A stretch of 64,000 nucleotides of DNA. It comes from Flectonema sp. DT1601 (taxonomy: Eukaryota; Euglenozoa; Diplonemea; Diplonemida; Diplonemidae). The stretch is taken from positions 620,001 through 684,000 of the forward strand of contig OZ025796.1 in NCBI GenBank assembly GCA_964019425.1, in the 5' to 3' direction. The notes below the pieces were generated by a model. The model made no database searches. It saw only the letters and a program-made list of their open reading frames with translations, and had not been told where the DNA came from. Both the position numbers and the translations under genes were made by a program. Shown here piece by piece: positions 1-64,000 of the stretch (positions within the stretch are counted from its first letter, which is position 1; the number at the start of each line of letters is the position of its first letter).

Positions 1-130
1 GAATAAGGTTTATCGAGTAACCTGTCAAACCATGCTGTTGTAACTATTATGCTGATTAATTAATTATATTTTTACGTAACTCTTGCTGCACATTAGACTA
101 ATCTAGCTCAGTCTTATGTTTCTCTATTGT
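1..130. other. AT-rich sequence, no gene seen
   Basis: No convincing coding frame, RNA gene or repeat partner elsewhere in the window was found. It may be the 5' part of the poly(A)-ended repeat that follows. Confidence 0.4.
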
Positions 131-251
131 ATTCCTTTCTATTTATGAACGAACCTTTTGGGGTCAACTTACCCCGCTCATTAACAGGATATCGAGTGAA
201 CAGAGAATTAACCCTCTCTGAATCACAACGTATCCAGTATCAAAAAAAAAA
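131..251 (+). repeat. Short poly(A)-ended repeat, copy 1
   Basis: About 110 bp followed by an A-run, with a close second copy at 19702-19836. Both start ATTCCTTTCTATTTATG and both end CCAGTATC plus poly(A). A shared 3' boundary with an A tail indicates a retroposed element (SINE or the 3' end of an unidentified LINE). In this copy the A-run is interrupted by the TIR element that follows. Confidence 0.7.
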
Positions 252-1035
252 TATATCAGTCATTCCTTTTTTTTGCGAACAAAAAACACCATTTTCTCAC
301 CGCCTGAGCAAGGTTACACGATATGTTACTTTTGCTCGATTTTTTATTTTTTGGAATCAGGGAGGGTGCGATCTGTAAAATTAGGCATAGGGATATACTT
401 TTAAACATGGTAAGTGCTGCTAAAAAGAGATAAACGTCTCTTTGCAAGATTTCCTTGGTACTACTCAATGATAAATATTAATCCCAGACCTGGAATGGAA
501 AGATCGAGAAAATCTGAGTAAAAAACACCCCTAAATTTTTTTTTTTACTATTTTTTTTTCCTTCTCCCGCACTAAGGAGATATGCACCTTTTTGCTAACT
601 AATCAACCCTAGTAGCAATTATGTAAGGAAAATGTTGCATCTATATAAAGAAAGTGTTTTCATTAAGTATCAAAGTAGGTCCAAAAAGACAGGTAGTAAC
701 AATCTGCCTCACCGGCACATGCTGAGTACTCTTTAATATATTTTTGCTCGATTGTTTTTTCTCTGGATCCCGCTGGGCCAGCAGTGTAAAATTAGACTTC
801 GATTAATTTTTTAGTTTTGGTACTTGTCCACGGCTGAGCTGATTTAGTAAACCACAAAATCTCTTTTCTCAATTCGGGAGACAAGTATGTGATGCCAATC
901 CCGATTTCGGACGGAAATGAACCCAACGATGCAGCGCATTAAAATGCCGCTTCGATCGAAATTTTTACATTTTTTTTTTGAAAAATCTTTTCAGTGTCCA
1001 GAATTTGTTCGCAAAAAAAAGGAATGACTGATATA
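252..1035. mobile_element. TIR element (MITE-like, non-autonomous DNA transposon)
   Basis: The ends are perfect inverted repeats of 32 bp: 252-283 (TATATCAGTCATTCC...GCGAACAAA) and 1004-1035. The outermost TATA allows a TA target duplication, as in Tc1/mariner-type elements, but the ambiguity cannot be resolved. The 0.8-kb interior is AT-rich and has no transposase-like frame. Two interior segments (about 328-385 and 745-800) share TTGCTCGATT and TGTAAAATTAG, suggesting an old internal duplication. It sits inside the A-run of the repeat before it. Confidence 0.75.
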
Positions 1036-1046
1036 ACAAAAAAAAG

Positions 1047-1132
1047 CTTTTTATTTATTTAGTCACATCCTCCTGTCTTTCCACTTTATTTTTCTTCATT
1101 CTGAGCATTCTTGCCCTTCTTATTTTTTGATA
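1047..1132 (-). mobile_element. LINE-B 3' tail, 5'-truncated
   Basis: The reverse complement matches the 3' ends of both LINE-B copies (around 23500-23560 and 26905-26975), including AAGGGCAAGAATGCTCAG and the terminal GATGTGACTAAATAA. Only about 85 bp remain. Confidence 0.8.
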
Positions 1133-1142
1133 TAAAAGCTTT

Positions 1143-1304
1143 TTTTATTTAATCACAACCCGAAGGGCTGGAGGCCTGCGAAGTTGCGGACTGGAGGCGG
1201 CCCTACAGGCAATGATTGTGTCCGAGTGTGAGGTCCGGAAGCCGCTAAATAGTTCTCCCGACGCTGGACAGTTTTCTTTAGCATTTAAGCATTTTTCGAC
1301 TTGA
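1143..1304 (-). repeat. Composite repeat debris with a giant-element 3' UTR match
   Basis: Positions 1267-1304 match the 3' UTR of the second giant element (55935-55972, opposite strand) over 38 bp with one mismatch. Next to it is a LINE-B-like terminus (GTGATTAAATAAA on the minus strand). The rest is unassigned. Confidence 0.5.
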
Positions 1305-1446
1305 ATTTCCTCGAGCAACTACTAAGACAATTCAACCTCTCATGGCAACGATCAGCAGTACCCAGGTGCTGGAAAAGTGGAATGGTAATCCCCATGGTAA
1401 AGACAAGAAACAAGTCTTATCGTACAACCTCGACCGTCTCCAAACG
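1305..1446 (+). mobile_element. LINE-A internal RT fragment
   Basis: About 140 bp closely matching LINE-A ORF2 at 10976-11135 (RT N-terminal part, around the residues for QLLRLFNLSWQRSAVPRCW). It has short internal deletions and no poly(A), so it is a relic, not an ordinary 5'-truncated copy. Confidence 0.8.
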
Positions 1447-2812
1447 TTGGGCGGTTGTGATTCTACAATTGCAACAATTGTCCTTTATGGAAAGAAGCAA
1501 CAACCGTGTGCTCCCAGTTGTGTGAGGACTTCAAGAAGTCGCTGATCTGCGCTATTGAATACTTGCGAATCGCCATCGAATTTATATAAATCTTTATAAA
1601 TCTGTCGCCCGAGGGCAGTGCGGGTTTGATTGCCGCGTTGAGCTTGATGCTCACTCTGATATTACAATCAGGGTGAACTCGGAGTCCAAGACAGCTTTTG
1701 AATCTGCACATGTAGAACTTTCCTTTAAATTCATCAACTACGGAAGTCTTGGACTTCGCTGCCAGGAAGCCAAGGTCGTTTTTGAATTGTAAAGTTGGCC
1801 AACATCACTTCCGTTTGACCGACTCGGGTTTCTGATAAAGACATTCTTGGGTTTGTCAGTTTTAGGTTCGCTGTTGTTGTCCAGAACCTCGTGTACTTGG
1901 TTTCTGGGGACTCTGATTGCCATTGAGGTGTGGGACTCGTTCTTCCTGTAGCTAAAGGGGTCCGCCTTATCTTCAATTTTTTAAGAATATCGGTCGTTTT
2001 GACTGTCAATTCTTTCTCAGCCAGTCTTGGATAAATAGAACTGGGTCGGGTGTTGGTATCTGGTGGTTAGGTGCTGCTTTTGAAAAATCCTCACCAAAGA
2101 CGTGCGTGTAAAGTACTCGCCTGATCTCGCAGACGCCACCTTTTTTGATCACCGGTATTGCTACTGGAACCGTGCCCTTTGTGAGCGGATTTTGCTGATA
2201 GCAGCCCATCGGCCGCTCTTCTTCGTTTGACGAAGCGTTTCTGAGTCTTGTTTTGAACGGACCAGAACAAGACCAGATATCAAATTGTTTGTAGCATTAG
2301 CTGCTACGTCGTAACTGATGGTGGCCACAGTGCCTGCCCATGCACCGTGAATGTGCCACTTCGGGTAGCTTGCTTTTGCTTTCCCCTTCGTGGTTTGGTT
2401 ATCCGCCCTCATTGCTGTTGGTATTGGCAATGAGAACGGCTTCGTACCCGTTAGTTGATCAGAAGCTGTAGATGCTCCTGTAGTTGGTTGGTTGACACCG
2501 TGGTTGGGCGCTTCTGCTGCCGTCGTCGCGGTCGCTTCCGTCCCACCACTCCCATCGGTCTCCTCCTCTTCATCTCCGGGTTCCCACCTTCTGACCCAGC
2601 CACAAATTGAACGATCTCTATCAGGAGATTTGCCACCCTTCTTTCCTTCTCTTGCTCCGGGATCCCGTCATCTCCCACCATCTTCAGGAGGTTTATAGCC
2701 TCCGACACCAACCTCTTCAGGTTGTCTCTCATAATTGCTTTTCCTGTGAAACGTACCCACTAATTCTTACCAATATTTGGTTGCAAAATCAATAAAGAAC
2801 AGAACTTTTTTT
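1447..2812 (-). mobile_element. LINE-C copy, 5' part: SL remnant plus broken ORF1
   Basis: On the minus strand this begins with a degraded SL end (TTCTGTTCTTTATTG, about 2785-2810), then the LINE-C 5' UTR and ORF1 from its start (MRDNLKRLVSEAINLL) through the second half (MAIRVPRNQVHEVL). Protein similarity to the intact LINE-C ORF1 at 28479-29272 and 56158-57020 is high throughout, but the frame is broken by several frameshifts. It ends within ORF1 at about 1447, so no endonuclease or RT is present. Its SL joins the element at the same nucleotide as in the copy at 28384, so two independent copies record the same trans-splice site. Confidence 0.85.
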
Positions 2813-2815
2813 ATT

Positions 2816-3682
2816 ATTAACTTTTCTTTTAGTTACACTCGTCTGTTTTACCAGTTCGCGGTTGCGGTCCCATTTCCCAGTTAACAGTGAGAATCTAAGA
2901 TGGTGATACCTCGCTGAGTCCAGCGCCGGAACACGGCAGGTCGTTAGTAAGTGTACTTGCGTTGAAAAGTCTCCATTGCAAAAGGGACATCTAATTTGTT
3001 TACGCCAGTCGCTAGGCAGCGGTAACCGGATCGGAGGGTGGCGATTCTTTCTTCGTCAAGTCTAGGCATCTGGAAGGATACTTGGCAATGCGCCCCTACT
3101 GGGGATTGCCATTTTTTCGGATAAGTTCAAAGAGTGAAGTTCTGATTTGTTTTTCAATCTGTTTTTTGAAAGGTAGCATGTCAGCTTCCCACATTAGAAT
3201 CCCTGAAGGGGTACATTGACTGCAGCCAGTTACAATCCTCGCTATTTTTCTCACCTCTTTGTCAATGCTGTCGATGTCGCTCTGTCCTATTCGAAATCCG
3301 AATCCTTCTATCGCATACGCTATCCTCGAGGTTACGTATGCATTGTACACCAGGTGTAATGTTTTATAATCCAGGTCGTCAGATTGCAGGCAACGCAGAA
3401 GAGAAAATCCTTTCTGCAACTTACCATGAATCTTCTCGATCTGCCTTTTTGAACTTAAGATAGTTGTCAATAAAGATACCAAGGTATTTCACTGAGTCGA
3501 CTGTTGGTAGTAAGAACGCCGTTTTGACGCTTGCCCTTGCAGTTGGATGCGCTTTGTCCTGAATGAGAGATCCGCATATCGCCATCGTAAACTCCTCAAG
3601 CGTTTTAACCTGTTCGCCTTCCACTTCTAAAATAGTTTCTCCCCGTGATTAAAGTTGGTCTCTTCAGTTTGGTGAAGAGCTT
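2816..3682 (-). mobile_element. LINE-C copy with internal deletion (RT C-terminus plus zinc knuckle)
   Basis: On the minus strand this reads as the region after the RT catalytic motif (TAFLLPTVDSVKYLG; WEADMLPFKKQIEKQ), then jumps to the C-terminal zinc knuckle (CPFCNGDFSTQVHLLTTC) and LTGKWDRNRELV. The RNase H region is missing. It ends in CAGACGAGTGTAAC plus an A-rich tail, the same 3' terminus as full LINE-C at about 61390-61402. The frame is broken. On the minus strand its A-rich tail abuts the SL remnant of the next LINE-C copy, so the two are head to tail. Confidence 0.8.
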
Positions 3683-4023
3683 TTTTTATTTATTAGCTTT
3701 TTTCTAATTTATTTAATCACATCTCCCCCTGTTCAAGTTGCTTTCCATTTAATATTAGTATCAAGTTATCCTCTGTAGGAAGTACTAAACATCGAACATA
3801 GGGGAAGTACCAAGTCGGAGCTTATTATTAAGGTTCGAATTAAAAGCAAAAAATTGGTTCCCTTTTCTTCCCGCTCAACTCGGAAGGTACATGCGAGAGA
3901 AAATATAACCTGTTCGCCACAGGAAGAAAAACCAATTCAAAGCAGAAGAACAAAGTTTTGAGACAACAGACCGAAAGCTTTCATTGTAAAGTAATATTAT
4001 CCTTAGATTAAGCCACTATCAAA
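3683..4023. other. Intergenic, AT-rich
   Basis: Begins with a minus-strand LINE-B-like terminus (TTTAATCACATC, about 3710). After that no coding frame or repeat was recognised. It ends at the trans-splice acceptor of the first host gene. Confidence 0.4.
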
Positions 4024-4039
4024 CTACTATTTTTTGCAG
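4024..4039 (+). promoter_or_regulatory. Candidate trans-splice acceptor
   Basis: CTACTATTTTTTGCAG: a pyrimidine tract plus AG, 21 nt before the ATG at 4061. The organism shows SL trans-splicing (SL exons elsewhere in the window), so this is the likely SL addition site. Confidence 0.5.
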
Positions 4040-4060
4040 GTAGATAGATGTAGAGTTACC

Positions 4061-5365
4061 ATGGGGTGTTTTAGAAGGCTGAAGGGTGTTATAAAGAATG
4101 TGCTGTATGGTAACCTCGATCGAATTAGTTTAGATACAGACAGCAATTATTCAGAGCCCAGATCATTACGGCAACAACTGCTGGATGCGGAATCCGTCGA
4201 GACAATGGACATGTTTGAAGAAGAAGAAGCAGAAGATCTAGCATGTATTTCAACTATACTATGCGCTGTGATTGTGTGTGATTCTATTATTCACAAAGAC
4301 AGGAGATTGCTACAGCTAAAGGTATTACACGAGGCCTTAAAGGTCAGCCACGAAGAGCGACGGCAAGAGCTCAGCATTGTAAAGCAGGAACTGACTCAAA
4401 CACTTTCTCAGAATAATGATATCTTGCAGTTCCTTGTTGGTAAGGCAGAGGAAGAGGCGGGACTTCCTGTCATTAATGACGGGAATATGCAAGAGCGAAT
4501 GCGAAGAGTTAACCGCTGTCTGCAGACTAGCAAAGAGAAAGAAACTGCTTCTCGGTTTGGGTCTCCGAAGTCTGAAGCACCCCCACCTCCGGAATATACA
4601 AATTACGCTCATGATAAGCTACGAGGTCCCAATCGACAAACCTACAACCTTCCTCATGAAAAAATGCCTTCAACAACTGCCAAACCGAAATTTGCAACTT
4701 TTCGCGAATTGAGTCCTGATCAGCTTAAACCTGACGGAAAAGGTTATATAATGCCTTTTTATAATCAGCCCAGGCTTAATCATGTTGGTGTTCGCCCAGC
4801 CAAGGGAACATCTCGCCAATCAGTTAAGTTTAAAAATACTAACAAGTATCCTATAATTATAAAACATTCAACATGGGATGTCTATGGTGGGAATATGACG
4901 GAGCAGAACTGGCAGTCTAATAAGATGAATGCAATGGATTTACTGATGGGGAAAAACGATGATTTCATATGTAGCTGGTTGCCGGGTAGAAGGCTGAGGA
5001 TGGAAATTGATGGTGAACAACCGTTACCTGTACTACTACAAGTTGCACAAGATAATGATTATTCAGTTTGGGACACTGATGGTCACTTGTTAACAGTTAC
5101 TGAAATAGATTCTGAAGAGGAAGACATCGAGATTGGAACGACTACTATCACACTAAAACTAATCGACAAATCAACAACTTTCACAGAACTCGCGAGACAC
5201 TTAAAAGAAGCTTCTTGGCCTGCTGCTTCCGTTATACCATCAGCACCGCACACATACGACGTGGTTTTCAGGGAACCAGTGCCCTCGGCTGGTGATTTGA
5301 AGGCTTTGGGATCTGTGCGAGGGTTCATCGTGTTGAACAAGTCGATATCTGACAAGTTATATTAG
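4061..5365 (+). CDS. Hypothetical protein, possible N-acylated coiled-coil protein
   Basis: A 434-aa frame from ATG 4061, chosen because it is the first ATG after the pyrimidine-AG acceptor. The N-terminus MGCFRRLK has Gly2 and Cys3 followed by basic residues, the pattern of N-myristoylation plus palmitoylation, so membrane anchoring is plausible (inference). Residues about 70-140 are charged and probably helical or coiled coil (KVLHEALKVSHEERRQEL). A proline-rich stretch (EAPPPPEY) follows at about 175. The C-terminal half is globular, with an acidic segment (DSEEEDIEIG). No family was recognised. It is the first of four same-strand genes, consistent with polycistronic transcription. Codon use is unlike the GC-rich giant elements. 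Confidence 0.75.
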   Translation: MGCFRRLKGVIKNVLYGNLDRISLDTDSNYSEPRSLRQQLLDAESVETMDMFEEEEAEDLACISTILCAVIVCDSIIHKDRRLLQLKVLHEALKVSHEERRQELSIVKQELTQTLSQNNDILQFLVGKAEEEAGLPVINDGNMQERMRRVNRCLQTSKEKETASRFGSPKSEAPPPPEYTNYAHDKLRGPNRQTYNLPHEKMPSTTAKPKFATFRELSPDQLKPDGKGYIMPFYNQPRLNHVGVRPAKGTSRQSVKFKNTNKYPIIIKHSTWDVYGGNMTEQNWQSNKMNAMDLLMGKNDDFICSWLPGRRLRMEIDGEQPLPVLLQVAQDNDYSVWDTDGHLLTVTEIDSEEEDIEIGTTTITLKLIDKSTTFTELARHLKEASWPAASVIPSAPHTYDVVFREPVPSAGDLKALGSVRGFIVLNKSISDKLY

Positions 5366-5768
5366 ATTTCTTCAAAGGGGTCTTATCGTCCCATCCGTTA
5401 GGGAGCTTAAATGCTCCTCTTAGATTGTTATTATTGTGTAAAAATAAATCTTAGCTGTTTGTTCTTGTTTTCTTGTAATTATTTTTGTCCTTTCAAAGAA
5501 CAATAATCCATTAAGGACGGCGGTAAAAACTTGTTTTTGGTTCTTTTTAGGAAAACAGAGGCACTAAAGACTAAAATAAGCCCAGTTTTGTGGTCTTACA
5601 TATTCTTGGTTTTGCCCCTTTCGCGCCGCTAACCTGACAACATTCCTTGGGAGGTATGCAGACCTTTCCCTTATCCGAAAAAAAATTGTTCCAAAAATTG
5701 GTGGGTAACTTTATACATTCTCTGCAAATGATAATATTATATATTCTCGTGTCTTACAGTATTAAGTT
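5366..5768. other. Intergenic / 3' UTR region
   Basis: No coding frame is supported. It contains the presumed 3' UTR of the upstream gene and leads into the next pyrimidine-AG acceptor. Confidence 0.4.
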
Positions 5769-5783
5769 GTAACTTCTTTGCAG
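5769..5783 (+). promoter_or_regulatory. Candidate trans-splice acceptor
   Basis: GTAACTTCTTTGCAG, 29 nt before the ATG at 5813, in the same arrangement as for the gene upstream. Confidence 0.45.
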
Positions 5784-5812
5784 GCAACAAGCCCCCTTTT
5801 ACGTTACACAAT

Positions 5813-6156
5813 ATGGGTCATGATGCCTTACACTTCCGCCACGGTTGGGAGAAGCCAAAGTTTCTTTCGAAGGGAAAGGTTAACGCAACGATGCCTCAGG
5901 ATCCCACTGGATTTCAGAATACTTTCACGGCCTTCAGTTCCTTATTCTCAGCCCCACTGACGCTCTTTTCCATTCCTGTTACGACTGGCAGGGTATGTCA
6001 TTATTTTGGGATCTGAGCAAGGAGGCAAAATTCCATTGTTGTTTTTGAAAAAAAAAACAGGGTATCATACGAGAACATGGGAATCCAGCAGCAGTTCGAA
6101 CTATTCACAACCACCATCGATCATCTAAGATGAAAATATCAAAATTTGTTGTTTGA
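5813..6156 (+). CDS. Small two-exon hypothetical protein
   Basis: Exon 1 is 5813-5992 (60 codons, MGHDALHFRHGWEKPKF...), ending AGG|GTATGTCA. A 68-nt GT-AG intron (5993-6060, ending in an A-run plus CAG) follows. Exon 2 (6061-6156) continues in phase 0 with GIIREHGNPAAVRTIHNHH and a basic tail, then TGA; total 91 aa. The maintained phase, a canonical donor and the protein-like composition on both sides support the model. Without splicing exon 1 would run only seven codons further. The protein is rich in Pro, Phe and basic residues, and the family is unknown. The splice model has no transcript support. Confidence 0.5.
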
Positions 6157-6450
6157 CACTTTTGGAACAGCAATTCCGAACGAAAAGGAAATTGCAGGTG
6201 ATGCAAGCAAGAAATGCATAAATGTCCACACGACCGTCTCATTAGCTGAATGCCTCAGCACTGTTTTCCTTCGAGACCTGCCATGTAGCAGATAACTTTC
6301 ATTTCGGCCTGAGAGTAATTTTCCCTTTTTTTTAATTCTGTACAGTACCAAGTAAACATGGCTGCAGACTCTCTTTTTACCTGTTAGTTATGTTTGTAGA
6401 ATATAAATATTCAATCTTCGGCTACTGCCTATTAACTCCCCGACAGTGAG

Positions 6451-6460
6451 CACTTCACAG
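6451..6460 (+). promoter_or_regulatory. Candidate trans-splice acceptor
   Basis: CACTTCACAG, 5 nt before the ATG at 6466. The pyrimidine tract is weaker than at the neighbouring genes. Confidence 0.35.
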
Positions 6461-6465
6461 CTAAG

Positions 6466-6756
6466 ATGTCATACTCGGTACTGGGTGTGAATCACAAGGT
6501 ATGATTCTGATCTGAGCCTTTCCTTTACAAAGGCTTCTTAATGGAAATAAAACAGTTTTGTTATGGATTACCTGCCTGTCCAGACGCCGGAACCCCGCGG
6601 GGGCATAAATTTGATACCTTTACATGTCGACCTGTATCGTGCGCTGAAAGGGCTGGCAACAGAGGAGTTGTCAGGGTCGCGACGGCTTATAAGGCCTGTT
6701 ATACAAATGATCCAAACTGCAAGGGGGATTCTACTTTTATAAACGGCGTACTGTGA
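6466..6756 (+). CDS. Small cysteine-rich hypothetical protein (two exons)
   Basis: Exon 1 is 6466-6498 (MSYSVLGVNHK). A 57-nt intron follows (6499-6555, GTATGATT...AAAACAG). Exon 2 is 6556-6756, in phase 0, to TGA; total 77 aa. Exon 2 has three cysteine pairs: CYGLPAC, CRPVSC and CYTNDPNC, which suggests a disulfide- or metal-stabilised small protein. A second frame through exon 2 (from the ATG at about 6564) is also open for 58 codons and looks protein-like, so the choice of frame is uncertain. No family recognised. Confidence 0.35.
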
Positions 6757-7077
6757 ATCCTTTCAATAGGAGACGGAAGAAAGATGCAATGTTACACGGC
6801 CTAAGTGGTGGCAGTCTTGAGTTCCGTACTCAACAGCCTTTCTTGAAGATGCTTTGGACACGCAGCCTAATTGTAGCTGTCTGTAGCATTTAAAAGGGAC
6901 TTCGCGGACCAGTTCTCGGAGCCGCTTCGAGAGCTTGCTCTTTGCTTAATTACACATATTTCTTTGCAAGTTTGTCATGATTTGTTATTTATATTAGTTT
7001 TCAGTTAACCCGCAAACTTCATGGTTTGAATAAGTGCGTCAGAAATTTTCAAGCTGCCTGTATTTTTTCAAAGAAAT
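6757..7077. other. Intergenic / 3' UTR region
   Basis: No coding frame or repeat recognised. It leads into the acceptor of the WW-like gene. Confidence 0.4.
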
Positions 7078-7099
7078 CAAAATTTCACTCTCCTGACAG
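7078..7099 (+). promoter_or_regulatory. Candidate trans-splice acceptor
   Basis: A pyrimidine-rich tract ending TTTCACTCTCCTGACAG, 2 nt before the ATG at 7102. In-frame cis-splicing to the small upstream exon at 6466 fails (immediate stop), so SL addition is the simpler reading. Confidence 0.5.
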
Positions 7100-7101
7100 A
7101 T

Positions 7102-8805
7102 ATGTTGAGGTCAGTTTTGGCAGATGAGGCTCGTGAGATTCAAAACCTTGTTGAAGACATCCATAATAAATTAATATCGAGGCAGCCTCGAGATATGAGG
7201 TTGAGAAGTAATCCGATCAGTTTAATGGAACGGACAAGAGATTTGGCAAAAAGACATGAATTGCTCTTCGGAGACAGGGGAGGATCGCTATTTAACAACA
7301 GGGAATCAACTCCCCAAAGGCGAGTGCCAATCAGTGAGGGGTCGCAGATCGTAAGAATCTCCCCCTCAGTATTTAAACACAAGAAGCTTTCGGTGCACCG
7401 AAAGCACCCTCCTCAAGAATCACCAACGAAACTATTCACAGTTGGGTCGACACTGCGCCAGGCTGCAACTCCCACAACCCCTTTAAGGTACGCTCCAAAA
7501 TTGTACGAAAAAAGAATAGTATCTCCGCAGCTGAAACAGTTCCTAGAGCCTGCGACGGGACCCTCACTTGTTGAAAGCTCAATGCAGTCTGCAGTTGTTG
7601 CTGAGGTGTCAATTGTGCAAAACATGAAACTGTCTGATTCGGCTGCGGAGAAAGAGAAATTACCACCCGTTGTTCTAAATGATAATACCACATCTACCGA
7701 GAGCAGAGCAGCACCAGAAGAAATTGCAGCTGTTGATAAAACGCCGGAGGTGCTGCAAATGATGAAAACCAGCGCTGTTGAGAACCCTAAACAGCCTATT
7801 GCTCTGCCAATCAGCCCTCCAGGGGAATCTTCCTCCCTTGTAGTATCACCTGCAAAAGATTTCGGTAAAAACATAACGACGTCAGAAGAAGACGGAAAGC
7901 CCAAGACAGAATTGCGTGATGAAACTGAAATCCTAGCAACAGAAGAGTCGTCCCTATTTGTAGAAACCTTCGCCTCTGCATCAACTGAGGATTTGAGCAC
8001 AGATGCAGTGAAAAAGCTTCCTCGTCCTCTCTCCATCATATCTTCTGAACAGCTGAAAATACAGAAAAAAAACCCGTCTCCCATTGATTCACCTGCCTCA
8101 CCAGTTGCCGTTACAGACTGGGAAGCTGAGGCACAGCGACTTATCGCTGCTGGTAAATATAAGGCTAGAACTGACAAAAGTACAGGTCGCGTGTACTACG
8201 TGGATAGAACAACTAAAAAAACCTGCTGGAACTTGGCTTCTAAGTTGGCTGAACAAGCCGGTGAGAAGAAGAAAAAACCTCACAGCAAGGACTCGAAAAT
8301 AAGCAAGTCTTCCCAGCAACCCTTTGCCACAATGCGCACTGACATTACCGAAAGTGATGTCCAAGAAGAAGTAGCACGCCTCCTTGCTGATGGCATTTGG
8401 GTCAAGAAGGTATGCTTAACTCATTTGTGCAATAAAATAAACTGGCATAACACCATAACAGAACACTGAAGAGCCCCTATTTCTGAATAAATGTGACCAA
8501 AGAAGAGAGATTGGAATGTTAACTTGGAAAATTGAAGCAGGTATGTTTTGCTCTAAAATCATTGATGTCCAAACGATAAAAAAAACAGTTGTCCTGGAAA
8601 TGTTGCGAGAGCAACCAATGAAGTAGCCACTTCTGTATTTGTAATATTTTATTCAGGAATCGATAATGTTCTACACAATCTAATTTCTTTACAGGCAAGT
8701 ATCAAGAAAGCCATGGCGATAACCTTTCTCCAAGCTGAGTTCCCAAGGCTCAGCTATAGTCCATCACTTGCCGCTCTATGGTATGTTGATGCCATAGAGC
8801 GGTGA
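7102..8805 (+). CDS. WW-like domain protein (two exons)
   Basis: Exon 1 is 7102-8409 (436 codons). A 285-nt GT-AG intron follows (8410-8694, GTATGCTT...TTTCTTTACAG). Exon 2 is 8695-8805, in phase 0 (ASIKKAMAITFLQAEF...DAIER), to TGA; total 472 aa. Without splicing the frame would end at 8469 after a short unrelated tail. The first ~330 residues are low complexity and rich in Ser/Pro/Thr, probably disordered. A WW-like fold follows at about 355-375: GRVYYVDRTTKKTCW has the Tyr-Tyr pair and the second Trp, but the first signature Trp is not at its usual spacing. The region after it (SDVQEEVARLLADGIW, then exon 2) looks like a short helical domain. A proline-ligand adaptor role is inferred from WW domains in general; the partner is unknown. 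Confidence 0.65.
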
Positions 8806-8901
8806 GGACTTCCAACAACTCGACAAAGGCCATAAACAACGGCAACCATGTAAAAGTTTATACCTCAGGCATGCCATCCCATTCTGCAAAGATTAAAAAA
8901 A

Positions 8902-8973
8902 TGCGCTCACCGGGAGTCGAACCCGGGCCGCTCGCTTGGAAGGCGAGAATACTAACCGTTATACCATGAGCGC
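8902..8973 (-). tRNA. tRNA-Gly (UCC)
   Basis: On the minus strand a 72-nt cloverleaf: acceptor stem GCGCTCA/TGAGCGC, A-box region GGTATAACGGTTAGTA, anticodon loop CTTCCAA within stem CTCGC/GCGAG, and T-arm GGGTTCGACTCCC. An oligo-T terminator follows directly on the minus strand (A-run 8894-8901 on plus). The sequence is identical to the tRNA at 28243-28314. Confidence 0.95.
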
Positions 8974-8983
8974 TTATAAAAGA

Positions 8984-9283
8984 TTCTTTTTTTTTTTTTT
9001 TTTTTTTTTTTTTGGGAACCTTCCTAGCCGTACTTTCAACCCCTGCTAAGTGAGTCGCCTTTCTCTACCCTTTCTGTTGGTAGGTGAGTGAAGGTGTGTA
9101 CTTGGAAGGCGAGCAAGCTCTCAAAGTCCGGGGCCCGACCGTTTGCCTTAGTGTCATTAGACTGGATTTTTTGCAGGGATCCTACCCTGAAAGTTGTCTA
9201 TGGCCGGACTCGAACCTGGGTCGACACATTACCCAGGGAGCGTCCTACCATTAGACTACTTTCACCCCTTCTTTTTTTTTCTT
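8984..9283 (-). mobile_element. tRNA-derived SINE
   Basis: On the minus strand it starts at about 9275 with a tRNA-like head: A-box-like TAGTCTAATGGTAGGA and B box GGTTCGAGTCC. About 200 bp of unrelated body follow, then a ~30-nt poly(A) (T-run 8984-9013 on plus). A-rich sequence flanks both ends. Its tail end lies 11 bp from the 5' end of the tRNA-Gly gene. The tRNA-like part does not fold into a full tRNA, so it is a SINE head, not a gene. Confidence 0.7.
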
Positions 9284-9334
9284 TGGTTGCACTCGTCTGT
9301 GCTTCCAGACTCTTTGTTTTTGTTCTTTTCACAG
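9284..9334 (-). mobile_element. LINE-C 3' terminus fragment
   Basis: The reverse complement matches the extreme 3' end of LINE-C (61350-61402): AACAAAAACAAAGAGTCTGG then CAGACGAGTG and an A-rich tail. About 50 bp: a very short, 5'-truncated copy. Confidence 0.7.
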
Positions 9335-9335
9335 A

Positions 9336-9689
9336 ACATCGTACGCAGCCGCGGTCAAGAGGTCACTCCCGACAACGAAGAAACCAACGGCCGAAGTTCA
9401 GGTTGTAGAAAACAACGTGAACAGCCTGAGAGAGAAAACGAACGAGACAATCGAACGTCTTCAGAAAGAAGTGAAGGACATGCAAGTTCGACTTGATGAA
9501 GGCATGGCACAGATAACCGGGATTGTAGAAACCCTGGTGCAAACTACGAAAAAGAACGAAGCAGCCAACAACAACATGGCGACAGCCATCACTTCGCTAA
9601 TAGAAGCTGTCAAGAGGATTGAGAACAATCTTGGTATGAACAAGATTACTACAAGTGCGACCAACAGGAACAACACTGGCCAATCATGA
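9336..9689 (+). CDS. LINE-A1 ORF1, C-terminal fragment
   Basis: An in-frame fragment starting within TSYAAAVK-type sequence and ending NNTGQS, the same ending as ORF1 of copy 2. It consists mainly of a predicted coiled coil (LREKTNETIERLQKEVKDM), typical of the multimerising ORF1 nucleic-acid-binding proteins of LINEs. The N-terminus was lost to 5' truncation. The stop TGA overlaps the ORF2 start as ATGA (9686-9689). Confidence 0.75.
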   Translation, partial: TSYAAAVKRSLPTTKKPTAEVQVVENNVNSLREKTNETIERLQKEVKDMQVRLDEGMAQITGIVETLVQTTKKNEAANNNMATAITSLIEAVKRIENNLGMNKITTSATNRNNTGQS

Positions 9690-12600
9690 TTGTGATTTGG
9701 TCAAATAACATTCGCTCAGTTCTGAAACCAGAAAATTACTTTCGATTGAACTGGGCACTGAAAGAAGAAAAGCCTGAAGTAGTACTACTGCAGGAAACGT
9801 GGTTATCAAAAGAAAAACACTTCGCTATTGAAGGATATTCAATCCACAGGAGAGACAGCACCATCAAGTCAGGTCATCGAGGACTCGTCACTCTGGTCAG
9901 AAATGATTTAAATAAGTTAATATTAAAACACCCCGACATCTCACATGACCAAACTGAGATATTAACAGTAGTACTTCAATCTAATCCGCCATTGACAATT
10001 CACAATGTTTACCACCCGCCTGAAATCAAGGCAACAACCTGGAAGTTTAAAACAGAGCCCGGCACATTGATTGCGGGTGACATTAATGGACACCATTCAA
10101 CTTGGTCAAATGGTAATACGAACATTACTGGTAACAGCTTCTACGATTGGTCACTAGAAGCAACAATTAAAATTCTAAATAAACCTCAACAACACACAAG
10201 ACCACAGAGCTCAGCTTCTCCGGATGTAATTGCATTAGATATTTCAATAGATGCACAAATCGAACTCATGAAGGGATGGGGCAGCGATCACCTGCCACTC
10301 AAACTGACAATCGAAGATATCAAAACAGATGAATATTCAAAAGAGAGTTCTGGGACATGGAAATGGAAGTGGCATTGTGCCGATTGGAATTATTATAAAA
10401 TATTGTTGGAAAGGGCAGCGCCCAAATTAGAAAGAATTAAGAATGTGCAGAAACTTGCTAATAGGATCAACAACGAGATTCTGAGAGCAGCGAGTAGGGC
10501 CATCCCAGGCTACAACAAAAAGTCAAGTAGTACCTTCGCTGTGAGGGATTCAGAATTGGAAGATTTAATGGCAGAGACTGACCCTGATAAGACAGACTCA
10601 GAAGCAATTGAAAGAGGTATCAACATGATCAAACAGAAGATCATTGAGTGCGACATGACTGGAATGGACTACCGATGGGCCTTTAGAAAAGTTAAACAAC
10701 TGGAAGGTAGAATGATGGACCATTCAATTACTAAGATTGTCGACGGTGAGAAGGAATTAACCGACTCGCGGGAGATGGCAGATGTCTTCACCAAAACATA
10801 CGCAGACCAATTCAAATTCGAAGACGGTGAACCAACCTTGCAAGGAATACCTGATGACAACTCGGTGGAATTTGGAATGCCTGAACTGGAACGACAAATT
10901 TCAAAAACAAAGGAGAAGAAGGCACCTGGACCTGACCACATCTGGAACTCGATGTTAAAACAACTTCCAAAAGCTTTCCTCGAGCAACTACTAAGACTAT
11001 TCAACCTCTCATGGCAACGATCAGCAGTACCCAGGTGCTGGAAAAGTGGAATGGTAATACCCATACTGAAACCTGATAAAGACAAGAAACAAGTCTTATC
11101 GTACAGACCGATAGCACTAACCTCGGCCGTCTCGAAACTCTTTGAAAGAATGGTCGTAGAACGGATGCACCACCTGTTGAAAGACAGAATGAATCCGAGG
11201 CAAGCAGCCTACAAACGAGGACGGGATTCCATTGAAAATCTCTGTATAGTTACAGACAAACTCAAAAGTGCCAAGGCAATGGGAGAAGAAGCGATATTAA
11301 TCACCTTCGACCTACAAAAAGCCTTCGATGCAGTTCAACCGGCAACTCTTCTAAATAAGATGTCCAAAATAGGACTACCAACGAAATATCTACGGTGGGT
11401 TCAAAACTACTTGACTAGTAGGAAGATTTCAACAAGGGTGAATGGAGTGAAGGGAGCATTCCGGAACATTCGAGTAGGAGTACCACAAGGAAGCGTGCTG
11501 GGACCCCAGTTATTCTCTATCTTCATAAATGATTTGATAGATAAACTAGAGATGTACGAACCGACTGTCTTTGCAGATGATGTTGGAATAGTAATAACCG
11601 CGGGCACTGTCAGCTGTTTAGAAAACAAGGTTAACAACGCAGTCAAAATATTTGAAAGGTGGGCACTTGACTCACACATCAAAATCAATAAGAACCCTGG
11701 CAAGACGGAATACATTCACGTGAGGCCAAGAGGAACACATGACAAGTCCCCAGTAGTAGTATACTCTGAAGAACACACATTTAAATATGTGGTGGCCACG
11801 GCAGAACAAATGAGTAACCTTGTGAAGGATGATAACTCAACAACTGTAGCTTCAAAAGAAGAATTCGCCATCACTCACCTGTATGTCGTTCCAAAACATA
11901 AGATCAAAGTCAAGCTACCGAACAAACCGGCGGTACTGAAAACAATGAAGATGAGTGCCCGCTTCCCACAACTGAAGAAAGTCCACAACAAGGCAGAAAT
12001 AGATAAGATGCTGGAAAGAGTGGGACCCGGATTACACGGATTTGCCTATGCGGTTGGACGAAAAGTTCACAAGACGAATACCGTGCGGTATCTAGGCGTA
12101 CATTATGACGAGAAGTTAACCTTTAAGTCGCAAATTCAAAAGATGATGACAGCTGCTTCCAAGGGTCTAGGCTTGTTGGTTAGACTCACCAGGATAGGCT
12201 GCAGAAAGAGGACACTCATCAGTATACTGGTGACGGTGGTGTTAGCAAGGGTGCTTTATGGTGTTGAAAGCTTTGCTTGGATGCTACCAAAAGAGTGCTT
12301 CGAACAACTGGAATTACTGGTAAACAGGGCAGTGAGGCTGGTAACTGGATGTCTGCGGAGCACCAAACTACAGAGACTTTACAAAGAAGCCGACACGCCA
12401 AGACTGAAGGAACACATCCAGTATAAGATGTGTAGAACTTATGAACGTTTCAAATTGAGTCCGTTCCTACCGACTCGCAAGCTGACGAGAACAGGGAGTT
12501 CAGAATTATTTCAAAAATCGAAATGGGGATGGAATGTCTGGATAGACTATGTCTCTGGTGTCCCTGGCCTTGACAATTACCGGAGCATTACCAACCTGGA

Positions 12601-13603
12601 AGTGAACCCAGAACACTACACTGTCCCTCCATGGAAAAGTACTAGTGCGATGAGATTCACATATTCAAGTAACAAGGAAGAGGCTGAACAGCGAGAAACT
12701 GAATTACCAGCTCACGAGATGAAAGTCTACACTGACGGGTCGATAAGACACAAACCCAACACTTACATGACAGACTCGGCTGCCGCTGTGGTCATGGTTA
12801 ACGGAAGCAAGATGCGTCTACTTGGATATAAAATACCAGTAGCGGGTTCCTCTTATAGGACCGAGCAGATTGCAGTAAAAATGGCGTTGGAAAATTTAGT
12901 TCAGGTGGCGGAGGATGAACATGAATCTCTAACAACAACGACGCACCTGTTGACTGATTCGATGTCAGTCATGCAGGCATTGGAACAAGGGCCATATAAA
13001 CAAAGGTCCCCAATGAACAAAAAGATCTGGAAGTTGGCAATAAAACTAGAGAAGAAGGGAATCCAAGTCAACATGCAGTATGTACCGGCACACAGAAACG
13101 TGCGGTACAACGAAGTAGCGGACCAACTGGCGAAATTCGCTGCAGGCCTGAAGGAAGATCCACCTCACGAAGATGTTATTATTAAACAACTGCCCACTCA
13201 ACTTGACATGGGAACATTGATGACGTTTCACAAGCGGAGAAAACGGGAGAACTGGATCGGACCGGGAGAGGTAAGACACCCTCCGTACATCGAAGCTCTA
13301 ACACGACCAGAGGAAGTACTGATGTCACGCTTTAGAGTGGGACATTGCAGATCTCTGATAATCAAAGGACTGAACGAGCTGTGCTTTTTCTGTAAACTTG
13401 GAAAGGCGACAGCACATCATGTATTATTTATATGCGAACATTGGTGTATAGAAACCTTGAGAGAAAAATACATCAGTCACATGATGAATGACAAGGGAGA
13501 GGAAGCATGCCAGCTGGAGGACTGCTACTTACCTGCGAATCAACAGCAGATGACTGGTTTTGTCACAACCTTAGACAGACTGGCACAATTATTAGGACGG
13601 TAG
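9686..13603 (+). CDS. LINE-A1 ORF2: APE endonuclease / reverse transcriptase / RNase H
   Basis: An uninterrupted 1305-aa frame. Order: AP-like endonuclease (about 1-230; LLQETW, GDINGHHSTW, SPDVIA, GSDHLPL); RT (about 410-700; KAPGPD, FDLQKAFD, GVPQGSVLGPQ, catalytic FADDVG); a ~120-aa connector after the palm (VVVYSEEHTFKYVV...) not seen in LINE-B or LINE-C; a thumb-like region; RNase H (about 1010-1150; VYTDGS, SSYRTEQ, LTDSMS, PAHRNVRYNEVADQLAK); and a C-terminal CCHH/C knuckle (CFFC...HHVLFIC, about 1232). All catalytic residues visible in these motifs are present, so the copy looks coding-competent for ORF2. The start overlaps the ORF1 stop as ATGA, implying termination-reinitiation. APE plus RNase H architecture is that of the I/Ingi/L1Tc group; the exact clade is inference. 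Confidence 0.92.
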   Translation: MIVIWSNNIRSVLKPENYFRLNWALKEEKPEVVLLQETWLSKEKHFAIEGYSIHRRDSTIKSGHRGLVTLVRNDLNKLILKHPDISHDQTEILTVVLQSNPPLTIHNVYHPPEIKATTWKFKTEPGTLIAGDINGHHSTWSNGNTNITGNSFYDWSLEATIKILNKPQQHTRPQSSASPDVIALDISIDAQIELMKGWGSDHLPLKLTIEDIKTDEYSKESSGTWKWKWHCADWNYYKILLERAAPKLERIKNVQKLANRINNEILRAASRAIPGYNKKSSSTFAVRDSELEDLMAETDPDKTDSEAIERGINMIKQKIIECDMTGMDYRWAFRKVKQLEGRMMDHSITKIVDGEKELTDSREMADVFTKTYADQFKFEDGEPTLQGIPDDNSVEFGMPELERQISKTKEKKAPGPDHIWNSMLKQLPKAFLEQLLRLFNLSWQRSAVPRCWKSGMVIPILKPDKDKKQVLSYRPIALTSAVSKLFERMVVERMHHLLKDRMNPRQAAYKRGRDSIENLCIVTDKLKSAKAMGEEAILITFDLQKAFDAVQPATLLNKMSKIGLPTKYLRWVQNYLTSRKISTRVNGVKGAFRNIRVGVPQGSVLGPQLFSIFINDLIDKLEMYEPTVFADDVGIVITAGTVSCLENKVNNAVKIFERWALDSHIKINKNPGKTEYIHVRPRGTHDKSPVVVYSEEHTFKYVVATAEQMSNLVKDDNSTTVASKEEFAITHLYVVPKHKIKVKLPNKPAVLKTMKMSARFPQLKKVHNKAEIDKMLERVGPGLHGFAYAVGRKVHKTNTVRYLGVHYDEKLTFKSQIQKMMTAASKGLGLLVRLTRIGCRKRTLISILVTVVLARVLYGVESFAWMLPKECFEQLELLVNRAVRLVTGCLRSTKLQRLYKEADTPRLKEHIQYKMCRTYERFKLSPFLPTRKLTRTGSSELFQKSKWGWNVWIDYVSGVPGLDNYRSITNLEVNPEHYTVPPWKSTSAMRFTYSSNKEEAEQRETELPAHEMKVYTDGSIRHKPNTYMTDSAAAVVMVNGSKMRLLGYKIPVAGSSYRTEQIAVKMALENLVQVAEDEHESLTTTTHLLTDSMSVMQALEQGPYKQRSPMNKKIWKLAIKLEKKGIQVNMQYVPAHRNVRYNEVADQLAKFAAGLKEDPPHEDVIIKQLPTQLDMGTLMTFHKRRKRENWIGPGEVRHPPYIEALTRPEEVLMSRFRVGHCRSLIIKGLNELCFFCKLGKATAHHVLFICEHWCIETLREKYISHMMNDKGEEACQLEDCYLPANQQQMTGFVTTLDRLAQLLGR

Positions 13604-13873
13604 TATTATTAAAACATCGACATTTCGAATATCAACATTGAAGGCATCATTGCAACACATCTGAAGTCGTCCAAGTGGACAATTAATTATGTAGTATTAG
13701 TTTTAAGTTATCAAAACAAAGAAAGGAGATACGAAGCCTACGGGATTCCCACCCCCAACCCCCAAAACAAAGAAAGTAAGAAAGAAAGAAAGAAAAAGAA
13801 CAGCCGCGCCTAACAGCGCAAACAGCATCACAGACTCACGGGTCGTGGTGCACTCAAAAAAAAAAAAAAAAAA

Positions 13874-15500
13874 GGTGACCGCAGTAGGACCTCCAGCAGT
13901 ATTTCAAGCAAGCCCTCAAAACAAGGAGGCAACTCAAACTAAGACAAGCCCTCAAAACAAAGAGGCAATTCAAATAAGCCCTCAAAATATCGAGGCACAA
14001 AGAAGTGTATTTTCAGAAACGAAACAAAGCCCTCCGTCAAATGAGGCACCCCAATCAAGCCCTCAAATCAAAGAGGCACAAAGAAGATCGACGGTGATGA
14101 TGAATGGACCACCACCAAAGTTTAACAAGGAGCATTTTAAATGCAAAATACTCCAGCCAACTGATGACCTCAACAGCAAGACCAACGGCATTATACTTGC
14201 ATTATCTCAACAAGGAAGAAACCTGGACGAAGACTACTTCGAAAAGGCTAGCAAAACGCAACAACTGACGATAGTGTTCACACGACCACCTCCAAAACGT
14301 GCCCTACAACACGCAACTGACTGCAGTCAGATTCAGACGCCAGTCCAATTCGATGGACATTTAAAAATTAGAAGCTGGTGGTTCGTTACAATGTCAGGCA
14401 CGACCCACAGACCAACATTGACCATCGCCAAAAAGGTCAACCCACCGGAGACACATGAACTGATAGCCTGGATGACAAAGAAGGACATCTCCAAGGCGCA
14501 GGTGGAAAGCCCCTCAGCAGTAACAGCCATGATAAAAGCGGTTGTTGCACAACACGGAAGGGTGGATCAAAGATCGTACAGATCAGTGGAGGGAGACTTT
14601 GCGGAGTTAACAATCCTGCCAACGGATGTAGACTCAGCAGTAAAGTTACTGAAGAACTCGGGAACAGACAAGGTCTACTTCCGAATCAAACAAACGCTGG
14701 GACAGTCAGCAACCAAGTACAGTACCGTGTGGCTGGACCGCAAGACGACGAATGATGAGGCAGTTGGCATTCTGAAAGCCCAACAAGACCTCTGTTACGG
14801 ACTCACCATCAGCCACGGCAAAATAGGGTTGAGAGTGGTTAAAACAAAGGACGTCGACAAAGTAAGGAAGGGAGCTGGGAAGTACGCCAGCACTGTATAC
14901 GGCGAAGGACTACACCGTCTCAGCGGAGCGCCTTACAGCTGGGGCAACAGGCTCCAGAATATTCTATCGCAGTTGGGACTGAGATCTAAATTTGTAAGGA
15001 TGGATCGGGGTGACTTCATCATCGCGTTGGACAAGAAGCCGGAAACGAAACTTGTCCAATGTGGTGAGGTAGTCATCCTAATTGAAAAATTAGAAAGTGT
15101 GGAAGTGGAAGTGAAGAAACCCGTCGTTGTGAAATACCGCGAGGCCAAGACTTCGTATGCAGCCGCAGTCAAAAAGACGTTACCGACTCCGAAAAATCCA
15201 ACAACTGGAGTACAAAACTCTGAGAGCAGTGTTAAGGAACTCAGAGAAAAGACTGACAACATGATGGCACAACTTAAGAATGATGTTACAGATCTGCAGA
15301 AAAGATTAGAGGAGGGACTCTACAATCTAACGAAGGTGGTCGCAACCCTGACGGAGGCCGCTAATAAAAACGAAAAGAACTACAACAACATGGCCATAGC
15401 CATCACAAGTCTGGTAGAATCGGTGAAGCGGATGGAAGCCACTATTGATCTCGGTCGAACAACAAGTACGAATAGAAACAACAACACTGGCCAATCATGA
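13874..15500 (+). CDS. LINE-A2 ORF1 (N-terminally truncated)
   Basis: An open frame of about 540 aa from the element boundary; the first internal ATG is at 14096. The frame upstream of that ATG is clearly coding (about five SPQNKEA-like heptads), so the true start was lost by truncation. The middle part is globular, of unrecognised fold (FTRPPPKRALQHATDC; RSVEGDFAELTILP). The last ~100 residues form a coiled coil (LREKTDNMMAQLKNDVTDLQ). Likely an RNA-binding ORF1 protein. Ends ...NNNTGQS with TGA overlapping the ORF2 ATG (15497-15500, ATGA). Confidence 0.8.
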
Positions 15501-18500
15501 TTGTGATTTGGTCAAATAACATTCGCTCAGTTCTGAAACCAGAAAATTACTTTCGATTGAACTGGGCACTGAAAGAAGAAAAGCCTGAAGTGGTACTACT
15601 GCAGGAAACATGGTTAACCGATGACAAGCCCTTCTCTGTCGACGGGTACAAAATTTACAGAAGAGACAGCACCACCAAGATGGGACATCGTGGGCTCATT
15701 ACATTGGTAAGGAATGATCTTAAAAATGCGATTATTAAACTCAACGACATCTCATTTGACCAAACTGAGATACTATCAGTAGAATTACGGTCTAATCCAC
15801 CTCTTATAATACATAATGTTTACCACCCGCCTGAAATCAAGGCAACAACCTGGAAGATTAAATCAGAACTCGGCACATTAATTGCGGGTGATATAAATGG
15901 ACACCATCCGACATGGTCTAATGGAAATAAGAACACTACTGGTATAAGCTTCTATAATTGGTCACTGGAAGCTGCAATGAAAGTTATTAACAACCCTCAA
16001 CAACACACGAGACCGCTAAGCCTGACATCCCCAGACCTTGGACAACACGATGGAAGCAGAAGTTAAAATTATGAGAGGGTGGGGTAGCGACCATCAGCCA
16101 CTCAAAATAATCATCGAAGAAATAAAGACTCAAGAGCAACATCAGAAAACTTACAATTGGAAATGGAAATGGCACTGTGCCGACTGGGAATACTACAGAA
16201 GAATATTGCAAGCTGCAGCACCCAAGCTGGAACATATAAAAACAGTCCAAAAACTGGGAGCAAGAATAAACAATGAAATATTAAAGGCAGCGGGAAGGGC
16301 CATACCAGGATATAACAAAGAAGTAGGTGGTGCCTTCACAGTGAGGGACCCTGAACTTGAGGAGTTAATGACTGAGACGGATCCGGATAAAACAACTACG
16401 GATGCTATAGCAGAAGGAATCCGAAAGGTAAAACAGAACATTATCGAATGTGATATGTCGGGAAAAGATTATCGGTGGGCCTTTCGGAAAGTCAAACAGC
16501 TAGAAGGTAGAACGATCGATCATGCGATCAGTAACATAACACACAAAGGGAGGGAATTAACTGATTCACAGGAAATAGCAAATGCTTTTACTGAAACGTA
16601 CGCAAACCAATTCCCGAAAGATGGGGAAATGGAGACAATTTCGGAACAACCGGATGAAAATGATGAGGAATTTGGGATGTCGGAACTGGTGAGACAGCTC
16701 ACAAAAACGAAGGAAAAGAAAGCACCGGGACCCGACAAGATCTGGAATTCTATGATCAAACAACTGCCGGAAGCCTTTCTCAAACAACTGTTGCGACTGT
16801 TTAACCTGTCATGGCAACGATCAGCTGTACCAAGGTGCTGGAAAAGCGGTATGGTCATACCCATATTAAAACCAGATAAGGACAAAAAGCAAGTTCTTTC
16901 TTATAGACCGATAACACTCACCTCTTCTATTGCGAAGCTCTTTGAGAGGATGATCGTTGAACGCATGCATCATTTATTAAATAAGACGATGAACCCAAGA
17001 CAGGCGGCCTACAAACGCGGACGAGATGCTACAGAAAACCTATGCATCGTAACTGACCGGCTTCTCAGTGCTAGGGACAGGGGAAAGGAAGCAATACTAA
17101 TCACCTTTGATCTACAAAAGGCATTTGACGCGGTACAGCCAAAAACTCTTATGGACAAGATGATGACCGCAGGGTTACCAACAAGGTATCTGAGGTGGGT
17201 ACAAAACTATCTGACCGGAAGAAAAATCACAACGAGGGTGAACGGAACAAAAGGTAATTTCCAAAACATACAAGTGGGTGTACCACAAGGAAGCGTGCTG
17301 GGCCCCCAGCTCTTTTCGATATTTATAAACGATTTAATAGAGAAACTGGAGAAGTTTGAGCCAACCGTCTTTGCTGACGATGTTGGGATAGTTATCGCAT
17401 CCGATACCATCAACCGTCTGGAGGATCGAGTCAATGAAACGGTACGAATCTTTGAGGAATGGGCATTAGACTCCCAAATAAAAATTAATAAGAACCCTGG
17501 CAAAACTGAATACATTCATGTGAAGCCGAACAGAACGCAGGACAAGTCCCCAGTTGTGGTGTACTCTGAAGAGCATACTTTTAAATATGTTGTGGCCACA
17601 GCAGAACAGATAAGAAACCTTGTGAAAGACGATGGCACAACAACAGTAGAAAAGAAGGAAGACTATGCTGTCACTCACTTGTACGTGGTGCCGCCACATA
17701 GAATAAAGACAAAGCTGCCGAACAAACCAACAGTAATAAAAACACTAAAGATGAATGCTCAGCGCTTCCCCCAACTAAAGAAAGTTCACAATCGGGGGGA
17801 AATAGATAAGATGTTGGAAACAGTGGGGCCAGGACTTCACGGATTCGCACTTGCAACTGGACGGAAAGTACATAAGACGAAAGTTGTAAGATACCTGGGA
17901 GTACACTATGACGAGAACCTGACATTCGAGTCACAGATGGGGAAAATGATGATAGCTGCATCCAGAGGTCTTGGCTTACTGACTAGACTTACCCGGATAG
18001 GCTGTAGGAAGAGAACGCTGATTAGCATCCTAGTGACGGTGGTCCTAGCAAGGATCCTTTATGGTGTTGAGAGCTTTGCTTGGGTACTAACAAGCAACTT
18101 TCTCCAGCAACTGGAATTAATTATAAACAGAACAGTGAGGCTGGTCACTGGATGCCTGCGGAGCACAGAATTAACAAGACTGTACGAAGAGGCAGACACT
18201 CCACGACTAAAGGAACACATCCAATACAAGATGTGCAGAACATATGAACGATTCAAGCTCAGTCCACACCTACCAGCACATGAACTGACAAAAACAAAAA
18301 GAATGGAAGAGAACCCACCAAAAACGATATGGGGATGGACTGTCTGGAATTACTATGTATCTGGGATCCCTGGTCTTGACATAAACAGAAGTATCATAAG
18401 CCAAGAAGTAAATCCGGAGCACTACACGCTACCACCGTGGAAAGAAACTAATGCGATGAAGTTCACTTACCCAGGTGACAAAGACGAGGCGAAACGGAGT

Positions 18501-19409
18501 GAAGCAGACTTACCTGCTCAAGACACGAGAGTTTACACGGATGGGTCGATAAGACACAAGTCTAAGACCTACATGACGAATGCAGCTGCTGCTGTGGTTA
18601 TAGTAGACAAAGGCAAGACGTGTCTACTTGGATACAAAATACCGGTGGCGGGTTCCTCCTACAGGACTGAACAGATCGCTGTAAAATTGGCGATGGAGAA
18701 TCTTGTTCAAGCAGCGAAGGAGGAACAAGAATGTCCAACAGCAACGACGCACCTGTTGACTGATTCGATGTCAGTTATGCAGGCATTGGAACAAGGACCA
18801 TACAAACAAAGGTCCCCAATGAATAAAGACATCTGGAAGTTAGCTATGAAGCTAGAGAGGAAGGGTGTACAAATTAACGTACAGTATGTGCCAGCGCACA
18901 GAAATGTACGATACAATGAAGTAGCAGACCAGCTTGCGAAGTATGCAGCAGGCCTGAAGGATGATCCACCTTATAAGGATGTAATTATTAAACAACTACC
19001 CGCTCAACTTGATATGGGAACGATGATGACCTTCCACAAGCGGAGAAAACGGGAGAACTGGTTAGGGCCAGGAGAGGTAAGGCACCCTCCATACATTGAT
19101 GAGCTCACCAGACCGGAAGAAGTGATCATGTCACGCTTTAGAGTGGGACACTGCAGATCCTTGAAACTCAAGGGACAAAATGAGAAATGCATCTTCTGTA
19201 AAGATGCAAGGGCAACACCACATCATGTGGCCTTATTATGTGAACACTGGTGCGTGGAATTCTTAAGAGACAAGTACATCGATCCTATGATAAACGAAGA
19301 AGGAGAAGAACCATGTTCTCTAGAAGACTGTTACTTACCGAATAACCAACGAAGGATGTTAAACTTTGTCACTGCCTTGGACGAACTAGCAGTACTAACA
19401 GGAAGGTAA
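15497..19409 (+). pseudogene. LINE-A2 ORF2, one frameshift in the endonuclease
   Basis: Homologous to copy 1 throughout: APE, RT (FDLQKAFD, GVPQGSVLGPQ, FADDVG), RNase H (YTDGS, TDSMS, PAHRNVRYNEVADQLAK) and zinc knuckle. Compared with copy 1, eight nucleotides are missing at about 16037, just after the SPD motif (codons for VIA in copy 1). This shifts the frame, so the endonuclease part (15497-16066) and the rest (16038-19409) lie in different frames. Everything downstream is open, suggesting recent inactivation. Confidence 0.88.
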
Positions 19410-19701
19410 TCTTATAATCGACAAATGTCAAGACCAAGACCGCAGCCTACAAGACTAGGAAGTACCGATGGCAATTTAGCAACACATCCGAAGACGTCCA
19501 AGTGGACAATTTACTCTGTAGTATTAGTTTTAAGTTATCAAAACAAAGAAAGGAGATACGAAGCCTACGGGATCCCCACCCCCAACCCCCAAAACAAAGA
19601 AAGTAAGAAAGAAAGAAAGAAAAAGAACAACCGCGCCTAACAGCGCAATCAGCATCACAGACTCACGGGTCGTGGTGCACACAAAAAAAAAAAAAAAAAA
19701 A

Positions 19702-19836
19702 ATTCCTTTCTATTTATGAACGAACCTTTTGGGGTCAACTTACCCCGCTCATAAACAGGATATCAAGTGAACAGAGAATTAACCTTCTCTGTATCACAAC
19801 ATATCCAGTATCAAAAAAAAAAAAAAAAAAAAAAAC
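19702..19836 (+). repeat. Short poly(A)-ended repeat, copy 2
   Basis: Second copy of the repeat at 131-251, with a 24-nt A tail. It starts in the poly(A) of LINE-A copy 2, one more head-to-tail junction. Confidence 0.75.
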
Positions 19837-19888
19837 CACTTATAAACAAAATTTTCACAACAAAAAAGTTTTTTATTTATTTATTTTT
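19837..19888. repeat. A/T-rich target segment of LINE-B1
   Basis: Contains AAAAAAGTTTTTTATTTATT, repeated with a 1-nt change after the LINE-B1 tail (about 23553-23582): the likely target duplication of about 22 nt. Confidence 0.5.
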
Positions 19889-19983
19889 ACTGGTCGAAGA
19901 AAACGGACACGAAGGGATGCCAACTCCTGGGCTGGAGCCAATCGAATAACCTCCTGATAGCAAACGATCCGAGATTTGCAACG

Positions 19984-22900
19984 TTGCCGAGACACGGTAC
20001 TTCGCCGGATGTTATTCTCCACCATGAGGAATTACAATTGTTACACTTCGGGCTTATTGGTGATGGTACCGAACATGGATCTGATCACTTACCACTTGCT
20101 GCTGTCTTTGATACGTTCTCACCTCTGGAGACGGTGAACAACCAAGCCTCGAAAAAGTCGGTCTGGGACTTCAATACAGCTGATTGGCTTTCGTTCCGAT
20201 GCGATCTGGACTACCGACTAAGCAAGGTGAACAGTATGCCGAAGGTGGGTATCAGGGCAGCAACATTTAACCGTATCCTGCTTCATGTGGCGAAGAAAAA
20301 CATCCGAAGACTGCTTAGGATCCAGGGTAAGAGGAGGCGAATGTGGAATGCTTCGACTCCAGAGACTAAACAAGCGAAGGGAAAATTCGTTGCCGAGAAA
20401 TTGGCTCAGGGTGAAGGATTTGCGTTTGCTTTTAAGAAAATTAAAGACCTGGATGCCGATGGGGGTCAGGAGATTCAAATCCCTGAATTCAGTGAGGACC
20501 AACTCCCTATTAAATTCCTTGAGCAATTCGTGAAGACCTCTGTCAGGAAACGATTGAAATCTCCTAAGCTGAAGCCGAATGATTACGTGGGTGTTTGTGG
20601 ACCTCTAGTAATGTCTGAGCTTGAGCGTGCAATCAAGAAAATAAAGGCGAGAAAGGCCCCTGGTCCTGATGGAATCCACGGGGCGATGCTCAAGAACCTT
20701 TCCGCAACCGGTAGAAGATTTCTCTTATCGGTGTTTAACGACTCCTGGCTCGCGGCTAAGGTACCAAAAGTTTGGAAAGAGGGTATGATTAAACCGGTAT
20801 ACAAACCGGGTAAACCCAAAGAAAAGCTATCCAGCTACAGACCGATCACGTTGACATCTGTAGTCGGTAAAATGCTTGAACGGATAATTTACGACAGGCT
20901 AATGTATTGGTTGACGTCAAATAATGCCTTGTCCTCCATTCAGGCAGGTTTCAGAAGGGGTAGGAATACTTGCGAGCAAATCTCACTGCTGGTCAATGCG
21001 CTTCATGGTGCGAGAAAAGGTGGCAAGAGTTCGATACTGCTCTCTTTCGACTTCACTGAGGCATTTGATAGGATAAATCATGTTAAACTGATTGCTAAAA
21101 TGGTGGCGATGGGGATTCCTTCACCATTCATCGGATGGGTCGCTAACTTTCTGACGCGAAGGAAGGCAAAGGTTAGTGTCAATGGCAATCTGAGCGCATA
21201 CAGAACTGTGACGAAAGGTGTTCCGCAAGGGTCGATTGTTGAGCCTCTCCTTTATCTGATATATGTCGACGACCTGGCTAAGAAACTTGAGAAGACTGGA
21301 TGTGTTTCAGCACTCTACGCAGACGACACAGCTTGTGTGGTATCGAATAAGGATTTTAAAGTAACTTACCGGATGGCGCAATTAGTCCTTGGGTTAGTGG
21401 ATCGTTGGTGCAAAGATAATGACATGGCACTGTCGGTTTCGAAGACCTGCGGGATGCCGGTGGACTGTCCTAGGAATATGTATTGGAGGCTGGGATTCCC
21501 CAGAACGTCAGGAGAGAACTTCTTTCGGATCAGTAGGGAGGAACTGGCTGGGATGATTCGGTCAAATGAAGAAGGTAGGCCATTACTTGGAAATGGGGCG
21601 ATGATCCTCAAGCTGGGTGATACGGAGGTTACGAAGGCAAGTGATCTTCTAGAAATGATGCCAGTGGGACCGGATCCGACCTGGGTGAAGTTGCTGACTG
21701 CCGTACTCATGCCGATGGTGGATAGTGTAAAGTACTTGGGTGTCCATATTTACATATGGTACACAAGTGGATAAACTACTGGATGAGACGAGGAAGGGAC
21801 TTGTACTGCTTCGAAAGTTAGAGCTATTCAACTTTGATTTCAAAACGCTGAACATGATCAAGAACTTATACATCCTCTCAAGGATTCTGTATGGGCTTGA
21901 GAGCTATGGACCTTTCTTGACAGATGAACAGCTAAAACCTATTGACCTGAATCTGAGGAAGATAGCTAGAAAGATCACCGGCTGCGGCTTCAACACAAGG
22001 TCCCTTCCGTTACTGTGGGAGGCGAACATACTCCCGATGAGACTGCAGATTGAGAAGCTGGCCAGGATAGCTTTGTTCCGGTATCGATCACTGGATTGGG
22101 TTCCTTCTACGAAGGGAATCGCTAGTGGAACTTGGAGTTCAACTTTACCGGCTGAGGACCGTAATATGGAGATCCAAGGGATTGTCACGCCCGACAGCAT
22201 CGAGCCATGGATAGATGTTCCGAACCTGGAGATATCTTGCAGATATGGACATTCGAAGACCGGTGTTGCTGAAGTGGACAAGGCTAAGTTCGAGGAGTAC
22301 TGCAGCGAACTTAGGCCATGTACCTCGTCCATTTTTGTTGACGGATCCCACGACCCTGTCAACTACACGGCAGGCGCAGCAGCAGTGCAGATCACGCCGT
22401 GTGAACGGACCATGGCATCGAGACTTGTTGCAACGGAAAGTAGTTATAAAGCTGAACAGGTAACTCTGAAGCTGTTAATAAGTGAATTTGGAAAAGCAAC
22501 CTCTGTCTTGGGTCCCAGATCTGGAATCACGAGAGTCTTCAGTGATTCTAAATCCAATCTGGATGAGCTGCGTGGTGGAATTGCGGCTCAGAGGAAGCTG
22601 AACTCTCTCTCGATACTAGAAGGGATAAGAAAATTAGACTCATTCGTACACCTTCAATTCATCCCAGCTCACGTGGGAATTGAACCGCATGACAAGGCAG
22701 ATGAACTGGCGAAAAAGATCTCAAAAGATGTTAAGAGCAAGCCGGTGTCAACGACCATGGACTTCTTCTCACATAAGTCAAGGATAGCGAGGGAAGCTAA
22801 CAGAAAGCTGTTTGGTAAGATTATGGAGGGTTCAACAAGGGCGAAACCACCGATCAAACGGGTGATGCTTAGGCAATATCTTGATGCTACCGGAGGCCTT

Positions 22901-23237
22901 GAGAGCGGCTCGATACCCCAAGGACATGCTGAGAGAATCAGAGATAAGGATAGCCAGGTTCAGAACGGGCTCTCACCCCCTGCTCAGGGTAAATGAACTA
23001 CCGATAAAGTGCCCCTTCTGCAAAAGAACAGACTCTACTGCCCGACATCTAATATTTGATTGCGAGGATGGTGACGTGGTCCGCATTAGAGAAGGAACAA
23101 TAAGATCAAACATTCAGGAAGCGAGAATTTCCGAGACCAAACTGAATCTTTCAATAATGTTTGCGACGAGAAATCTTCACGCCCTAGCAGGCTACTTATG
23201 GCATTTGGAACAACGAACAGGCTTATCAAACTGTTAA
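19984..23237 (+). pseudogene. LINE-B1 ORF2 (RT / RNase H / zinc knuckle), frameshifted
   Basis: Segment 1 (19984-21774) has TSPDVILHHEE and GSDHLPLAA of the endonuclease, then RT motifs KAPGPDGIHGAM, SFDFTEAFDRINH, GVPQGSIV and YADDTACVV. The conserved Gly after PQGSIV is Glu here (GAG; GGG in copy 2). Segment 2 (21740-22996) begins after a small deletion and frameshift at about 21750 (LINE-C has DDRLTF there) and carries RNase H (IFVDGS, SSYKAEQ, FSDSKS, IPAHVGIEPHDKADELAKK). Segment 3 (22881-23237), after a second shift, has the knuckle CPFCKRTDSTARHLIFDC. Not functional as a single protein. Confidence 0.85.
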
Positions 23238-23348
23238 CTGATTGGTAGTTGCTAATTCATTAGTATCATTCTCCCTTATCACACTCCTTAATCATCTCCT
23301 AATTTCTCTGAGGACATCCGCAGAGCTTCATGGCTCGTAGGTAACCCA

Positions 23349-23363
23349 GTGGTCTTTGGCCAC
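23349..23363 (+). other. Conserved 3' UTR hairpin, LINE-B1
   Basis: GTGGTCTTTGGCCAC: 6-bp stem with one G-T pair and a TTT loop. The same element occurs in LINE-B2 (26790-26804) and, as a perfect stem, in LINE-C (61120-61134). Confidence 0.55.
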
Positions 23364-23582
23364 CGTCCCTGTACTGATCCTTCGCTTTATATTAACTGTG
23401 TCTTGAGATTCCTATCCGGGGAAGTCCTCCAACGGACTCAGGACAGTTGCGCTTGTTTTTACTTATATACTTTATCAAAAAATAAGAAGGGCAAGAATGC
23501 TCAGAATGAAGAAAAATAAAGTGGAAAGACAGGGGGGATGTGACTAAATAAATAAATAAAAAAAAGTTTTTATTTATTTAGG

Positions 23583-26500
23583 TCTGATCACTTACCTCTT
23601 GCTGCAGTCTTTGACACGTTCTCACCGCTGGAAACAGTGAACAACCAGGCATCGAAAAAATCAGTCTGGGACTTTAATACAGCTGATTGGTACTCGTTCC
23701 GTCTTGATTTGGATTACCGACTTAGCAAGGTGAACAGTCCTCCGAAGGTGGGTATCAGAGCGGCAACATTTAACCGTATCCTGCTTCATGTGGCGAAGAA
23801 GAACATCCGCAGAAGGCTCAGGATCCAGGGTAAGAGGAGGAGATTGTGGAATTCCTCAACCCCTGAGACCAAACAAGCGAAGGGAAAATTCGTTGCTGAG
23901 AAACTTGCACAAGGTGAAGGTTTTGCATTCGCCTTCAAGAAGATTAAGGACCTGGATGCCGATGGGGGTCAAGACATCCAAATCCCTGAATTCAGTGAGG
24001 ACCAACTCCCCAGTAAATTTCTCGATCAGTTCGTTAAGACCTCTGTCAGGAAACGTTTGAAATCTCCGAAGCTGAAGCCAAGTGATTACGCAGGTGCTTG
24101 TGGACCTCTGGTGATGTCTGAGCTTGAGCGCGCTATCAAGAAGGTAAAAGCTGGTAAGGCTCCTGGTCCTGATGGAATCCATGGGGCGATGCTGAAGAAC
24201 CTATCAGCAACCGGTAGATGATTTCTCTTATCGGTATTCAACGACTCCTGGCTCTCAGCTAGAGTTCCGAAGGTCTGGAAAGAGGGTATGATTAAACCGG
24301 TATACAAACCGGGTAAACCCAAAGAAAAGCTATCCAGCTACAGGCCGATCACGTTGACATCTGTAGTCGGTAAAATGCTTGAACGGATAATTTACGACAG
24401 GCTAATGTATTGGTTGACGTCAAATAATGCCTTGTCCTCCATTCAGGCAGGTTTCAGAAGGGGTAGGAATACTTGCGAGCAAATCTCACTGCTGGTCAAT
24501 GCGCTTCATGGTGCGAGAAAAGGTGGCAAGAGTTCGATACTGCTCTCTTTCGACTTCACTGAGGCATTTGATAGGATAAATCATGTTAAACTGATTGCTA
24601 AAATGGTGGCGATGGGGATTCCTTCACCATTCATCGGATGGGTCGCTAACTTTCTGACGCGAAGGAAGGCAAAGGTTAGTGTCAATGGCAATCTGAGCGC
24701 ATACAGAACTGTGACGAAAGGTGTTCCGCAAGGGTCGATTGTTGGGCCTCTCCTTTATCTGATATATGTCGACGACCTGGCTAAGACACTTGAGAAGACT
24801 GGATGTGTTTCAGCACTCTACGCAGACGACACAGCTTGTGTGGTATCGAATAAGGATTTTAAAGTAACTTACCGGATGGCGCAATTAGTCCTTGGGTTAG
24901 TGGATCGTTGGTGCAAAGATAATGACATGGCACTGTCGGTTTCGAAGACCTGCGGGATGCCGGTGGACTGTCCTAGGAATATGTATTGGAGGCTGGGATT
25001 CCCCAGAACGTCAGGAGAGAACTTCTTTCGGATCAGTAGGGAGGAACTGGCTGGGATGATTCGGTCAAATGAAGAAGGTAGGCCATTACTTGGAAATGGG
25101 GCGATGATCCTCAAGCTGGGTGATACGGAGGTTACGAAGGCAAGTGATCTTCTAGAAATGATGCCAGTGGGACCGGATCCGACCTGGGTGAAGTTGCTGA
25201 CTGCCGTACTCATGCCGATGGTGGATAGTGTAAAGTACTTGGGTGTCCATATTTACATATGGTACACAAGTGGATAAACTACTGGATGAGACGAGGAAGG
25301 GACTTGTACTGCTTCGAAAGTTAGAGCTATTCAACTTTGATTTCAAAACGCTGAACATGATCAAGAACTTATACATCCTCTCAAGGATTCTGTATGGGCT
25401 TGAGAGCTATGGACCTTTCTTGACAGATGAACAGCTAAAACCTATTGACCTGAATCTGAGGAAGATAGCTAGAAAGATCACCGGCTGCGGCTTCAACACA
25501 AGGTCCCTTCCGTTACTGTGGGAGGCGAACATACTCCCGATGAGACTGCAGATTGAGAAGCTGGCCAGGATAGCTTTGTTCCGGTATCGATCACTGGATT
25601 GGGTTCCTTCTACGAAGGGAATCGCTAGTGGAACTTGGAGTTCAACTTTACCGGCTGAGGACCGTAATATGGAGATCCAAGGGATTGTCACGCCCGACAG
25701 CATCGAGCCATGGATAGATGTTCCGAACCTGGAGATATCTTGCAGATATGGACATTCGAAGACCGGTGTTGCTGAAGTGGACAAGGCTAAGTTCGAGGAG
25801 TACTGCAGCGAACTTAGGCCATGTACCTCGTCCATTTTTGTTGACGGATCCCACGACCCTGTCAACTACACGGCAGGCGCAGCAGCAGTGCAGATCACGC
25901 CGTGTGAACGGACCATGGCATCGAGACTTGTTGCAACGGAAAGTAGTTATAAAGCTGAACAGGTAACTCTGAAGCTGTTAATAAGTGAATTTGGAAAAGC
26001 AACCTCTGTCTTGGGTCCCAGATCTGGAATCACGAGAGTCTTCAGTGATTCTAAATCCAATCTGGATGAGCTGCGTGGTGGAATTGCGGCTCAGAGGAAG
26101 CTGAACTCTCTCTCGATACTAGAAGGGATAAGAAAATTAGACTCATTCGTACACCTTCAATTCATCCCAGCTCACGTGGGAATTGAACCGCATGACAAGG
26201 CAGATGAACTGGCGAAAAAGATCTCAAAAGATGTTAAGAGCAAGCCGGTGTCAACGACCATGGACTTCTTCTCACATAAGTCAAGGATAGCGAGGGAAGC
26301 TAACAGAAAGCTGTTTGGTAAGATTATGGAGGGTTCAACAAGGGCGAAACCACCGATCAAACGGGTGATGCTTAGGCAATATCTTGATGCTACCGGAGGC
26401 CTTGAGAGCGGCTCGATACCCCAAGGACATGCTGAGAGAATCAGAGATAAGGATAGCCAGGTTCAGAACGGGCTCTCACCCCCTGCTCAGGGTAAATGAA

Positions 26501-26998
26501 CTACCGATAAAGTGCCGTGGTCCGCATTAGAGAAGGAACAATAAGATCAAACATTCAGGAAGCGAGAATCTCCGAGACCAAGCTAAATCTTTCAATAATG
26601 TTTGCGACGAGAAATCTTCACGCCCTAGCAGGCTACTTATGGCATTTGGAACAACGAACAGGCTTATCAAACTGTTAACTGATTGGTAGTTGCTAATTCA
26701 TTAGTATCATTCTCCCTTATCACACTCCTTAATCACCTCCTAATTTCTCTGAGGACATCCGCAGAGCTTCATGGCTCGTAGGTAACCCAGTGGTCTTTGG
26801 CCACCGTCCCTGTACTGATCCTTCGCTTTATATTAACTGTGTCTTGAGATTCCTATCCGGGGAAGTCCTCCAACGGACTCAGGACTTTGCGGGTTTGCGG
26901 GTAAGAAGGGCAAGAATGCTCAGAATGAAGAAAAATAAAGTGGAAAGACAGGGGGGATGTGACTAAATAAATAAATAATAAATAAATAAAAAAAGATT
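23583..26998 (+). mobile_element. LINE-B copy 2, head to tail with copy 1
   Basis: Starts at the GSDHLPLAA codons directly after the tail and target repeat of copy 1 and ends in (TAAA)n. It differs from copy 1 at many positions up to about 24276. Then 2,239 bp (24277-26515) are almost identical to 20774-23012 (three differences noticed), after which it differs again. A 62-bp deletion relative to copy 1 (23013-23074 there) removes the zinc knuckle. Confidence 0.88.
23637..26499 (+). pseudogene. LINE-B2 ORF2, nonsense codon and frameshifts
   Basis: Segment 1 (23637-24221) ends at a TGA where copy 1 has AGA (Arg). Segment 2 (24288-25277) holds the RT motifs with intact PQGSIVG and YADDTACVV. 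Segment 3 (25243-26499) holds RNase H. The frameshift between segments 2 and 3 is the same as in copy 1, at the equivalent base. The zinc knuckle is deleted. Shared lesions show that the two copies exchanged or duplicated this region after inactivation. Confidence 0.85.
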
Positions 26999-27017
26999 CT
27001 TTTATAAAGAATCTTTT
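26999..27017. other. Short palindrome
   Basis: AAAGATTCTTTTATAAAGAATCTTT lies at about 26993-27017: a near-perfect inverted repeat at the junction between the LINE-B2 tail and the truncated giant-element copy. Confidence 0.5.
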
Positions 27018-27522
27018 TGTGACTACGCTGAATGCTGCGGATTGTTGGAGAGATCGCGTCGTGGGAAAGAGAAGAGGAAAAGGAAATCACGGGGATCGCG
27101 ATCGAAAAACGATGCCATGTGAGAAGCATGAAACGGAAAGTGAATGAACGGAAAAAATTAAATGTAAAGAAGTGAACTTGTAAAAAATGTAAAGAAGCAA
27201 ACATGTGAAACGAAAAATGAAAAAAAAAAAGAAGAGTGAAAAGGAAGACAGAGTTGTATGTAAACTGTATGTAAATGTAAGAAGAAAGAAAAAACACGCT
27301 GGAAGTGGGAGTGCAACCATCAGCGCAAACACAACCACAAATATTGTTTTTTTTCCTTTTTCTTTTCTTCGCTTCGACGACAGATATGGTAGGACCTAGA
27401 AAACCGGCCCAAAACTTGTGTTGCAGTTTATCTTTTTAGCGCACACTCATGTAACATGAGGATCGCTGGTTCCGAGGGTTTGCTCTCCTGCCATACTTGC
27501 CTCTCACCCTCAAAAAAAAAAG
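27018..27522 (+). mobile_element. 5'-truncated copy of the giant-1 3' end
   Basis: Matches 42025-42540 closely: the last ~33 codons of the giant-1 polyprotein (ending at TGA 27119-27121), its whole 3' UTR and the A tail. A 5'-truncated, poly(A)-ended second copy proves that giant-1 is mobilised by target-primed reverse transcription and fixes its 3' end. The 3' UTR contains a perfect hairpin, CTCATG-TAA-CATGAG, at about 27447-27461. Confidence 0.85.
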
Positions 27523-27601
27523 AATTAATAAAAATAAAAGATTTATTATTCTCCGCTTTAGTCCGAAGACTCTGCGGAGAAAAAAATTATTTATTTACTA
27601 C

Positions 27602-28092
27602 CATAGATGGAAGTGCCCTCCAAATTTGGAGGGCGCCTGGTGAAAATCAGCCACAAAAATTTGTAGGGCCAAAATAGGGCGCGTAGGACGCTTTTTAAAT
27701 TAAATTTAATATAATGCCGAGCTCATTTTAACACACCCCTGCCCTCAGCGAGGTCGAATCGCGTCGAGTTTCAGCTTCAGGGATTGCAGCAGGCTCCGGA
27801 AGCTCTCAAGGAGTGGCCCATTGTTTTTTGCCATCGTTGACTCCGAACCATGACCTGGAGGTCTCGGGTTCGAACCCCGTGACACCCTTTTTTCTCTTTC
27901 TCGAAAGACTGCCAAGCATGTCAAAAAAAAAATTTTGGCTTCTGCGTCAAAATACTTGTGTGTCAGTGTAAGTCCCCGTCAATTTAGCTGTCTTATAGTA
28001 ATAAAAAAGGTAGAAAAAAGCGCCCTCCAAAATAATATTTATATTAAAAGCGCCCTACACGCCCTCCAAATTTTAGGGCACTTCCATCTATG
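27602..28092. mobile_element. MITE-like element with 34-bp inverted ends
   Basis: The ends CATAGATGGAAGTGCCCT at 27602 and its inverse at 28092 are identical over 18 bp; the match continues to about 34 bp with two changes. Flanking TTACTAC (27595-27601) and TAACTAC (28093-28099) suggest a 7-bp target duplication with one change. Subterminal palindrome CCCTCCAAATTTGGAGGG. No transposase. The interior contains a tRNA-like segment. Confidence 0.6.
27838..27890 (+). other. tRNA-like segment with B box
   Basis: GGGTTCGAACCCC (B box) followed by GTGACACCC and a T-run that could terminate Pol III. No matching acceptor stem or A box was found, so it is not called a tRNA. Confidence 0.3.
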
Positions 28093-28242
28093 TAACTACG
28101 GTATTTATTTAATCACGCGTGTGATCAGATCTCTCCTGGTTAATCCAAGACCCGGTGCAAAGACGACAAAAACAGTGTTAAATTAGAAAAGTTTTACCGA
28201 TTTGTTAATGCATCGAGCTTGACAAAATTAAAAAAATAAAAC

Positions 28243-28314
28243 TGCGCTCACCGGGAGTCGAACCCGGGCCGCTCGCTTGGAAGGCGAGAATACTAACCGT
28301 TATACCATGAGCGC
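28243..28314 (-). tRNA. tRNA-Gly (UCC), second copy
   Basis: Identical over all 72 nt to the tRNA at 8902-8973, with the same anticodon and arms. T-runs follow on the minus strand (A-runs before 28241 on plus). The flanks are unrelated apart from A-richness, so this looks like an ordinary dispersed gene copy. Confidence 0.95.
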
Positions 28315-28339
28315 GTATATACATCATTTTCTTTTATCT

Positions 28340-28383
28340 ATTAGTAGAGGTGGCGGTATAATCACCATGGTGAAGAGAGGCTT
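28340..28383 (+). mobile_element. LINE endonuclease remnant carrying the LINE-C target site
   Basis: About 40 bp reading RGGGIITMVKRG, matching the LINE-C endonuclease segment RGGGVITMVKK at 57301-57336. LINE-C inserted in it; its last 11 bp (AAGAGAGGCTT, 28373-28383) are the left copy of the target duplication. Confidence 0.6.
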
Positions 28384-28421
28384 CTGTACTTCTGTACTTC
28401 TGTACTTTCTGTACTTTATTG
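28384..28421 (+). other. SL exon remnant at the LINE-C 5' end, with slippage repeats
   Basis: CTGTACTTCTGTACTTCTG then TACTTTCTGTACTTTATTG: the last 16 nt match the SL 3' end, preceded by two to three extra TTCTGTAC units. It is followed by the LINE-C 5' UTR (ATTTCGCAACC...), the same junction as in the minus-strand copy near 2785. Confidence 0.75.
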
Positions 28422-28478
28422 ATTTCGCAACCTAATATTGGTAAGAATCAGTGGGTACGTTTCACAGGAAAAGCAATT

Positions 28479-29272
28479 ATGAGAGACAACCTGAGGAGGT
28501 TAGTATCGGAGGCTATGAACCTCCTGAAGATGGTGGGAGATGATGGGATCCCCGAGTATGAGAAAGAGAAAAGAGTAGCGAATCTCCTGATGGAGGTTAT
28601 CCAGTTCGTGACGGGGTCGGAAGGTGGGAACCCTGAGATGAAAAGAAGAAGACCGGACACTCCCGAAGTGGGTGGTGGGACGGATGCGACCGCGACGGCA
28701 ACCGAAGCGACGGCCCCTACCGCAGGCAGCAATCAACCGACAACAGAGGCGTCTACAGCTTCTAATCAACAGACAACATCGGCACCTAAACAATCAACCT
28801 TTTCGTTTCCGCTGCCTGTACCATCATCAACATCGACTAAACAAACCACAAAGGGGAATGCTAAAGCAAGCTACCCGGAATGGCATGTACACGGCGCGTG
28901 GGCGGGCACTGTGTCTACAATCAACTACGACGTAGCAGCGAATGCTACCAACAATCTCGCATCGGGTCTTGTTTTAGTACGCTCTAAACAGGACTGGGAA
29001 GCTCTCCGTCAGACAAAGAAGAGTGGTCGATGGGCTGCAATCAGCAAAGTACCGCTAACCAAAAGCACGGTGCCTGTCGCCATACCGGTGATCAAAAAGG
29101 GTGGTGTCTGCGAAATCAGACGAGTCTTCTACACGCATATCTGTGGTGAAGATTTTTCCAAAGCCACATCCGAAATTCAACATCCGACACCCGACCCCGT
29201 CTTGTTTGTTCAGGATTGGGGCAAATCAAGTGAAAAAGATCTAACGATCAAAACAAAGGAACTGCTAAAAAA
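28479..29272 (+). CDS. LINE-C ORF1, N-terminal part
   Basis: Starts MRDNLRRLVSEAMNLLKMV. About 70 helical residues, a basic patch (MKRRRP), a Thr/Ala/Ser/Gln-rich linker, then a globular domain (YPEWHVHGAWAGTV; KSGRWAAISK; VCEIRRVFYTHICGEDF) of unrecognised family. The frame meets the inserted SL after ELLK, so the natural product is cut here. The continuation is at 56158, in frame. Probably the RNA-binding protein of the LINE; the fold does not resemble the CCHC or L1-type ORF1 motifs that I know. Confidence 0.8.
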
Positions 29273-29309
29273 CCAACGATTCTAAAGCTACAGTTTCTGT
29301 ACTTTATTG
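29271..29309 (+). other. Complete 39-nt spliced-leader exon (retroposed)
   Basis: Starts AACCAACGATTC and ends CAGTTTCTGTACTTTATTG; identical to 42539-42577. Length, AAC start and 3' end match kinetoplastid/diplonemid SL exons. No SL intron or SL RNA gene follows, so it was copied from a trans-spliced mRNA. It marks the 5' end of the first giant unit, directly after the TAAAAAA target sequence. Confidence 0.88.
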
Positions 29310-29342
29310 CCCCTCCCCCTCCCCCGCTCCACAGCTGACAAC

Positions 29343-30263
29343 ATGCCAAAGCGCATCGGCAAGTATGAATTGGGTAAGACCCTGGGAGCTGGAACATTCT
29401 CAAAGGTAAAAGAAGGATGTGATGTTGAGAATGGTACTAAGTACGCAGTCAAGATTGTTGACAAACAATTACTAACTAAGGGACACATGGAACAACAACT
29501 CAAGCGAGAGATCGCAATTATGAAATTACTCGATCACCGAAACGTATTAAAGATGGTTGACGTGCTACAGACTGGTAAGAATATTTATTTAATCCTTGAC
29601 CTGTTGACTGGAGGTGATCTCTTCGACAGATTAGAGCAGGCGAAGAGATTCGAAGAGGACGTTGCTCGCAAATACTTCCAGCAGCTTATCTCTGGACTCT
29701 ACTACCTCCACGCCCAAGGAATCGCTCACAGAGATTTAAAGCCGGAAAACCTTTTGCTTGATACTAACAACATTATTTTTATCGCTGATTTCGGTTTCTC
29801 TCGTTTACTGAATAACCAACAACTCCTTAATACTGTTTGTGGTACTCCTAACTACATGGCACCAGAAGTTTTAAAAGAAAAAGGATATGACGGTAAGAAA
29901 GCTGACATCTGGTCAGCTGGAGTAATCCTTTACGCGATGCTTGCGGGATACCTTCCTTTTGATGATCCAAATATGAACGTCCTCTGTGATAAGATTGAAG
30001 CAGGTGAGTACAGAATGAGTCGGAAGTTCAGTCCAAACGCTGCTGACTTCATTAAGAGAATGCTTACTGTTGATCCTGATAAACGGATAACACTAGAACA
30101 GATGATTGAGCATCCGTTCTTTGTACCTGACTTTGACAAAGAGTATTTTATTAAATGTTGTGGTAAGGCAGTTAACCCGAGCCAAGACCAAATTGACAGC
30201 GCCTGGTCAGTGTGCAAGGAAGACGAGAAAAACAGCCCAACCGCTAAGAAGATTCAGCGATGA
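29343..30263 (+). CDS. Ser/Thr protein kinase (CAMK/SNF1-like), intronless, inside the giant-1 unit
   Basis: 306 aa with a complete kinase fold: Gly loop GAGTFSKVKEG, lysine in YAVKIVDK, HRDLKPENLL, DFG in IADFGFSRLL, activation segment GTPNYMAPEVL, DIWSAGVILYAMLAGYLPF and a conserved late Arg (PDKRITLEQMIEHPFF). These motifs are typical of SNF1/CIPK-like CAMK kinases; no NAF or UBA domain follows, only a ~35-residue tail. The 33-nt leader between SL and ATG is C-rich. GC content is clearly lower than in the polyprotein after it, pointing to a separate origin. It lies inside the target duplications, so it arrived with the element: either a captured ORF or a chimera formed by template switching. 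It is the only host-like gene in the composite. Confidence 0.92.
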   Translation: MPKRIGKYELGKTLGAGTFSKVKEGCDVENGTKYAVKIVDKQLLTKGHMEQQLKREIAIMKLLDHRNVLKMVDVLQTGKNIYLILDLLTGGDLFDRLEQAKRFEEDVARKYFQQLISGLYYLHAQGIAHRDLKPENLLLDTNNIIFIADFGFSRLLNNQQLLNTVCGTPNYMAPEVLKEKGYDGKKADIWSAGVILYAMLAGYLPFDDPNMNVLCDKIEAGEYRMSRKFSPNAADFIKRMLTVDPDKRITLEQMIEHPFFVPDFDKEYFIKCCGKAVNPSQDQIDSAWSVCKEDEKNSPTAKKIQR

Positions 30264-30294
30264 GGGAAGAAATTCATCATTGTTTGTTCGTATT

Positions 30295-33200
30295 ATGTTG
30301 CCACGCAACGACACGGAGCTTACCAGCAGAATGGTAAAGGAACATCCCAATGGGACAGCTCCGGGGAGCTACGCGGAGGCTGGGCCTGGAGCACTCACGG
30401 TGTCGTACTCGGGGAGTGGACACGACGTGTTTGGCGAAGGGACAGCTCCAGGGAGCTGTGCGGAGGCTGGGCCTGGAGCATTCACGGTGTCGTACTCGGG
30501 GAGTGGACACAACGTGTTTGGCGAAGGGACAGCTCCGGTGAGCTATGCGGAGGCTGGGCCTGGAGCACTCACGGTGTCGCACTCGAGGAGTGGACATAAT
30601 GTGTTTGGCGAAGGGACAGCTCCGGGGAGCTACGCGGAGGCTGGGCCTGGAGCACTCACGGTGTCGTACTCGGGGAGTGGACACAAGGTGTTTGGCGAAG
30701 GGACAGCTCCGGTGAGCTATGCGGAGGCTGGGCCTGGAGCACTCACGGTGTCGCACTCGAGGAGTGGACATAGTGTGTTTGGCGAAGGGACAGCTCCGGG
30801 GAGCTACGCGGAGGCTGGGCCTGGAGCACTCACGGTGTCGTACTCGGGGAGTGGACACGACGTGTTTGGCGAAGGGACAGCTCCAGGGAGCTGTGCGGAG
30901 GCTGGGCCTGGAGCATTCACGGTGTCGTACTCGGGGAGTGGACACAACGTGTTTGGCGAAGGGACAGCTCCGGTGAGCTATGCGGAGGCTGGGCCTGGAG
31001 CACTCACGGTGTCGCACTCGAGGAGTGGACATAATGTGTTTGGCGAAGGGACAGCTCCGGGGAGCTACGCGGAGGCTGGGCCTGGAGCACTCACAGTGTC
31101 GTACTCGGGGAGTGGACACGACGTGTTTGGCGAAGGGACAGCTCCAGTGAGCTACGCGGAGGCTGGGCCTGGAGCATTCACGGTGTCGTACTCGGGGAGT
31201 GGACACAAGGTGTTTGGCGAAGGGACAGCTCCGGGGAGCTGTGCGGAGGCTGGGCCTGGAGCACTCACGGTGTTGTACTCGGGGGGTAGACACAAGGTGT
31301 TTGGCGAAGGGACAGCTCCGGGGAGCTGTGCGGAGGCTGGGCCTGGAGCACTCACGGTGTTGTACTCGGGGGGTAGACACGACGTGTTTGGCGAAGGGAC
31401 AGCTCCGGTGAGCTATGCGGAGGCTGGGCCCGGAGCATTCACGGTGTTGTACTCGGGGAGTAGACACAAGGTGTTTGGCGAAGGGACAGCTCCGGGGAGC
31501 TGTGCGGAGGCTGGGCCTGGAGCACTCACGGTGTCGTACTCGGGGAGTGGACACAACGTGTTTGGCGAAGGGACAGCTCCGGGGAGCTACGCGGAGGCTG
31601 GGCCTGGAGCACTCACAGTGTCGTACTCGGGGAGTGGACACAACGTGATTGGCGAAGGGGCGGCTCCGGTGGGCTGTGCGGAGGCTGGGCCTGGAGCACT
31701 CGCGTTGGTGCCGTACTCGAGGAGTAGACACAATGTGTTTGGCGAAGGGGCAGCCCCGAGGAGGTATGCGGAGACGGGGCCTAGAGAACCCACGCTCGTG
31801 TCGTACACGAGGAGGGGGCACAGCCAGTCGAAGACAAACCGCACACTAGGGGCAGGGAGTGAGACGGCATCAACGCGGGGGCCTGGGATGAACACGACAA
31901 TGGCACACGAACAGGAGTATACAAAGAGGTGGCGGGCCATGTTGGAATTAGAGATACTCAGGGATATGCCGGGTCTAGGGACACATATGGCAACAGGAAT
32001 ATTACCGTCTTTAGCATGTCAAAAACTGGAGCCCACGATATGGTTATTCCCTCAGCCAAAGCTAGTGGGTTGTGCGGGAACGAATGAGACCGAGAGGTAT
32101 CAGGAAGAAATCACGCAACAGGTGAGGGGGCCAAACCGGGCGAGCGACAGGTGGAGACTGAGTCCACCAGCGCGATGGCACAAGAAACAAGAGAAGAAGC
32201 GGGAAAAGGCCCGGAAAACGAAAAGTGGGGGACGAACAAAGGAAGAGAGAGCGCCGGAAGATGAACAGTCGACGTCAAAGCCGAGAAGCAGTTGCAAGCA
32301 GCAGCCCCACGAGATGAGAGGTGGGGGTGCGAGCTGCCCAGTGTGTGAGTGGTCTGGGACGGAGAATGGCCTGCTGGCACACATAGATGGGAAGCATAAA
32401 GGTCAATTGGGACAGGACCAGTGGGCTGACTGCGGCATGAAGGCGTGCGGACACTGCGGACGAGCAATGAAGGGGACGGCCAGTATGCACCCAAGGTGTA
32501 GGAAGTTGAGCAGCTCCAGAGAGGTGGAGGGGGAAGCAACGCCAAGCACGTCCATAGAACTACAGAGGGAGTTCCCGAGAGTCAGTGTAACCAAGACTAA
32601 GGGGGATGGGGACTGTATGTTCCGAGCAATCCTACTGGCGAAGGGAGAATGGAATCGGCGAGTGGGTGCGAGGGTGCTGCGGAAGAGACTCGCGGAATAC
32701 ATGAGAGGTGAAGAGAGGACGGACCAATGGTTCGTCAACGGACTGGCCAAGGAGGACTACGCTGTACGACTGGAGAACAAGGGATGGGGGGACAACGTAG
32801 CGCTGCAGGTTGCGGCGGACCAGATGGGAGTAGTGATCATAGTGTGGGAGGCGGGGAGACTCCTAAAGATGCTGCCCCTGAGAAGGACTGAGGACATCCC
32901 GCTGTGGATAGTGCTGGATAAAGAACACTACGAGGCAGTGCTCCAAGCGGACGCCGAAATGCTCAATCGGGTGGAGGAGAGAGCCGAGGCGGTGTATGTG
33001 CTGAAGCTCTCCGAACAAACGGCTGAAGAGGCTGCGGTGAGGATAGGCCTGGGGACGGGACCAAGCGCGGGACTGAGGGGGTCTGGGCCTTACTACTGCC
33101 CCAGGGGAGAATGCTCGCGATCACGCGCCCAGCGATTTGAGGGATATAAGAACTGGGGAGGACTATTAGGCCACTTGAACAAGGAGCACCTCCTGTCAGA

Positions 33201-36200
33201 TCGCCCTCTCACGGAGGCGGAGCAGCAGGCGATGGGGGTGCGACCATGCACGATGTGTGGGTGTCTGACGGGAAGCAGCACCGGGGTCCACCCGAGATGT
33301 AGAGAAGCCATGGCGCTAGATGGGGGGGAGGAAGAGGTTCAGAACGCCCCGTGGCCAGACGAAAAAGAGCTTGGAGAGCTGCCGTCGTGGGAGGAGATAG
33401 GGGCGGCACAGGTAGTGGTGCCAAAAAAGTTGGACGAGAGGCTGACGATGTTGTGGGCGAGAGCTCTCATGGCAACATTGCAACGGATAGCACAGCGGAA
33501 TGACCCGCGGGCATGGAAGCTGCTATTGATGCTCCCGAAAGCATGCCTGGGAACGCCGGCGGTGCGGAAGGATGAGAAGGGGACAGAGACGCATAGGGAG
33601 AGGCTGACGAGCAGGCTGGAAGGATGGCTGAGGGGAGAGTATGTAGCGATGTGGAGCACGAGGGCAAAGAGGAACAAAAGACGACGGGAGAAGGAAACGA
33701 CACAGGGAGAACGGTATGAGCGGTGCTGCGCCCTGAGCAGGAGAGGGAGGTACGCGCAGGCTAATAAATGCCTGGTGTCGAGCGGGCTAGCGCCGAACGC
33801 GCCGGAAGTCCTGGCGGCGATGCAGACCATCCACCCGAGTCCCATGCACGAGAAGATAGACCTGGAGGGGGTGAGAACGGGGAACACAGTAGTGTCGCCG
33901 GAGGAAGCACTAGCATCGCTGAAGACATTCCCGAAGGACACGGGGGCCGGACCGTCGGGATTAAGCGTGGAGCTCCTGAAGCAAGCGTGCGACACGGGAC
34001 TGCGAGGGTTGATGCCAACGCTCTGCACTACATTAGAGCTACTGGTAAGAGGGAAAGTACCTTATGAGGCGGCACCGGTGTTGGCAGGAGCTCGCCTGAT
34101 CGCGCTGAAGAAAGAGCCGACCGGGTATAGACCAATAGCAGTAGGGGAATCACTGCGGAGGTGGGCGTGGAAGATAGTGCTAGCAAAAATAAGGCCCAAG
34201 ATACCAAACCTCTTAAAGCCAGGAGGACAGCTGGGGGTGGCGGTACCCAGTGGGGTGGAGGCGGTGTACGCAATAGTACGGGACTACGCGAGGAGGAACA
34301 GGGGGGCCAACAAGGCAATCCTGACCATTGATTTTGAGAACGCTTTTAACTGTGTCTCGAGGGCGGTGTTCCTGCGTGAGCTGGCGTCCACGCTGCCGGA
34401 ACTGTTGCCTTTGGCATCGTGGTGTTACGAGAGACCGACGAGCCTCTTTTTTGAGGATACCACGATTCCGTCGAGGGAGGGGGCCCAACAGGGGGATCCG
34501 GCGGGGCCTCTCCTTTTCTCACTCGGGATAAAAAGCCTACTGGAGGGACTCAAGAAGATGGGACTGGATGGAAGCCTCTGGTTCTTAGACGATGGAGTGT
34601 TGATGGGAGGCGTAGACGAACTAGCGAAGGCGTACGACTACCTGGTTCAAAAGGCATCAAGCCTGGGGCTAAAGGTAAAGGAGGCGAAGTGCGTATTCGT
34701 ACCTCTGCGGGTGGGCCTGGAACCGAAGGGGGGCTTGGAGAAGGTGAAACAAGAGTCCGAGGGAAACTTCACCATTCTCAAGCTACCGGTAGGGAGTGGG
34801 AGCTACTGCAAGGAATACCTGCTGCAGTACGTGACGAAGCTGAAGAAAGTAAGCGAGTCACTGACGATGCTACCGGATCGGCACGTAGCGCTGACCCAGC
34901 TACGATACTGCCATTCGTATGGGAAGATGGTATACTTGATGAGGTCAATGTACCTGGAGGACCAGCGATCAGGTCTGGCAGATTTCGATGCGGTGGTGAG
35001 AAGCGTGTTGCGGGGTCTCGTGGGTGGGGATATGGATGAGCGGGCGCACTTACAGGCGGAGCTACCTTTGCGGGAAGGGGGGGTGGGCCTGCGAAACTGT
35101 GGGAGACACGCGGCGGCGGGCAGAGCAGCGTCGGCCACTGCGACGAGGAAACTGTGCGTGGAGCTGGACGCCCAATACCAAGTCGACCCTGAGGAGTGGA
35201 GTGGGGTGTGTAAAGCGCTGACGCTGGAGACCTCGGAGGAGTGCGACCTGGACCTCGATAAGGTAGTGCGACAGAGAGAGCTGTCAATGAAGATCGACGC
35301 CTCGCTGAAAACGAAGATGGTCAACGACCTGAAGGGGAGCGGAGACCGAGAAAGACTTGCACACTTCAGAGCGGTGTCCATGCCGAGGGCGAGTGCGTGG
35401 TTGGCGGAGGCAAGCGACACGGGAACCGTGATGCCGTCGCAAATTTTCCGGACCGCGATCAGGGCGCACTTAGGGCTGGAGGTCTTACAGGCGGGACAGC
35501 TATGCAAGAGGTGCAACGCTAAGCTAGACCCTCGGGGGGTGCACGCAGGGATGTGTAACCGGGGGGCAACGCCAACCATACGCCATAACCTAGTCAGGGA
35601 TTTCCTGGCGAAGCAGGCAAGGGTGACGGGGATGTCCGTGGAAATGGAGCCGCAACGAATCCTAGATGGAGGGAGGAAACCGGCCGACATCCTGGTAAGC
35701 GAGGCAGTGCCGGGAACGACACGAAACTGGACAGGAAGACCGGCGGCGTACGACGTGACGGTCATCGAGGTATGCTCGCAGACAAGTCTGTCCCGGGGAT
35801 CGCACTTGGATGCGAGGCGGGTCATCCAGGCGAAGGAGAGGGAAAAGGTGAAGAAATACGGGGAGGAGTGTAGCTCGAAGGGAATAGCTTTCGTTCCTCT
35901 AGTCTTCACGCGCGACGGGGCCATGAATGAGGCAGCTGCGGCCTTCATCAAGGCGATTTCTCTGAGGACACGGAGACCGGCAGAGGCGTGGAGGGCACTG
36001 TCGAAAGAGATATCAACAACGCTAGCGTATAGCTGGGCGAGAGCGGTCGAAGATAGGGGGGAGTTGCTGATGGGGGGCGACGGAGCACCTATCAGTACGG
36101 ATCTACCCCCGATATTCAAGGAGGATGAGTGGGAAGACGAGATACAAGACCTGGTCGACAAGATGGGGAGCATCGGGGAGGGGCCAGACGAATCGGGGCG

Positions 36201-39200
36201 GTTACTGTCGGAGGCCGACCGGAGTGTGGGAAGGACTACCAGACCGGACGCTGCGCCGGAGATTGGCCAAGCCGCAAGAGATAGCACACAGAAGGCAGGC
36301 AACCAGAGGGAGGTGCAAGCCCCGGAAAGCGGGACGAGGTCCACCCTGCAGGAGCCGAAGGAACTGGAGCAGACTCACGGAGGGGCAGGGGAGCCGGGGG
36401 AGGCACGAACGGAGGAACCGTCAACTGAGGAATCTGGAGTCGGAGGGAGGACGCCGGCGGAGGGACCAACTCCGGACCGAGGGAACGCAATCACGGAGCC
36501 TTCACGAGCTGAGGGACCGGGACCCACGACGAAAGAGACAGGACGGTTGCCGGGCGCCCCGGTGGTGAAGCTGGTAGTTTCGGAAGGCAAGCCAGGAAGT
36601 GTTCCAAGGTTCAAAGGACATGGCAGAGATGTGATGGCCCAGCTAGAGCGAGATATGGCGGACCTAGACATCACGAAGCGGCCGTTATTGTCCTACGAGG
36701 CGTCGGGAAAACAAGATGACAAGTGGGCCACATCGGATGTGAGGGGATTTGAGAACACGAGAGGGACGTGCTACGCCGCAGCAACAGTCTGCAGCCTAAT
36801 ATGGGCCACACCACTAATAGGGTTGATGAGAGAGAAAGAAACGGCGGATAAAACGTGCGTAGGGGGATGTCTCGCCTGTGTACTGTGGAAGATGTCTAAA
36901 GAAGACCACCCAAGACTGGACGGGTTAATGGAGGAGACACGAGTCACGATCCAGGACTTCACGGCGGACACGGTCAGGAAGGAGATAACAAGGTATTCTT
37001 TGGCAGGAGGTTCGCCATTGGCTTTCCTTAAACAGATCCTAAATAACCTGGCACTGAAGGAGTGCGCGGTGTGGGGGGGGACTCTGAGGAGCCTGTTCGA
37101 ATCCAGATTGAAAGCGACACACAGGTGTGTATGTGGGTTTGTGAGGCAGGAGGTGCAGCTGAGTTTCATGGTCTTGGACCCAAAGACCAAGCCGGAGACA
37201 GCAAAGATCATCCTCTTAGGAGGGCCGCTCGAAGAAGAGACGAAGAGTCCAACGATCTGCGAGAGGTGTAGATCGCCAAACAGAGACTGCACTGTGCAGT
37301 GGAGATTCGCCGAGATGCCGCCGATCCTGTTCGCGAAGGAGAGAGTGGAACAGACGACGAGGGCCGCCTTTCAGGTAGAGACTGAAAGCGGGCCACGCAG
37401 TTATGTTTTAACGGGGAGTGTATGTGGCAATGGGAGACATGCAATGACAATGGTAAGAACGCCGAGGAACCGATGGGCATGTGTGAGCGACGAACGGGTG
37501 CAGAGCAAAGAAGGACCAGGCACGGGGCCGCTTTATTGGGTGTATACGAGAATCGAAGGAACGGAGGGTCTGTTAAGTGAGAAGCTCCTCTCCATAGACC
37601 ACCGCATGCGGACAAGCCGAGCACTGAAGCCACGCCCAATGGACGATAAATCGGGACGAGCGAGGCGGTGGTACTTTGACCAAAAAACACAAGTAGCGAA
37701 GGAGGCGGTGGTAGAAAGGAGGGAAGAGCCAGTTCTGCATGTGGAAAAGCCGAGGGCAGAGCAACCACCATCCCCGTCGGAGCCGAAACCTTTGGAGCCA
37801 GCATCAAACGGAGACATTGCGAAACTGACGCAAGAGACGAAGGAAGAGCCACCAGTACAAACTAACCGCTCCAAAGGGGACGGTGGGCAGCAGGCGCTGC
37901 CGCCGCCCCAGCTGCTCAAGTCTGAGGCGCGGAGTCCAGAGCGGGCAGAAGGCTCAACAACGGAACCAATGCGAATGGACGGGAGCGACCAGACTAAAGA
38001 CGTCACCGAACCGTCGGCGGGGATAGGATTGCACGCAGGAGGGAATTACTCGGACACATCCCTGTCGCTATCGGAACCGCCGCCTGTGAAACCCCACGGA
38101 AATGTCGAGACTTTGGAGCCAGCATCAAACGGAGACATTGCGAAGCTGACGCAGGAGACGAAGGAAGCGCCACCAGTACAAACTAACCGCTCCGAAGGGG
38201 ACGGTGGGCAACAGGCGCCGCCGCCGCCCCAGCTGCTCAAGTCTGAGGCGCGGAGTCCAGAGCGGGCAGAAGGCTCAACAACGGAACCAATGCGAATGGA
38301 CGGGAGCGACCAGACGAAAGACGTCACCGAACCGTCGGCGGGGATAGGATCGCACGCAGGAGGGAATCACTCGGACACATCCCTGTCGCTATCGGAACCG
38401 CCGCCTGTGAAACCCCACGAAAATGTCGAGCGGATGCCACAGGGACTGAGTGCGGTGCCATTGACGCTGTCAAAGCAACCGGAGGACCAGGATAGACGAC
38501 AGACACCGCCGGCTCCCCAGCAGTCCGTATTAAAACTACAAGAAACAGGACAGGATTTGCTACAGGTCCCGGTGAAAGTAGCCGAGCGGTCGAAAGAACC
38601 GGAGGCGCCGCCTGCGGTAAAAGAAGAGTCGAACCTGCCGGCGAGGAACCTTTCACCACCGGTGTCTATTTCAACACCAAGCCAGGACGTGCGGACGCCT
38701 ACGCAGCCGTTGCGTGATCCCGAGCAGGGAGAACCGCATGCACTTGTGAAACCGACAGAGGGCGCACAGACGCAAGCGAATGGATTGGTTTCAGAAGGAG
38801 CAGCCCCACAGAAGAGCAGAAGGGAGCCGACAGAACCTAAGACGTCTAGGGAGCAAGGTCTAAAACTGGGCTTTTACGCAACAGGACCGACCACGTGGGA
38901 GACAGCACCGTGGGAAGGAGAGCAAGACCCAGAGGAGGCCCAACAAAAGAGGGAGCCACTGGTACCACAGGAAGCAAACGCTCGGGAGGAAGACCGCGAG
39001 GGATATGACGAACCGACAGCGCGTGGAACAGACGGAGGAGCTGATGTACAGATGGAGAACTATGAGAGCCAGGAAGGGGCGAACTCCCAGGAACTAATGG
39101 AGGAAGTTACAGGGGAGATTGCCGAAACGAGCGAGCCGCTAGCGTATGGAATGGATGAAGGGGGTGATATACTCATGGAGGACTGTGAACCGGAATCAAA

Positions 39201-42126
39201 CCTTTTCTGCACGCGGGTAGCGCCAGCGGCCCCGTGTCTTGGTAGCAGAGGCCCGGACGTCACCGAACCGCAGAGCCAAGGGGGTGGGACGAATATCCAG
39301 ACGCGGACCACCTGGATGGAGGGCCTGACGAACCTCGGAGACTCGTGTTACCTGAACGCCACCTTGCAGGCACTACTGAAGGGGTCGCATGTGGATTTCC
39401 AGCGGGCACGGAACACCCCTCACGTATGCGGGACGAGGTGCACAGTGTGCGCACTAGCACTGGTGCAGGGAGGTGGGTCGCAAGGAGAGATAACGAGGAT
39501 CACAAGAGAATGGATGGGAAGAGGACAACAGGACGCCCACGGAGCCCTACTACACATAGTGTCGGACCTGCAGGAAAGAGCAAGACCAGGCGACCTCTTA
39601 GCAAACGCTTTCACATGCATGGTGGCAGTAGAACGCACGTGCATATGCTGTGGCGGAGGGAGCCAATCAATCGAGCTGGACTGCGGCCTGATACTGCGGG
39701 GATGGGACCTACAGTCGGCACTGGAGTCGACGACGATACCACAGGACTACGTGTGCGGACTGTGCGGTACGGGGTCTTTGCAGGAGCGCAGGATCTTGAT
39801 GGAGGCGCCGGAAACGATGATCGTATGCATTGTGAACGAGAATGCCACGAAAATGGCGCTGGGAGAACAAGTGTCGATGCGGAACAGCAAGATACAGGCC
39901 GACTATAGGGTGTCCGCTGTGGTGGTCCATCAGGGGTGTCTGGGATCGGGTCACTACACGTCTTTCACCCTATCACCGGGCGGCTGGAGGTACCAGGACG
40001 ATGAGGTGGAGCGAGCAACAAGCTGGCGAGAGGTGCTGTCGTCTGTCCCTTACGTGCTATTCCTGCGAAGACAAGCTACAAAGGAGATGTTCTGCGCAAA
40101 TGAAGTTCCGATGATGCCACGACTAGCTCCACAGGTGGTCAGGGTAACGCCCCCAGAGCAGCACGGAATGGAAGGAAGGGATTATAGGCAAGTGAACAGT
40201 GAAATGCTCATACGGCCTGGAACGCAAAAGTCACGGACACAGTGTGAAGTACCACAATCAACACGGACCCAAAACCCACCGAACCTGCTAAGGACGGTGA
40301 AGACACTAGGTCGGTGCGAGAAGAAGAACGCCACGCGTGTCACAATACGAGCACACACAACGAAAGGCCAGAGGAGTCAACCGGCGACGCGAATGGAGAG
40401 CAAGTTCAAGCTCTATGCTATCTCGAAGGGAAGGGGACGCACTACCATCGTGAATAGCTGGGCAGAGGCCGAGAAACAGACGAAGGGACTCTCTTGCGCT
40501 GTTTATCAGGGCTTCAATAATGGAGAGGAGGCGGAGGCTTTCCTGAGAAGCACTGACCCAGAGTATAAGACAGCAGACAAGCCAGTAAAAGGCCCACGCA
40601 GAAATCGGCGGTACGCGGTCCCGTGTGGACGGCGTCCAGGAACGTACAGCACATGGAGTGAAGCCTCACTGCAAGTGCTACGCTGTCCAGGTGGGAAGGT
40701 GAAGAAGCTTTGCACGGACAGGAGAGCACGGGAGTACGTCGAAGAGCACAGAGCCACGAAAGGGTTAACGCAGCCAACACCACCACATCCAGCTGTGTAC
40801 CTTTTCTTAGGCAAAACCGGAAGGGCGTGCCTGGTGCGGAGTGGCGGAGGACCAGTGATGAAGAAGTGGCATGAGACCACAGGAGAGGAAAAAGACCCCA
40901 TGCTGGCCGCACTAGAATTGGCACTGGAATGGGTCACAGGGAAGGGCCTCCTGGAGGGACCCGTGGAAGTGCAAGCATACGCACCCTTGGAACAGTGGAC
41001 GAGAGAACGGTGGGAGAAATTCGGGGCGATAAGTAGCGTGGTAAGGGCACGAGGACTAGTGTTGAGGCTGGCGGACCTACCTGTCGAAGTAAAGCACACA
41101 GCTTACCAGTGGGTGTGCCAAGTGATGACAGGCGAAACAGAGGTAGAACAGAAACCGAAGCCAGCGGAACCAGTCGAGGAGCCGAAGGAAGGATCGGCAG
41201 ATCCCCACCATGGACGTGAGCCCCGAATAGGATGGCGCCCAAGTGCGATCCATGAGCCTGAGGAGGGAGTGCGAGGACAGTCGGAACCGGAAGCGGCTTT
41301 TAGAGATTCGAAGAAGAGGGCGAAGATCGAGCTCATAGAATGGCACTCTGAAAAGCCCATCTATGAACTGTTCTACGCAGCAACACAGAGGGAGACGAGA
41401 ACGTGTGTTGTAAGTGGCGGTGAAGTGATCCACATGTGGAGATTCCCCCTCAAGGAATGCTCGCCGAACCGCGAGGGTAAGGCGTTAGGGATCGGGATGG
41501 CGCAGCTGCTAAGTTACGGAGACGCAGTGAAGGAAATAGTGGCGTACGGCTCACTCGAGCACTCAGTAGAGTCACACCGACGATACATCGAGGTCTCGCA
41601 GAGAATGGCGCATCGACTTGGATCAACGCTGAGGCTGGAGCGCCTGCCCCCCGAAGCCAGCGAAGAGGCCTACCGATGGGTGAGAGGTGAGGAAAAAGTC
41701 GGGAGGAGATTGTTAAAGTGGAAGGAGGAGAACGGTAAGGAAGTCTCACAGGCGGTAACAAGCACACACGAGAAAAATATTGTGCCTGAAACCACCACGG
41801 AGCCTACCATGGACCATGACTCAGACAAGATGACGTCAGACTCGAGCTCGATCTGCTCCCCACCGACACAAGAAGACCGCCCCCCAGTAGGGATGTGTGG
41901 GTGCGGAAAGGAGATACCGCAAGCAGCGATCAAGAATCCGGTGAAACACCCGACGAAGGGATGGTGTGATAGGTGTGGAGAGCGGATCGCGAAGGGAACG
42001 CGGGTAGTCATGTGCGTGAAGTGTGACTACGCTGAATGCTGCGGATTGTTGGAGAGATCGCGGCGTGGGAAAGAGAAGAGGAAAAGGAAATCACGGGGAT
42101 CGCGATCGAAAAACGATGCCATGTGA
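30295..42126 (+). CDS. Giant-1 polyprotein: OTU / RT / RLE / two USP domains / hybrid-binding motifs
   Basis: About 3,943 aa from ATG 30295; the frame is open further upstream but that part is the kinase gene in another frame. Order by position: 17 repeats of 29 aa (30352-31830); C2H2-like and CxxC fingers (32335-32510); OTU protease (32560-32950; GDGDCMFRAI, WGDNVALQ, HYEAV); more fingers (33090-33300); RT (33930-34700; RPIAVGE, TIDFENAFN, GAQQGDPAGPLLFS, catalytic FLDDG); CCHC (CKRC...HAGMC, 35504-35558) and restriction-like endonuclease (RKPADILV, AYDVTVIEV, 35670-35775); divergent USP (36740-37560; GTCYAA, GNGRHAM); a 321-bp duplicated linker; canonical USP (39315-40075; NLGDSCYLNATLQALL, GSGHYTSF); two RNase H1 hybrid-binding-like motifs (40400-40745); two RNase H-like regions; terminal CxxC finger (41893-42050). 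No APE. Confidence 0.85.
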   Translation: MLPRNDTELTSRMVKEHPNGTAPGSYAEAGPGALTVSYSGSGHDVFGEGTAPGSCAEAGPGAFTVSYSGSGHNVFGEGTAPVSYAEAGPGALTVSHSRSGHNVFGEGTAPGSYAEAGPGALTVSYSGSGHKVFGEGTAPVSYAEAGPGALTVSHSRSGHSVFGEGTAPGSYAEAGPGALTVSYSGSGHDVFGEGTAPGSCAEAGPGAFTVSYSGSGHNVFGEGTAPVSYAEAGPGALTVSHSRSGHNVFGEGTAPGSYAEAGPGALTVSYSGSGHDVFGEGTAPVSYAEAGPGAFTVSYSGSGHKVFGEGTAPGSCAEAGPGALTVLYSGGRHKVFGEGTAPGSCAEAGPGALTVLYSGGRHDVFGEGTAPVSYAEAGPGAFTVLYSGSRHKVFGEGTAPGSCAEAGPGALTVSYSGSGHNVFGEGTAPGSYAEAGPGALTVSYSGSGHNVIGEGAAPVGCAEAGPGALALVPYSRSRHNVFGEGAAPRRYAETGPREPTLVSYTRRGHSQSKTNRTLGAGSETASTRGPGMNTTMAHEQEYTKRWRAMLELEILRDMPGLGTHMATGILPSLACQKLEPTIWLFPQPKLVGCAGTNETERYQEEITQQVRGPNRASDRWRLSPPARWHKKQEKKREKARKTKSGGRTKEERAPEDEQSTSKPRSSCKQQPHEMRGGGASCPVCEWSGTENGLLAHIDGKHKGQLGQDQWADCGMKACGHCGRAMKGTASMHPRCRKLSSSREVEGEATPSTSIELQREFPRVSVTKTKGDGDCMFRAILLAKGEWNRRVGARVLRKRLAEYMRGEERTDQWFVNGLAKEDYAVRLENKGWGDNVALQVAADQMGVVIIVWEAGRLLKMLPLRRTEDIPLWIVLDKEHYEAVLQADAEMLNRVEERAEAVYVLKLSEQTAEEAAVRIGLGTGPSAGLRGSGPYYCPRGECSRSRAQRFEGYKNWGGLLGHLNKEHLLSDRPLTEAEQQAMGVRPCTMCGCLTGSSTGVHPRCREAMALDGGEEEVQNAPWPDEKELGELPSWEEIGAAQVVVPKKLDERLTMLWARALMATLQRIAQRNDPRAWKLLLMLPKACLGTPAVRKDEKGTETHRERLTSRLEGWLRGEYVAMWSTRAKRNKRRREKETTQGERYERCCALSRRGRYAQANKCLVSSGLAPNAPEVLAAMQTIHPSPMHEKIDLEGVRTGNTVVSPEEALASLKTFPKDTGAGPSGLSVELLKQACDTGLRGLMPTLCTTLELLVRGKVPYEAAPVLAGARLIALKKEPTGYRPIAVGESLRRWAWKIVLAKIRPKIPNLLKPGGQLGVAVPSGVEAVYAIVRDYARRNRGANKAILTIDFENAFNCVSRAVFLRELASTLPELLPLASWCYERPTSLFFEDTTIPSREGAQQGDPAGPLLFSLGIKSLLEGLKKMGLDGSLWFLDDGVLMGGVDELAKAYDYLVQKASSLGLKVKEAKCVFVPLRVGLEPKGGLEKVKQESEGNFTILKLPVGSGSYCKEYLLQYVTKLKKVSESLTMLPDRHVALTQLRYCHSYGKMVYLMRSMYLEDQRSGLADFDAVVRSVLRGLVGGDMDERAHLQAELPLREGGVGLRNCGRHAAAGRAASATATRKLCVELDAQYQVDPEEWSGVCKALTLETSEECDLDLDKVVRQRELSMKIDASLKTKMVNDLKGSGDRERLAHFRAVSMPRASAWLAEASDTGTVMPSQIFRTAIRAHLGLEVLQAGQLCKRCNAKLDPRGVHAGMCNRGATPTIRHNLVRDFLAKQARVTGMSVEMEPQRILDGGRKPADILVSEAVPGTTRNWTGRPAAYDVTVIEVCSQTSLSRGSHLDARRVIQAKEREKVKKYGEECSSKGIAFVPLVFTRDGAMNEAAAAFIKAISLRTRRPAEAWRALSKEISTTLAYSWARAVEDRGELLMGGDGAPISTDLPPIFKEDEWEDEIQDLVDKMGSIGEGPDESGRLLSEADRSVGRTTRPDAAPEIGQAARDSTQKAGNQREVQAPESGTRSTLQEPKELEQTHGGAGEPGEARTEEPSTEESGVGGRTPAEGPTPDRGNAITEPSRAEGPGPTTKETGRLPGAPVVKLVVSEGKPGSVPRFKGHGRDVMAQLERDMADLDITKRPLLSYEASGKQDDKWATSDVRGFENTRGTCYAAATVCSLIWATPLIGLMREKETADKTCVGGCLACVLWKMSKEDHPRLDGLMEETRVTIQDFTADTVRKEITRYSLAGGSPLAFLKQILNNLALKECAVWGGTLRSLFESRLKATHRCVCGFVRQEVQLSFMVLDPKTKPETAKIILLGGPLEEETKSPTICERCRSPNRDCTVQWRFAEMPPILFAKERVEQTTRAAFQVETESGPRSYVLTGSVCGNGRHAMTMVRTPRNRWACVSDERVQSKEGPGTGPLYWVYTRIEGTEGLLSEKLLSIDHRMRTSRALKPRPMDDKSGRARRWYFDQKTQVAKEAVVERREEPVLHVEKPRAEQPPSPSEPKPLEPASNGDIAKLTQETKEEPPVQTNRSKGDGGQQALPPPQLLKSEARSPERAEGSTTEPMRMDGSDQTKDVTEPSAGIGLHAGGNYSDTSLSLSEPPPVKPHGNVETLEPASNGDIAKLTQETKEAPPVQTNRSEGDGGQQAPPPPQLLKSEARSPERAEGSTTEPMRMDGSDQTKDVTEPSAGIGSHAGGNHSDTSLSLSEPPPVKPHENVERMPQGLSAVPLTLSKQPEDQDRRQTPPAPQQSVLKLQETGQDLLQVPVKVAERSKEPEAPPAVKEESNLPARNLSPPVSISTPSQDVRTPTQPLRDPEQGEPHALVKPTEGAQTQANGLVSEGAAPQKSRREPTEPKTSREQGLKLGFYATGPTTWETAPWEGEQDPEEAQQKREPLVPQEANAREEDREGYDEPTARGTDGGADVQMENYESQEGANSQELMEEVTGEIAETSEPLAYGMDEGGDILMEDCEPESNLFCTRVAPAAPCLGSRGPDVTEPQSQGGGTNIQTRTTWMEGLTNLGDSCYLNATLQALLKGSHVDFQRARNTPHVCGTRCTVCALALVQGGGSQGEITRITREWMGRGQQDAHGALLHIVSDLQERARPGDLLANAFTCMVAVERTCICCGGGSQSIELDCGLILRGWDLQSALESTTIPQDYVCGLCGTGSLQERRILMEAPETMIVCIVNENATKMALGEQVSMRNSKIQADYRVSAVVVHQGCLGSGHYTSFTLSPGGWRYQDDEVERATSWREVLSSVPYVLFLRRQATKEMFCANEVPMMPRLAPQVVRVTPPEQHGMEGRDYRQVNSEMLIRPGTQKSRTQCEVPQSTRTQNPPNLLRTVKTLGRCEKKNATRVTIRAHTTKGQRSQPATRMESKFKLYAISKGRGRTTIVNSWAEAEKQTKGLSCAVYQGFNNGEEAEAFLRSTDPEYKTADKPVKGPRRNRRYAVPCGRRPGTYSTWSEASLQVLRCPGGKVKKLCTDRRAREYVEEHRATKGLTQPTPPHPAVYLFLGKTGRACLVRSGGGPVMKKWHETTGEEKDPMLAALELALEWVTGKGLLEGPVEVQAYAPLEQWTRERWEKFGAISSVVRARGLVLRLADLPVEVKHTAYQWVCQVMTGETEVEQKPKPAEPVEEPKEGSADPHHGREPRIGWRPSAIHEPEEGVRGQSEPEAAFRDSKKRAKIELIEWHSEKPIYELFYAATQRETRTCVVSGGEVIHMWRFPLKECSPNREGKALGIGMAQLLSYGDAVKEIVAYGSLEHSVESHRRYIEVSQRMAHRLGSTLRLERLPPEASEEAYRWVRGEEKVGRRLLKWKEENGKEVSQAVTSTHEKNIVPETTTEPTMDHDSDKMTSDSSSICSPPTQEDRPPVGMCGCGKEIPQAAIKNPVKHPTKGWCDRCGERIAKGTRVVMCVKCDYAECCGLLERSRRGKEKRKRKSRGSRSKNDAM
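30352..31830 (+). repeat. 87-bp in-frame minisatellite (17 units)
   Basis: Sixteen 29-aa units of the type GTAPGSYAEAGPGALTVSYS / GSGHDVFGE plus a degenerate last unit. Variants alternate (PGSY/PVSY/PGSC; HD/HN/HK VFGE) and blocks of several units recur in the same order, a sign of unequal exchange or replication slippage. All frames on both strands stay open because the unit is a multiple of three. Confidence 0.92.
37791..38432 (+). repeat. 321-bp tandem duplication in the giant-1 linker
   Basis: Two adjacent copies (from LEPASNGDIAKLTQETKE to SEPPPVKPH), nearly identical and in frame. They form a Pro/Glu/Thr-rich linker between the two USP domains. Confidence 0.85.
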
Positions 42127-42538
42127 GAAGCATGAAACGGAAAGTGAATGAACGGAAAAAATTAAATGTAAAGAAGTGAACTTGTAAAAAATGTAAAGAA
42201 GCAAACATGTTAAAAGAAAAATGAAAAAAAAAAAAAAAAAAGAAGAGTGAAAAGGAAGACAGAGTTGTATGTAAACTGTATGTAAATGTAAGAAGAAAGA
42301 AAAAACACGCTGGAAGTGGGAGTGCAACCATCAGCGCAAACACAACCACAAATATTGTTTTTTTTTTTTTCCTTTTTCTTTTCTTCGCTTCGGCGACAGA
42401 TATGGTAGGACCTAGAAAACCGGCCCAAAACTTGTGTTGCAGTTTATCTTTTTAGCGCACACTCATGTAACATAAGGATCGCTGGTTCCGAGGGTTTGCT
42501 CTCCTGCCATACTTGCCTCTCACCTCCCTCAAAAAAAA
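42127..42538 (+). other. Giant-1 3' UTR and poly(A)
   Basis: A purine-rich, then pyrimidine-rich 3' UTR ending CCTCACCTCCCTC plus poly(A). Nearly identical to 27120-27522. A hairpin around CTCATGTAACATAAG carries one change relative to the other copy. Confidence 0.8.
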
Positions 42539-42577
42539 AACCAACGATTCTAAAGCTACAGTTTCTGTACTTTATTG
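42539..42577 (+). other. Complete 39-nt spliced-leader exon (retroposed), 5' end of giant-2
   Basis: Identical to 29271-29309. It joins TTTTTCCCCTCC exactly where the following monomers have TTCTTCACAG|TTTTTCCCC, so the genomic acceptor AG for this SL is visible in the next monomers. Confidence 0.9.
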
Positions 42578-45535
42578 TTTTTCCCCTCCCTCGCCCCATC
42601 CCCGTCAGCGAGTAGGAAAGCGCAGCTAGGAATTTTTCCACGCAAGCGGATCCCACAACCCGACCACCCTTCCCCACGCTCACCCCATCCACCCTCCCCC
42701 ACCCCAACAAAAGAAGAAAACGGCGGCAGCCACGTGACACACTCGTGTTCGTGTAGCGAAGCGTTTCGGCGACTTCGAAGACGACGACGACGACGACGTA
42801 GAAGTGACGGTGTATGTGACTGACCTTCTTCTTCCTTATTTATTTGTTTACTTTTGTTAATTACTTCCTCTTAATTTCATTCCTCTCTTAGATTGTTGTT
42901 TATTTGCTTATTTATTTGTTTGTTTATCTGTCTGTTTATCTGTCTGTATATTCTGTTACTATCTGTTATTTTGTTACATTTATCTGTCTACTTTAGAGTA
43001 CATTTTTGTTATTGTTAAATTAAAACATCTTCTTCACAGTTTTTCCCCTCCCTCGCCCCATCCCCGTCAGCGAGTAGGAAAGCGCAGCTAGGAATTTTTC
43101 CACGCAAGCGGATCCCACAACCCGACCACCCTTCCCCACGCTCACCCCATCCACCCTCCCCCACCCCAACAAAAGAAGAAAACGGCGGCAGCCACGTGAC
43201 ACACTCGTGTTCGTGTAGCGAAGCGTTTCGGCGACTTCGAAGACGACGACGACGACGACGTAGAAGTGACGGTGTATGTGACTGACCTTCTTCTTCCTTA
43301 TTTATTTGTTTACTTTTGTTAATTACTTCCTCTTAATTTCATTCCTCTCTTAGATTGTTGTTTATTTGCTTATTTATTTGTTTGTTTATCTGTCTGTTTA
43401 TCTGTCTGTATATTCTGTTACTATCTGTTATTTTGTTACATTTATCTGTCTACTTTAGAGTACATTTTTGTTATTGTTAAATTAAAACATCTTCTTCACA
43501 GTTTTTCCCCTCCCTCGCCCCATCCCCGTCAGCGAGTAGGAAAGCGCAGCTAGGAATTTTTCCACGCAAGCGGATCCCACAACCCGACCACCCTTCCCCA
43601 CGCTCACCCCATCCACCCTCCCCCACCCCAACAAAAGAAGAAAACGGCGGCAGCCACGTGACACACTCGTGTTCGTGTAGCGAAGCGTTTCGGCGACTTC
43701 GAAGACGACGACGACGACGACGTAGAAGTGACGGTGTATGTGACTGACCTTCTTCTTCCTTATTTATTTGTTTACTTTTGTTAATTACTTCCTCTTAATT
43801 TCATTCCTCTCTTAGATTGTTGTTTATTTGCTTATTTATTTGTTTGTTTATCTGTCTGTTTATCTGTCTGTATATTCTGTTACTATCTGTTATTTTGTTA
43901 CATTTATCTGTCTACTTTAGAGTACATTTTTGTTATTGTTAAATTAAAACATCTTCTTCACAGTTTTTCCCCTCCCTCGCCCCATCCCCGTCAGCGAGTA
44001 GGAAAGCGCAGCTAGGAATTTTTCCACGCAAGCGGATCCCACAACCCGACCACCCTTCCCCACGCTCACCCCATCCACCCTCCCCCACCCCAACAAAAGA
44101 AGAAAACGGCGGCAGCCACGTGACACACTCGTGTTCGTGTAGCGAAGCGTTTCGGCGACTTCGAAGACGACGACGACGACGACGTAGAAGTGACGGTGTA
44201 TGTGACTGACCTTCTTCTTCCTTATTTATTTGTTTACTTTTGTTAATTACTTCCTCTTAATTTCATTCCTCTCTTAGATTGTTGTTTATTTGCTTATTTA
44301 TTTGTTTGTTTATCTGTCTGTTTATCTGTCTGTATATTCTGTTACTATCTGTTATTTTGTTACATTTATCTGTCTACTTTAGAGTACATTTTTGTTATTG
44401 TTAAATTAAAACATCTTCTTCACAGTTTTTCCCCTCCCTCGCCCCATCCCCGTCAGCGAGTAGGAAAGCGCAGCTAGGAATTTTTCCACGCAAGCGGATC
44501 CCACAACCCGACCACCCTTCCCCACGCTCACCCCATCCACCCTCCCCCACCCCAACAAAAGAAGAAAACGGCGGCAGCCACGTGACACACTCGTGTTCGT
44601 GTAGCGAAGCGTTTCGGCGACTTCGAAGACGACGACGACGACGACGTAGAAGTGACGGTGTATGTGACTGACCTTCTTCTTCCTTATTTATTTGTTTACT
44701 TTTGTTAATTACTTCCTCTTAATTTCATTCCTCTCTTAGATTGTTGTTTATTTGCTTATTTATTTGTTTGTTTATCTGTCTGTTTATCTGTCTGTATATT
44801 CTGTTACTATCTGTTATTTTGTTACATTTATCTGTCTACTTTAGAGTACATTTTTGTTATTGTTAAATTAAAACATCTTCTTCACAGTTTTTCCCCTCCC
44901 TCGCCCCATCCCCGTCAGCGAGTAGGAAAGCGCAGCTAGGAATTTTTCCACGCAAGCGGATCCCACAACCCGACCACCCTTCCCCACGCTCACCCCATCC
45001 ACCCTCCCCCACCCCAACAAAAGAAGAAAACGGCGGCAGCCACGTGACACACTCGTGTTCGTGTAGCGAAGCGTTTCGGCGACTTCGAAGACGACGACGA
45101 CGACGACGTAGAAGTGACGGTGTATGTGACTGACCTTCTTCTTCCTTATTTATTTGTTTACTTTTGTTAATTACTTCCTCTTAATTTCATTCCTCTCTTA
45201 GATTGTTGTTTATTTGCTTATTTATTTGTTTGTTTATCTGTCTGTTTATCTGTCTGTATATTCTGTTACTATCTGTTATTTTGTTACATTTATCTGTCTA
45301 CTTTAGAGTACATTTTTGTTATTGTTAAATTAAAACATCTTCTTCACAGTTTTTCCCCTCCCTCGCCCCATCCCCGTCAGCGAGTAGGAAAGCGCAGCTA
45401 GGAATTTTTCCACGCAAGCGGATCCCACAACCCGACCACCCTTCCCCACGCTCACCCCATCCACCCTCCCCCACCCCAACAAAAGAAGAAAACGGCGGCA
45501 GCCACGTGACACACTCGTGTTCGTGTAGCGAAGCG
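42578..45535 (+). repeat. 462-bp tandem monomers (6 full + 1 partial)
   Basis: Units start at 42578, 43040, 43502, 43964, 44426, 44888 and 45350 (partial) and are essentially identical. Each has a C-rich half (CCACGTGACACAC, GACGACGACGACGACG) and a T-rich half ending in a pyrimidine-AG acceptor (ACATCTTCTTCACAG). Unit 1 begins with the SL instead. The organisation recalls 5' promoter monomers of mammalian L1; here each unit also carries a trans-splice acceptor. Confidence 0.92.
43025..43039 (+). promoter_or_regulatory. Trans-splice acceptor in the monomer (first of six)
   Basis: ACATCTTCTTCACAG directly before TTTTTCCCC. The same site recurs every 462 bp (AG at 43038-43039, 43500-43501, and so on). 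Use of the equivalent site is documented by the SL junction at 42577/42578. Confidence 0.8.
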
Positions 45536-45665
45536 CTTAGCGCTTTAAAGTCTTTTAAGTCGCAGAAGTCGCCCCCGTCGCCCCCCGACCCCCACAGGGT
45601 ATTGAACCCAGGTGGACCAGAAGACAGACGGTGACAAAAACCACTGCACCAAAGTATATTGTTGA
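45536..45665 (-). repeat. tRNA-like insertion at the end of the monomer array
   Basis: On the minus strand: A-box-like TGGTGCAGTGG and B box GGGTTCAATACCC at SINE-head spacing. It interrupts the seventh monomer at GCGAAGCG. No clear poly(A) in that orientation; incomplete tRNA fold. Confidence 0.45.
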
Positions 45666-45888
45666 AAAAAAATTTTTATTTATTGTTTATTATATATATT
45701 AATTAGGTCATATTTATTTAGAAGAATTTGGTATTACTTGTCGTTGTTTATTTAGAAAATACTAAGGAAGAAAGAGGAAGAAAAAAAAAAAAAAAAAAAA
45801 AAAGAAATTAGATTTTGCATAGGCATACTTGCAGAGGAGGAGATAAACGCGGGTCCTTCAGTAAGCTCTAGTACATCGGCGGGGTAGG

Positions 45889-45930
<42 letters not shown>

Positions 45931-46160
45931 CATCTATCTTCGGTCTACGAACGCTTTGAGTCGGCCAGCAGTCACAAACGGACATTGAAGGCGCGGATAA
46001 TTGTTGTTGCTGTGGAAACCTTGCTCTGCTGAAGAAGGAGTTGAAATTTTCCCCACCTGCATTCTGATTCGAGTTGTCTTCGAGAGTACTTTGCTTTGGT
46101 CAAAAAAAAGTTACTTATTCATCCAGCACATACGTCCTTCTCATCTTTTCTGGAGACTGG
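45666..46160. other. Giant-2 leader region with A-runs
   Basis: AT-rich, with A-runs at about 45780-45803 and 45890-45927 separating short unique pieces. The pieces may be small poly(A)-ended insertions. No gene recognised. Confidence 0.35.
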
Positions 46161-46486
46161 ACCGCTGGTGAACGCGCAAACAGAACAAATTTTTTCTTTT
46201 GTTCTTCATTAAAACTACACTGAGACACGGTCTTCCGCAATACATCGCACGAACAGAACATATCCTTTCTTGTTCTCGTTTAAACACCGCTTTAAGACAG
46301 CGAAAAGAGCATATCCTTTTTTTTGTTCTTGTTTAAACTCTGCTTTGATACACGGTCTTCCGCTAGTCAGCGCGCGAGAAGAACATATCTTTTCTTGTTC
46401 TCGTTTAAACTTTGCTTTTAAGACCTGCAAACAGAGCATATCTTTTTTTTTGTTCCTGTTAAAACTCTTTTTTAAGACAAAGCGTT
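46161..46486 (+). repeat. Degenerate short tandem repeats upstream of giant-2
   Basis: Five units of about 50-76 bp sharing GAACATATC, TTTTTGTTC and GTTTAAAC-like parts; alternate units include ACACGGTCTTCCGC. Each has an internal GAACA/TGTTC inverted repeat. Possibly a leader or promoter repeat array of giant-2. Confidence 0.6.
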
Positions 46487-46634
46487 ACGAATCAGCCTGC
46501 GGGAGAGGAGAAGGAAGAACTCTCTCACTAGCTTTGTTTGGTGCCCGTGGTGGTGACTACCATTCTGCGTCGGAACTGTACGGGGGTGACCGCATAGACA
46601 GAAGAGTTCGGAAAGCGGAGGATACGCGAGCCAG

Positions 46635-46687
<53 letters not shown>

Positions 46688-46798
46688 ACTCCACACACAC
46701 GTACAGGGCTAACAAGGAGAAGAGCAGGTAAGTCGATTGTCTTTTTTCGGGTTCCATACACAAATCATCCACAGCGAAGAGAACGGAAAAGGAAGAGT

Positions 46799-46844
<46 letters not shown>

Positions 46845-46847
46845 AGA
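46487..46847 (+). other. Giant-2 proximal leader
   Basis: Contains A-runs of about 50 nt (46636-46684) and 40 nt (46802-46841). GCAG|GTAAGTCG at 46729 and ATCCACAG at about 46775 could delimit a 47-nt intron (inference). The ORF is open through the A-run (poly-Lys), but the first sensible ATG is 46848. Confidence 0.4.
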
Positions 46848-49800
46848 ATGGAGAAAACAATGTTACTGTGTGGGTACGTGCTGCTGTGGGCACTACTAAG
46901 TGGAACGAGGGCGCAACAGACGTCCGGAGTGGGTAAGCAGAGGTTAGCCCCAGTGCCAGGCGGATGGCACACCCCTCTTTTCACAACGCTGGACAAAGGC
47001 CCACTGTTTTCATCGCGCATCAGCCGACGCGTAACACGCCCGATCCCCCCGCACCCATTTATAACCCCCAACAGCTCAAACAGCCCCAACAATACGGCAA
47101 GCGGACGCGCTTTCCAACATGGACGAGAGGGGGTGTGGGTCCCGCGGAGGGGAACGGAAACGGCCGGGAACCGGGTGAGGCGAGACCACCCAAAGCCACC
47201 TCCAGACAAGGGAGGAAGGGAGCTCCTGAAGAGGGCGTCCCCGAAAGTGGCGTCCAAGGCGGCAAGGCGGCTGGAAAGGAGGAGGAGGAAGCTGCTGAAG
47301 GAACGGCAGGAGAGGTGGGAGCGGTGGGCGGGAGAGTTGGAGAAGTTCCACGCCAGGCGAGAGAGGTTCCGCGCGGAGACAGAGAGGCCAAGGAAGAACA
47401 AGGCGGAGACACCGAAGAAGCGACGGGCAGGGCCCGAAAGGGACTGGACAAAGCCAGGAGGGCACAAGGCGGAGCCCAGACCATGGTATGCGAGGCCGTC
47501 AGACCTGGCAGGAGGAGGGCAAAGCAAGGAGAGGACGAAGTGCCCGGTGGTGGGGTGCAGCGTCTGGGTGAGGGGTGACCTAGAGTACCACTTCAAACAA
47601 CACCTGAAGGGAGTGGTACCGGGGGAGGTAACGGCCCAGATGGCATCCGACAGACTCGGAAAGCAGATCTGCAAGGCCTGCGGGGAGCTGAGTACCGGAT
47701 TGGTGCACCAGACAGTGAGGTGTCGGGAGATGTTGGACCTCAAGGGACGGCTGGGGGTAGCGACGGGACCCACGCCGGAACTGGCAAGCCTGAAGTGCGA
47801 GGGAGCAAAAGTATTCCGGGTGATTGGGGATGGGAATTGCCTGTTCAGGAGTGTGTGCCAACTCCTAGAGACGCCAGAGGGGTGGAAGGGCAGACATGGA
47901 GAGCTCCGCAGGAGAACGGCAGGATACCTGACCAAGAACAGGGAAAGGTTCGAGGTCTTCTTCCAGGACGCGGACGCATTCGGAGTATATGCGAGGGCGT
48001 TGGAAGAGGATGGATGCTGGGGCGATGCATTGGCCCTACAGGTCATGGCAGAGGACCTACAGTGCCGCTTCGTCGTCGTGGTGAGGACGGAAACGCTGGT
48101 GGTGGAAGGGCCATCGGACCCGAAGCGGACGCTGGTCTTGACCCTGCAAAACGGGTGCCACTACGACCCAGTGGAGGCATCCGAGGACTGCGTCGCGCGG
48201 CTGCTACAGAGCGCCCGGAGGTTGGAGTTAGTGTCGCCAGGCCCGCTGTCGCAAGCAGCAGGAGGCGAGCCGGCAGTGCTGCAGACAGCCTCCCGACAGG
48301 CCCAGCTGCACGAGTGCCCCCAAGCGGAGTGCCCGAAACACAAGGGAGGCTTCGAGGAGTGGGCGGAGCTCCTAAGACACGTGGACGAGCACGCATTCAG
48401 TGGCAACCCGCTGACGCATGGACAGTTGGCGAGGCTAGGCCTCCGGGAATGTCCGGTGTGCTGTGGGATCATCGGGCAGGACCAGCCGATGCATCCGGGG
48501 TGCAGTGAGAAACTGCAGAAGGTCCAACTGGGGGACGTGTACACGGCGTTCCGGAAGCGGGTGCTGGAGAGCCAGAGCTTCCCCTCTTTGGAGGAAATAG
48601 CCAGCAGGAGGAGGCCGATAGCGAAGAAGCTGCCGGTGTCCCTGTTGCATCATCTGGGGCGAGCACTCAAGCTGTCGCTCGACCTAGTCGTGGAGCGGAA
48701 CGATGAGTGGGCATGGAAGCTGCTCTTGATGCTCCCGACATGTACACTGCGGAGGATACGGAGGGGGGGTAGGAGGTTGTCGACCAGCGATCTGACAGGG
48801 GCGGTCGACGACCTGCAAGCATGGATTCGGGGGGAATTTGAGGGACTGTGGAAAGCGGCGGCCCCCCGCAAGGCGACGGGAAGGCCAGCAGTGAAAGAGG
48901 CGGGGCAAAAAGGAAGGAACGACAGGGCCACGTCGCTAGCGAGGGAGGGTTGCCTGTCACAGGCGATCTCGGCCCTAGACGCGCCGCCGCCAGCAGAACG
49001 AACCGAGAAGGTGCTGGAGCAGATGCGCACCCTACACCCGAGGGCGAGCGGACCCCCATCGGCCACGGCAGGGCAGGAGGTGCAGATAGCAGAGGTGGAG
49101 CTGCTAGCATGCCTACGCTCCTTCCACAGGGGGTCGAGTGGAGGGCCTTCGGGCCTCGCGCCGCAACACCTGAAGGACGTGGTGGAGCGGGGTGAGGTGC
49201 CGGGGCTGGTAGCCTCGATCACGGAGGTGGTGAGGATTCTGGCGAACGGGAGGGCGCCGCGGGAAGTAGCGCCGCTGCTGGCGGGGGCGAACCTGACGGC
49301 GCTGGAGAAAGAAGGGAAGCCGGGGGAGCACCGGCCAGTCGCGGTGGGGGAAACATGGAGGCGGCTGGTGGCGAAGATCCTGTGCGGGGCATATAGGTCC
49401 CAGGCGAGGAGCTCGTTGCTAGAAGTGAGACAGCTGGGAGTAGCGGTGTCGGGGGGAGTGGAGGCGGCGGTGCACACCCTGCATGAGTTCCGCGCGGAGC
49501 ACGCGCTCTCGTCACAGAAAGTGTTCGTGAAGATAGACTTCTCGAACGCCTTCAACTGCGTGAAGAGGGGGGCGTTCCTGGATTCGACGAGGGATACCCT
49601 GCTGGAGAGCTGGGTCAGCTGGTGTTACGGAGCGCCGACGTGGTTGCTGTTTGGGGACGAGAGGCTGAGCTCGGAGGAGGGCGCTCAGCAGGGGGATCCG
49701 TTGGGTCCCTTGCTGTTCTCGCTGGCAATCAAGCCGGCGCTGCAGAAGGTGTTGGAGGCGAAGCCGGAGTTGGCGTGCTTCTACCTGGACGATGGGCTGG

Positions 49801-52800
49801 TGGCGGGCACCCTGGAACAGGTAGACAAGGCCCTCCAAATCCTGCAGAAGGAGACGGCGGAGCTGGGGCTGACGCTGAGGCCGGACAAGTGCCAGACGCA
49901 CGTGCTCGACTCAGCCCAGAACACCCTGCCCTTGGGGTGGGGGTTGGAAGGGATGAGACCCCCACTGTACAACGGGGACTTCCTGGGGGCACCGTTCGGG
50001 ACGGAGGAACACTGCCAGGAGTTCGTCGACAGGAAGGTGGCGCAGCTGGAGAAGAAAGCGGAGCTGCTAGCTGACCTGCAGGACCGGCAGGTGGCCATGG
50101 TGCTCCTAAGGCAATGCATGGGCTTCTGCAAGGTGACCCACCTGATGCGATGCTGCACGCATGGGAAAATGGACACCTCGATGCGGAAGGTGGACGAGCT
50201 GATGAGGTCCACGGCGAGCCGAGTGTTGGGCCTGACACTGGAGGGGCCAAAGTGGATGCAAGCACAACTGCCGACCCGGATGGGGGGATTGGGGCTGCGG
50301 TCATGTGCAGAGCACAGGGGAGCAGCACTATTGGGATCCCTGGAATTAGTCCAAGGGGTGAGCAAGTCACTGTGGGAGGGGTTCAAGGGGGTGCTGATGC
50401 CAGCACTGAAGAAGGGGTTGAACCTCGCCCTCCCGGAGGAGCTAAGGATAGAAGAAGACGGGCCGGGGCCGAACCCCCAGAGGCTGTCCTCGGCGAAACT
50501 GGACCAGGTCAAGAGAGACTGCCTGCTGGCGGGGGCGAATGACCCGCGCGATAAAGGGAGGCTGCTCTCCCTGCGCATGGATAAGGCGAGCGCATGGCTG
50601 CAACAAGCAGATGAAGAGTGCGCGATGGACCCAGAGACGTTCAGGATCGCATGTGGGATGCGATTGGGCGCAGCGCTGTTCGCGGAAGGGGCAGTATGCA
50701 GGATATGCTCAGGCCCACAGGATAGGCAGGGATACCATGCCTCAATCTGTATCAAAAACGGCCACGTGCACCAGCGACACGAGAGGGTGAAGGAGGAGTT
50801 CATCTCCATCTTTAAGCAGGCGGGATTGCCGCTGCTGAGAGAACCCAGCCACCTACTGGGACCCAACAAGCAGAGACCGGGGGACTGGTACTGCCAAGAG
50901 GGGCTGAGGGAGGGGAGAGGCAGAGCCTTCGACATCACAGTGGTAAACCCGGGGAAGATTAAATTGTATAAAACCCCGGGGCAAGCCGCGAGAGAAGCAG
51001 AGTCCCTGAAAGGGAACAAGTACGCGGAGCAGTGCACGAAACACGGGATTAATTTCTCGACAATTGCGCTGGAAGCGTACGGAGGGATGGGACGGGAAGC
51101 AGTGGGGACCCTGAAGAAGTTGGTGCAGATCTGCGCAACGAACTCGACGGTGCCACACCGGGAGATCGCGGGGGAGATGGCGAGGAGGATCTCGACATCG
51201 GTGGTAGTGGCGACGGCGGAAGCACTGAGAGCGAGGGAGGCGTCGGTGGCGATGGACTCAGTGAACCCATTGCCAAGGACGAAACCGCCGCCCGAGATGA
51301 CGGAGAAGCCGACATCACAAGAGAGAGAACCAAGACCGAGAGCGGAAACGGAAGAGATCCAGCAGCCGGAAGTAATGCGACAGTCGGCAGGACCGCCCCC
51401 GACGATGAGAGGTTTGCCGAACATCGGGAACTCCTGCTACCTCAACGCGTCCGTACAGTGCCTGCTGAAGGGCACGGCACTGACACAAGTGCTGACGGGG
51501 AAGGAGGAAGTGGGGATGTCGGGCCTCCTGAGTGGAGTGGTCAAAGGGAGTGGGGAGTGCCTGGAGAAGCTGTCCGAGATGTTCGACCCGCTACAAGACA
51601 GGCGGCAGGGGGAGGTAGTAGGAACCCTGACGTCCATAGTAGACGCCCTGTTGGAGGAGAAGAAAGAGGTGTGCGAACCGTTGTTCTCGGCAGTACAGCT
51701 GAAACAGCTGGTCTGCACGGGATGTGCGGACGCCTCCGGATCGACGGATGAGTTGACGCTGATCCCACTGTGTGGCCGTACACCACAAGTGAGGCTTCAG
51801 CCGACGAAGGAGAGAGTCGAGCGGTCCTGCGAGAAGCTGTGCGGCAGCAATGAGGCCACGCTGGAAGAGAGTTTCGCCTCGCTCCCAAGCTCCTTGATCT
51901 TCCAGAGAGACAAGCAGGACACGCAAGGGTCCTTGGGATGGGAAGAGCGCTTCCAGGTGCAGGTCGGGGAGAGGGTGATGACGTACCAGCAAACGGGAGC
52001 GATCGCACACCTCGGGAGTGACAACGCGGGGCATTACGTGTCATACACGTGGGACGGAGTAGGCTGGCAGAAGCAAGACGACAAGGCAATAAGCCAAGTG
52101 TCGACAGAGGAGATCCACGGGACGAAACCAGTAGTAGTGGTCTACTCGAGGGTGGAGGGATCGACCCAAGAGGACGTCGGGGTGCCGGTGAGATGGATTC
52201 CGGTGGCGAACAAGGACCGGATGGAGGTACGCGAGGCACCGCCGTCGGAGGAGGACACCGCGGGGTACACGTCCAGGGAAGAGGCGGAGTGTGTCCTCCG
52301 GACGCGAGTAGTAGGGGGGCAGACGCAGCGCAAGCTGCTCTTACTGGTATCGAGCGTCTGGAACGCGGAGATGGAGAAGCTGGGGGCGGCAGCATGCCTG
52401 ATACACATGGGAACGCTCGACAGGAGGTTCACGTGGTCGGGCTGCCTACCGACATGGGACGAAGCGACTGCGGAGTACGTGGCAGCGCTGCTAGGGCTCA
52501 ACGCGATCAGGGAGAGATCGCAACTGCTGGGGGGTGAGACACAGATCGAGGTGGTCACACCGCAGCAGGGGTGGGGAGCCGAGCAGCAGGAGGCGCTGAA
52601 GTTGGTAGCGCTCCCGTCGGTGATAGAACACCAGGTGACGGAAAGCTCACGAGGGGTGGAGAACCTGGCCCTCTGGGAAGCGGAATCGGCGGCATGGGAC
52701 GAGCCGGTGGAACTCTCGGAGGACGGGCTCGACTACTTGGTGATCGAGCTGGAGATGAATCTGGGGCTGTCCCAATTGAGGGGAAAGGCGGTGGAACCGG

Positions 52801-55370
52801 ATGAATCCCAGTCGCTCCCAGGAGGGTCGACGGCATCAGGCGAAGACAGACCACGAGCCGAAGCGCCAGCCCAGGTGGAAGCGCAGACGACGGAAGCACA
52901 AGGAGCGGAAGCAGTAGGGCTGAGAGACGAGCCAGCACAGGAAGTGGGACAACCCGAGGAAAAAGAGCCCCCATCCCCCGACCCCCCGTCGAAGGAGGAG
53001 AAGCTGTATGCGGTGGCGGTGGGATGGAAACCGGGAGTGTATGCATCGTGGGAGGAGGCGAAGGCACAGACGGAAGGGTGCCCGAATGCGACACACCAGA
53101 GTTTCTCCTCCAGGAAGGAGGCGGACAGGTTCGTAGAGAGGTGGCAGCCGGAGACCAGGGAACCGACCCGGGCCACGGAGGGTGTCAGCCCACGTAAGTG
53201 GTACGCAGTGGCGAGGGGCAGGGCGGTAGGCCTGTTCCAATGCTGGAACGAGGCGAACTCGATGGTGTCAGGCTACGCGGCGGCGAGACACAAGAGTTTC
53301 GCAAGCAAGGGGGAGGCGGAGGGATACCTCCAAACCCACCTGCTGGGGGAGGTGGTTGGCGAAGTAGGGACGAGGTACACCTTGGTGTACGCATGCGAGG
53401 AAGACCCGGTAACGGGCCGTCTGGGGGCGGCGGCGAGCTGGTTGGACACACACCGTTTCGAGGTGTTGGGCACATGGTCAGCTGGCCTGCCAGCGGGAGA
53501 CACACACTGGGGGCGATACTTCGCAGCCCTGGTGGGGCTGGTAGCGGCCAAGGCGTGTGGAGGCCTCGTCCCAGCGGAGGCATCCCTGCTGCTGCGAGGA
53601 AGCACGACACACTGGTCGACGGACCAGAGAGAGGTGCTGGAGGAGGCGGAGTTGATGGGGAGGCGTACGACGCTGGTGGAGATGCCAGAGAGGATGAGAA
53701 CACACGCGACGGAGGAGGCTGAAAAAGCGGCGAAGGAGGGCTCGACCTCAGTGACGGAAGCCGTGATGAAGGTTTTCACAGAGGGGGCAAAGAACTGCCT
53801 GGGACACGGGACACAGACGGGTCCCTTCACGGTGCGGTGGGAGGGAAGACAACTGCGTCTGGAACCCCAGTACACAGAAGAGGGGACGGGATCGTCAGGC
53901 GGCCGAGAGTCGGTGGAAGGAGAAGACGCGAGGGTAGAGGGCCGAGACGAGCAGAGCCCGGTCCCAACCCCGAAGGGGGCCGTGCAAAGGGTAGAGGCGG
54001 GAGTCCTGGAGTTGAGCTCGGAAGGGTCGGAGGGAGATGACGATAGATCATCCTCCCCAGCGACAGGGCAGGACGAAGGGAACGGTTCCATGTCGGGAGG
54101 CTCCTTGGGGAGTCCAGGGACGTCGGACATGGAAGTAGAAGAACAGACGGACGAAAGGGACCAGTCAGTAGACCCGTCGGCAGCAGAGACCTCAGGCGAA
54201 AACCATCACCTGGCCGAGGACCTGCAAGCCGAGAAGGGGGACGAGCTGGACGAGACGTCCCACCACTCAGGAGAGCCACCGTCGTCAGACGGCATGGACG
54301 GAGTGGAGGGGTTGGAGGACCTGGAAGACTCACAGTCGGAGACGGAAGTCGACGGAGAAAATGTGACGGAAGGGTCAGTAGTCCAGTACGTCGAGGAGAC
54401 GTCAGAGGACGTGGTCCAGGTGGCAGAGTCGGACACAGAGGAGGAGGGATCGTCAGACTCCCAAATGACCATGACGGTCGATGAACAGGAATGGGAAGAG
54501 GGAGCGGCGCCCGAGGGGAACGCAGGTCAGATGGCCTGGATGCTGGGACTACACCCAGAAGGGGGGAACGCGGAAACACGACGGGAGGGCCAATCGGAGC
54601 CCCTTTCAAAGCTGGTGAACTCAGGCGAAACAAAACCAATGGCCGAGAGATCCAGTTTGGGGGCGAAGATGGGACCACGCGCAGTGGGTAGTGACGGGAG
54701 CGGGGAAGACGCAGAGAGATCGCCGGGCACGGTGTCGACACCGAGCACGAGAGGGAGGACGAAGTACAGAAAGGGAATGGAGGAGGAGAGGGAGGAGTGT
54801 GTGTCGCCGAAGACAAATACGGGAAGGGGACGCACGAGAGGCCGGAAGGCAAAGACGGGGGCAAAGGGGGCCGGAAAGGAGGACCCAAGTCCGCAGGTGT
54901 TGCAGGCGGAAATGGGAGAGTCCACCCCGAGCTCAGGTGAACGGCAGGCGAGGAGGAGGTACAGGAAGGGAGAAGAGAGGGAGAGGATAGAGGTTCTCTC
55001 CCCAGACCCGAGCAGGAAAGCGAAGAGGAAGAGACGCAAGCAGAAGGAACCGGAGCCAGTGGAGGGCACCACGAGGGAACAGGCGCCGCGGAGTTACAAC
55101 AGGAAACCCACACTGCGTCGGGTAGGTAAGGGAGACACACCCGACACAATGGGGTACGCACACGGGCCCCCGGGCTCCCTGACCTCGTTCACGGACGCGG
55201 GCGTACGCCCGGAGCCGGCGGAGCGAGACGGACAAGGTGTGGCAGGAGTAGAGTTGGTCACAAGGTCGTCGTCACAGAGTGAGAAAAGCACCCAAGGAGA
55301 GATGAGGGAGAGAGAAGGGGATCCAACGCGAAGGGTCCTGGACTTCTCGTCGAAAGGGGGAAGGCGCTAG
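46848..55370 (+). CDS. Giant-2 polyprotein: signal-like N-terminus / OTU / RT / RLE / USP / RNase H-like
   Basis: About 2,840 aa. The N-terminus has a signal-peptide pattern (MEKTM, hydrophobic LLCGYVLLWALLSG, then TRA-QQ). Order by position: zinc fingers (CPVVGC...H, CKAC..., 47540-47730); OTU (47800-48190; GDGNCLFRSV, WGDALALQ, GCHYDPVE); fingers (48316-48510); RT (49130-49900; RPVAVGE, KIDFSNAFNC, GAQQGDPLGPLLFS, catalytic YLDDG); CCHC (CRIC...HASIC, 50698-50751) and restriction-like endonuclease (RPGDWYC, AFDITVV); USP (51406-52156; NIGNSCYLNASVQCLL, NAGHYVSYTW); RNase H-like (52325-52560); two hybrid-binding motifs (KLYAVAVGWKPGVYASW, WYAVARGRAVGLFQCW); second RNase H-like region (53370-53640); acidic tail (53870-54530); basic tail with repeated YRKG units. 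One USP against two in giant-1. The frame is intact. GC-rich. Confidence 0.85.
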   Translation: MEKTMLLCGYVLLWALLSGTRAQQTSGVGKQRLAPVPGGWHTPLFTTLDKGPLFSSRISRRVTRPIPPHPFITPNSSNSPNNTASGRAFQHGREGVWVPRRGTETAGNRVRRDHPKPPPDKGGRELLKRASPKVASKAARRLERRRRKLLKERQERWERWAGELEKFHARRERFRAETERPRKNKAETPKKRRAGPERDWTKPGGHKAEPRPWYARPSDLAGGGQSKERTKCPVVGCSVWVRGDLEYHFKQHLKGVVPGEVTAQMASDRLGKQICKACGELSTGLVHQTVRCREMLDLKGRLGVATGPTPELASLKCEGAKVFRVIGDGNCLFRSVCQLLETPEGWKGRHGELRRRTAGYLTKNRERFEVFFQDADAFGVYARALEEDGCWGDALALQVMAEDLQCRFVVVVRTETLVVEGPSDPKRTLVLTLQNGCHYDPVEASEDCVARLLQSARRLELVSPGPLSQAAGGEPAVLQTASRQAQLHECPQAECPKHKGGFEEWAELLRHVDEHAFSGNPLTHGQLARLGLRECPVCCGIIGQDQPMHPGCSEKLQKVQLGDVYTAFRKRVLESQSFPSLEEIASRRRPIAKKLPVSLLHHLGRALKLSLDLVVERNDEWAWKLLLMLPTCTLRRIRRGGRRLSTSDLTGAVDDLQAWIRGEFEGLWKAAAPRKATGRPAVKEAGQKGRNDRATSLAREGCLSQAISALDAPPPAERTEKVLEQMRTLHPRASGPPSATAGQEVQIAEVELLACLRSFHRGSSGGPSGLAPQHLKDVVERGEVPGLVASITEVVRILANGRAPREVAPLLAGANLTALEKEGKPGEHRPVAVGETWRRLVAKILCGAYRSQARSSLLEVRQLGVAVSGGVEAAVHTLHEFRAEHALSSQKVFVKIDFSNAFNCVKRGAFLDSTRDTLLESWVSWCYGAPTWLLFGDERLSSEEGAQQGDPLGPLLFSLAIKPALQKVLEAKPELACFYLDDGLVAGTLEQVDKALQILQKETAELGLTLRPDKCQTHVLDSAQNTLPLGWGLEGMRPPLYNGDFLGAPFGTEEHCQEFVDRKVAQLEKKAELLADLQDRQVAMVLLRQCMGFCKVTHLMRCCTHGKMDTSMRKVDELMRSTASRVLGLTLEGPKWMQAQLPTRMGGLGLRSCAEHRGAALLGSLELVQGVSKSLWEGFKGVLMPALKKGLNLALPEELRIEEDGPGPNPQRLSSAKLDQVKRDCLLAGANDPRDKGRLLSLRMDKASAWLQQADEECAMDPETFRIACGMRLGAALFAEGAVCRICSGPQDRQGYHASICIKNGHVHQRHERVKEEFISIFKQAGLPLLREPSHLLGPNKQRPGDWYCQEGLREGRGRAFDITVVNPGKIKLYKTPGQAAREAESLKGNKYAEQCTKHGINFSTIALEAYGGMGREAVGTLKKLVQICATNSTVPHREIAGEMARRISTSVVVATAEALRAREASVAMDSVNPLPRTKPPPEMTEKPTSQEREPRPRAETEEIQQPEVMRQSAGPPPTMRGLPNIGNSCYLNASVQCLLKGTALTQVLTGKEEVGMSGLLSGVVKGSGECLEKLSEMFDPLQDRRQGEVVGTLTSIVDALLEEKKEVCEPLFSAVQLKQLVCTGCADASGSTDELTLIPLCGRTPQVRLQPTKERVERSCEKLCGSNEATLEESFASLPSSLIFQRDKQDTQGSLGWEERFQVQVGERVMTYQQTGAIAHLGSDNAGHYVSYTWDGVGWQKQDDKAISQVSTEEIHGTKPVVVVYSRVEGSTQEDVGVPVRWIPVANKDRMEVREAPPSEEDTAGYTSREEAECVLRTRVVGGQTQRKLLLLVSSVWNAEMEKLGAAACLIHMGTLDRRFTWSGCLPTWDEATAEYVAALLGLNAIRERSQLLGGETQIEVVTPQQGWGAEQQEALKLVALPSVIEHQVTESSRGVENLALWEAESAAWDEPVELSEDGLDYLVIELEMNLGLSQLRGKAVEPDESQSLPGGSTASGEDRPRAEAPAQVEAQTTEAQGAEAVGLRDEPAQEVGQPEEKEPPSPDPPSKEEKLYAVAVGWKPGVYASWEEAKAQTEGCPNATHQSFSSRKEADRFVERWQPETREPTRATEGVSPRKWYAVARGRAVGLFQCWNEANSMVSGYAAARHKSFASKGEAEGYLQTHLLGEVVGEVGTRYTLVYACEEDPVTGRLGAAASWLDTHRFEVLGTWSAGLPAGDTHWGRYFAALVGLVAAKACGGLVPAEASLLLRGSTTHWSTDQREVLEEAELMGRRTTLVEMPERMRTHATEEAEKAAKEGSTSVTEAVMKVFTEGAKNCLGHGTQTGPFTVRWEGRQLRLEPQYTEEGTGSSGGRESVEGEDARVEGRDEQSPVPTPKGAVQRVEAGVLELSSEGSEGDDDRSSSPATGQDEGNGSMSGGSLGSPGTSDMEVEEQTDERDQSVDPSAAETSGENHHLAEDLQAEKGDELDETSHHSGEPPSSDGMDGVEGLEDLEDSQSETEVDGENVTEGSVVQYVEETSEDVVQVAESDTEEEGSSDSQMTMTVDEQEWEEGAAPEGNAGQMAWMLGLHPEGGNAETRREGQSEPLSKLVNSGETKPMAERSSLGAKMGPRAVGSDGSGEDAERSPGTVSTPSTRGRTKYRKGMEEEREECVSPKTNTGRGRTRGRKAKTGAKGAGKEDPSPQVLQAEMGESTPSSGERQARRRYRKGEERERIEVLSPDPSRKAKRKRRKQKEPEPVEGTTREQAPRSYNRKPTLRRVGKGDTPDTMGYAHGPPGSLTSFTDAGVRPEPAERDGQGVAGVELVTRSSSQSEKSTQGEMREREGDPTRRVLDFSSKGGRR

Positions 55371-56099
55371 GGACTCCACGAAGGAGGTCTCAAGAGTCGA
55401 GGAAAAGACAGAGCCAAGACCCCAGAGCCAACCCAAAACACATGGTAGAGGACGAGGGAGAACAAGAGCGGGAGCGAGGTTAGAAACGTGACCAAAGCCC
55501 CCGCGAAGCAGGAGACACAACCTGCAACCAGACCCCCCCAAAGAAAAAAAACCCCGGTCAACGAGGCAAACTCGGACCAAAACATGCTTTTCACCCCCCC
55601 CAGGAAACACCGACCAGTGGAGCCAAAGGCCGCACACATATTATAAAAATCAAAGGCCGCCCCCCAACCCAAGAAAAGGATGAAAAACTTTCAAGCGAAA
55701 AAACTTGACGTCCGTACGCCCCAGAGATCAAAGGACGGACGACTCACACCCCCTTCTTTCGCCCCATTTTATTAACTGGTACAGCGACAAATGTAAAGCT
55801 GGGTAGACGACGAATTATCTTTTGTGCACAGAGACAAGGGGTCCATGAGAACAAAGGATCAAGAGAAGAAGTGCACATTCCCCATCCCAAACCCAGAAAC
55901 ATGAGAACTCATTAAATTGAAGGGCCATGTCTTTTCAAGTCGAAAAATGCTTAAATGCTAAAGAAGACTGTCGTCCCCAGCTCGCGGGTTTTCCCTGTCG
56001 CTGTATGTCGAGACAACGATCAGAGTCAGTAGAAAGATTTTACAAATTTGTTGTAAAATGAGAAAGGACAAAGAAAGTAGTTTCCATTTTATCTTCCCG

Positions 56100-56157
<58 letters not shown>
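55371..56157 (+). other. Giant-2 3' UTR and poly(A)
   Basis: No coding frame. Ends TTATCTTCCCG plus a 57-nt A-run. A 38-bp piece (55935-55972) recurs inverted at 1267-1304, so other copies exist. Confidence 0.75.
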
Positions 56158-56159
<2 letters not shown>

Positions 56160-57020
56160 AAAAAGAAAAAGATTAATGCAGCCCCTTTCAGTTACAAACG
56201 AAATGATTCACATTCCTCAATGGCTATTAGAATTCCCAGAAACCAAGTACACAAGATTCTGGAGTTTAACAATAACGACCCGGAGACCGACAAACCTAAG
56301 AATGTATTTGTCAGAAACCCGAGCTGGTCAAATGGAAGCGATGTCTGGCCAACTCTTCAATTCAATAACGATCTTGGATTCTTGGCAGCAAAGTCCAAGA
56401 CATCAATACTGGAAGGTTTCGAAGGTAAATTCTACCTGTGTAAGTTCAAAACCTGTTATGGACTCCGAGTTCATCCCGACTGCAACACTGAAGTGCGTAT
56501 TAAGTTAAGCGCGTCACTCAAACCTGCACTGCCTTCCGGTGACAGGTACATTATAAAATCAATGGCGATACGGAAATTCTCAACAGCGCAGATCAGCGAC
56601 TTTATGAAGTCCTCTCACAACTGGGAGCACACAGTGGTCGCATCGTTTAACAAAGGTGGAAGCACTACGATTGTGGCGATTTCAAACACGCAGCCTCCCA
56701 ACTTCGTGAGCATAGGCACCAATGAGTACCTTGTGATAAACAAGGAAGTTAAGAAAAGTGACAGAAAACCGCTAGGCCCAACCTACAACCCAGGCGACGC
56801 GGCTCAAAAACTGACAGGAACCCTGAAGAGACAGAAGACAGCTCCTCAACCACAACAACCAACTCAGCTACCACATCAGACGGCAGCAGCACCGACACCA
56901 GCGCCAGCACCCACACCAGCATCAGCTCCACCACCCACTGAATCTGCTGTTAAACAAGAAGGTGATAAGAACGGCGATGTTGAAATGGAAGATGATGACT
57001 CGGATTTTGACCTCAACTGA
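56158..57020 (+). CDS. LINE-C ORF1, C-terminal part, ending in UGA-CUA
   Basis: Resumes ORF1 in the frame of 28479-29272 (…KKKKINAAPFSYKRN DSHSSMAIRIPRN). Contains a conserved region shared with the minus-strand copy at 1447-2000 (TDKPKNVFVRNPSWSNGSD; GLRVHPDC; KSSHNWEHTVVASF), then a Pro/Ala/Gln-rich and acidic tail (EMEDDDSDFDLN). It ends at TGA 57018-57020 followed by CTAG. The stop is the only break between ORF1 and ORF2, which are in the same frame. Confidence 0.85.
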
Positions 57021-57023
57021 CTA
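57018..57023 (+). promoter_or_regulatory. Candidate stop-codon read-through site (UGA-CUA)
   Basis: TGA CTA G is the best-known leaky stop context (UGA CUA). The frame after it stays open to 60926. The next ATG (57171) lies after the endonuclease motif LLSWNCRS, so initiation there would lose the first endonuclease strand and the 2A peptide. Confidence 0.6.
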
Positions 57024-60000
57024 GATGAAGATGACGATGATTTAAATCCGACCAACTCACTCACAGAAAAGAATACGGCTCGTGAACTGCTGCTTCAGAC
57101 AGGCGATGTCGAACGCAACCCTGGCCCTGACGACTCCCTCATATCACTACTAAGCTGGAACTGTCGATCGATGGGGAACAAAGGTGCCTACATACACAAG
57201 CTGCTCAATGCCTATGCGCCTGACGTACTGTGCCTGCAAGAAACTTGGACAAAAGATGTAGTCTCACACACGGATTATTTTACCTATCGGAATGATAGGG
57301 CAACACGGGGTGGTGGGGTTATTACTATGGTGAAGAAATGCCACACTCAGCAGCGTTCTGATATCGTACTTCCGCCTCACTTAAATGATGTTGAAGTTGT
57401 AAAGGTCAACATAGGTGGAAAGATTGACATCTTAAATATTTATGCTCCCCCGGGATGCAAGATCAGAAAGTCAGATCTTCCAGTCTCAACGAAAGCAATC
57501 GTCGCGGGTGACTTTAATGCCCATCATCCGGTGTGGTCATCAAAATCGACGCCAGCAGGTTCTACTCTACATGAATGGGCAGCACACAATGATCTACTGG
57601 TAGCCAACAAGATGGGGTCAATCACAAGGCCTTTTCCTAATATCCCGGGGGGCGGTACCTCGCCGGACGTAGTATTTTTTCAAAACTCGATGATTCTGGA
57701 AGAATTCTCTGTAATTAGAGAAGATAATAAACATGGATCTGATCACCGACCTCTCTACACCGTACTGGATCCCATGTGTCAACTTACACGTGCCACGATA
57801 GGTTCTAAGAAACGTGTGGTGTGGGACTTCAAGTCTACGGACTGGAACTGCTTTGGAAATATGCTCGATAAGAGAATTAGAAAATCGAAACTCTCCAACG
57901 ATGCAACTGCGAATGCTAAGCTCTTTAACAACATACTGCATGAAGTGGCGGCTAAATTCATTCGTCGACGTGTCCTTTTCAAAGGGAAACGGAGACGAAA
58001 GTGGAAGACGTCAACACCTGATTCTACCAAATCGAAGGGTGTCCACCTACGTGATCAACTTGACAAGGGTAACAACTTTGCCTTCGCGTTTAAGAAGATC
58101 AAAGAACTGCAACAAGATGCTGGTAAAGATATCAGTGTCAACACCGACTGCGACCTACCATCAGCATTCTTGGACCTGTTTGTCTCGAAATCGGAAATAT
58201 TATCGCTAGAGGCCCCCGCACTCTCAGAAGGTGATAATGAAATAGATATTTGCTGTGATTTCACAATGGCTGAAATTAAAGCTGCGATTAAGAACCTGAA
58301 GACCCGCAAGGCTGCAGGACCTGATGGAGTTCACAATGAGATGATCAAAAACTTCACTCCGGCAACAGTGGAATACCTCCTGAGAATTATTAACACTTCC
58401 TGGAAGACTTCAAAAGTACCGTACCAATGGAAACAGGGACTAATCAAGCCTATGTTCAAGGCTGGAAAACCTCGAAATGAACTGAAGAGTTTCAGACCCA
58501 TTACGCTCACATCGGTTGTTGGGAAACTTGCGGAGAGGCTCGTGTATGACCGACTCATGCACTGGCTCACTAAACATTCGTCACTCAGCCCACTACAGGC
58601 TGGATTCAGAAGGGGGAGAAATACCTGCGAACAGATCACCGTTTTGGTAGATGCCGTCGTAAGGATGCACATGAAGAGAAAGAGATCGGTGTTCTTATCG
58701 TTTGATTTTACTGCTGCGTTTGACAGGATCAACCATAAGATACTTTTATTAAAATTGGTAAAGATGGGTGTTCCGAATGTTATTATCAGATGGATCACAG
58801 ACTTTCTTACAAACAAGAAGGTTAGAGTTGAAGCGAATGGTTATCTTAGTGAATTCCGTACTCTGGCTAAGGGGGTTCCACAGGGATCGATCCTGGGTCC
58901 TCTTCTTTATCTTATCTACGTTGATGACCTCTGCAAGATTTTGGAACTGGAGAAAGAAACAACGACGTCTGCTCTGTATGCGGATGATACAGCATGTGTA
59001 GTATCTGGACATAACATGGAAGAAGCTCTTTCAAATGCTCAAATAATACTTGATAAAGTGGATCAATGGTGTTCTGACAACGACATGGCCCTGTCGGTCT
59101 CAAAGACCTGTGCTCTTAAGATGAAAGTCCGTACGAAGGATACGATTCTCAACGACACCTGCAATCGCGAATTACTATTTTCCAGATCTGTTGTGGAAAA
59201 CGTTATCAAAATGGACTATAGTGACATTGAAAAGAGTATCAACTTAAACTCTTCTAGACCCATGCTTCAAAGCGGCGAAACTATTCTCGAGGTTGATGGA
59301 ACTCCGATCAAAACGCAAGACGAACTTGACAACGTGATGTTGCGGAATATTGTTCTCGAAAACAACGTGATGGTGGTGAAAGCCAGATTTAAAACCGCAT
59401 TTCTGTTGCCAATCGTGGACTCAGTGAAATACCTCGGAGTTCACATCGACGACAGACTCACTTTCCACAAACAGGTGGCTAAGATTCATGAAGAACTGAA
59501 AAAGGGAATATCTCTGCTTCAATGCCTTCAACCGTATGATCTTGACTACAAAACGCTAAATATGGTCAAGAACCTTTACGTAACTGCGAGAATCTCTTAT
59601 GCACTCGATAGCTTTGGTTGGTTGATAAGCAACAGCGTTGATAGTATTGATTTCGAACTGAGGAAGGTTGCCAGGCTGGTTACTGGATGCAGCAGGTGCA
59701 CACCGAGAGAACTTCTACTGTGGGAAGCGGACATGCTTCCTTTTAAACGTCAGATCGAAAAGCAAACCAAGATAGCGTACTACAGGTATAAAGCCATGAC
59801 TTGGATACCTAGTACCAACAGACTCGCCTCAACCCAAAGCTACTGGGCTGGCCTCCTTCCTGGCATTGACAGCCAGCGTGAAAGCCAGTGCCTTGTACAG
59901 CCTGACTCGATGGAACCCTGGGTATCTCCGACAAACCTTAGGATTAGCAACGGCTGCGGATTTCCGAAGTCCGCGAACCCTGCGGTGGACAAAGAAAAAT

Positions 60001-60926
60001 TCATGTCGTACATTGGAACGTTACCTCCTGTCGACATGGTAATCAACTGCGATGGCTCCTACTCTGCTTCCGGCGCGGCCGGTGCGGCTCATATTGCCAA
60101 GTCACGTAGCGGCCTTCGATCTGCTTACGCGTCTAGGCTTTATCAAGCTGACTGCAGCTACAGGGCTGAACAACATGCTCTGAAGAACGCGGCTAGACAT
60201 CTGAGAACAGTGTTTAGCAAAGATCCTTCAATGAGATCTGTAAGGCTATTCACGGACTCAAAATCCCTTCTGGATGAACTGCTGGGTGGAAGGTGCAGAC
60301 AGAGGAATACTGAGTCCCTCAAGATACTAGAATACCTGCGCATGTGTGAGATGAAAGTGCATTTGCAATTCATCCCCTCGCACATTGGAATCGAGTTTCA
60401 CGATGAAGTTGACGCGCTTGCAAAGGAAGCAGCGCACAACAAGAACATCCGACCTGTGCTAGTCAAAGGCACTTACTTCTCGCGATCATCACATGTTAAG
60501 CGCTGCATCAAAAAGGATCTGCTTAACGTGAGTGGCTACACCTGCTACAAACACCTCATCGGAGGCCGTTCCGTTAAATACCCTCCTGGGATGGAAAGAG
60601 CCGACGAGATACGGATAGCGAACTTCCGGACAGGATGTCACCCGCTAATTCAGAACTGGCGCAAAAATATCGACTGCCCATTTTGTGGCGAACCGTCCTC
60701 ACAGGTTCACCTGCTGCAGGGATGTCAATCTCCCAAACTCGACTCTGCCAGGTTCAAAATCCTGGGCTTCTCAACACTGACCGGCAAGTGGGATCGCGAT
60801 CGAGAACTTATTATTGCCAACGAAATTCCTAACCTTGAAGCTCTCTTCACTTTGGCGTGGCTTCCATCACTCGCGTTGATCATAAGGTGGATGGAACAAA
60901 CATCTAACCTTAGACTTTGGAAGTAA
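57021..60926 (+). CDS. LINE-C ORF2: 2A / APE endonuclease / RT / RNase H
   Basis: An uninterrupted frame of about 1,300 codons following the ORF1 stop, with no upstream ATG. Order: acidic linker, 2A (57081-57128), endonuclease (57139-57760; SWNCRS, LCLQETW, GDFNAHHPVW, TSPDVVF, GSDHRPL), RT (58290-59020; KAAGPDGVHNEM, SFDFTAAFDRINH, GVPQGSILGPLLY, catalytic YADDTACVV), RNase H (60040-60440; NCDGS, CSYRAEQ, FTDSKS, IPSHIGIEFHDEVDALAKEA), zinc knuckle CPFCGEPSSQVHLLQGC (60676-60726). All visible catalytic motifs are intact. The architecture is that of the Ingi/I group. Translation probably needs read-through of UGA 57018 and separation at 2A. Confidence 0.92.
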   Translation, partial: LDEDDDDLNPTNSLTEKNTARELLLQTGDVERNPGPDDSLISLLSWNCRSMGNKGAYIHKLLNAYAPDVLCLQETWTKDVVSHTDYFTYRNDRATRGGGVITMVKKCHTQQRSDIVLPPHLNDVEVVKVNIGGKIDILNIYAPPGCKIRKSDLPVSTKAIVAGDFNAHHPVWSSKSTPAGSTLHEWAAHNDLLVANKMGSITRPFPNIPGGGTSPDVVFFQNSMILEEFSVIREDNKHGSDHRPLYTVLDPMCQLTRATIGSKKRVVWDFKSTDWNCFGNMLDKRIRKSKLSNDATANAKLFNNILHEVAAKFIRRRVLFKGKRRRKWKTSTPDSTKSKGVHLRDQLDKGNNFAFAFKKIKELQQDAGKDISVNTDCDLPSAFLDLFVSKSEILSLEAPALSEGDNEIDICCDFTMAEIKAAIKNLKTRKAAGPDGVHNEMIKNFTPATVEYLLRIINTSWKTSKVPYQWKQGLIKPMFKAGKPRNELKSFRPITLTSVVGKLAERLVYDRLMHWLTKHSSLSPLQAGFRRGRNTCEQITVLVDAVVRMHMKRKRSVFLSFDFTAAFDRINHKILLLKLVKMGVPNVIIRWITDFLTNKKVRVEANGYLSEFRTLAKGVPQGSILGPLLYLIYVDDLCKILELEKETTTSALYADDTACVVSGHNMEEALSNAQIILDKVDQWCSDNDMALSVSKTCALKMKVRTKDTILNDTCNRELLFSRSVVENVIKMDYSDIEKSINLNSSRPMLQSGETILEVDGTPIKTQDELDNVMLRNIVLENNVMVVKARFKTAFLLPIVDSVKYLGVHIDDRLTFHKQVAKIHEELKKGISLLQCLQPYDLDYKTLNMVKNLYVTARISYALDSFGWLISNSVDSIDFELRKVARLVTGCSRCTPRELLLWEADMLPFKRQIEKQTKIAYYRYKAMTWIPSTNRLASTQSYWAGLLPGIDSQRESQCLVQPDSMEPWVSPTNLRISNGCGFPKSANPAVDKEKFMSYIGTLPPVDMVINCDGSYSASGAAGAAHIAKSRSGLRSAYASRLYQADCSYRAEQHALKNAARHLRTVFSKDPSMRSVRLFTDSKSLLDELLGGRCRQRNTESLKILEYLRMCEMKVHLQFIPSHIGIEFHDEVDALAKEAAHNKNIRPVLVKGTYFSRSSHVKRCIKKDLLNVSGYTCYKHLIGGRSVKYPPGMERADEIRIANFRTGCHPLIQNWRKNIDCPFCGEPSSQVHLLQGCQSPKLDSARFKILGFSTLTGKWDRDRELIIANEIPNLEALFTLAWLPSLALIIRWMEQTSNLRLWK
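57081..57128 (+). other. 2A ribosome-skipping peptide
   Basis: RELLLQTGDVERNPGP, matching the 2A consensus D-V-E-x-N-P-G-P with an upstream helical Leu-rich part. It stands 20 codons after the leaky stop and just before the endonuclease. 2A peptides are known at the N-termini of some Ingi/L1Tc and animal LINE proteins. Confidence 0.92.
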
Positions 60927-61424
60927 AGTAGGTGACATGTAGTCGCCAATATCAATTTGTTATTATTTTTAGTATTTTCATCATTATCAATCATCTCCTG
61001 GTTGGGTAACTGCACATCACCTTCGGTGTTGTCGCAGTGTCTCTTCCAACACTCCTGTCTCCTTTTTCTCCTATTTTCCTTATAAATTTCTCTTGAGGGC
61101 AGGCCTTCGGGCTGTTCAAGTGGTCTTTGACCACCGCTCTAGTTATATGCTCGATTCTTTGTTTTTCCTTATCGATGGTAGGAATGGTAACCGAATTAGC
61201 TTCGTGTGTCCAATTTCAAGGACGCGTGTCCATTTATTTTTTCCCGTTGCCGCTCTTCTTACGTCCTCAGGCGGAGCCTACCTATGTTTCCCGTGTTTTC
61301 CAATTTGTCAGACTTAAACCAAAAGAAAGTATAAAAGAAAGACAAAACAAAGAAGTGAAAAGAACAAAAACAAAGAGTCTGGAAGCACAGACGAGTGTAA
61401 CCAAAAAAAAAAAAAAAAAAAAAA
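60927..61424 (+). other. LINE-C 3' UTR and poly(A)
   Basis: Contains a UUCG-type hairpin (about 61098-61115), the perfect hairpin at 61120-61134, and the conserved terminus GTCTGGAAGCACAGACGAG TGTAACC plus poly(A). The terminus recurs at 9284-9334 and near 2835 on the minus strand. Confidence 0.8.
61120..61134 (+). other. Conserved 3' UTR hairpin, LINE-C
   Basis: GTGGTCTTTGACCAC, a perfect 6-bp stem with a TTT loop. In LINE-B one stem position is a G-T pair. Likely part of the RT recognition structure. Confidence 0.55.
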
Positions 61425-61433
61425 GAGAGGCTT

Positions 61434-61666
61434 GAGGGGGCGTCATAGTGCAGTGGATGGGGTGGTGCCCCCGCACCCAATCGGCCTCGGTTCGAACCCC
61501 GCTGTACGCACCGCGCCTCACAGCGCAATCAGTTTCCGTGTCGCATCCCCCATTGTCTCGAAAAAGTGAACGGCCACCCAGTAAGGGCAGCGCCTAAGCA
61601 ATTATAGTAGTAACAAAAAGAAGGAGAAACACAGTAGTGAAACACTCAAAAAAAAAAAAAAAAAAA
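61434..61666 (+). mobile_element. tRNA-headed SINE with LINE-A-like tail
   Basis: Head: A-box-like TAGTGCAGTGGATGGGG and B box GGTTCGAACCCC at tRNA spacing, in an incomplete cloverleaf. Body then continues CGCGCCTCACAGCGCAATCAG, matching the LINE-A 3' end CGCGCCTAACAGCGCAATCAG. Ends AACACTC plus poly(A), again like LINE-A (GTGCACTC plus poly(A)). It begins beside the poly(A) and target duplication of LINE-C. Confidence 0.75.
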
Positions 61667-61680
61667 GAAGCCTTCAGCAA

Positions 61681-61893
61681 AAAAAGAATCGGCAAACTTC
61701 ACTTTTTACTTACTAACTCACACTTTTATTTTGTTTGTGCGCAACCGGTAGAAAATCCTAATAAAGGAATAGGTAGTTACGCTGCCACAATTCTCTTTCT
61801 ACCGAACAATGGGTTTGTAGGTACAAAAAAGAATCGGCAAACTTCACTTTTTACTTACTAACTCACACTTTTATTTTGTTTGTGCGCAACCGG
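61681..61893. repeat. Pair of 68-bp direct repeats
   Basis: 61681-61748 and 61826-61893 are identical, from AAAAAGAATCGGC to GTGCGCAACCGG, with a period of 145 bp. They lie just outside the RT/RNase H frame of the tyrosine-recombinase element. Confidence 0.9.
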
Positions 61894-64000
61894 ACCCCTT
61901 ATAAAATAGCCCATGCCTGTGTGACTCAGCACTACATTATATGCATGTATAAGCTGGAGTCGCGGCGCAGAAGGAGGACCCTTTAAAGGTCTACCTTTTT
62001 TGATTGTATCTCGAAGGCGCATCAGCGGGATTTTCAGCAGATGGTACGTACTTTACATGAAGGACAGAACTCGACTTCTCAAGTCCCGCCAACATCATCT
62101 CTAGCATCGGAGACGCCTGTTCCACTAGAGTGTATCCACGTTTAACCGCAGCAATCACAGCAACGTTGTCAACCGCGGCATGTATGTCGAGGAGTTGATG
62201 ATTCAATTCAATGACCTTGAGAACTCCATAGCACAGAGCATACATTTCCTTCACGTAAATATCGTATCCCTGAGGATTCACGAAGGAACCCCAAAATTCC
62301 TCAAAAGAAGCCAACAAGACAACTCCCCAACCAGAACCACTAGCATCAGTGGCGATTCTTATCACCTTGCGTTCTGGATCGATCACCCATGTTGCCCATT
62401 CGTTTTTGAAGAGCGCAGAGAACTGCACTTCAATGTACTTCGCGATTGGTTCAACAGATGTCAATTCAGTCCACGGACGTCCCAGGGCTGCAGTACGTGA
62501 CATCCAAGTAAGAATGGGGCGCAGAAATCTCATCAGACCGCCAAGAGCATAGAAACGCCACACCAAAATCCCACAAATCTTCCATGCGACACGAATCGGA
62601 ATAGGCTTTTCCAACAATGAAGTAATTGCAATCAGCTTCTGAGTCCACTCGGAACGACAACGTATACGTTTACGTTCGAGGTCCCATTCAATCCCAAACG
62701 CAGTCAGTTTCGTACCCACAGGATCAACATCCCCAAGTACAACTCGATATCTCTGGCAGAGTAATCTAAATTTAAGTCCAACTTCTTCAAGCTGACCCTT
62801 TTCATCAGACACAAAGACAACATTATCCATCCAAACCAGAAACCGAACAGACAGACCCGAAGTTGCAACTTCTGCGAGTTTCTCAGCAAACCTCTGACCC
62901 GCCTGCGGGGTGCACTTGAATCCCATAGGTGCTCGTTTCATACGTAACAGACGATTACCAACTCGAAATCCAAAGATGTTTCTTATCTCCGTAGGAAGTA
63001 GAAATTGAAAGTAAAACGATTTAAAATCAAACTGTGAAATCCACTCAGAACTCATTATCGTGTTGCGAATAGTCTGATACGAAGGCAAAGCACACTTGGG
63101 AATGACGACACCGTCCAGTGCTTTATTGACCCCTTTTGGGTTCAAAATAAAACGAAGAGCTCCAGGTTGTTTCTTTTTGACACAGAAGGCACCACTCAGA
63201 ATACGGCTTTTACACGAATGTGGAATCGATTCAGCAATGTCAAGGTCAATTAAGCGTTGAACATGAGGCTCTAGTAGTTTGTTCGGAGGACCCATTGCAC
63301 CTTTTTTTAAGGATGTGATGTGCCCACCAACGTCTAAAATCCATTTAAAATTGTCTTTGCACTCTGGATAGTCGTGCAGAAATGAATCTAAATCAATATG
63401 AGTCAGAGGTGACGAAGCGATCTCCCCTTCATAACAAGCCCTCCTTGCACGCGGAACGCCTGCTTCATCGAGCCATTCGGAAAAAGAGTCTGCATATCCA
63501 TAATCATCCATCGCACATTCGAGTGAAGACATCCCTCTAGGCCAGATATCCACGTTCAAATCTTCTGCAGCAGGTCTGTCGGCTGTAGGGAGTTCTTCGT
63601 GCCCTTCCAGGTCTCGTGAGGAATGTATTTGAGCGTTGACACGTCGGACTTGTGCCTGGCCAAGGTCTGAGCTGCGTCCTGTCCTATCTTTGTCGCGACA
63701 AAACCTAGTGCGGAATGTCTGACATAATGCGAGGTCGTCGCGATACGCCTCTTCAAAAACGCGTTGTAGTTGGATAGTGTCAAACCTGGAAAGATTTGGC
63801 TGTCGCCCTGCAGTGTAGTCAGCCAACGTCTCAGAATCTGGAAAAACGGACCGGTCGTATTGATCAATAGACCCTGTCCTTGGGCCCTGATGTCCGTCTT
63901 TCCCGCTACAAGAGTGATCAACGTCTGATTCCCTTTGATTGTACGAATGTGATGAACGCAGAGAAGTTCGAGATCCCGAAACCGACAAGCAAGCATCCAC
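61681..64000 (-). mobile_element. Tyrosine-recombinase retroelement (DIRS/VIPER/TATE-like), partial fossil
   Basis: Runs off the right edge. Minus strand, in order: C-terminal part of a tyrosine recombinase (63556-63996; RHSALGF, LARHKSD, catalytic Tyr in STLKYIP), then RT and RNase H (61991 to about 63500; QFDFKSFYFQF, APMGFKCTPQ, VWMDNVVFVSD, ATDASGSGWG, YVPSAENPADAPSR). Two identical 68-bp direct repeats (61681-61748, 61826-61893) lie at its 3' end, as expected for split direct repeats of this group. Recombinase before RT is the order known from VIPER/TATE of kinetoplastids (from memory). No LTRs or integrase seen. Treated as a fossil; age not determinable here. Confidence 0.8.

Follow-up and report, generated by a model that had tools for sequence, protein, structure and literature searches.

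The locus and its two giant elements

The window (the whole stretch of 64,000 nucleotides analysed here, C17:620001-684000 of an 89.5-Mb assembly of Flectonema sp. DT1601) is a nest of retrotransposons, as judged from LINE copies repeated side by side. It holds two giant elements, element 1 (family A) and element 2 (family C), and a host kinase retrocopy, and this chain, from 29271 to 56157, occupies an A-run of an older LINE.

28381..29270 (+): older APE-type LINE, 5' part with leader remnant and ORF1, collinear with another LINE copy
29271..29309 (+): 39-nt spliced leader, 5' end of the kinase/element 1 chimera; the 5' flank ends CTGCTAAAA
29310..30351 (+): host protein kinase mRNA, processed retrocopy (ORF 29343-30263, 3' UTR 30264-30351); Pkinase 4.8e-79
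30352..42538 (+): element 1, 5'-truncated, with poly(A); five other genomic copies are 99.2-99.8% identical over 10.5-12.2 kb, with a common 3' boundary near 42540
56158..61424 (+): interrupted APE-type LINE, 3' part (ORF2 57171-60926, poly(A) 61403-61424); APE type read by eye at the ORF2 start

The element 1 frame is open from 30106 to 42126 (4006 aa) and encodes, in this order, fingers, OTU, reverse transcriptase (RT), CCHC plus restriction-like endonuclease (RLE), two USP-type domains and two hybrid-binding domains. The first-pass annotation had placed the polyprotein at 30295..42126. Its open frame stands, and its start has to be moved: positions 30295-30351 are kinase 3' UTR and the element begins at 30352. 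Beyond the stop codon the element ends in a poly(A) at 42531-42538, followed by the spliced leader of element 2. The parts of element 1 are the following.

30352..31822 (+): 87-bp (29-aa) in-frame repeat, 16.8 copies
32335..32544 (+): finger pair 1, C2H2 plus CxxC/HxxxC, from the cross-family alignment
32599..32856 (+): OTU-type cysteine protease domain; Pfam OTU E 9.2e-8, Asp, Cys and His retained
33091..33300 (+): finger pair 2 (approximate), translation read by eye, start from the element 1/element 2 alignment
34108..34701 (+): RT core with FLDDG; Pfam RVT_1 6.4e-13
35503..36174 (+): CCHC and PD-(D/E)xK-type RLE; invariant Cys/His/Asp/Lys columns, weak R2 endonuclease alignment
36727..37569 (+): USP1, divergent USP-type domain; profile comparison, alignment and predicted structure
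37790..38430 (+): 321-bp tandem duplication within a linker
39322..40062 (+): USP2, canonical USP domain; Pfam UCH 5.6e-15
40408..40746 (+): two hybrid-binding domains, RNase H1 N-terminal type; Cauli_VI in two stretches (3.8e-18), RNase H1 chains
41959..42090 (+): C-terminal CxxC finger and basic tail, by eye; B, D and E have a similar tail

Chance and assembly error are ruled out as the source of element 1, since its RT part has seven full-length matches at 100% on seven contigs (window copy included) and there is a second element of like plan. GC content is 52-65% in 2-kb bins across the giant ORFs vs. about 39-48% in the remaining bins.

Element 1 is an RLE-type non-LTR retrotransposon: it has a LINE-type RT and, C-terminal to it, a CCHC and PD-(D/E)xK-type RLE in which the CCHC, K/R-P-x-D and DVTV motifs are present. 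The RT-RLE profile matched R2 chains (E 2e-25), to which the RT part contributed 2.1e-21 and the RLE part a weak match (domain i-Evalue 1.1). With Pfam at E up to 1, neither giant ORF of the window matched an APE (Exo_endo_phos), and so the two endonucleases of Dualen/RandI were not found together. Ulp1 gave no match in either ORF at the same threshold, which is a weak test against Utopia/NeSL because the Utopia protease is itself variable. Pfam, profiles and motifs agree with the first-pass annotation on such a retrotransposon with an OTU, two USP-type domains and hybrid-binding motifs. Element 2, the corrected 5' boundary, the spliced leaders and the genomic families go beyond that annotation.

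Element 2 is divergent from element 1 and repeats its domain plan with one USP. Its frame is open from 46737 to 55370, with an ATG at 46848, and the ORF starts 4.7 kb beyond the element 1 frame. The two proteins are 30.6% identical from OTU to RLE (1321 columns, E 7e-131) and 26% in the USP (E 7e-16), and the hybrid-binding region aligns too.

42539..42577 (+): spliced leader, element 2 5' end, in the poly(A) tail of element 1
42578..45535 (+): 462-bp tandem monomers, 6.4 copies, acceptor CTTCTTCACAG at the joints
46848..55370 (+): element 2 ORF, 2840 aa, one USP
47826..48086 (+): OTU, 1.9e-12
49308..49904 (+): RT, 7.4e-17
50697..51287 (+): CCHC and RLE, invariant columns and motifs
51408..52145 (+): USP, 2.7e-11
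53001..53336 (+): hybrid-binding domains, 2.5e-27, two stretches
56100..56157 (+): poly(A)

Identity of the protease domains

The OTU and USP2 of element 1 are above the Pfam cut-off; USP1 gave only UCH_1 (E 0.05), below it. USP1 is a relative of USPs, with a USP profile and fold in both A and B, the only families where it was found. The profile of its two sequences matched the five canonical USPs of these elements (probability 95.6%, E 1.2e-8), and in the alignment it retains the Cys, His and Asp together with the paired Cys knuckles. It has RHAM or KHAV where other USPs have GHY, and USP1 of element 1 is 25% identical to the USP of element 2 (E 8e-4). A model of USP1 from a six-row alignment (pLDDT 65.9) matches USPs or the SAGA deubiquitinase module throughout the best 50 matches of each list. 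This model is not independent of the alignment, as four of the six rows are canonical USPs; the one from its own two sequences alone reached a pLDDT of 34.5.

The canonical USPs belong to peptidase C19, with the UCH profile, Cys/His/Asp or Asn, and Cys knuckles. A profile of five USP2-type domains matched USP36, USP8 and USP15 chains (best E 1.3e-24). None of the eight aligned USP domains has lost the catalytic Cys or His, and their third residue is Asp or Asn; the canonical USPs keep the Cys and His in every family despite identities down to 22%. In A, B, C and E the canonical USP is above the Pfam cut-off; that of D is split over two loci and was seen whole by alignment and in a relative of D (P0127). 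Four families (A, C, D and E) have an OTU above the cut-off in which the Asp, Cys and His are retained; that of B falls just under it (22.5 vs. 23.3 bits) and has Asn for the usual Asp.

Five families with a common domain order

Searching the assembly with the RT part gave 58 matches, a lower bound, which represent families A, B, C, D and E plus pieces. RT identity to A is 58-62% in B, 36-37% in C and 33% in D and E. Half of the matches (29 of 58) lie within open frames of at least 2600 aa, two of which (family A) contain N runs; the giant frames measure about 2840 to 5423 aa, and long linkers separate their domains. With USP2 as query there were 80 matches, 15 at 100%, and the weakest may be host USPs. 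The family A 3' end is common to six copies and one fragment, and several copies are 5'-truncated.

Compared on one full copy per family, the OTU, RT, RLE, canonical USP and hybrid-binding domains are present in all five families and in the same order, with the B OTU below cut-off. Pfam listed OTU (sub-threshold in B), RT, UCH and two hybrid-binding stretches in one copy each of B, D and E, with low scores for the B RT and the D USP because locus boundaries cut them. The RLE motifs (C..C, H, C, H; P-x-D; DxTV/I) are found in 5/5 families.

Purifying selection seems to act on the protease parts, if weakly on the USP, as dN/dS between D and E is lower there (OTU 0.13, USP 0.33) than in the linker (0.51). 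The other values were 0.02 for RT, 0.05 for RLE, 0.21 for the hybrid-binding region and 0.24 for the C-terminus; thus, the USP evolves faster than RT, RLE and OTU. These ratios come from the single pair D/E, the A copies differing too little: USP1 shows 7 nonsynonymous vs. 4 synonymous differences in five comparisons of A copies.

The 5' coding parts of D and E (L031 and L033) are nearly identical (dS 0.03 vs. about 0.45-0.8 elsewhere), and we read this as a recent exchange of 5' modules between the two families.

Spliced leaders and insertion sites

The 39-nt spliced leader, AACCAACGATTCTAAAGCTACAGTTTCTGTACTTTATTG, matches exactly the leader exon of SL RNA genes arranged in tandem, whose units also contain an apparent 5S rRNA gene (5S by eye). 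Two positions separate it from the Euglenozoa 14 entry of PMC3795323. Taken with the D. papillatum relatives described below, this fits a probable diplonemid host. The assembly has 714 leaders with at most two mismatches; in 623 the next bases are GTACAG, like those of the gene, and about 91 lie elsewhere.

Full-length copies start with the spliced leader fused to the trans-splice acceptor of their 5' monomers. In three families the leader joins the base directly after an AG acceptor of the tandem monomers (family A, CTCCTTCCTCTCAG; family C, CTTCTTCACAG; family D, CCCATCCCATTCAG). A pattern search combining leader and monomer, with up to 3 mismatches, retrieved 18 junctions for C and 3 for A; our counts are confined to these, since junctions of other families had been picked for AAAA before the leader.

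Insertion sites are mostly A-runs, and a large share lies in kindred tails. An A-run of 6 to 10 A (the leader's own AA included) precedes the leader in 14 of the 18 C junctions, one of them being the end of a longer, interrupted run. In 12 of these 14 the A-run lies right behind the 3' end of a further giant element, from family A in four cases, B in five and C in three; tails end in CCCTC-A in A and B and in CCCG-A in C. The four C junctions with no A-run are on C1, at C54:542 and, twice, on C24 with a damaged leader. Among the A junctions, C24 has 7 A with a shortened leader, C18 has AAATAAA, and C66 has none adjacent and AAAAATA nearby. Family A 3' ends lie in varied sequence. Targeting of SL genes in the manner of SLACS was rejected: the sites read consist of A-runs, LINE sequence and the tails of further elements.

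The distance from leader to RT was taken in 11 C copies with both within 6 kb. It is 2926-2954 in seven, so that most C copies keep few monomers, and 3211, 3701, 5259 and 5270 in the others. Trans-splicing may consume the 5' monomers round by round.

The nest and the kinase chimera

When the two flanks of the interrupted LINE are joined (28381..29270 and 56158 onward), they are 75% identical over 1379 bp to a minus-strand copy near 1.5-2.8 kb, which represents the empty site. Against its gene (C18:598871-600140), the kinase retrocopy has lost four introns and aligns in five blocks of 97-100%, and the identity ends at 30352. The retrocopy is leader-capped and intronless, has an intact ORF and is fused to element 1 at that position. 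The joint looks like a template switch while element 1 was copied.

The whole chain of kinase, element 1 and element 2 could also stem from one template-jumping event rather than from successive insertions into A-runs. The kinase cDNA is fused within element 1 with scant homology at 30352, and LINE chimeras of several parts are reported for Magnaporthe (PMC2104539). Against this, leaders at A-runs outside giant-element tails, on C54, C67 and C45 and at one C52 site, likewise have a short A stretch before them; these were chosen from AAAA-preceded leaders. Such stretches are expected under A-run targeting, with which only the kinase/element 1 joint would need a jump. We regard a single event as rather unlikely and keep to successive A-run insertions.

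Other retrotransposon sequence surrounds the chain. Further LINE copies lie side by side at 9669-19700 and 20080-26516 (pairs 76% and 97% identical). Just 5' of the nest, a 5'-truncated family A fragment (27018-27521) with its own poly(A) is 96% identical to 42022-42540. At 61991-64000 on the minus strand there is an open frame that by eye is RT-like with an RNase H-like end.

Comparison with known elements

Searching with element 2 returned five long proteins: a near copy, two Diplonema papillatum models (a SLACS 132 kDa protein and a hypothetical one) and two unnamed proteins. The RT-RLE profile had 212 matches, of which the best 120 were listed. In a set of 124 related proteins, many of them fragments and with near copies of element 2 left out, our OTU profile matched two (P0004 and P0112) and our USP profile two (P0003 and P0006, both from D. 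papillatum; P0003 had helped build that profile). OTU and USP are thus not needed for RLE elements in general. The query with USP plus hybrid-binding region, covering proteins of about 0.55 to 1.75 times its length that share exact words, had two matches, the near copy of element 2 and the family D relative P0127.

In a FastTree phylogeny of RTs (130 rows, R2 as outgroup), A-E group with P0003, P0004 and P0041 at support 100, and A-E alone at 88; the program warned of long branches and of odd composition, P0003 among the latter, and P0006 is not in the tree.

Like A-E, P0003 and P0006 combine RT and USP in one long protein, and P0003 falls in the same supported RT clade; unlike A-E, the P0003 model begins without the region that precedes the RT and lacks a hybrid-binding match, and its USP is single. 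By eye, the C-terminal parts of P0003 and P0041 show an extra OTU-like stretch, with catalytic residues apparently lost and no Pfam match there. The search matches included no SLACS or CRE1 sequence, and the NCBI name of P0003 is the sole pointer to SLACS.

R2 resembles A-E in having an RT followed by a CCHC-RLE, with matched chains of 1114-1390 aa; it is specific to 28S rDNA and, to our knowledge, has no protease. The Chlorella LINE Zepp forms nests by inserting into the tails of related copies, and it is not known to carry a deubiquitinase. The D. papillatum genome paper counts SLACS-like models and, in its available part, describes no protease (PMC10161547). The CRE clade of trypanosomatids (SLACS, CZAR, CRE1/2) is similar to A-E in its RLE, zinc fingers, poly(A) and euglenozoan hosts. 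CRE elements insert at a fixed place in SL RNA genes (PMC12278014, whose main text contains neither "protease" nor "ubiquitin"), while the elements described here have the leader on RNA of their own, and most of their sites are A-runs.

Utopia-1_TSP and nematode NeSL are RLE LINEs that, like A-E, have a cysteine protease of a type acting on ubiquitin-like modifiers, in their case a single, N-terminal one of Ulp1 type; the available part of the Utopia paper describes the Utopia protease as variable and mentions neither OTU nor ubiquitin (PMC4640811). As far as the accessible text goes, Ginger1 carries OTU or Ulp1 but not both in one protein, some Helitrons carry OTU, and Trichomonas has a transposase fused to peptidase C19 (PMC2836005). 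These are DNA transposons, unlike A-E, and share with them an OTU, Ulp1 or C19 domain joined to a transposition protein.

In one open-access library, to which the search was confined, we found no earlier description of a USP in a LINE, alone or together with an OTU, as the first-pass annotation had presumed for OTU and USPs together. This suggests that the combination in a single non-LTR retrotransposon polyprotein is not previously described, as far as found.

Role of the deubiquitinase domains

Removal of ubiquitin is the likeliest role of the OTU and USPs, judging from their sequences. Such a role is plausible because catalytic residues are kept and the domains look to be under purifying selection, and it is favoured because Pfam listed no ubiquitin-like domain to cut in cis. 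The first-pass annotation had also offered processing of the polyprotein, in which the proteases would cut it into functional pieces as viral proteases do. The giant frames and the long linkers separating their domains would suit this, but USPs and OTUs are isopeptidases for ubiquitin-like modifiers. Moreover, Pfam listed no ubiquitin or ubiquitin-like domain in any family A-E protein scanned, and LRGG is absent from those of A, C, D and E, with a single VLRGG inside the B USP1. Self-cleavage is therefore improbable, and we give this part of the annotation little credence.

A somewhat less remote alternative, still unlikely in our judgement, is that the domains are largely inactive ubiquitin-binding or structural modules whose catalytic residues are kept by fold constraint. 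The distance of USP1 from canonical USPs (RHAM/KHAV vs. GHY), the Asn in the B OTU and the relaxed dN/dS of the USP relative to the RT speak for it, while the Cys and His kept in the canonical USPs of all families, divergent as these are, and the Cys, His and Asp kept in both USP1s speak for catalysis. That an element merely landed beside host deubiquitinase genes with the frame open by accident is hardly credible. Chimeras do arise here, as the kinase retrocopy and element 1 demonstrate, but the domain order is common to five families with RT identities to A as low as 33%, and D. papillatum likewise has RT and USP in one protein; the copies and families led us to reject it.

We thus favour ubiquitin removal, and the model as a whole, in which giant RLE-type non-LTR retrotransposons took deubiquitinase domains into their polyprotein and use them to strip ubiquitin during transposition, seems to us somewhat probable. 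In a single polyprotein, they would have acquired an OTU ahead of the RT and, past the endonuclease, one or two USPs. Transcription of the element would be followed by trans-splicing inside one of the 5' monomers; the RLE would nick an A-run, in many cases that of a kindred element's tail, and the RT would copy the capped, polyadenylated RNA up to the leader by target-primed reverse transcription, with the hybrid-binding domains holding the RNA:DNA hybrid. The OTU and USPs may deubiquitinate the protein-RNA complex of the element itself, host chromatin and repair factors where it inserts, or both, which could shield the complex from the proteasome or ease completion.

The USP-bearing relative in D. 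papillatum, within the same supported clade, counts for the model; the sub-threshold B OTU with its Asn, the faster evolution of the USP and the four C junctions outside A-runs count against it. More tentatively, and with somewhat less than even confidence, we propose that ubiquitin removal is a built-in, selected step of transposition for which one polyprotein supplies as many as three cysteine deubiquitinase domains, in a lineage of elements that spread as leader-capped, trans-spliced mRNAs, use up their monomers, insert largely into the A-tails of kindred elements to form head-to-tail nests, and trap host mRNAs.

The recurrence of deubiquitinase-like domains in DNA transposons, and of Ulp1 in some LINEs, is a hint that ubiquitin signalling restrains or assists transposition. 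In the present case one retrotransposon protein combines OTU and USP in each of five families, some of them recently active, and jumping genes of this kind may manipulate the host protein-tagging (ubiquitin) system. D. papillatum is transformable, and the relative present there means that this question is open to experiment. A further lesson of the elements is how a LINE can coexist with trans-splicing: leaders mark complete 5' ends, and full-length reverse transcription and target choice can therefore be read from the genome.

Finally, some minor observations concern single copies and ORF starts. A family C copy on C53 (L045/L046, C53:648000 and C53:661550) is flanked by a family A tail at the 5' end and, at the 3' end, by a piece of family A 3' UTR that starts at the internal A-run of this UTR. 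Two leader-bearing copies (L041 and L042, C45:610250 and C45:641350) lie beside inverted family E matches and look like an inverted duplication, because their 5' flank is identical. In the one copy read per family, the ORF start is hydrophobic and signal-peptide-like (46848-46920 in C; L013, L021, L031, L033), most weakly in A, and in A, C, D and E it closely follows an A-run, which is odd for a retrotransposon; those of D and E are not independent, given their recent 5' swap.
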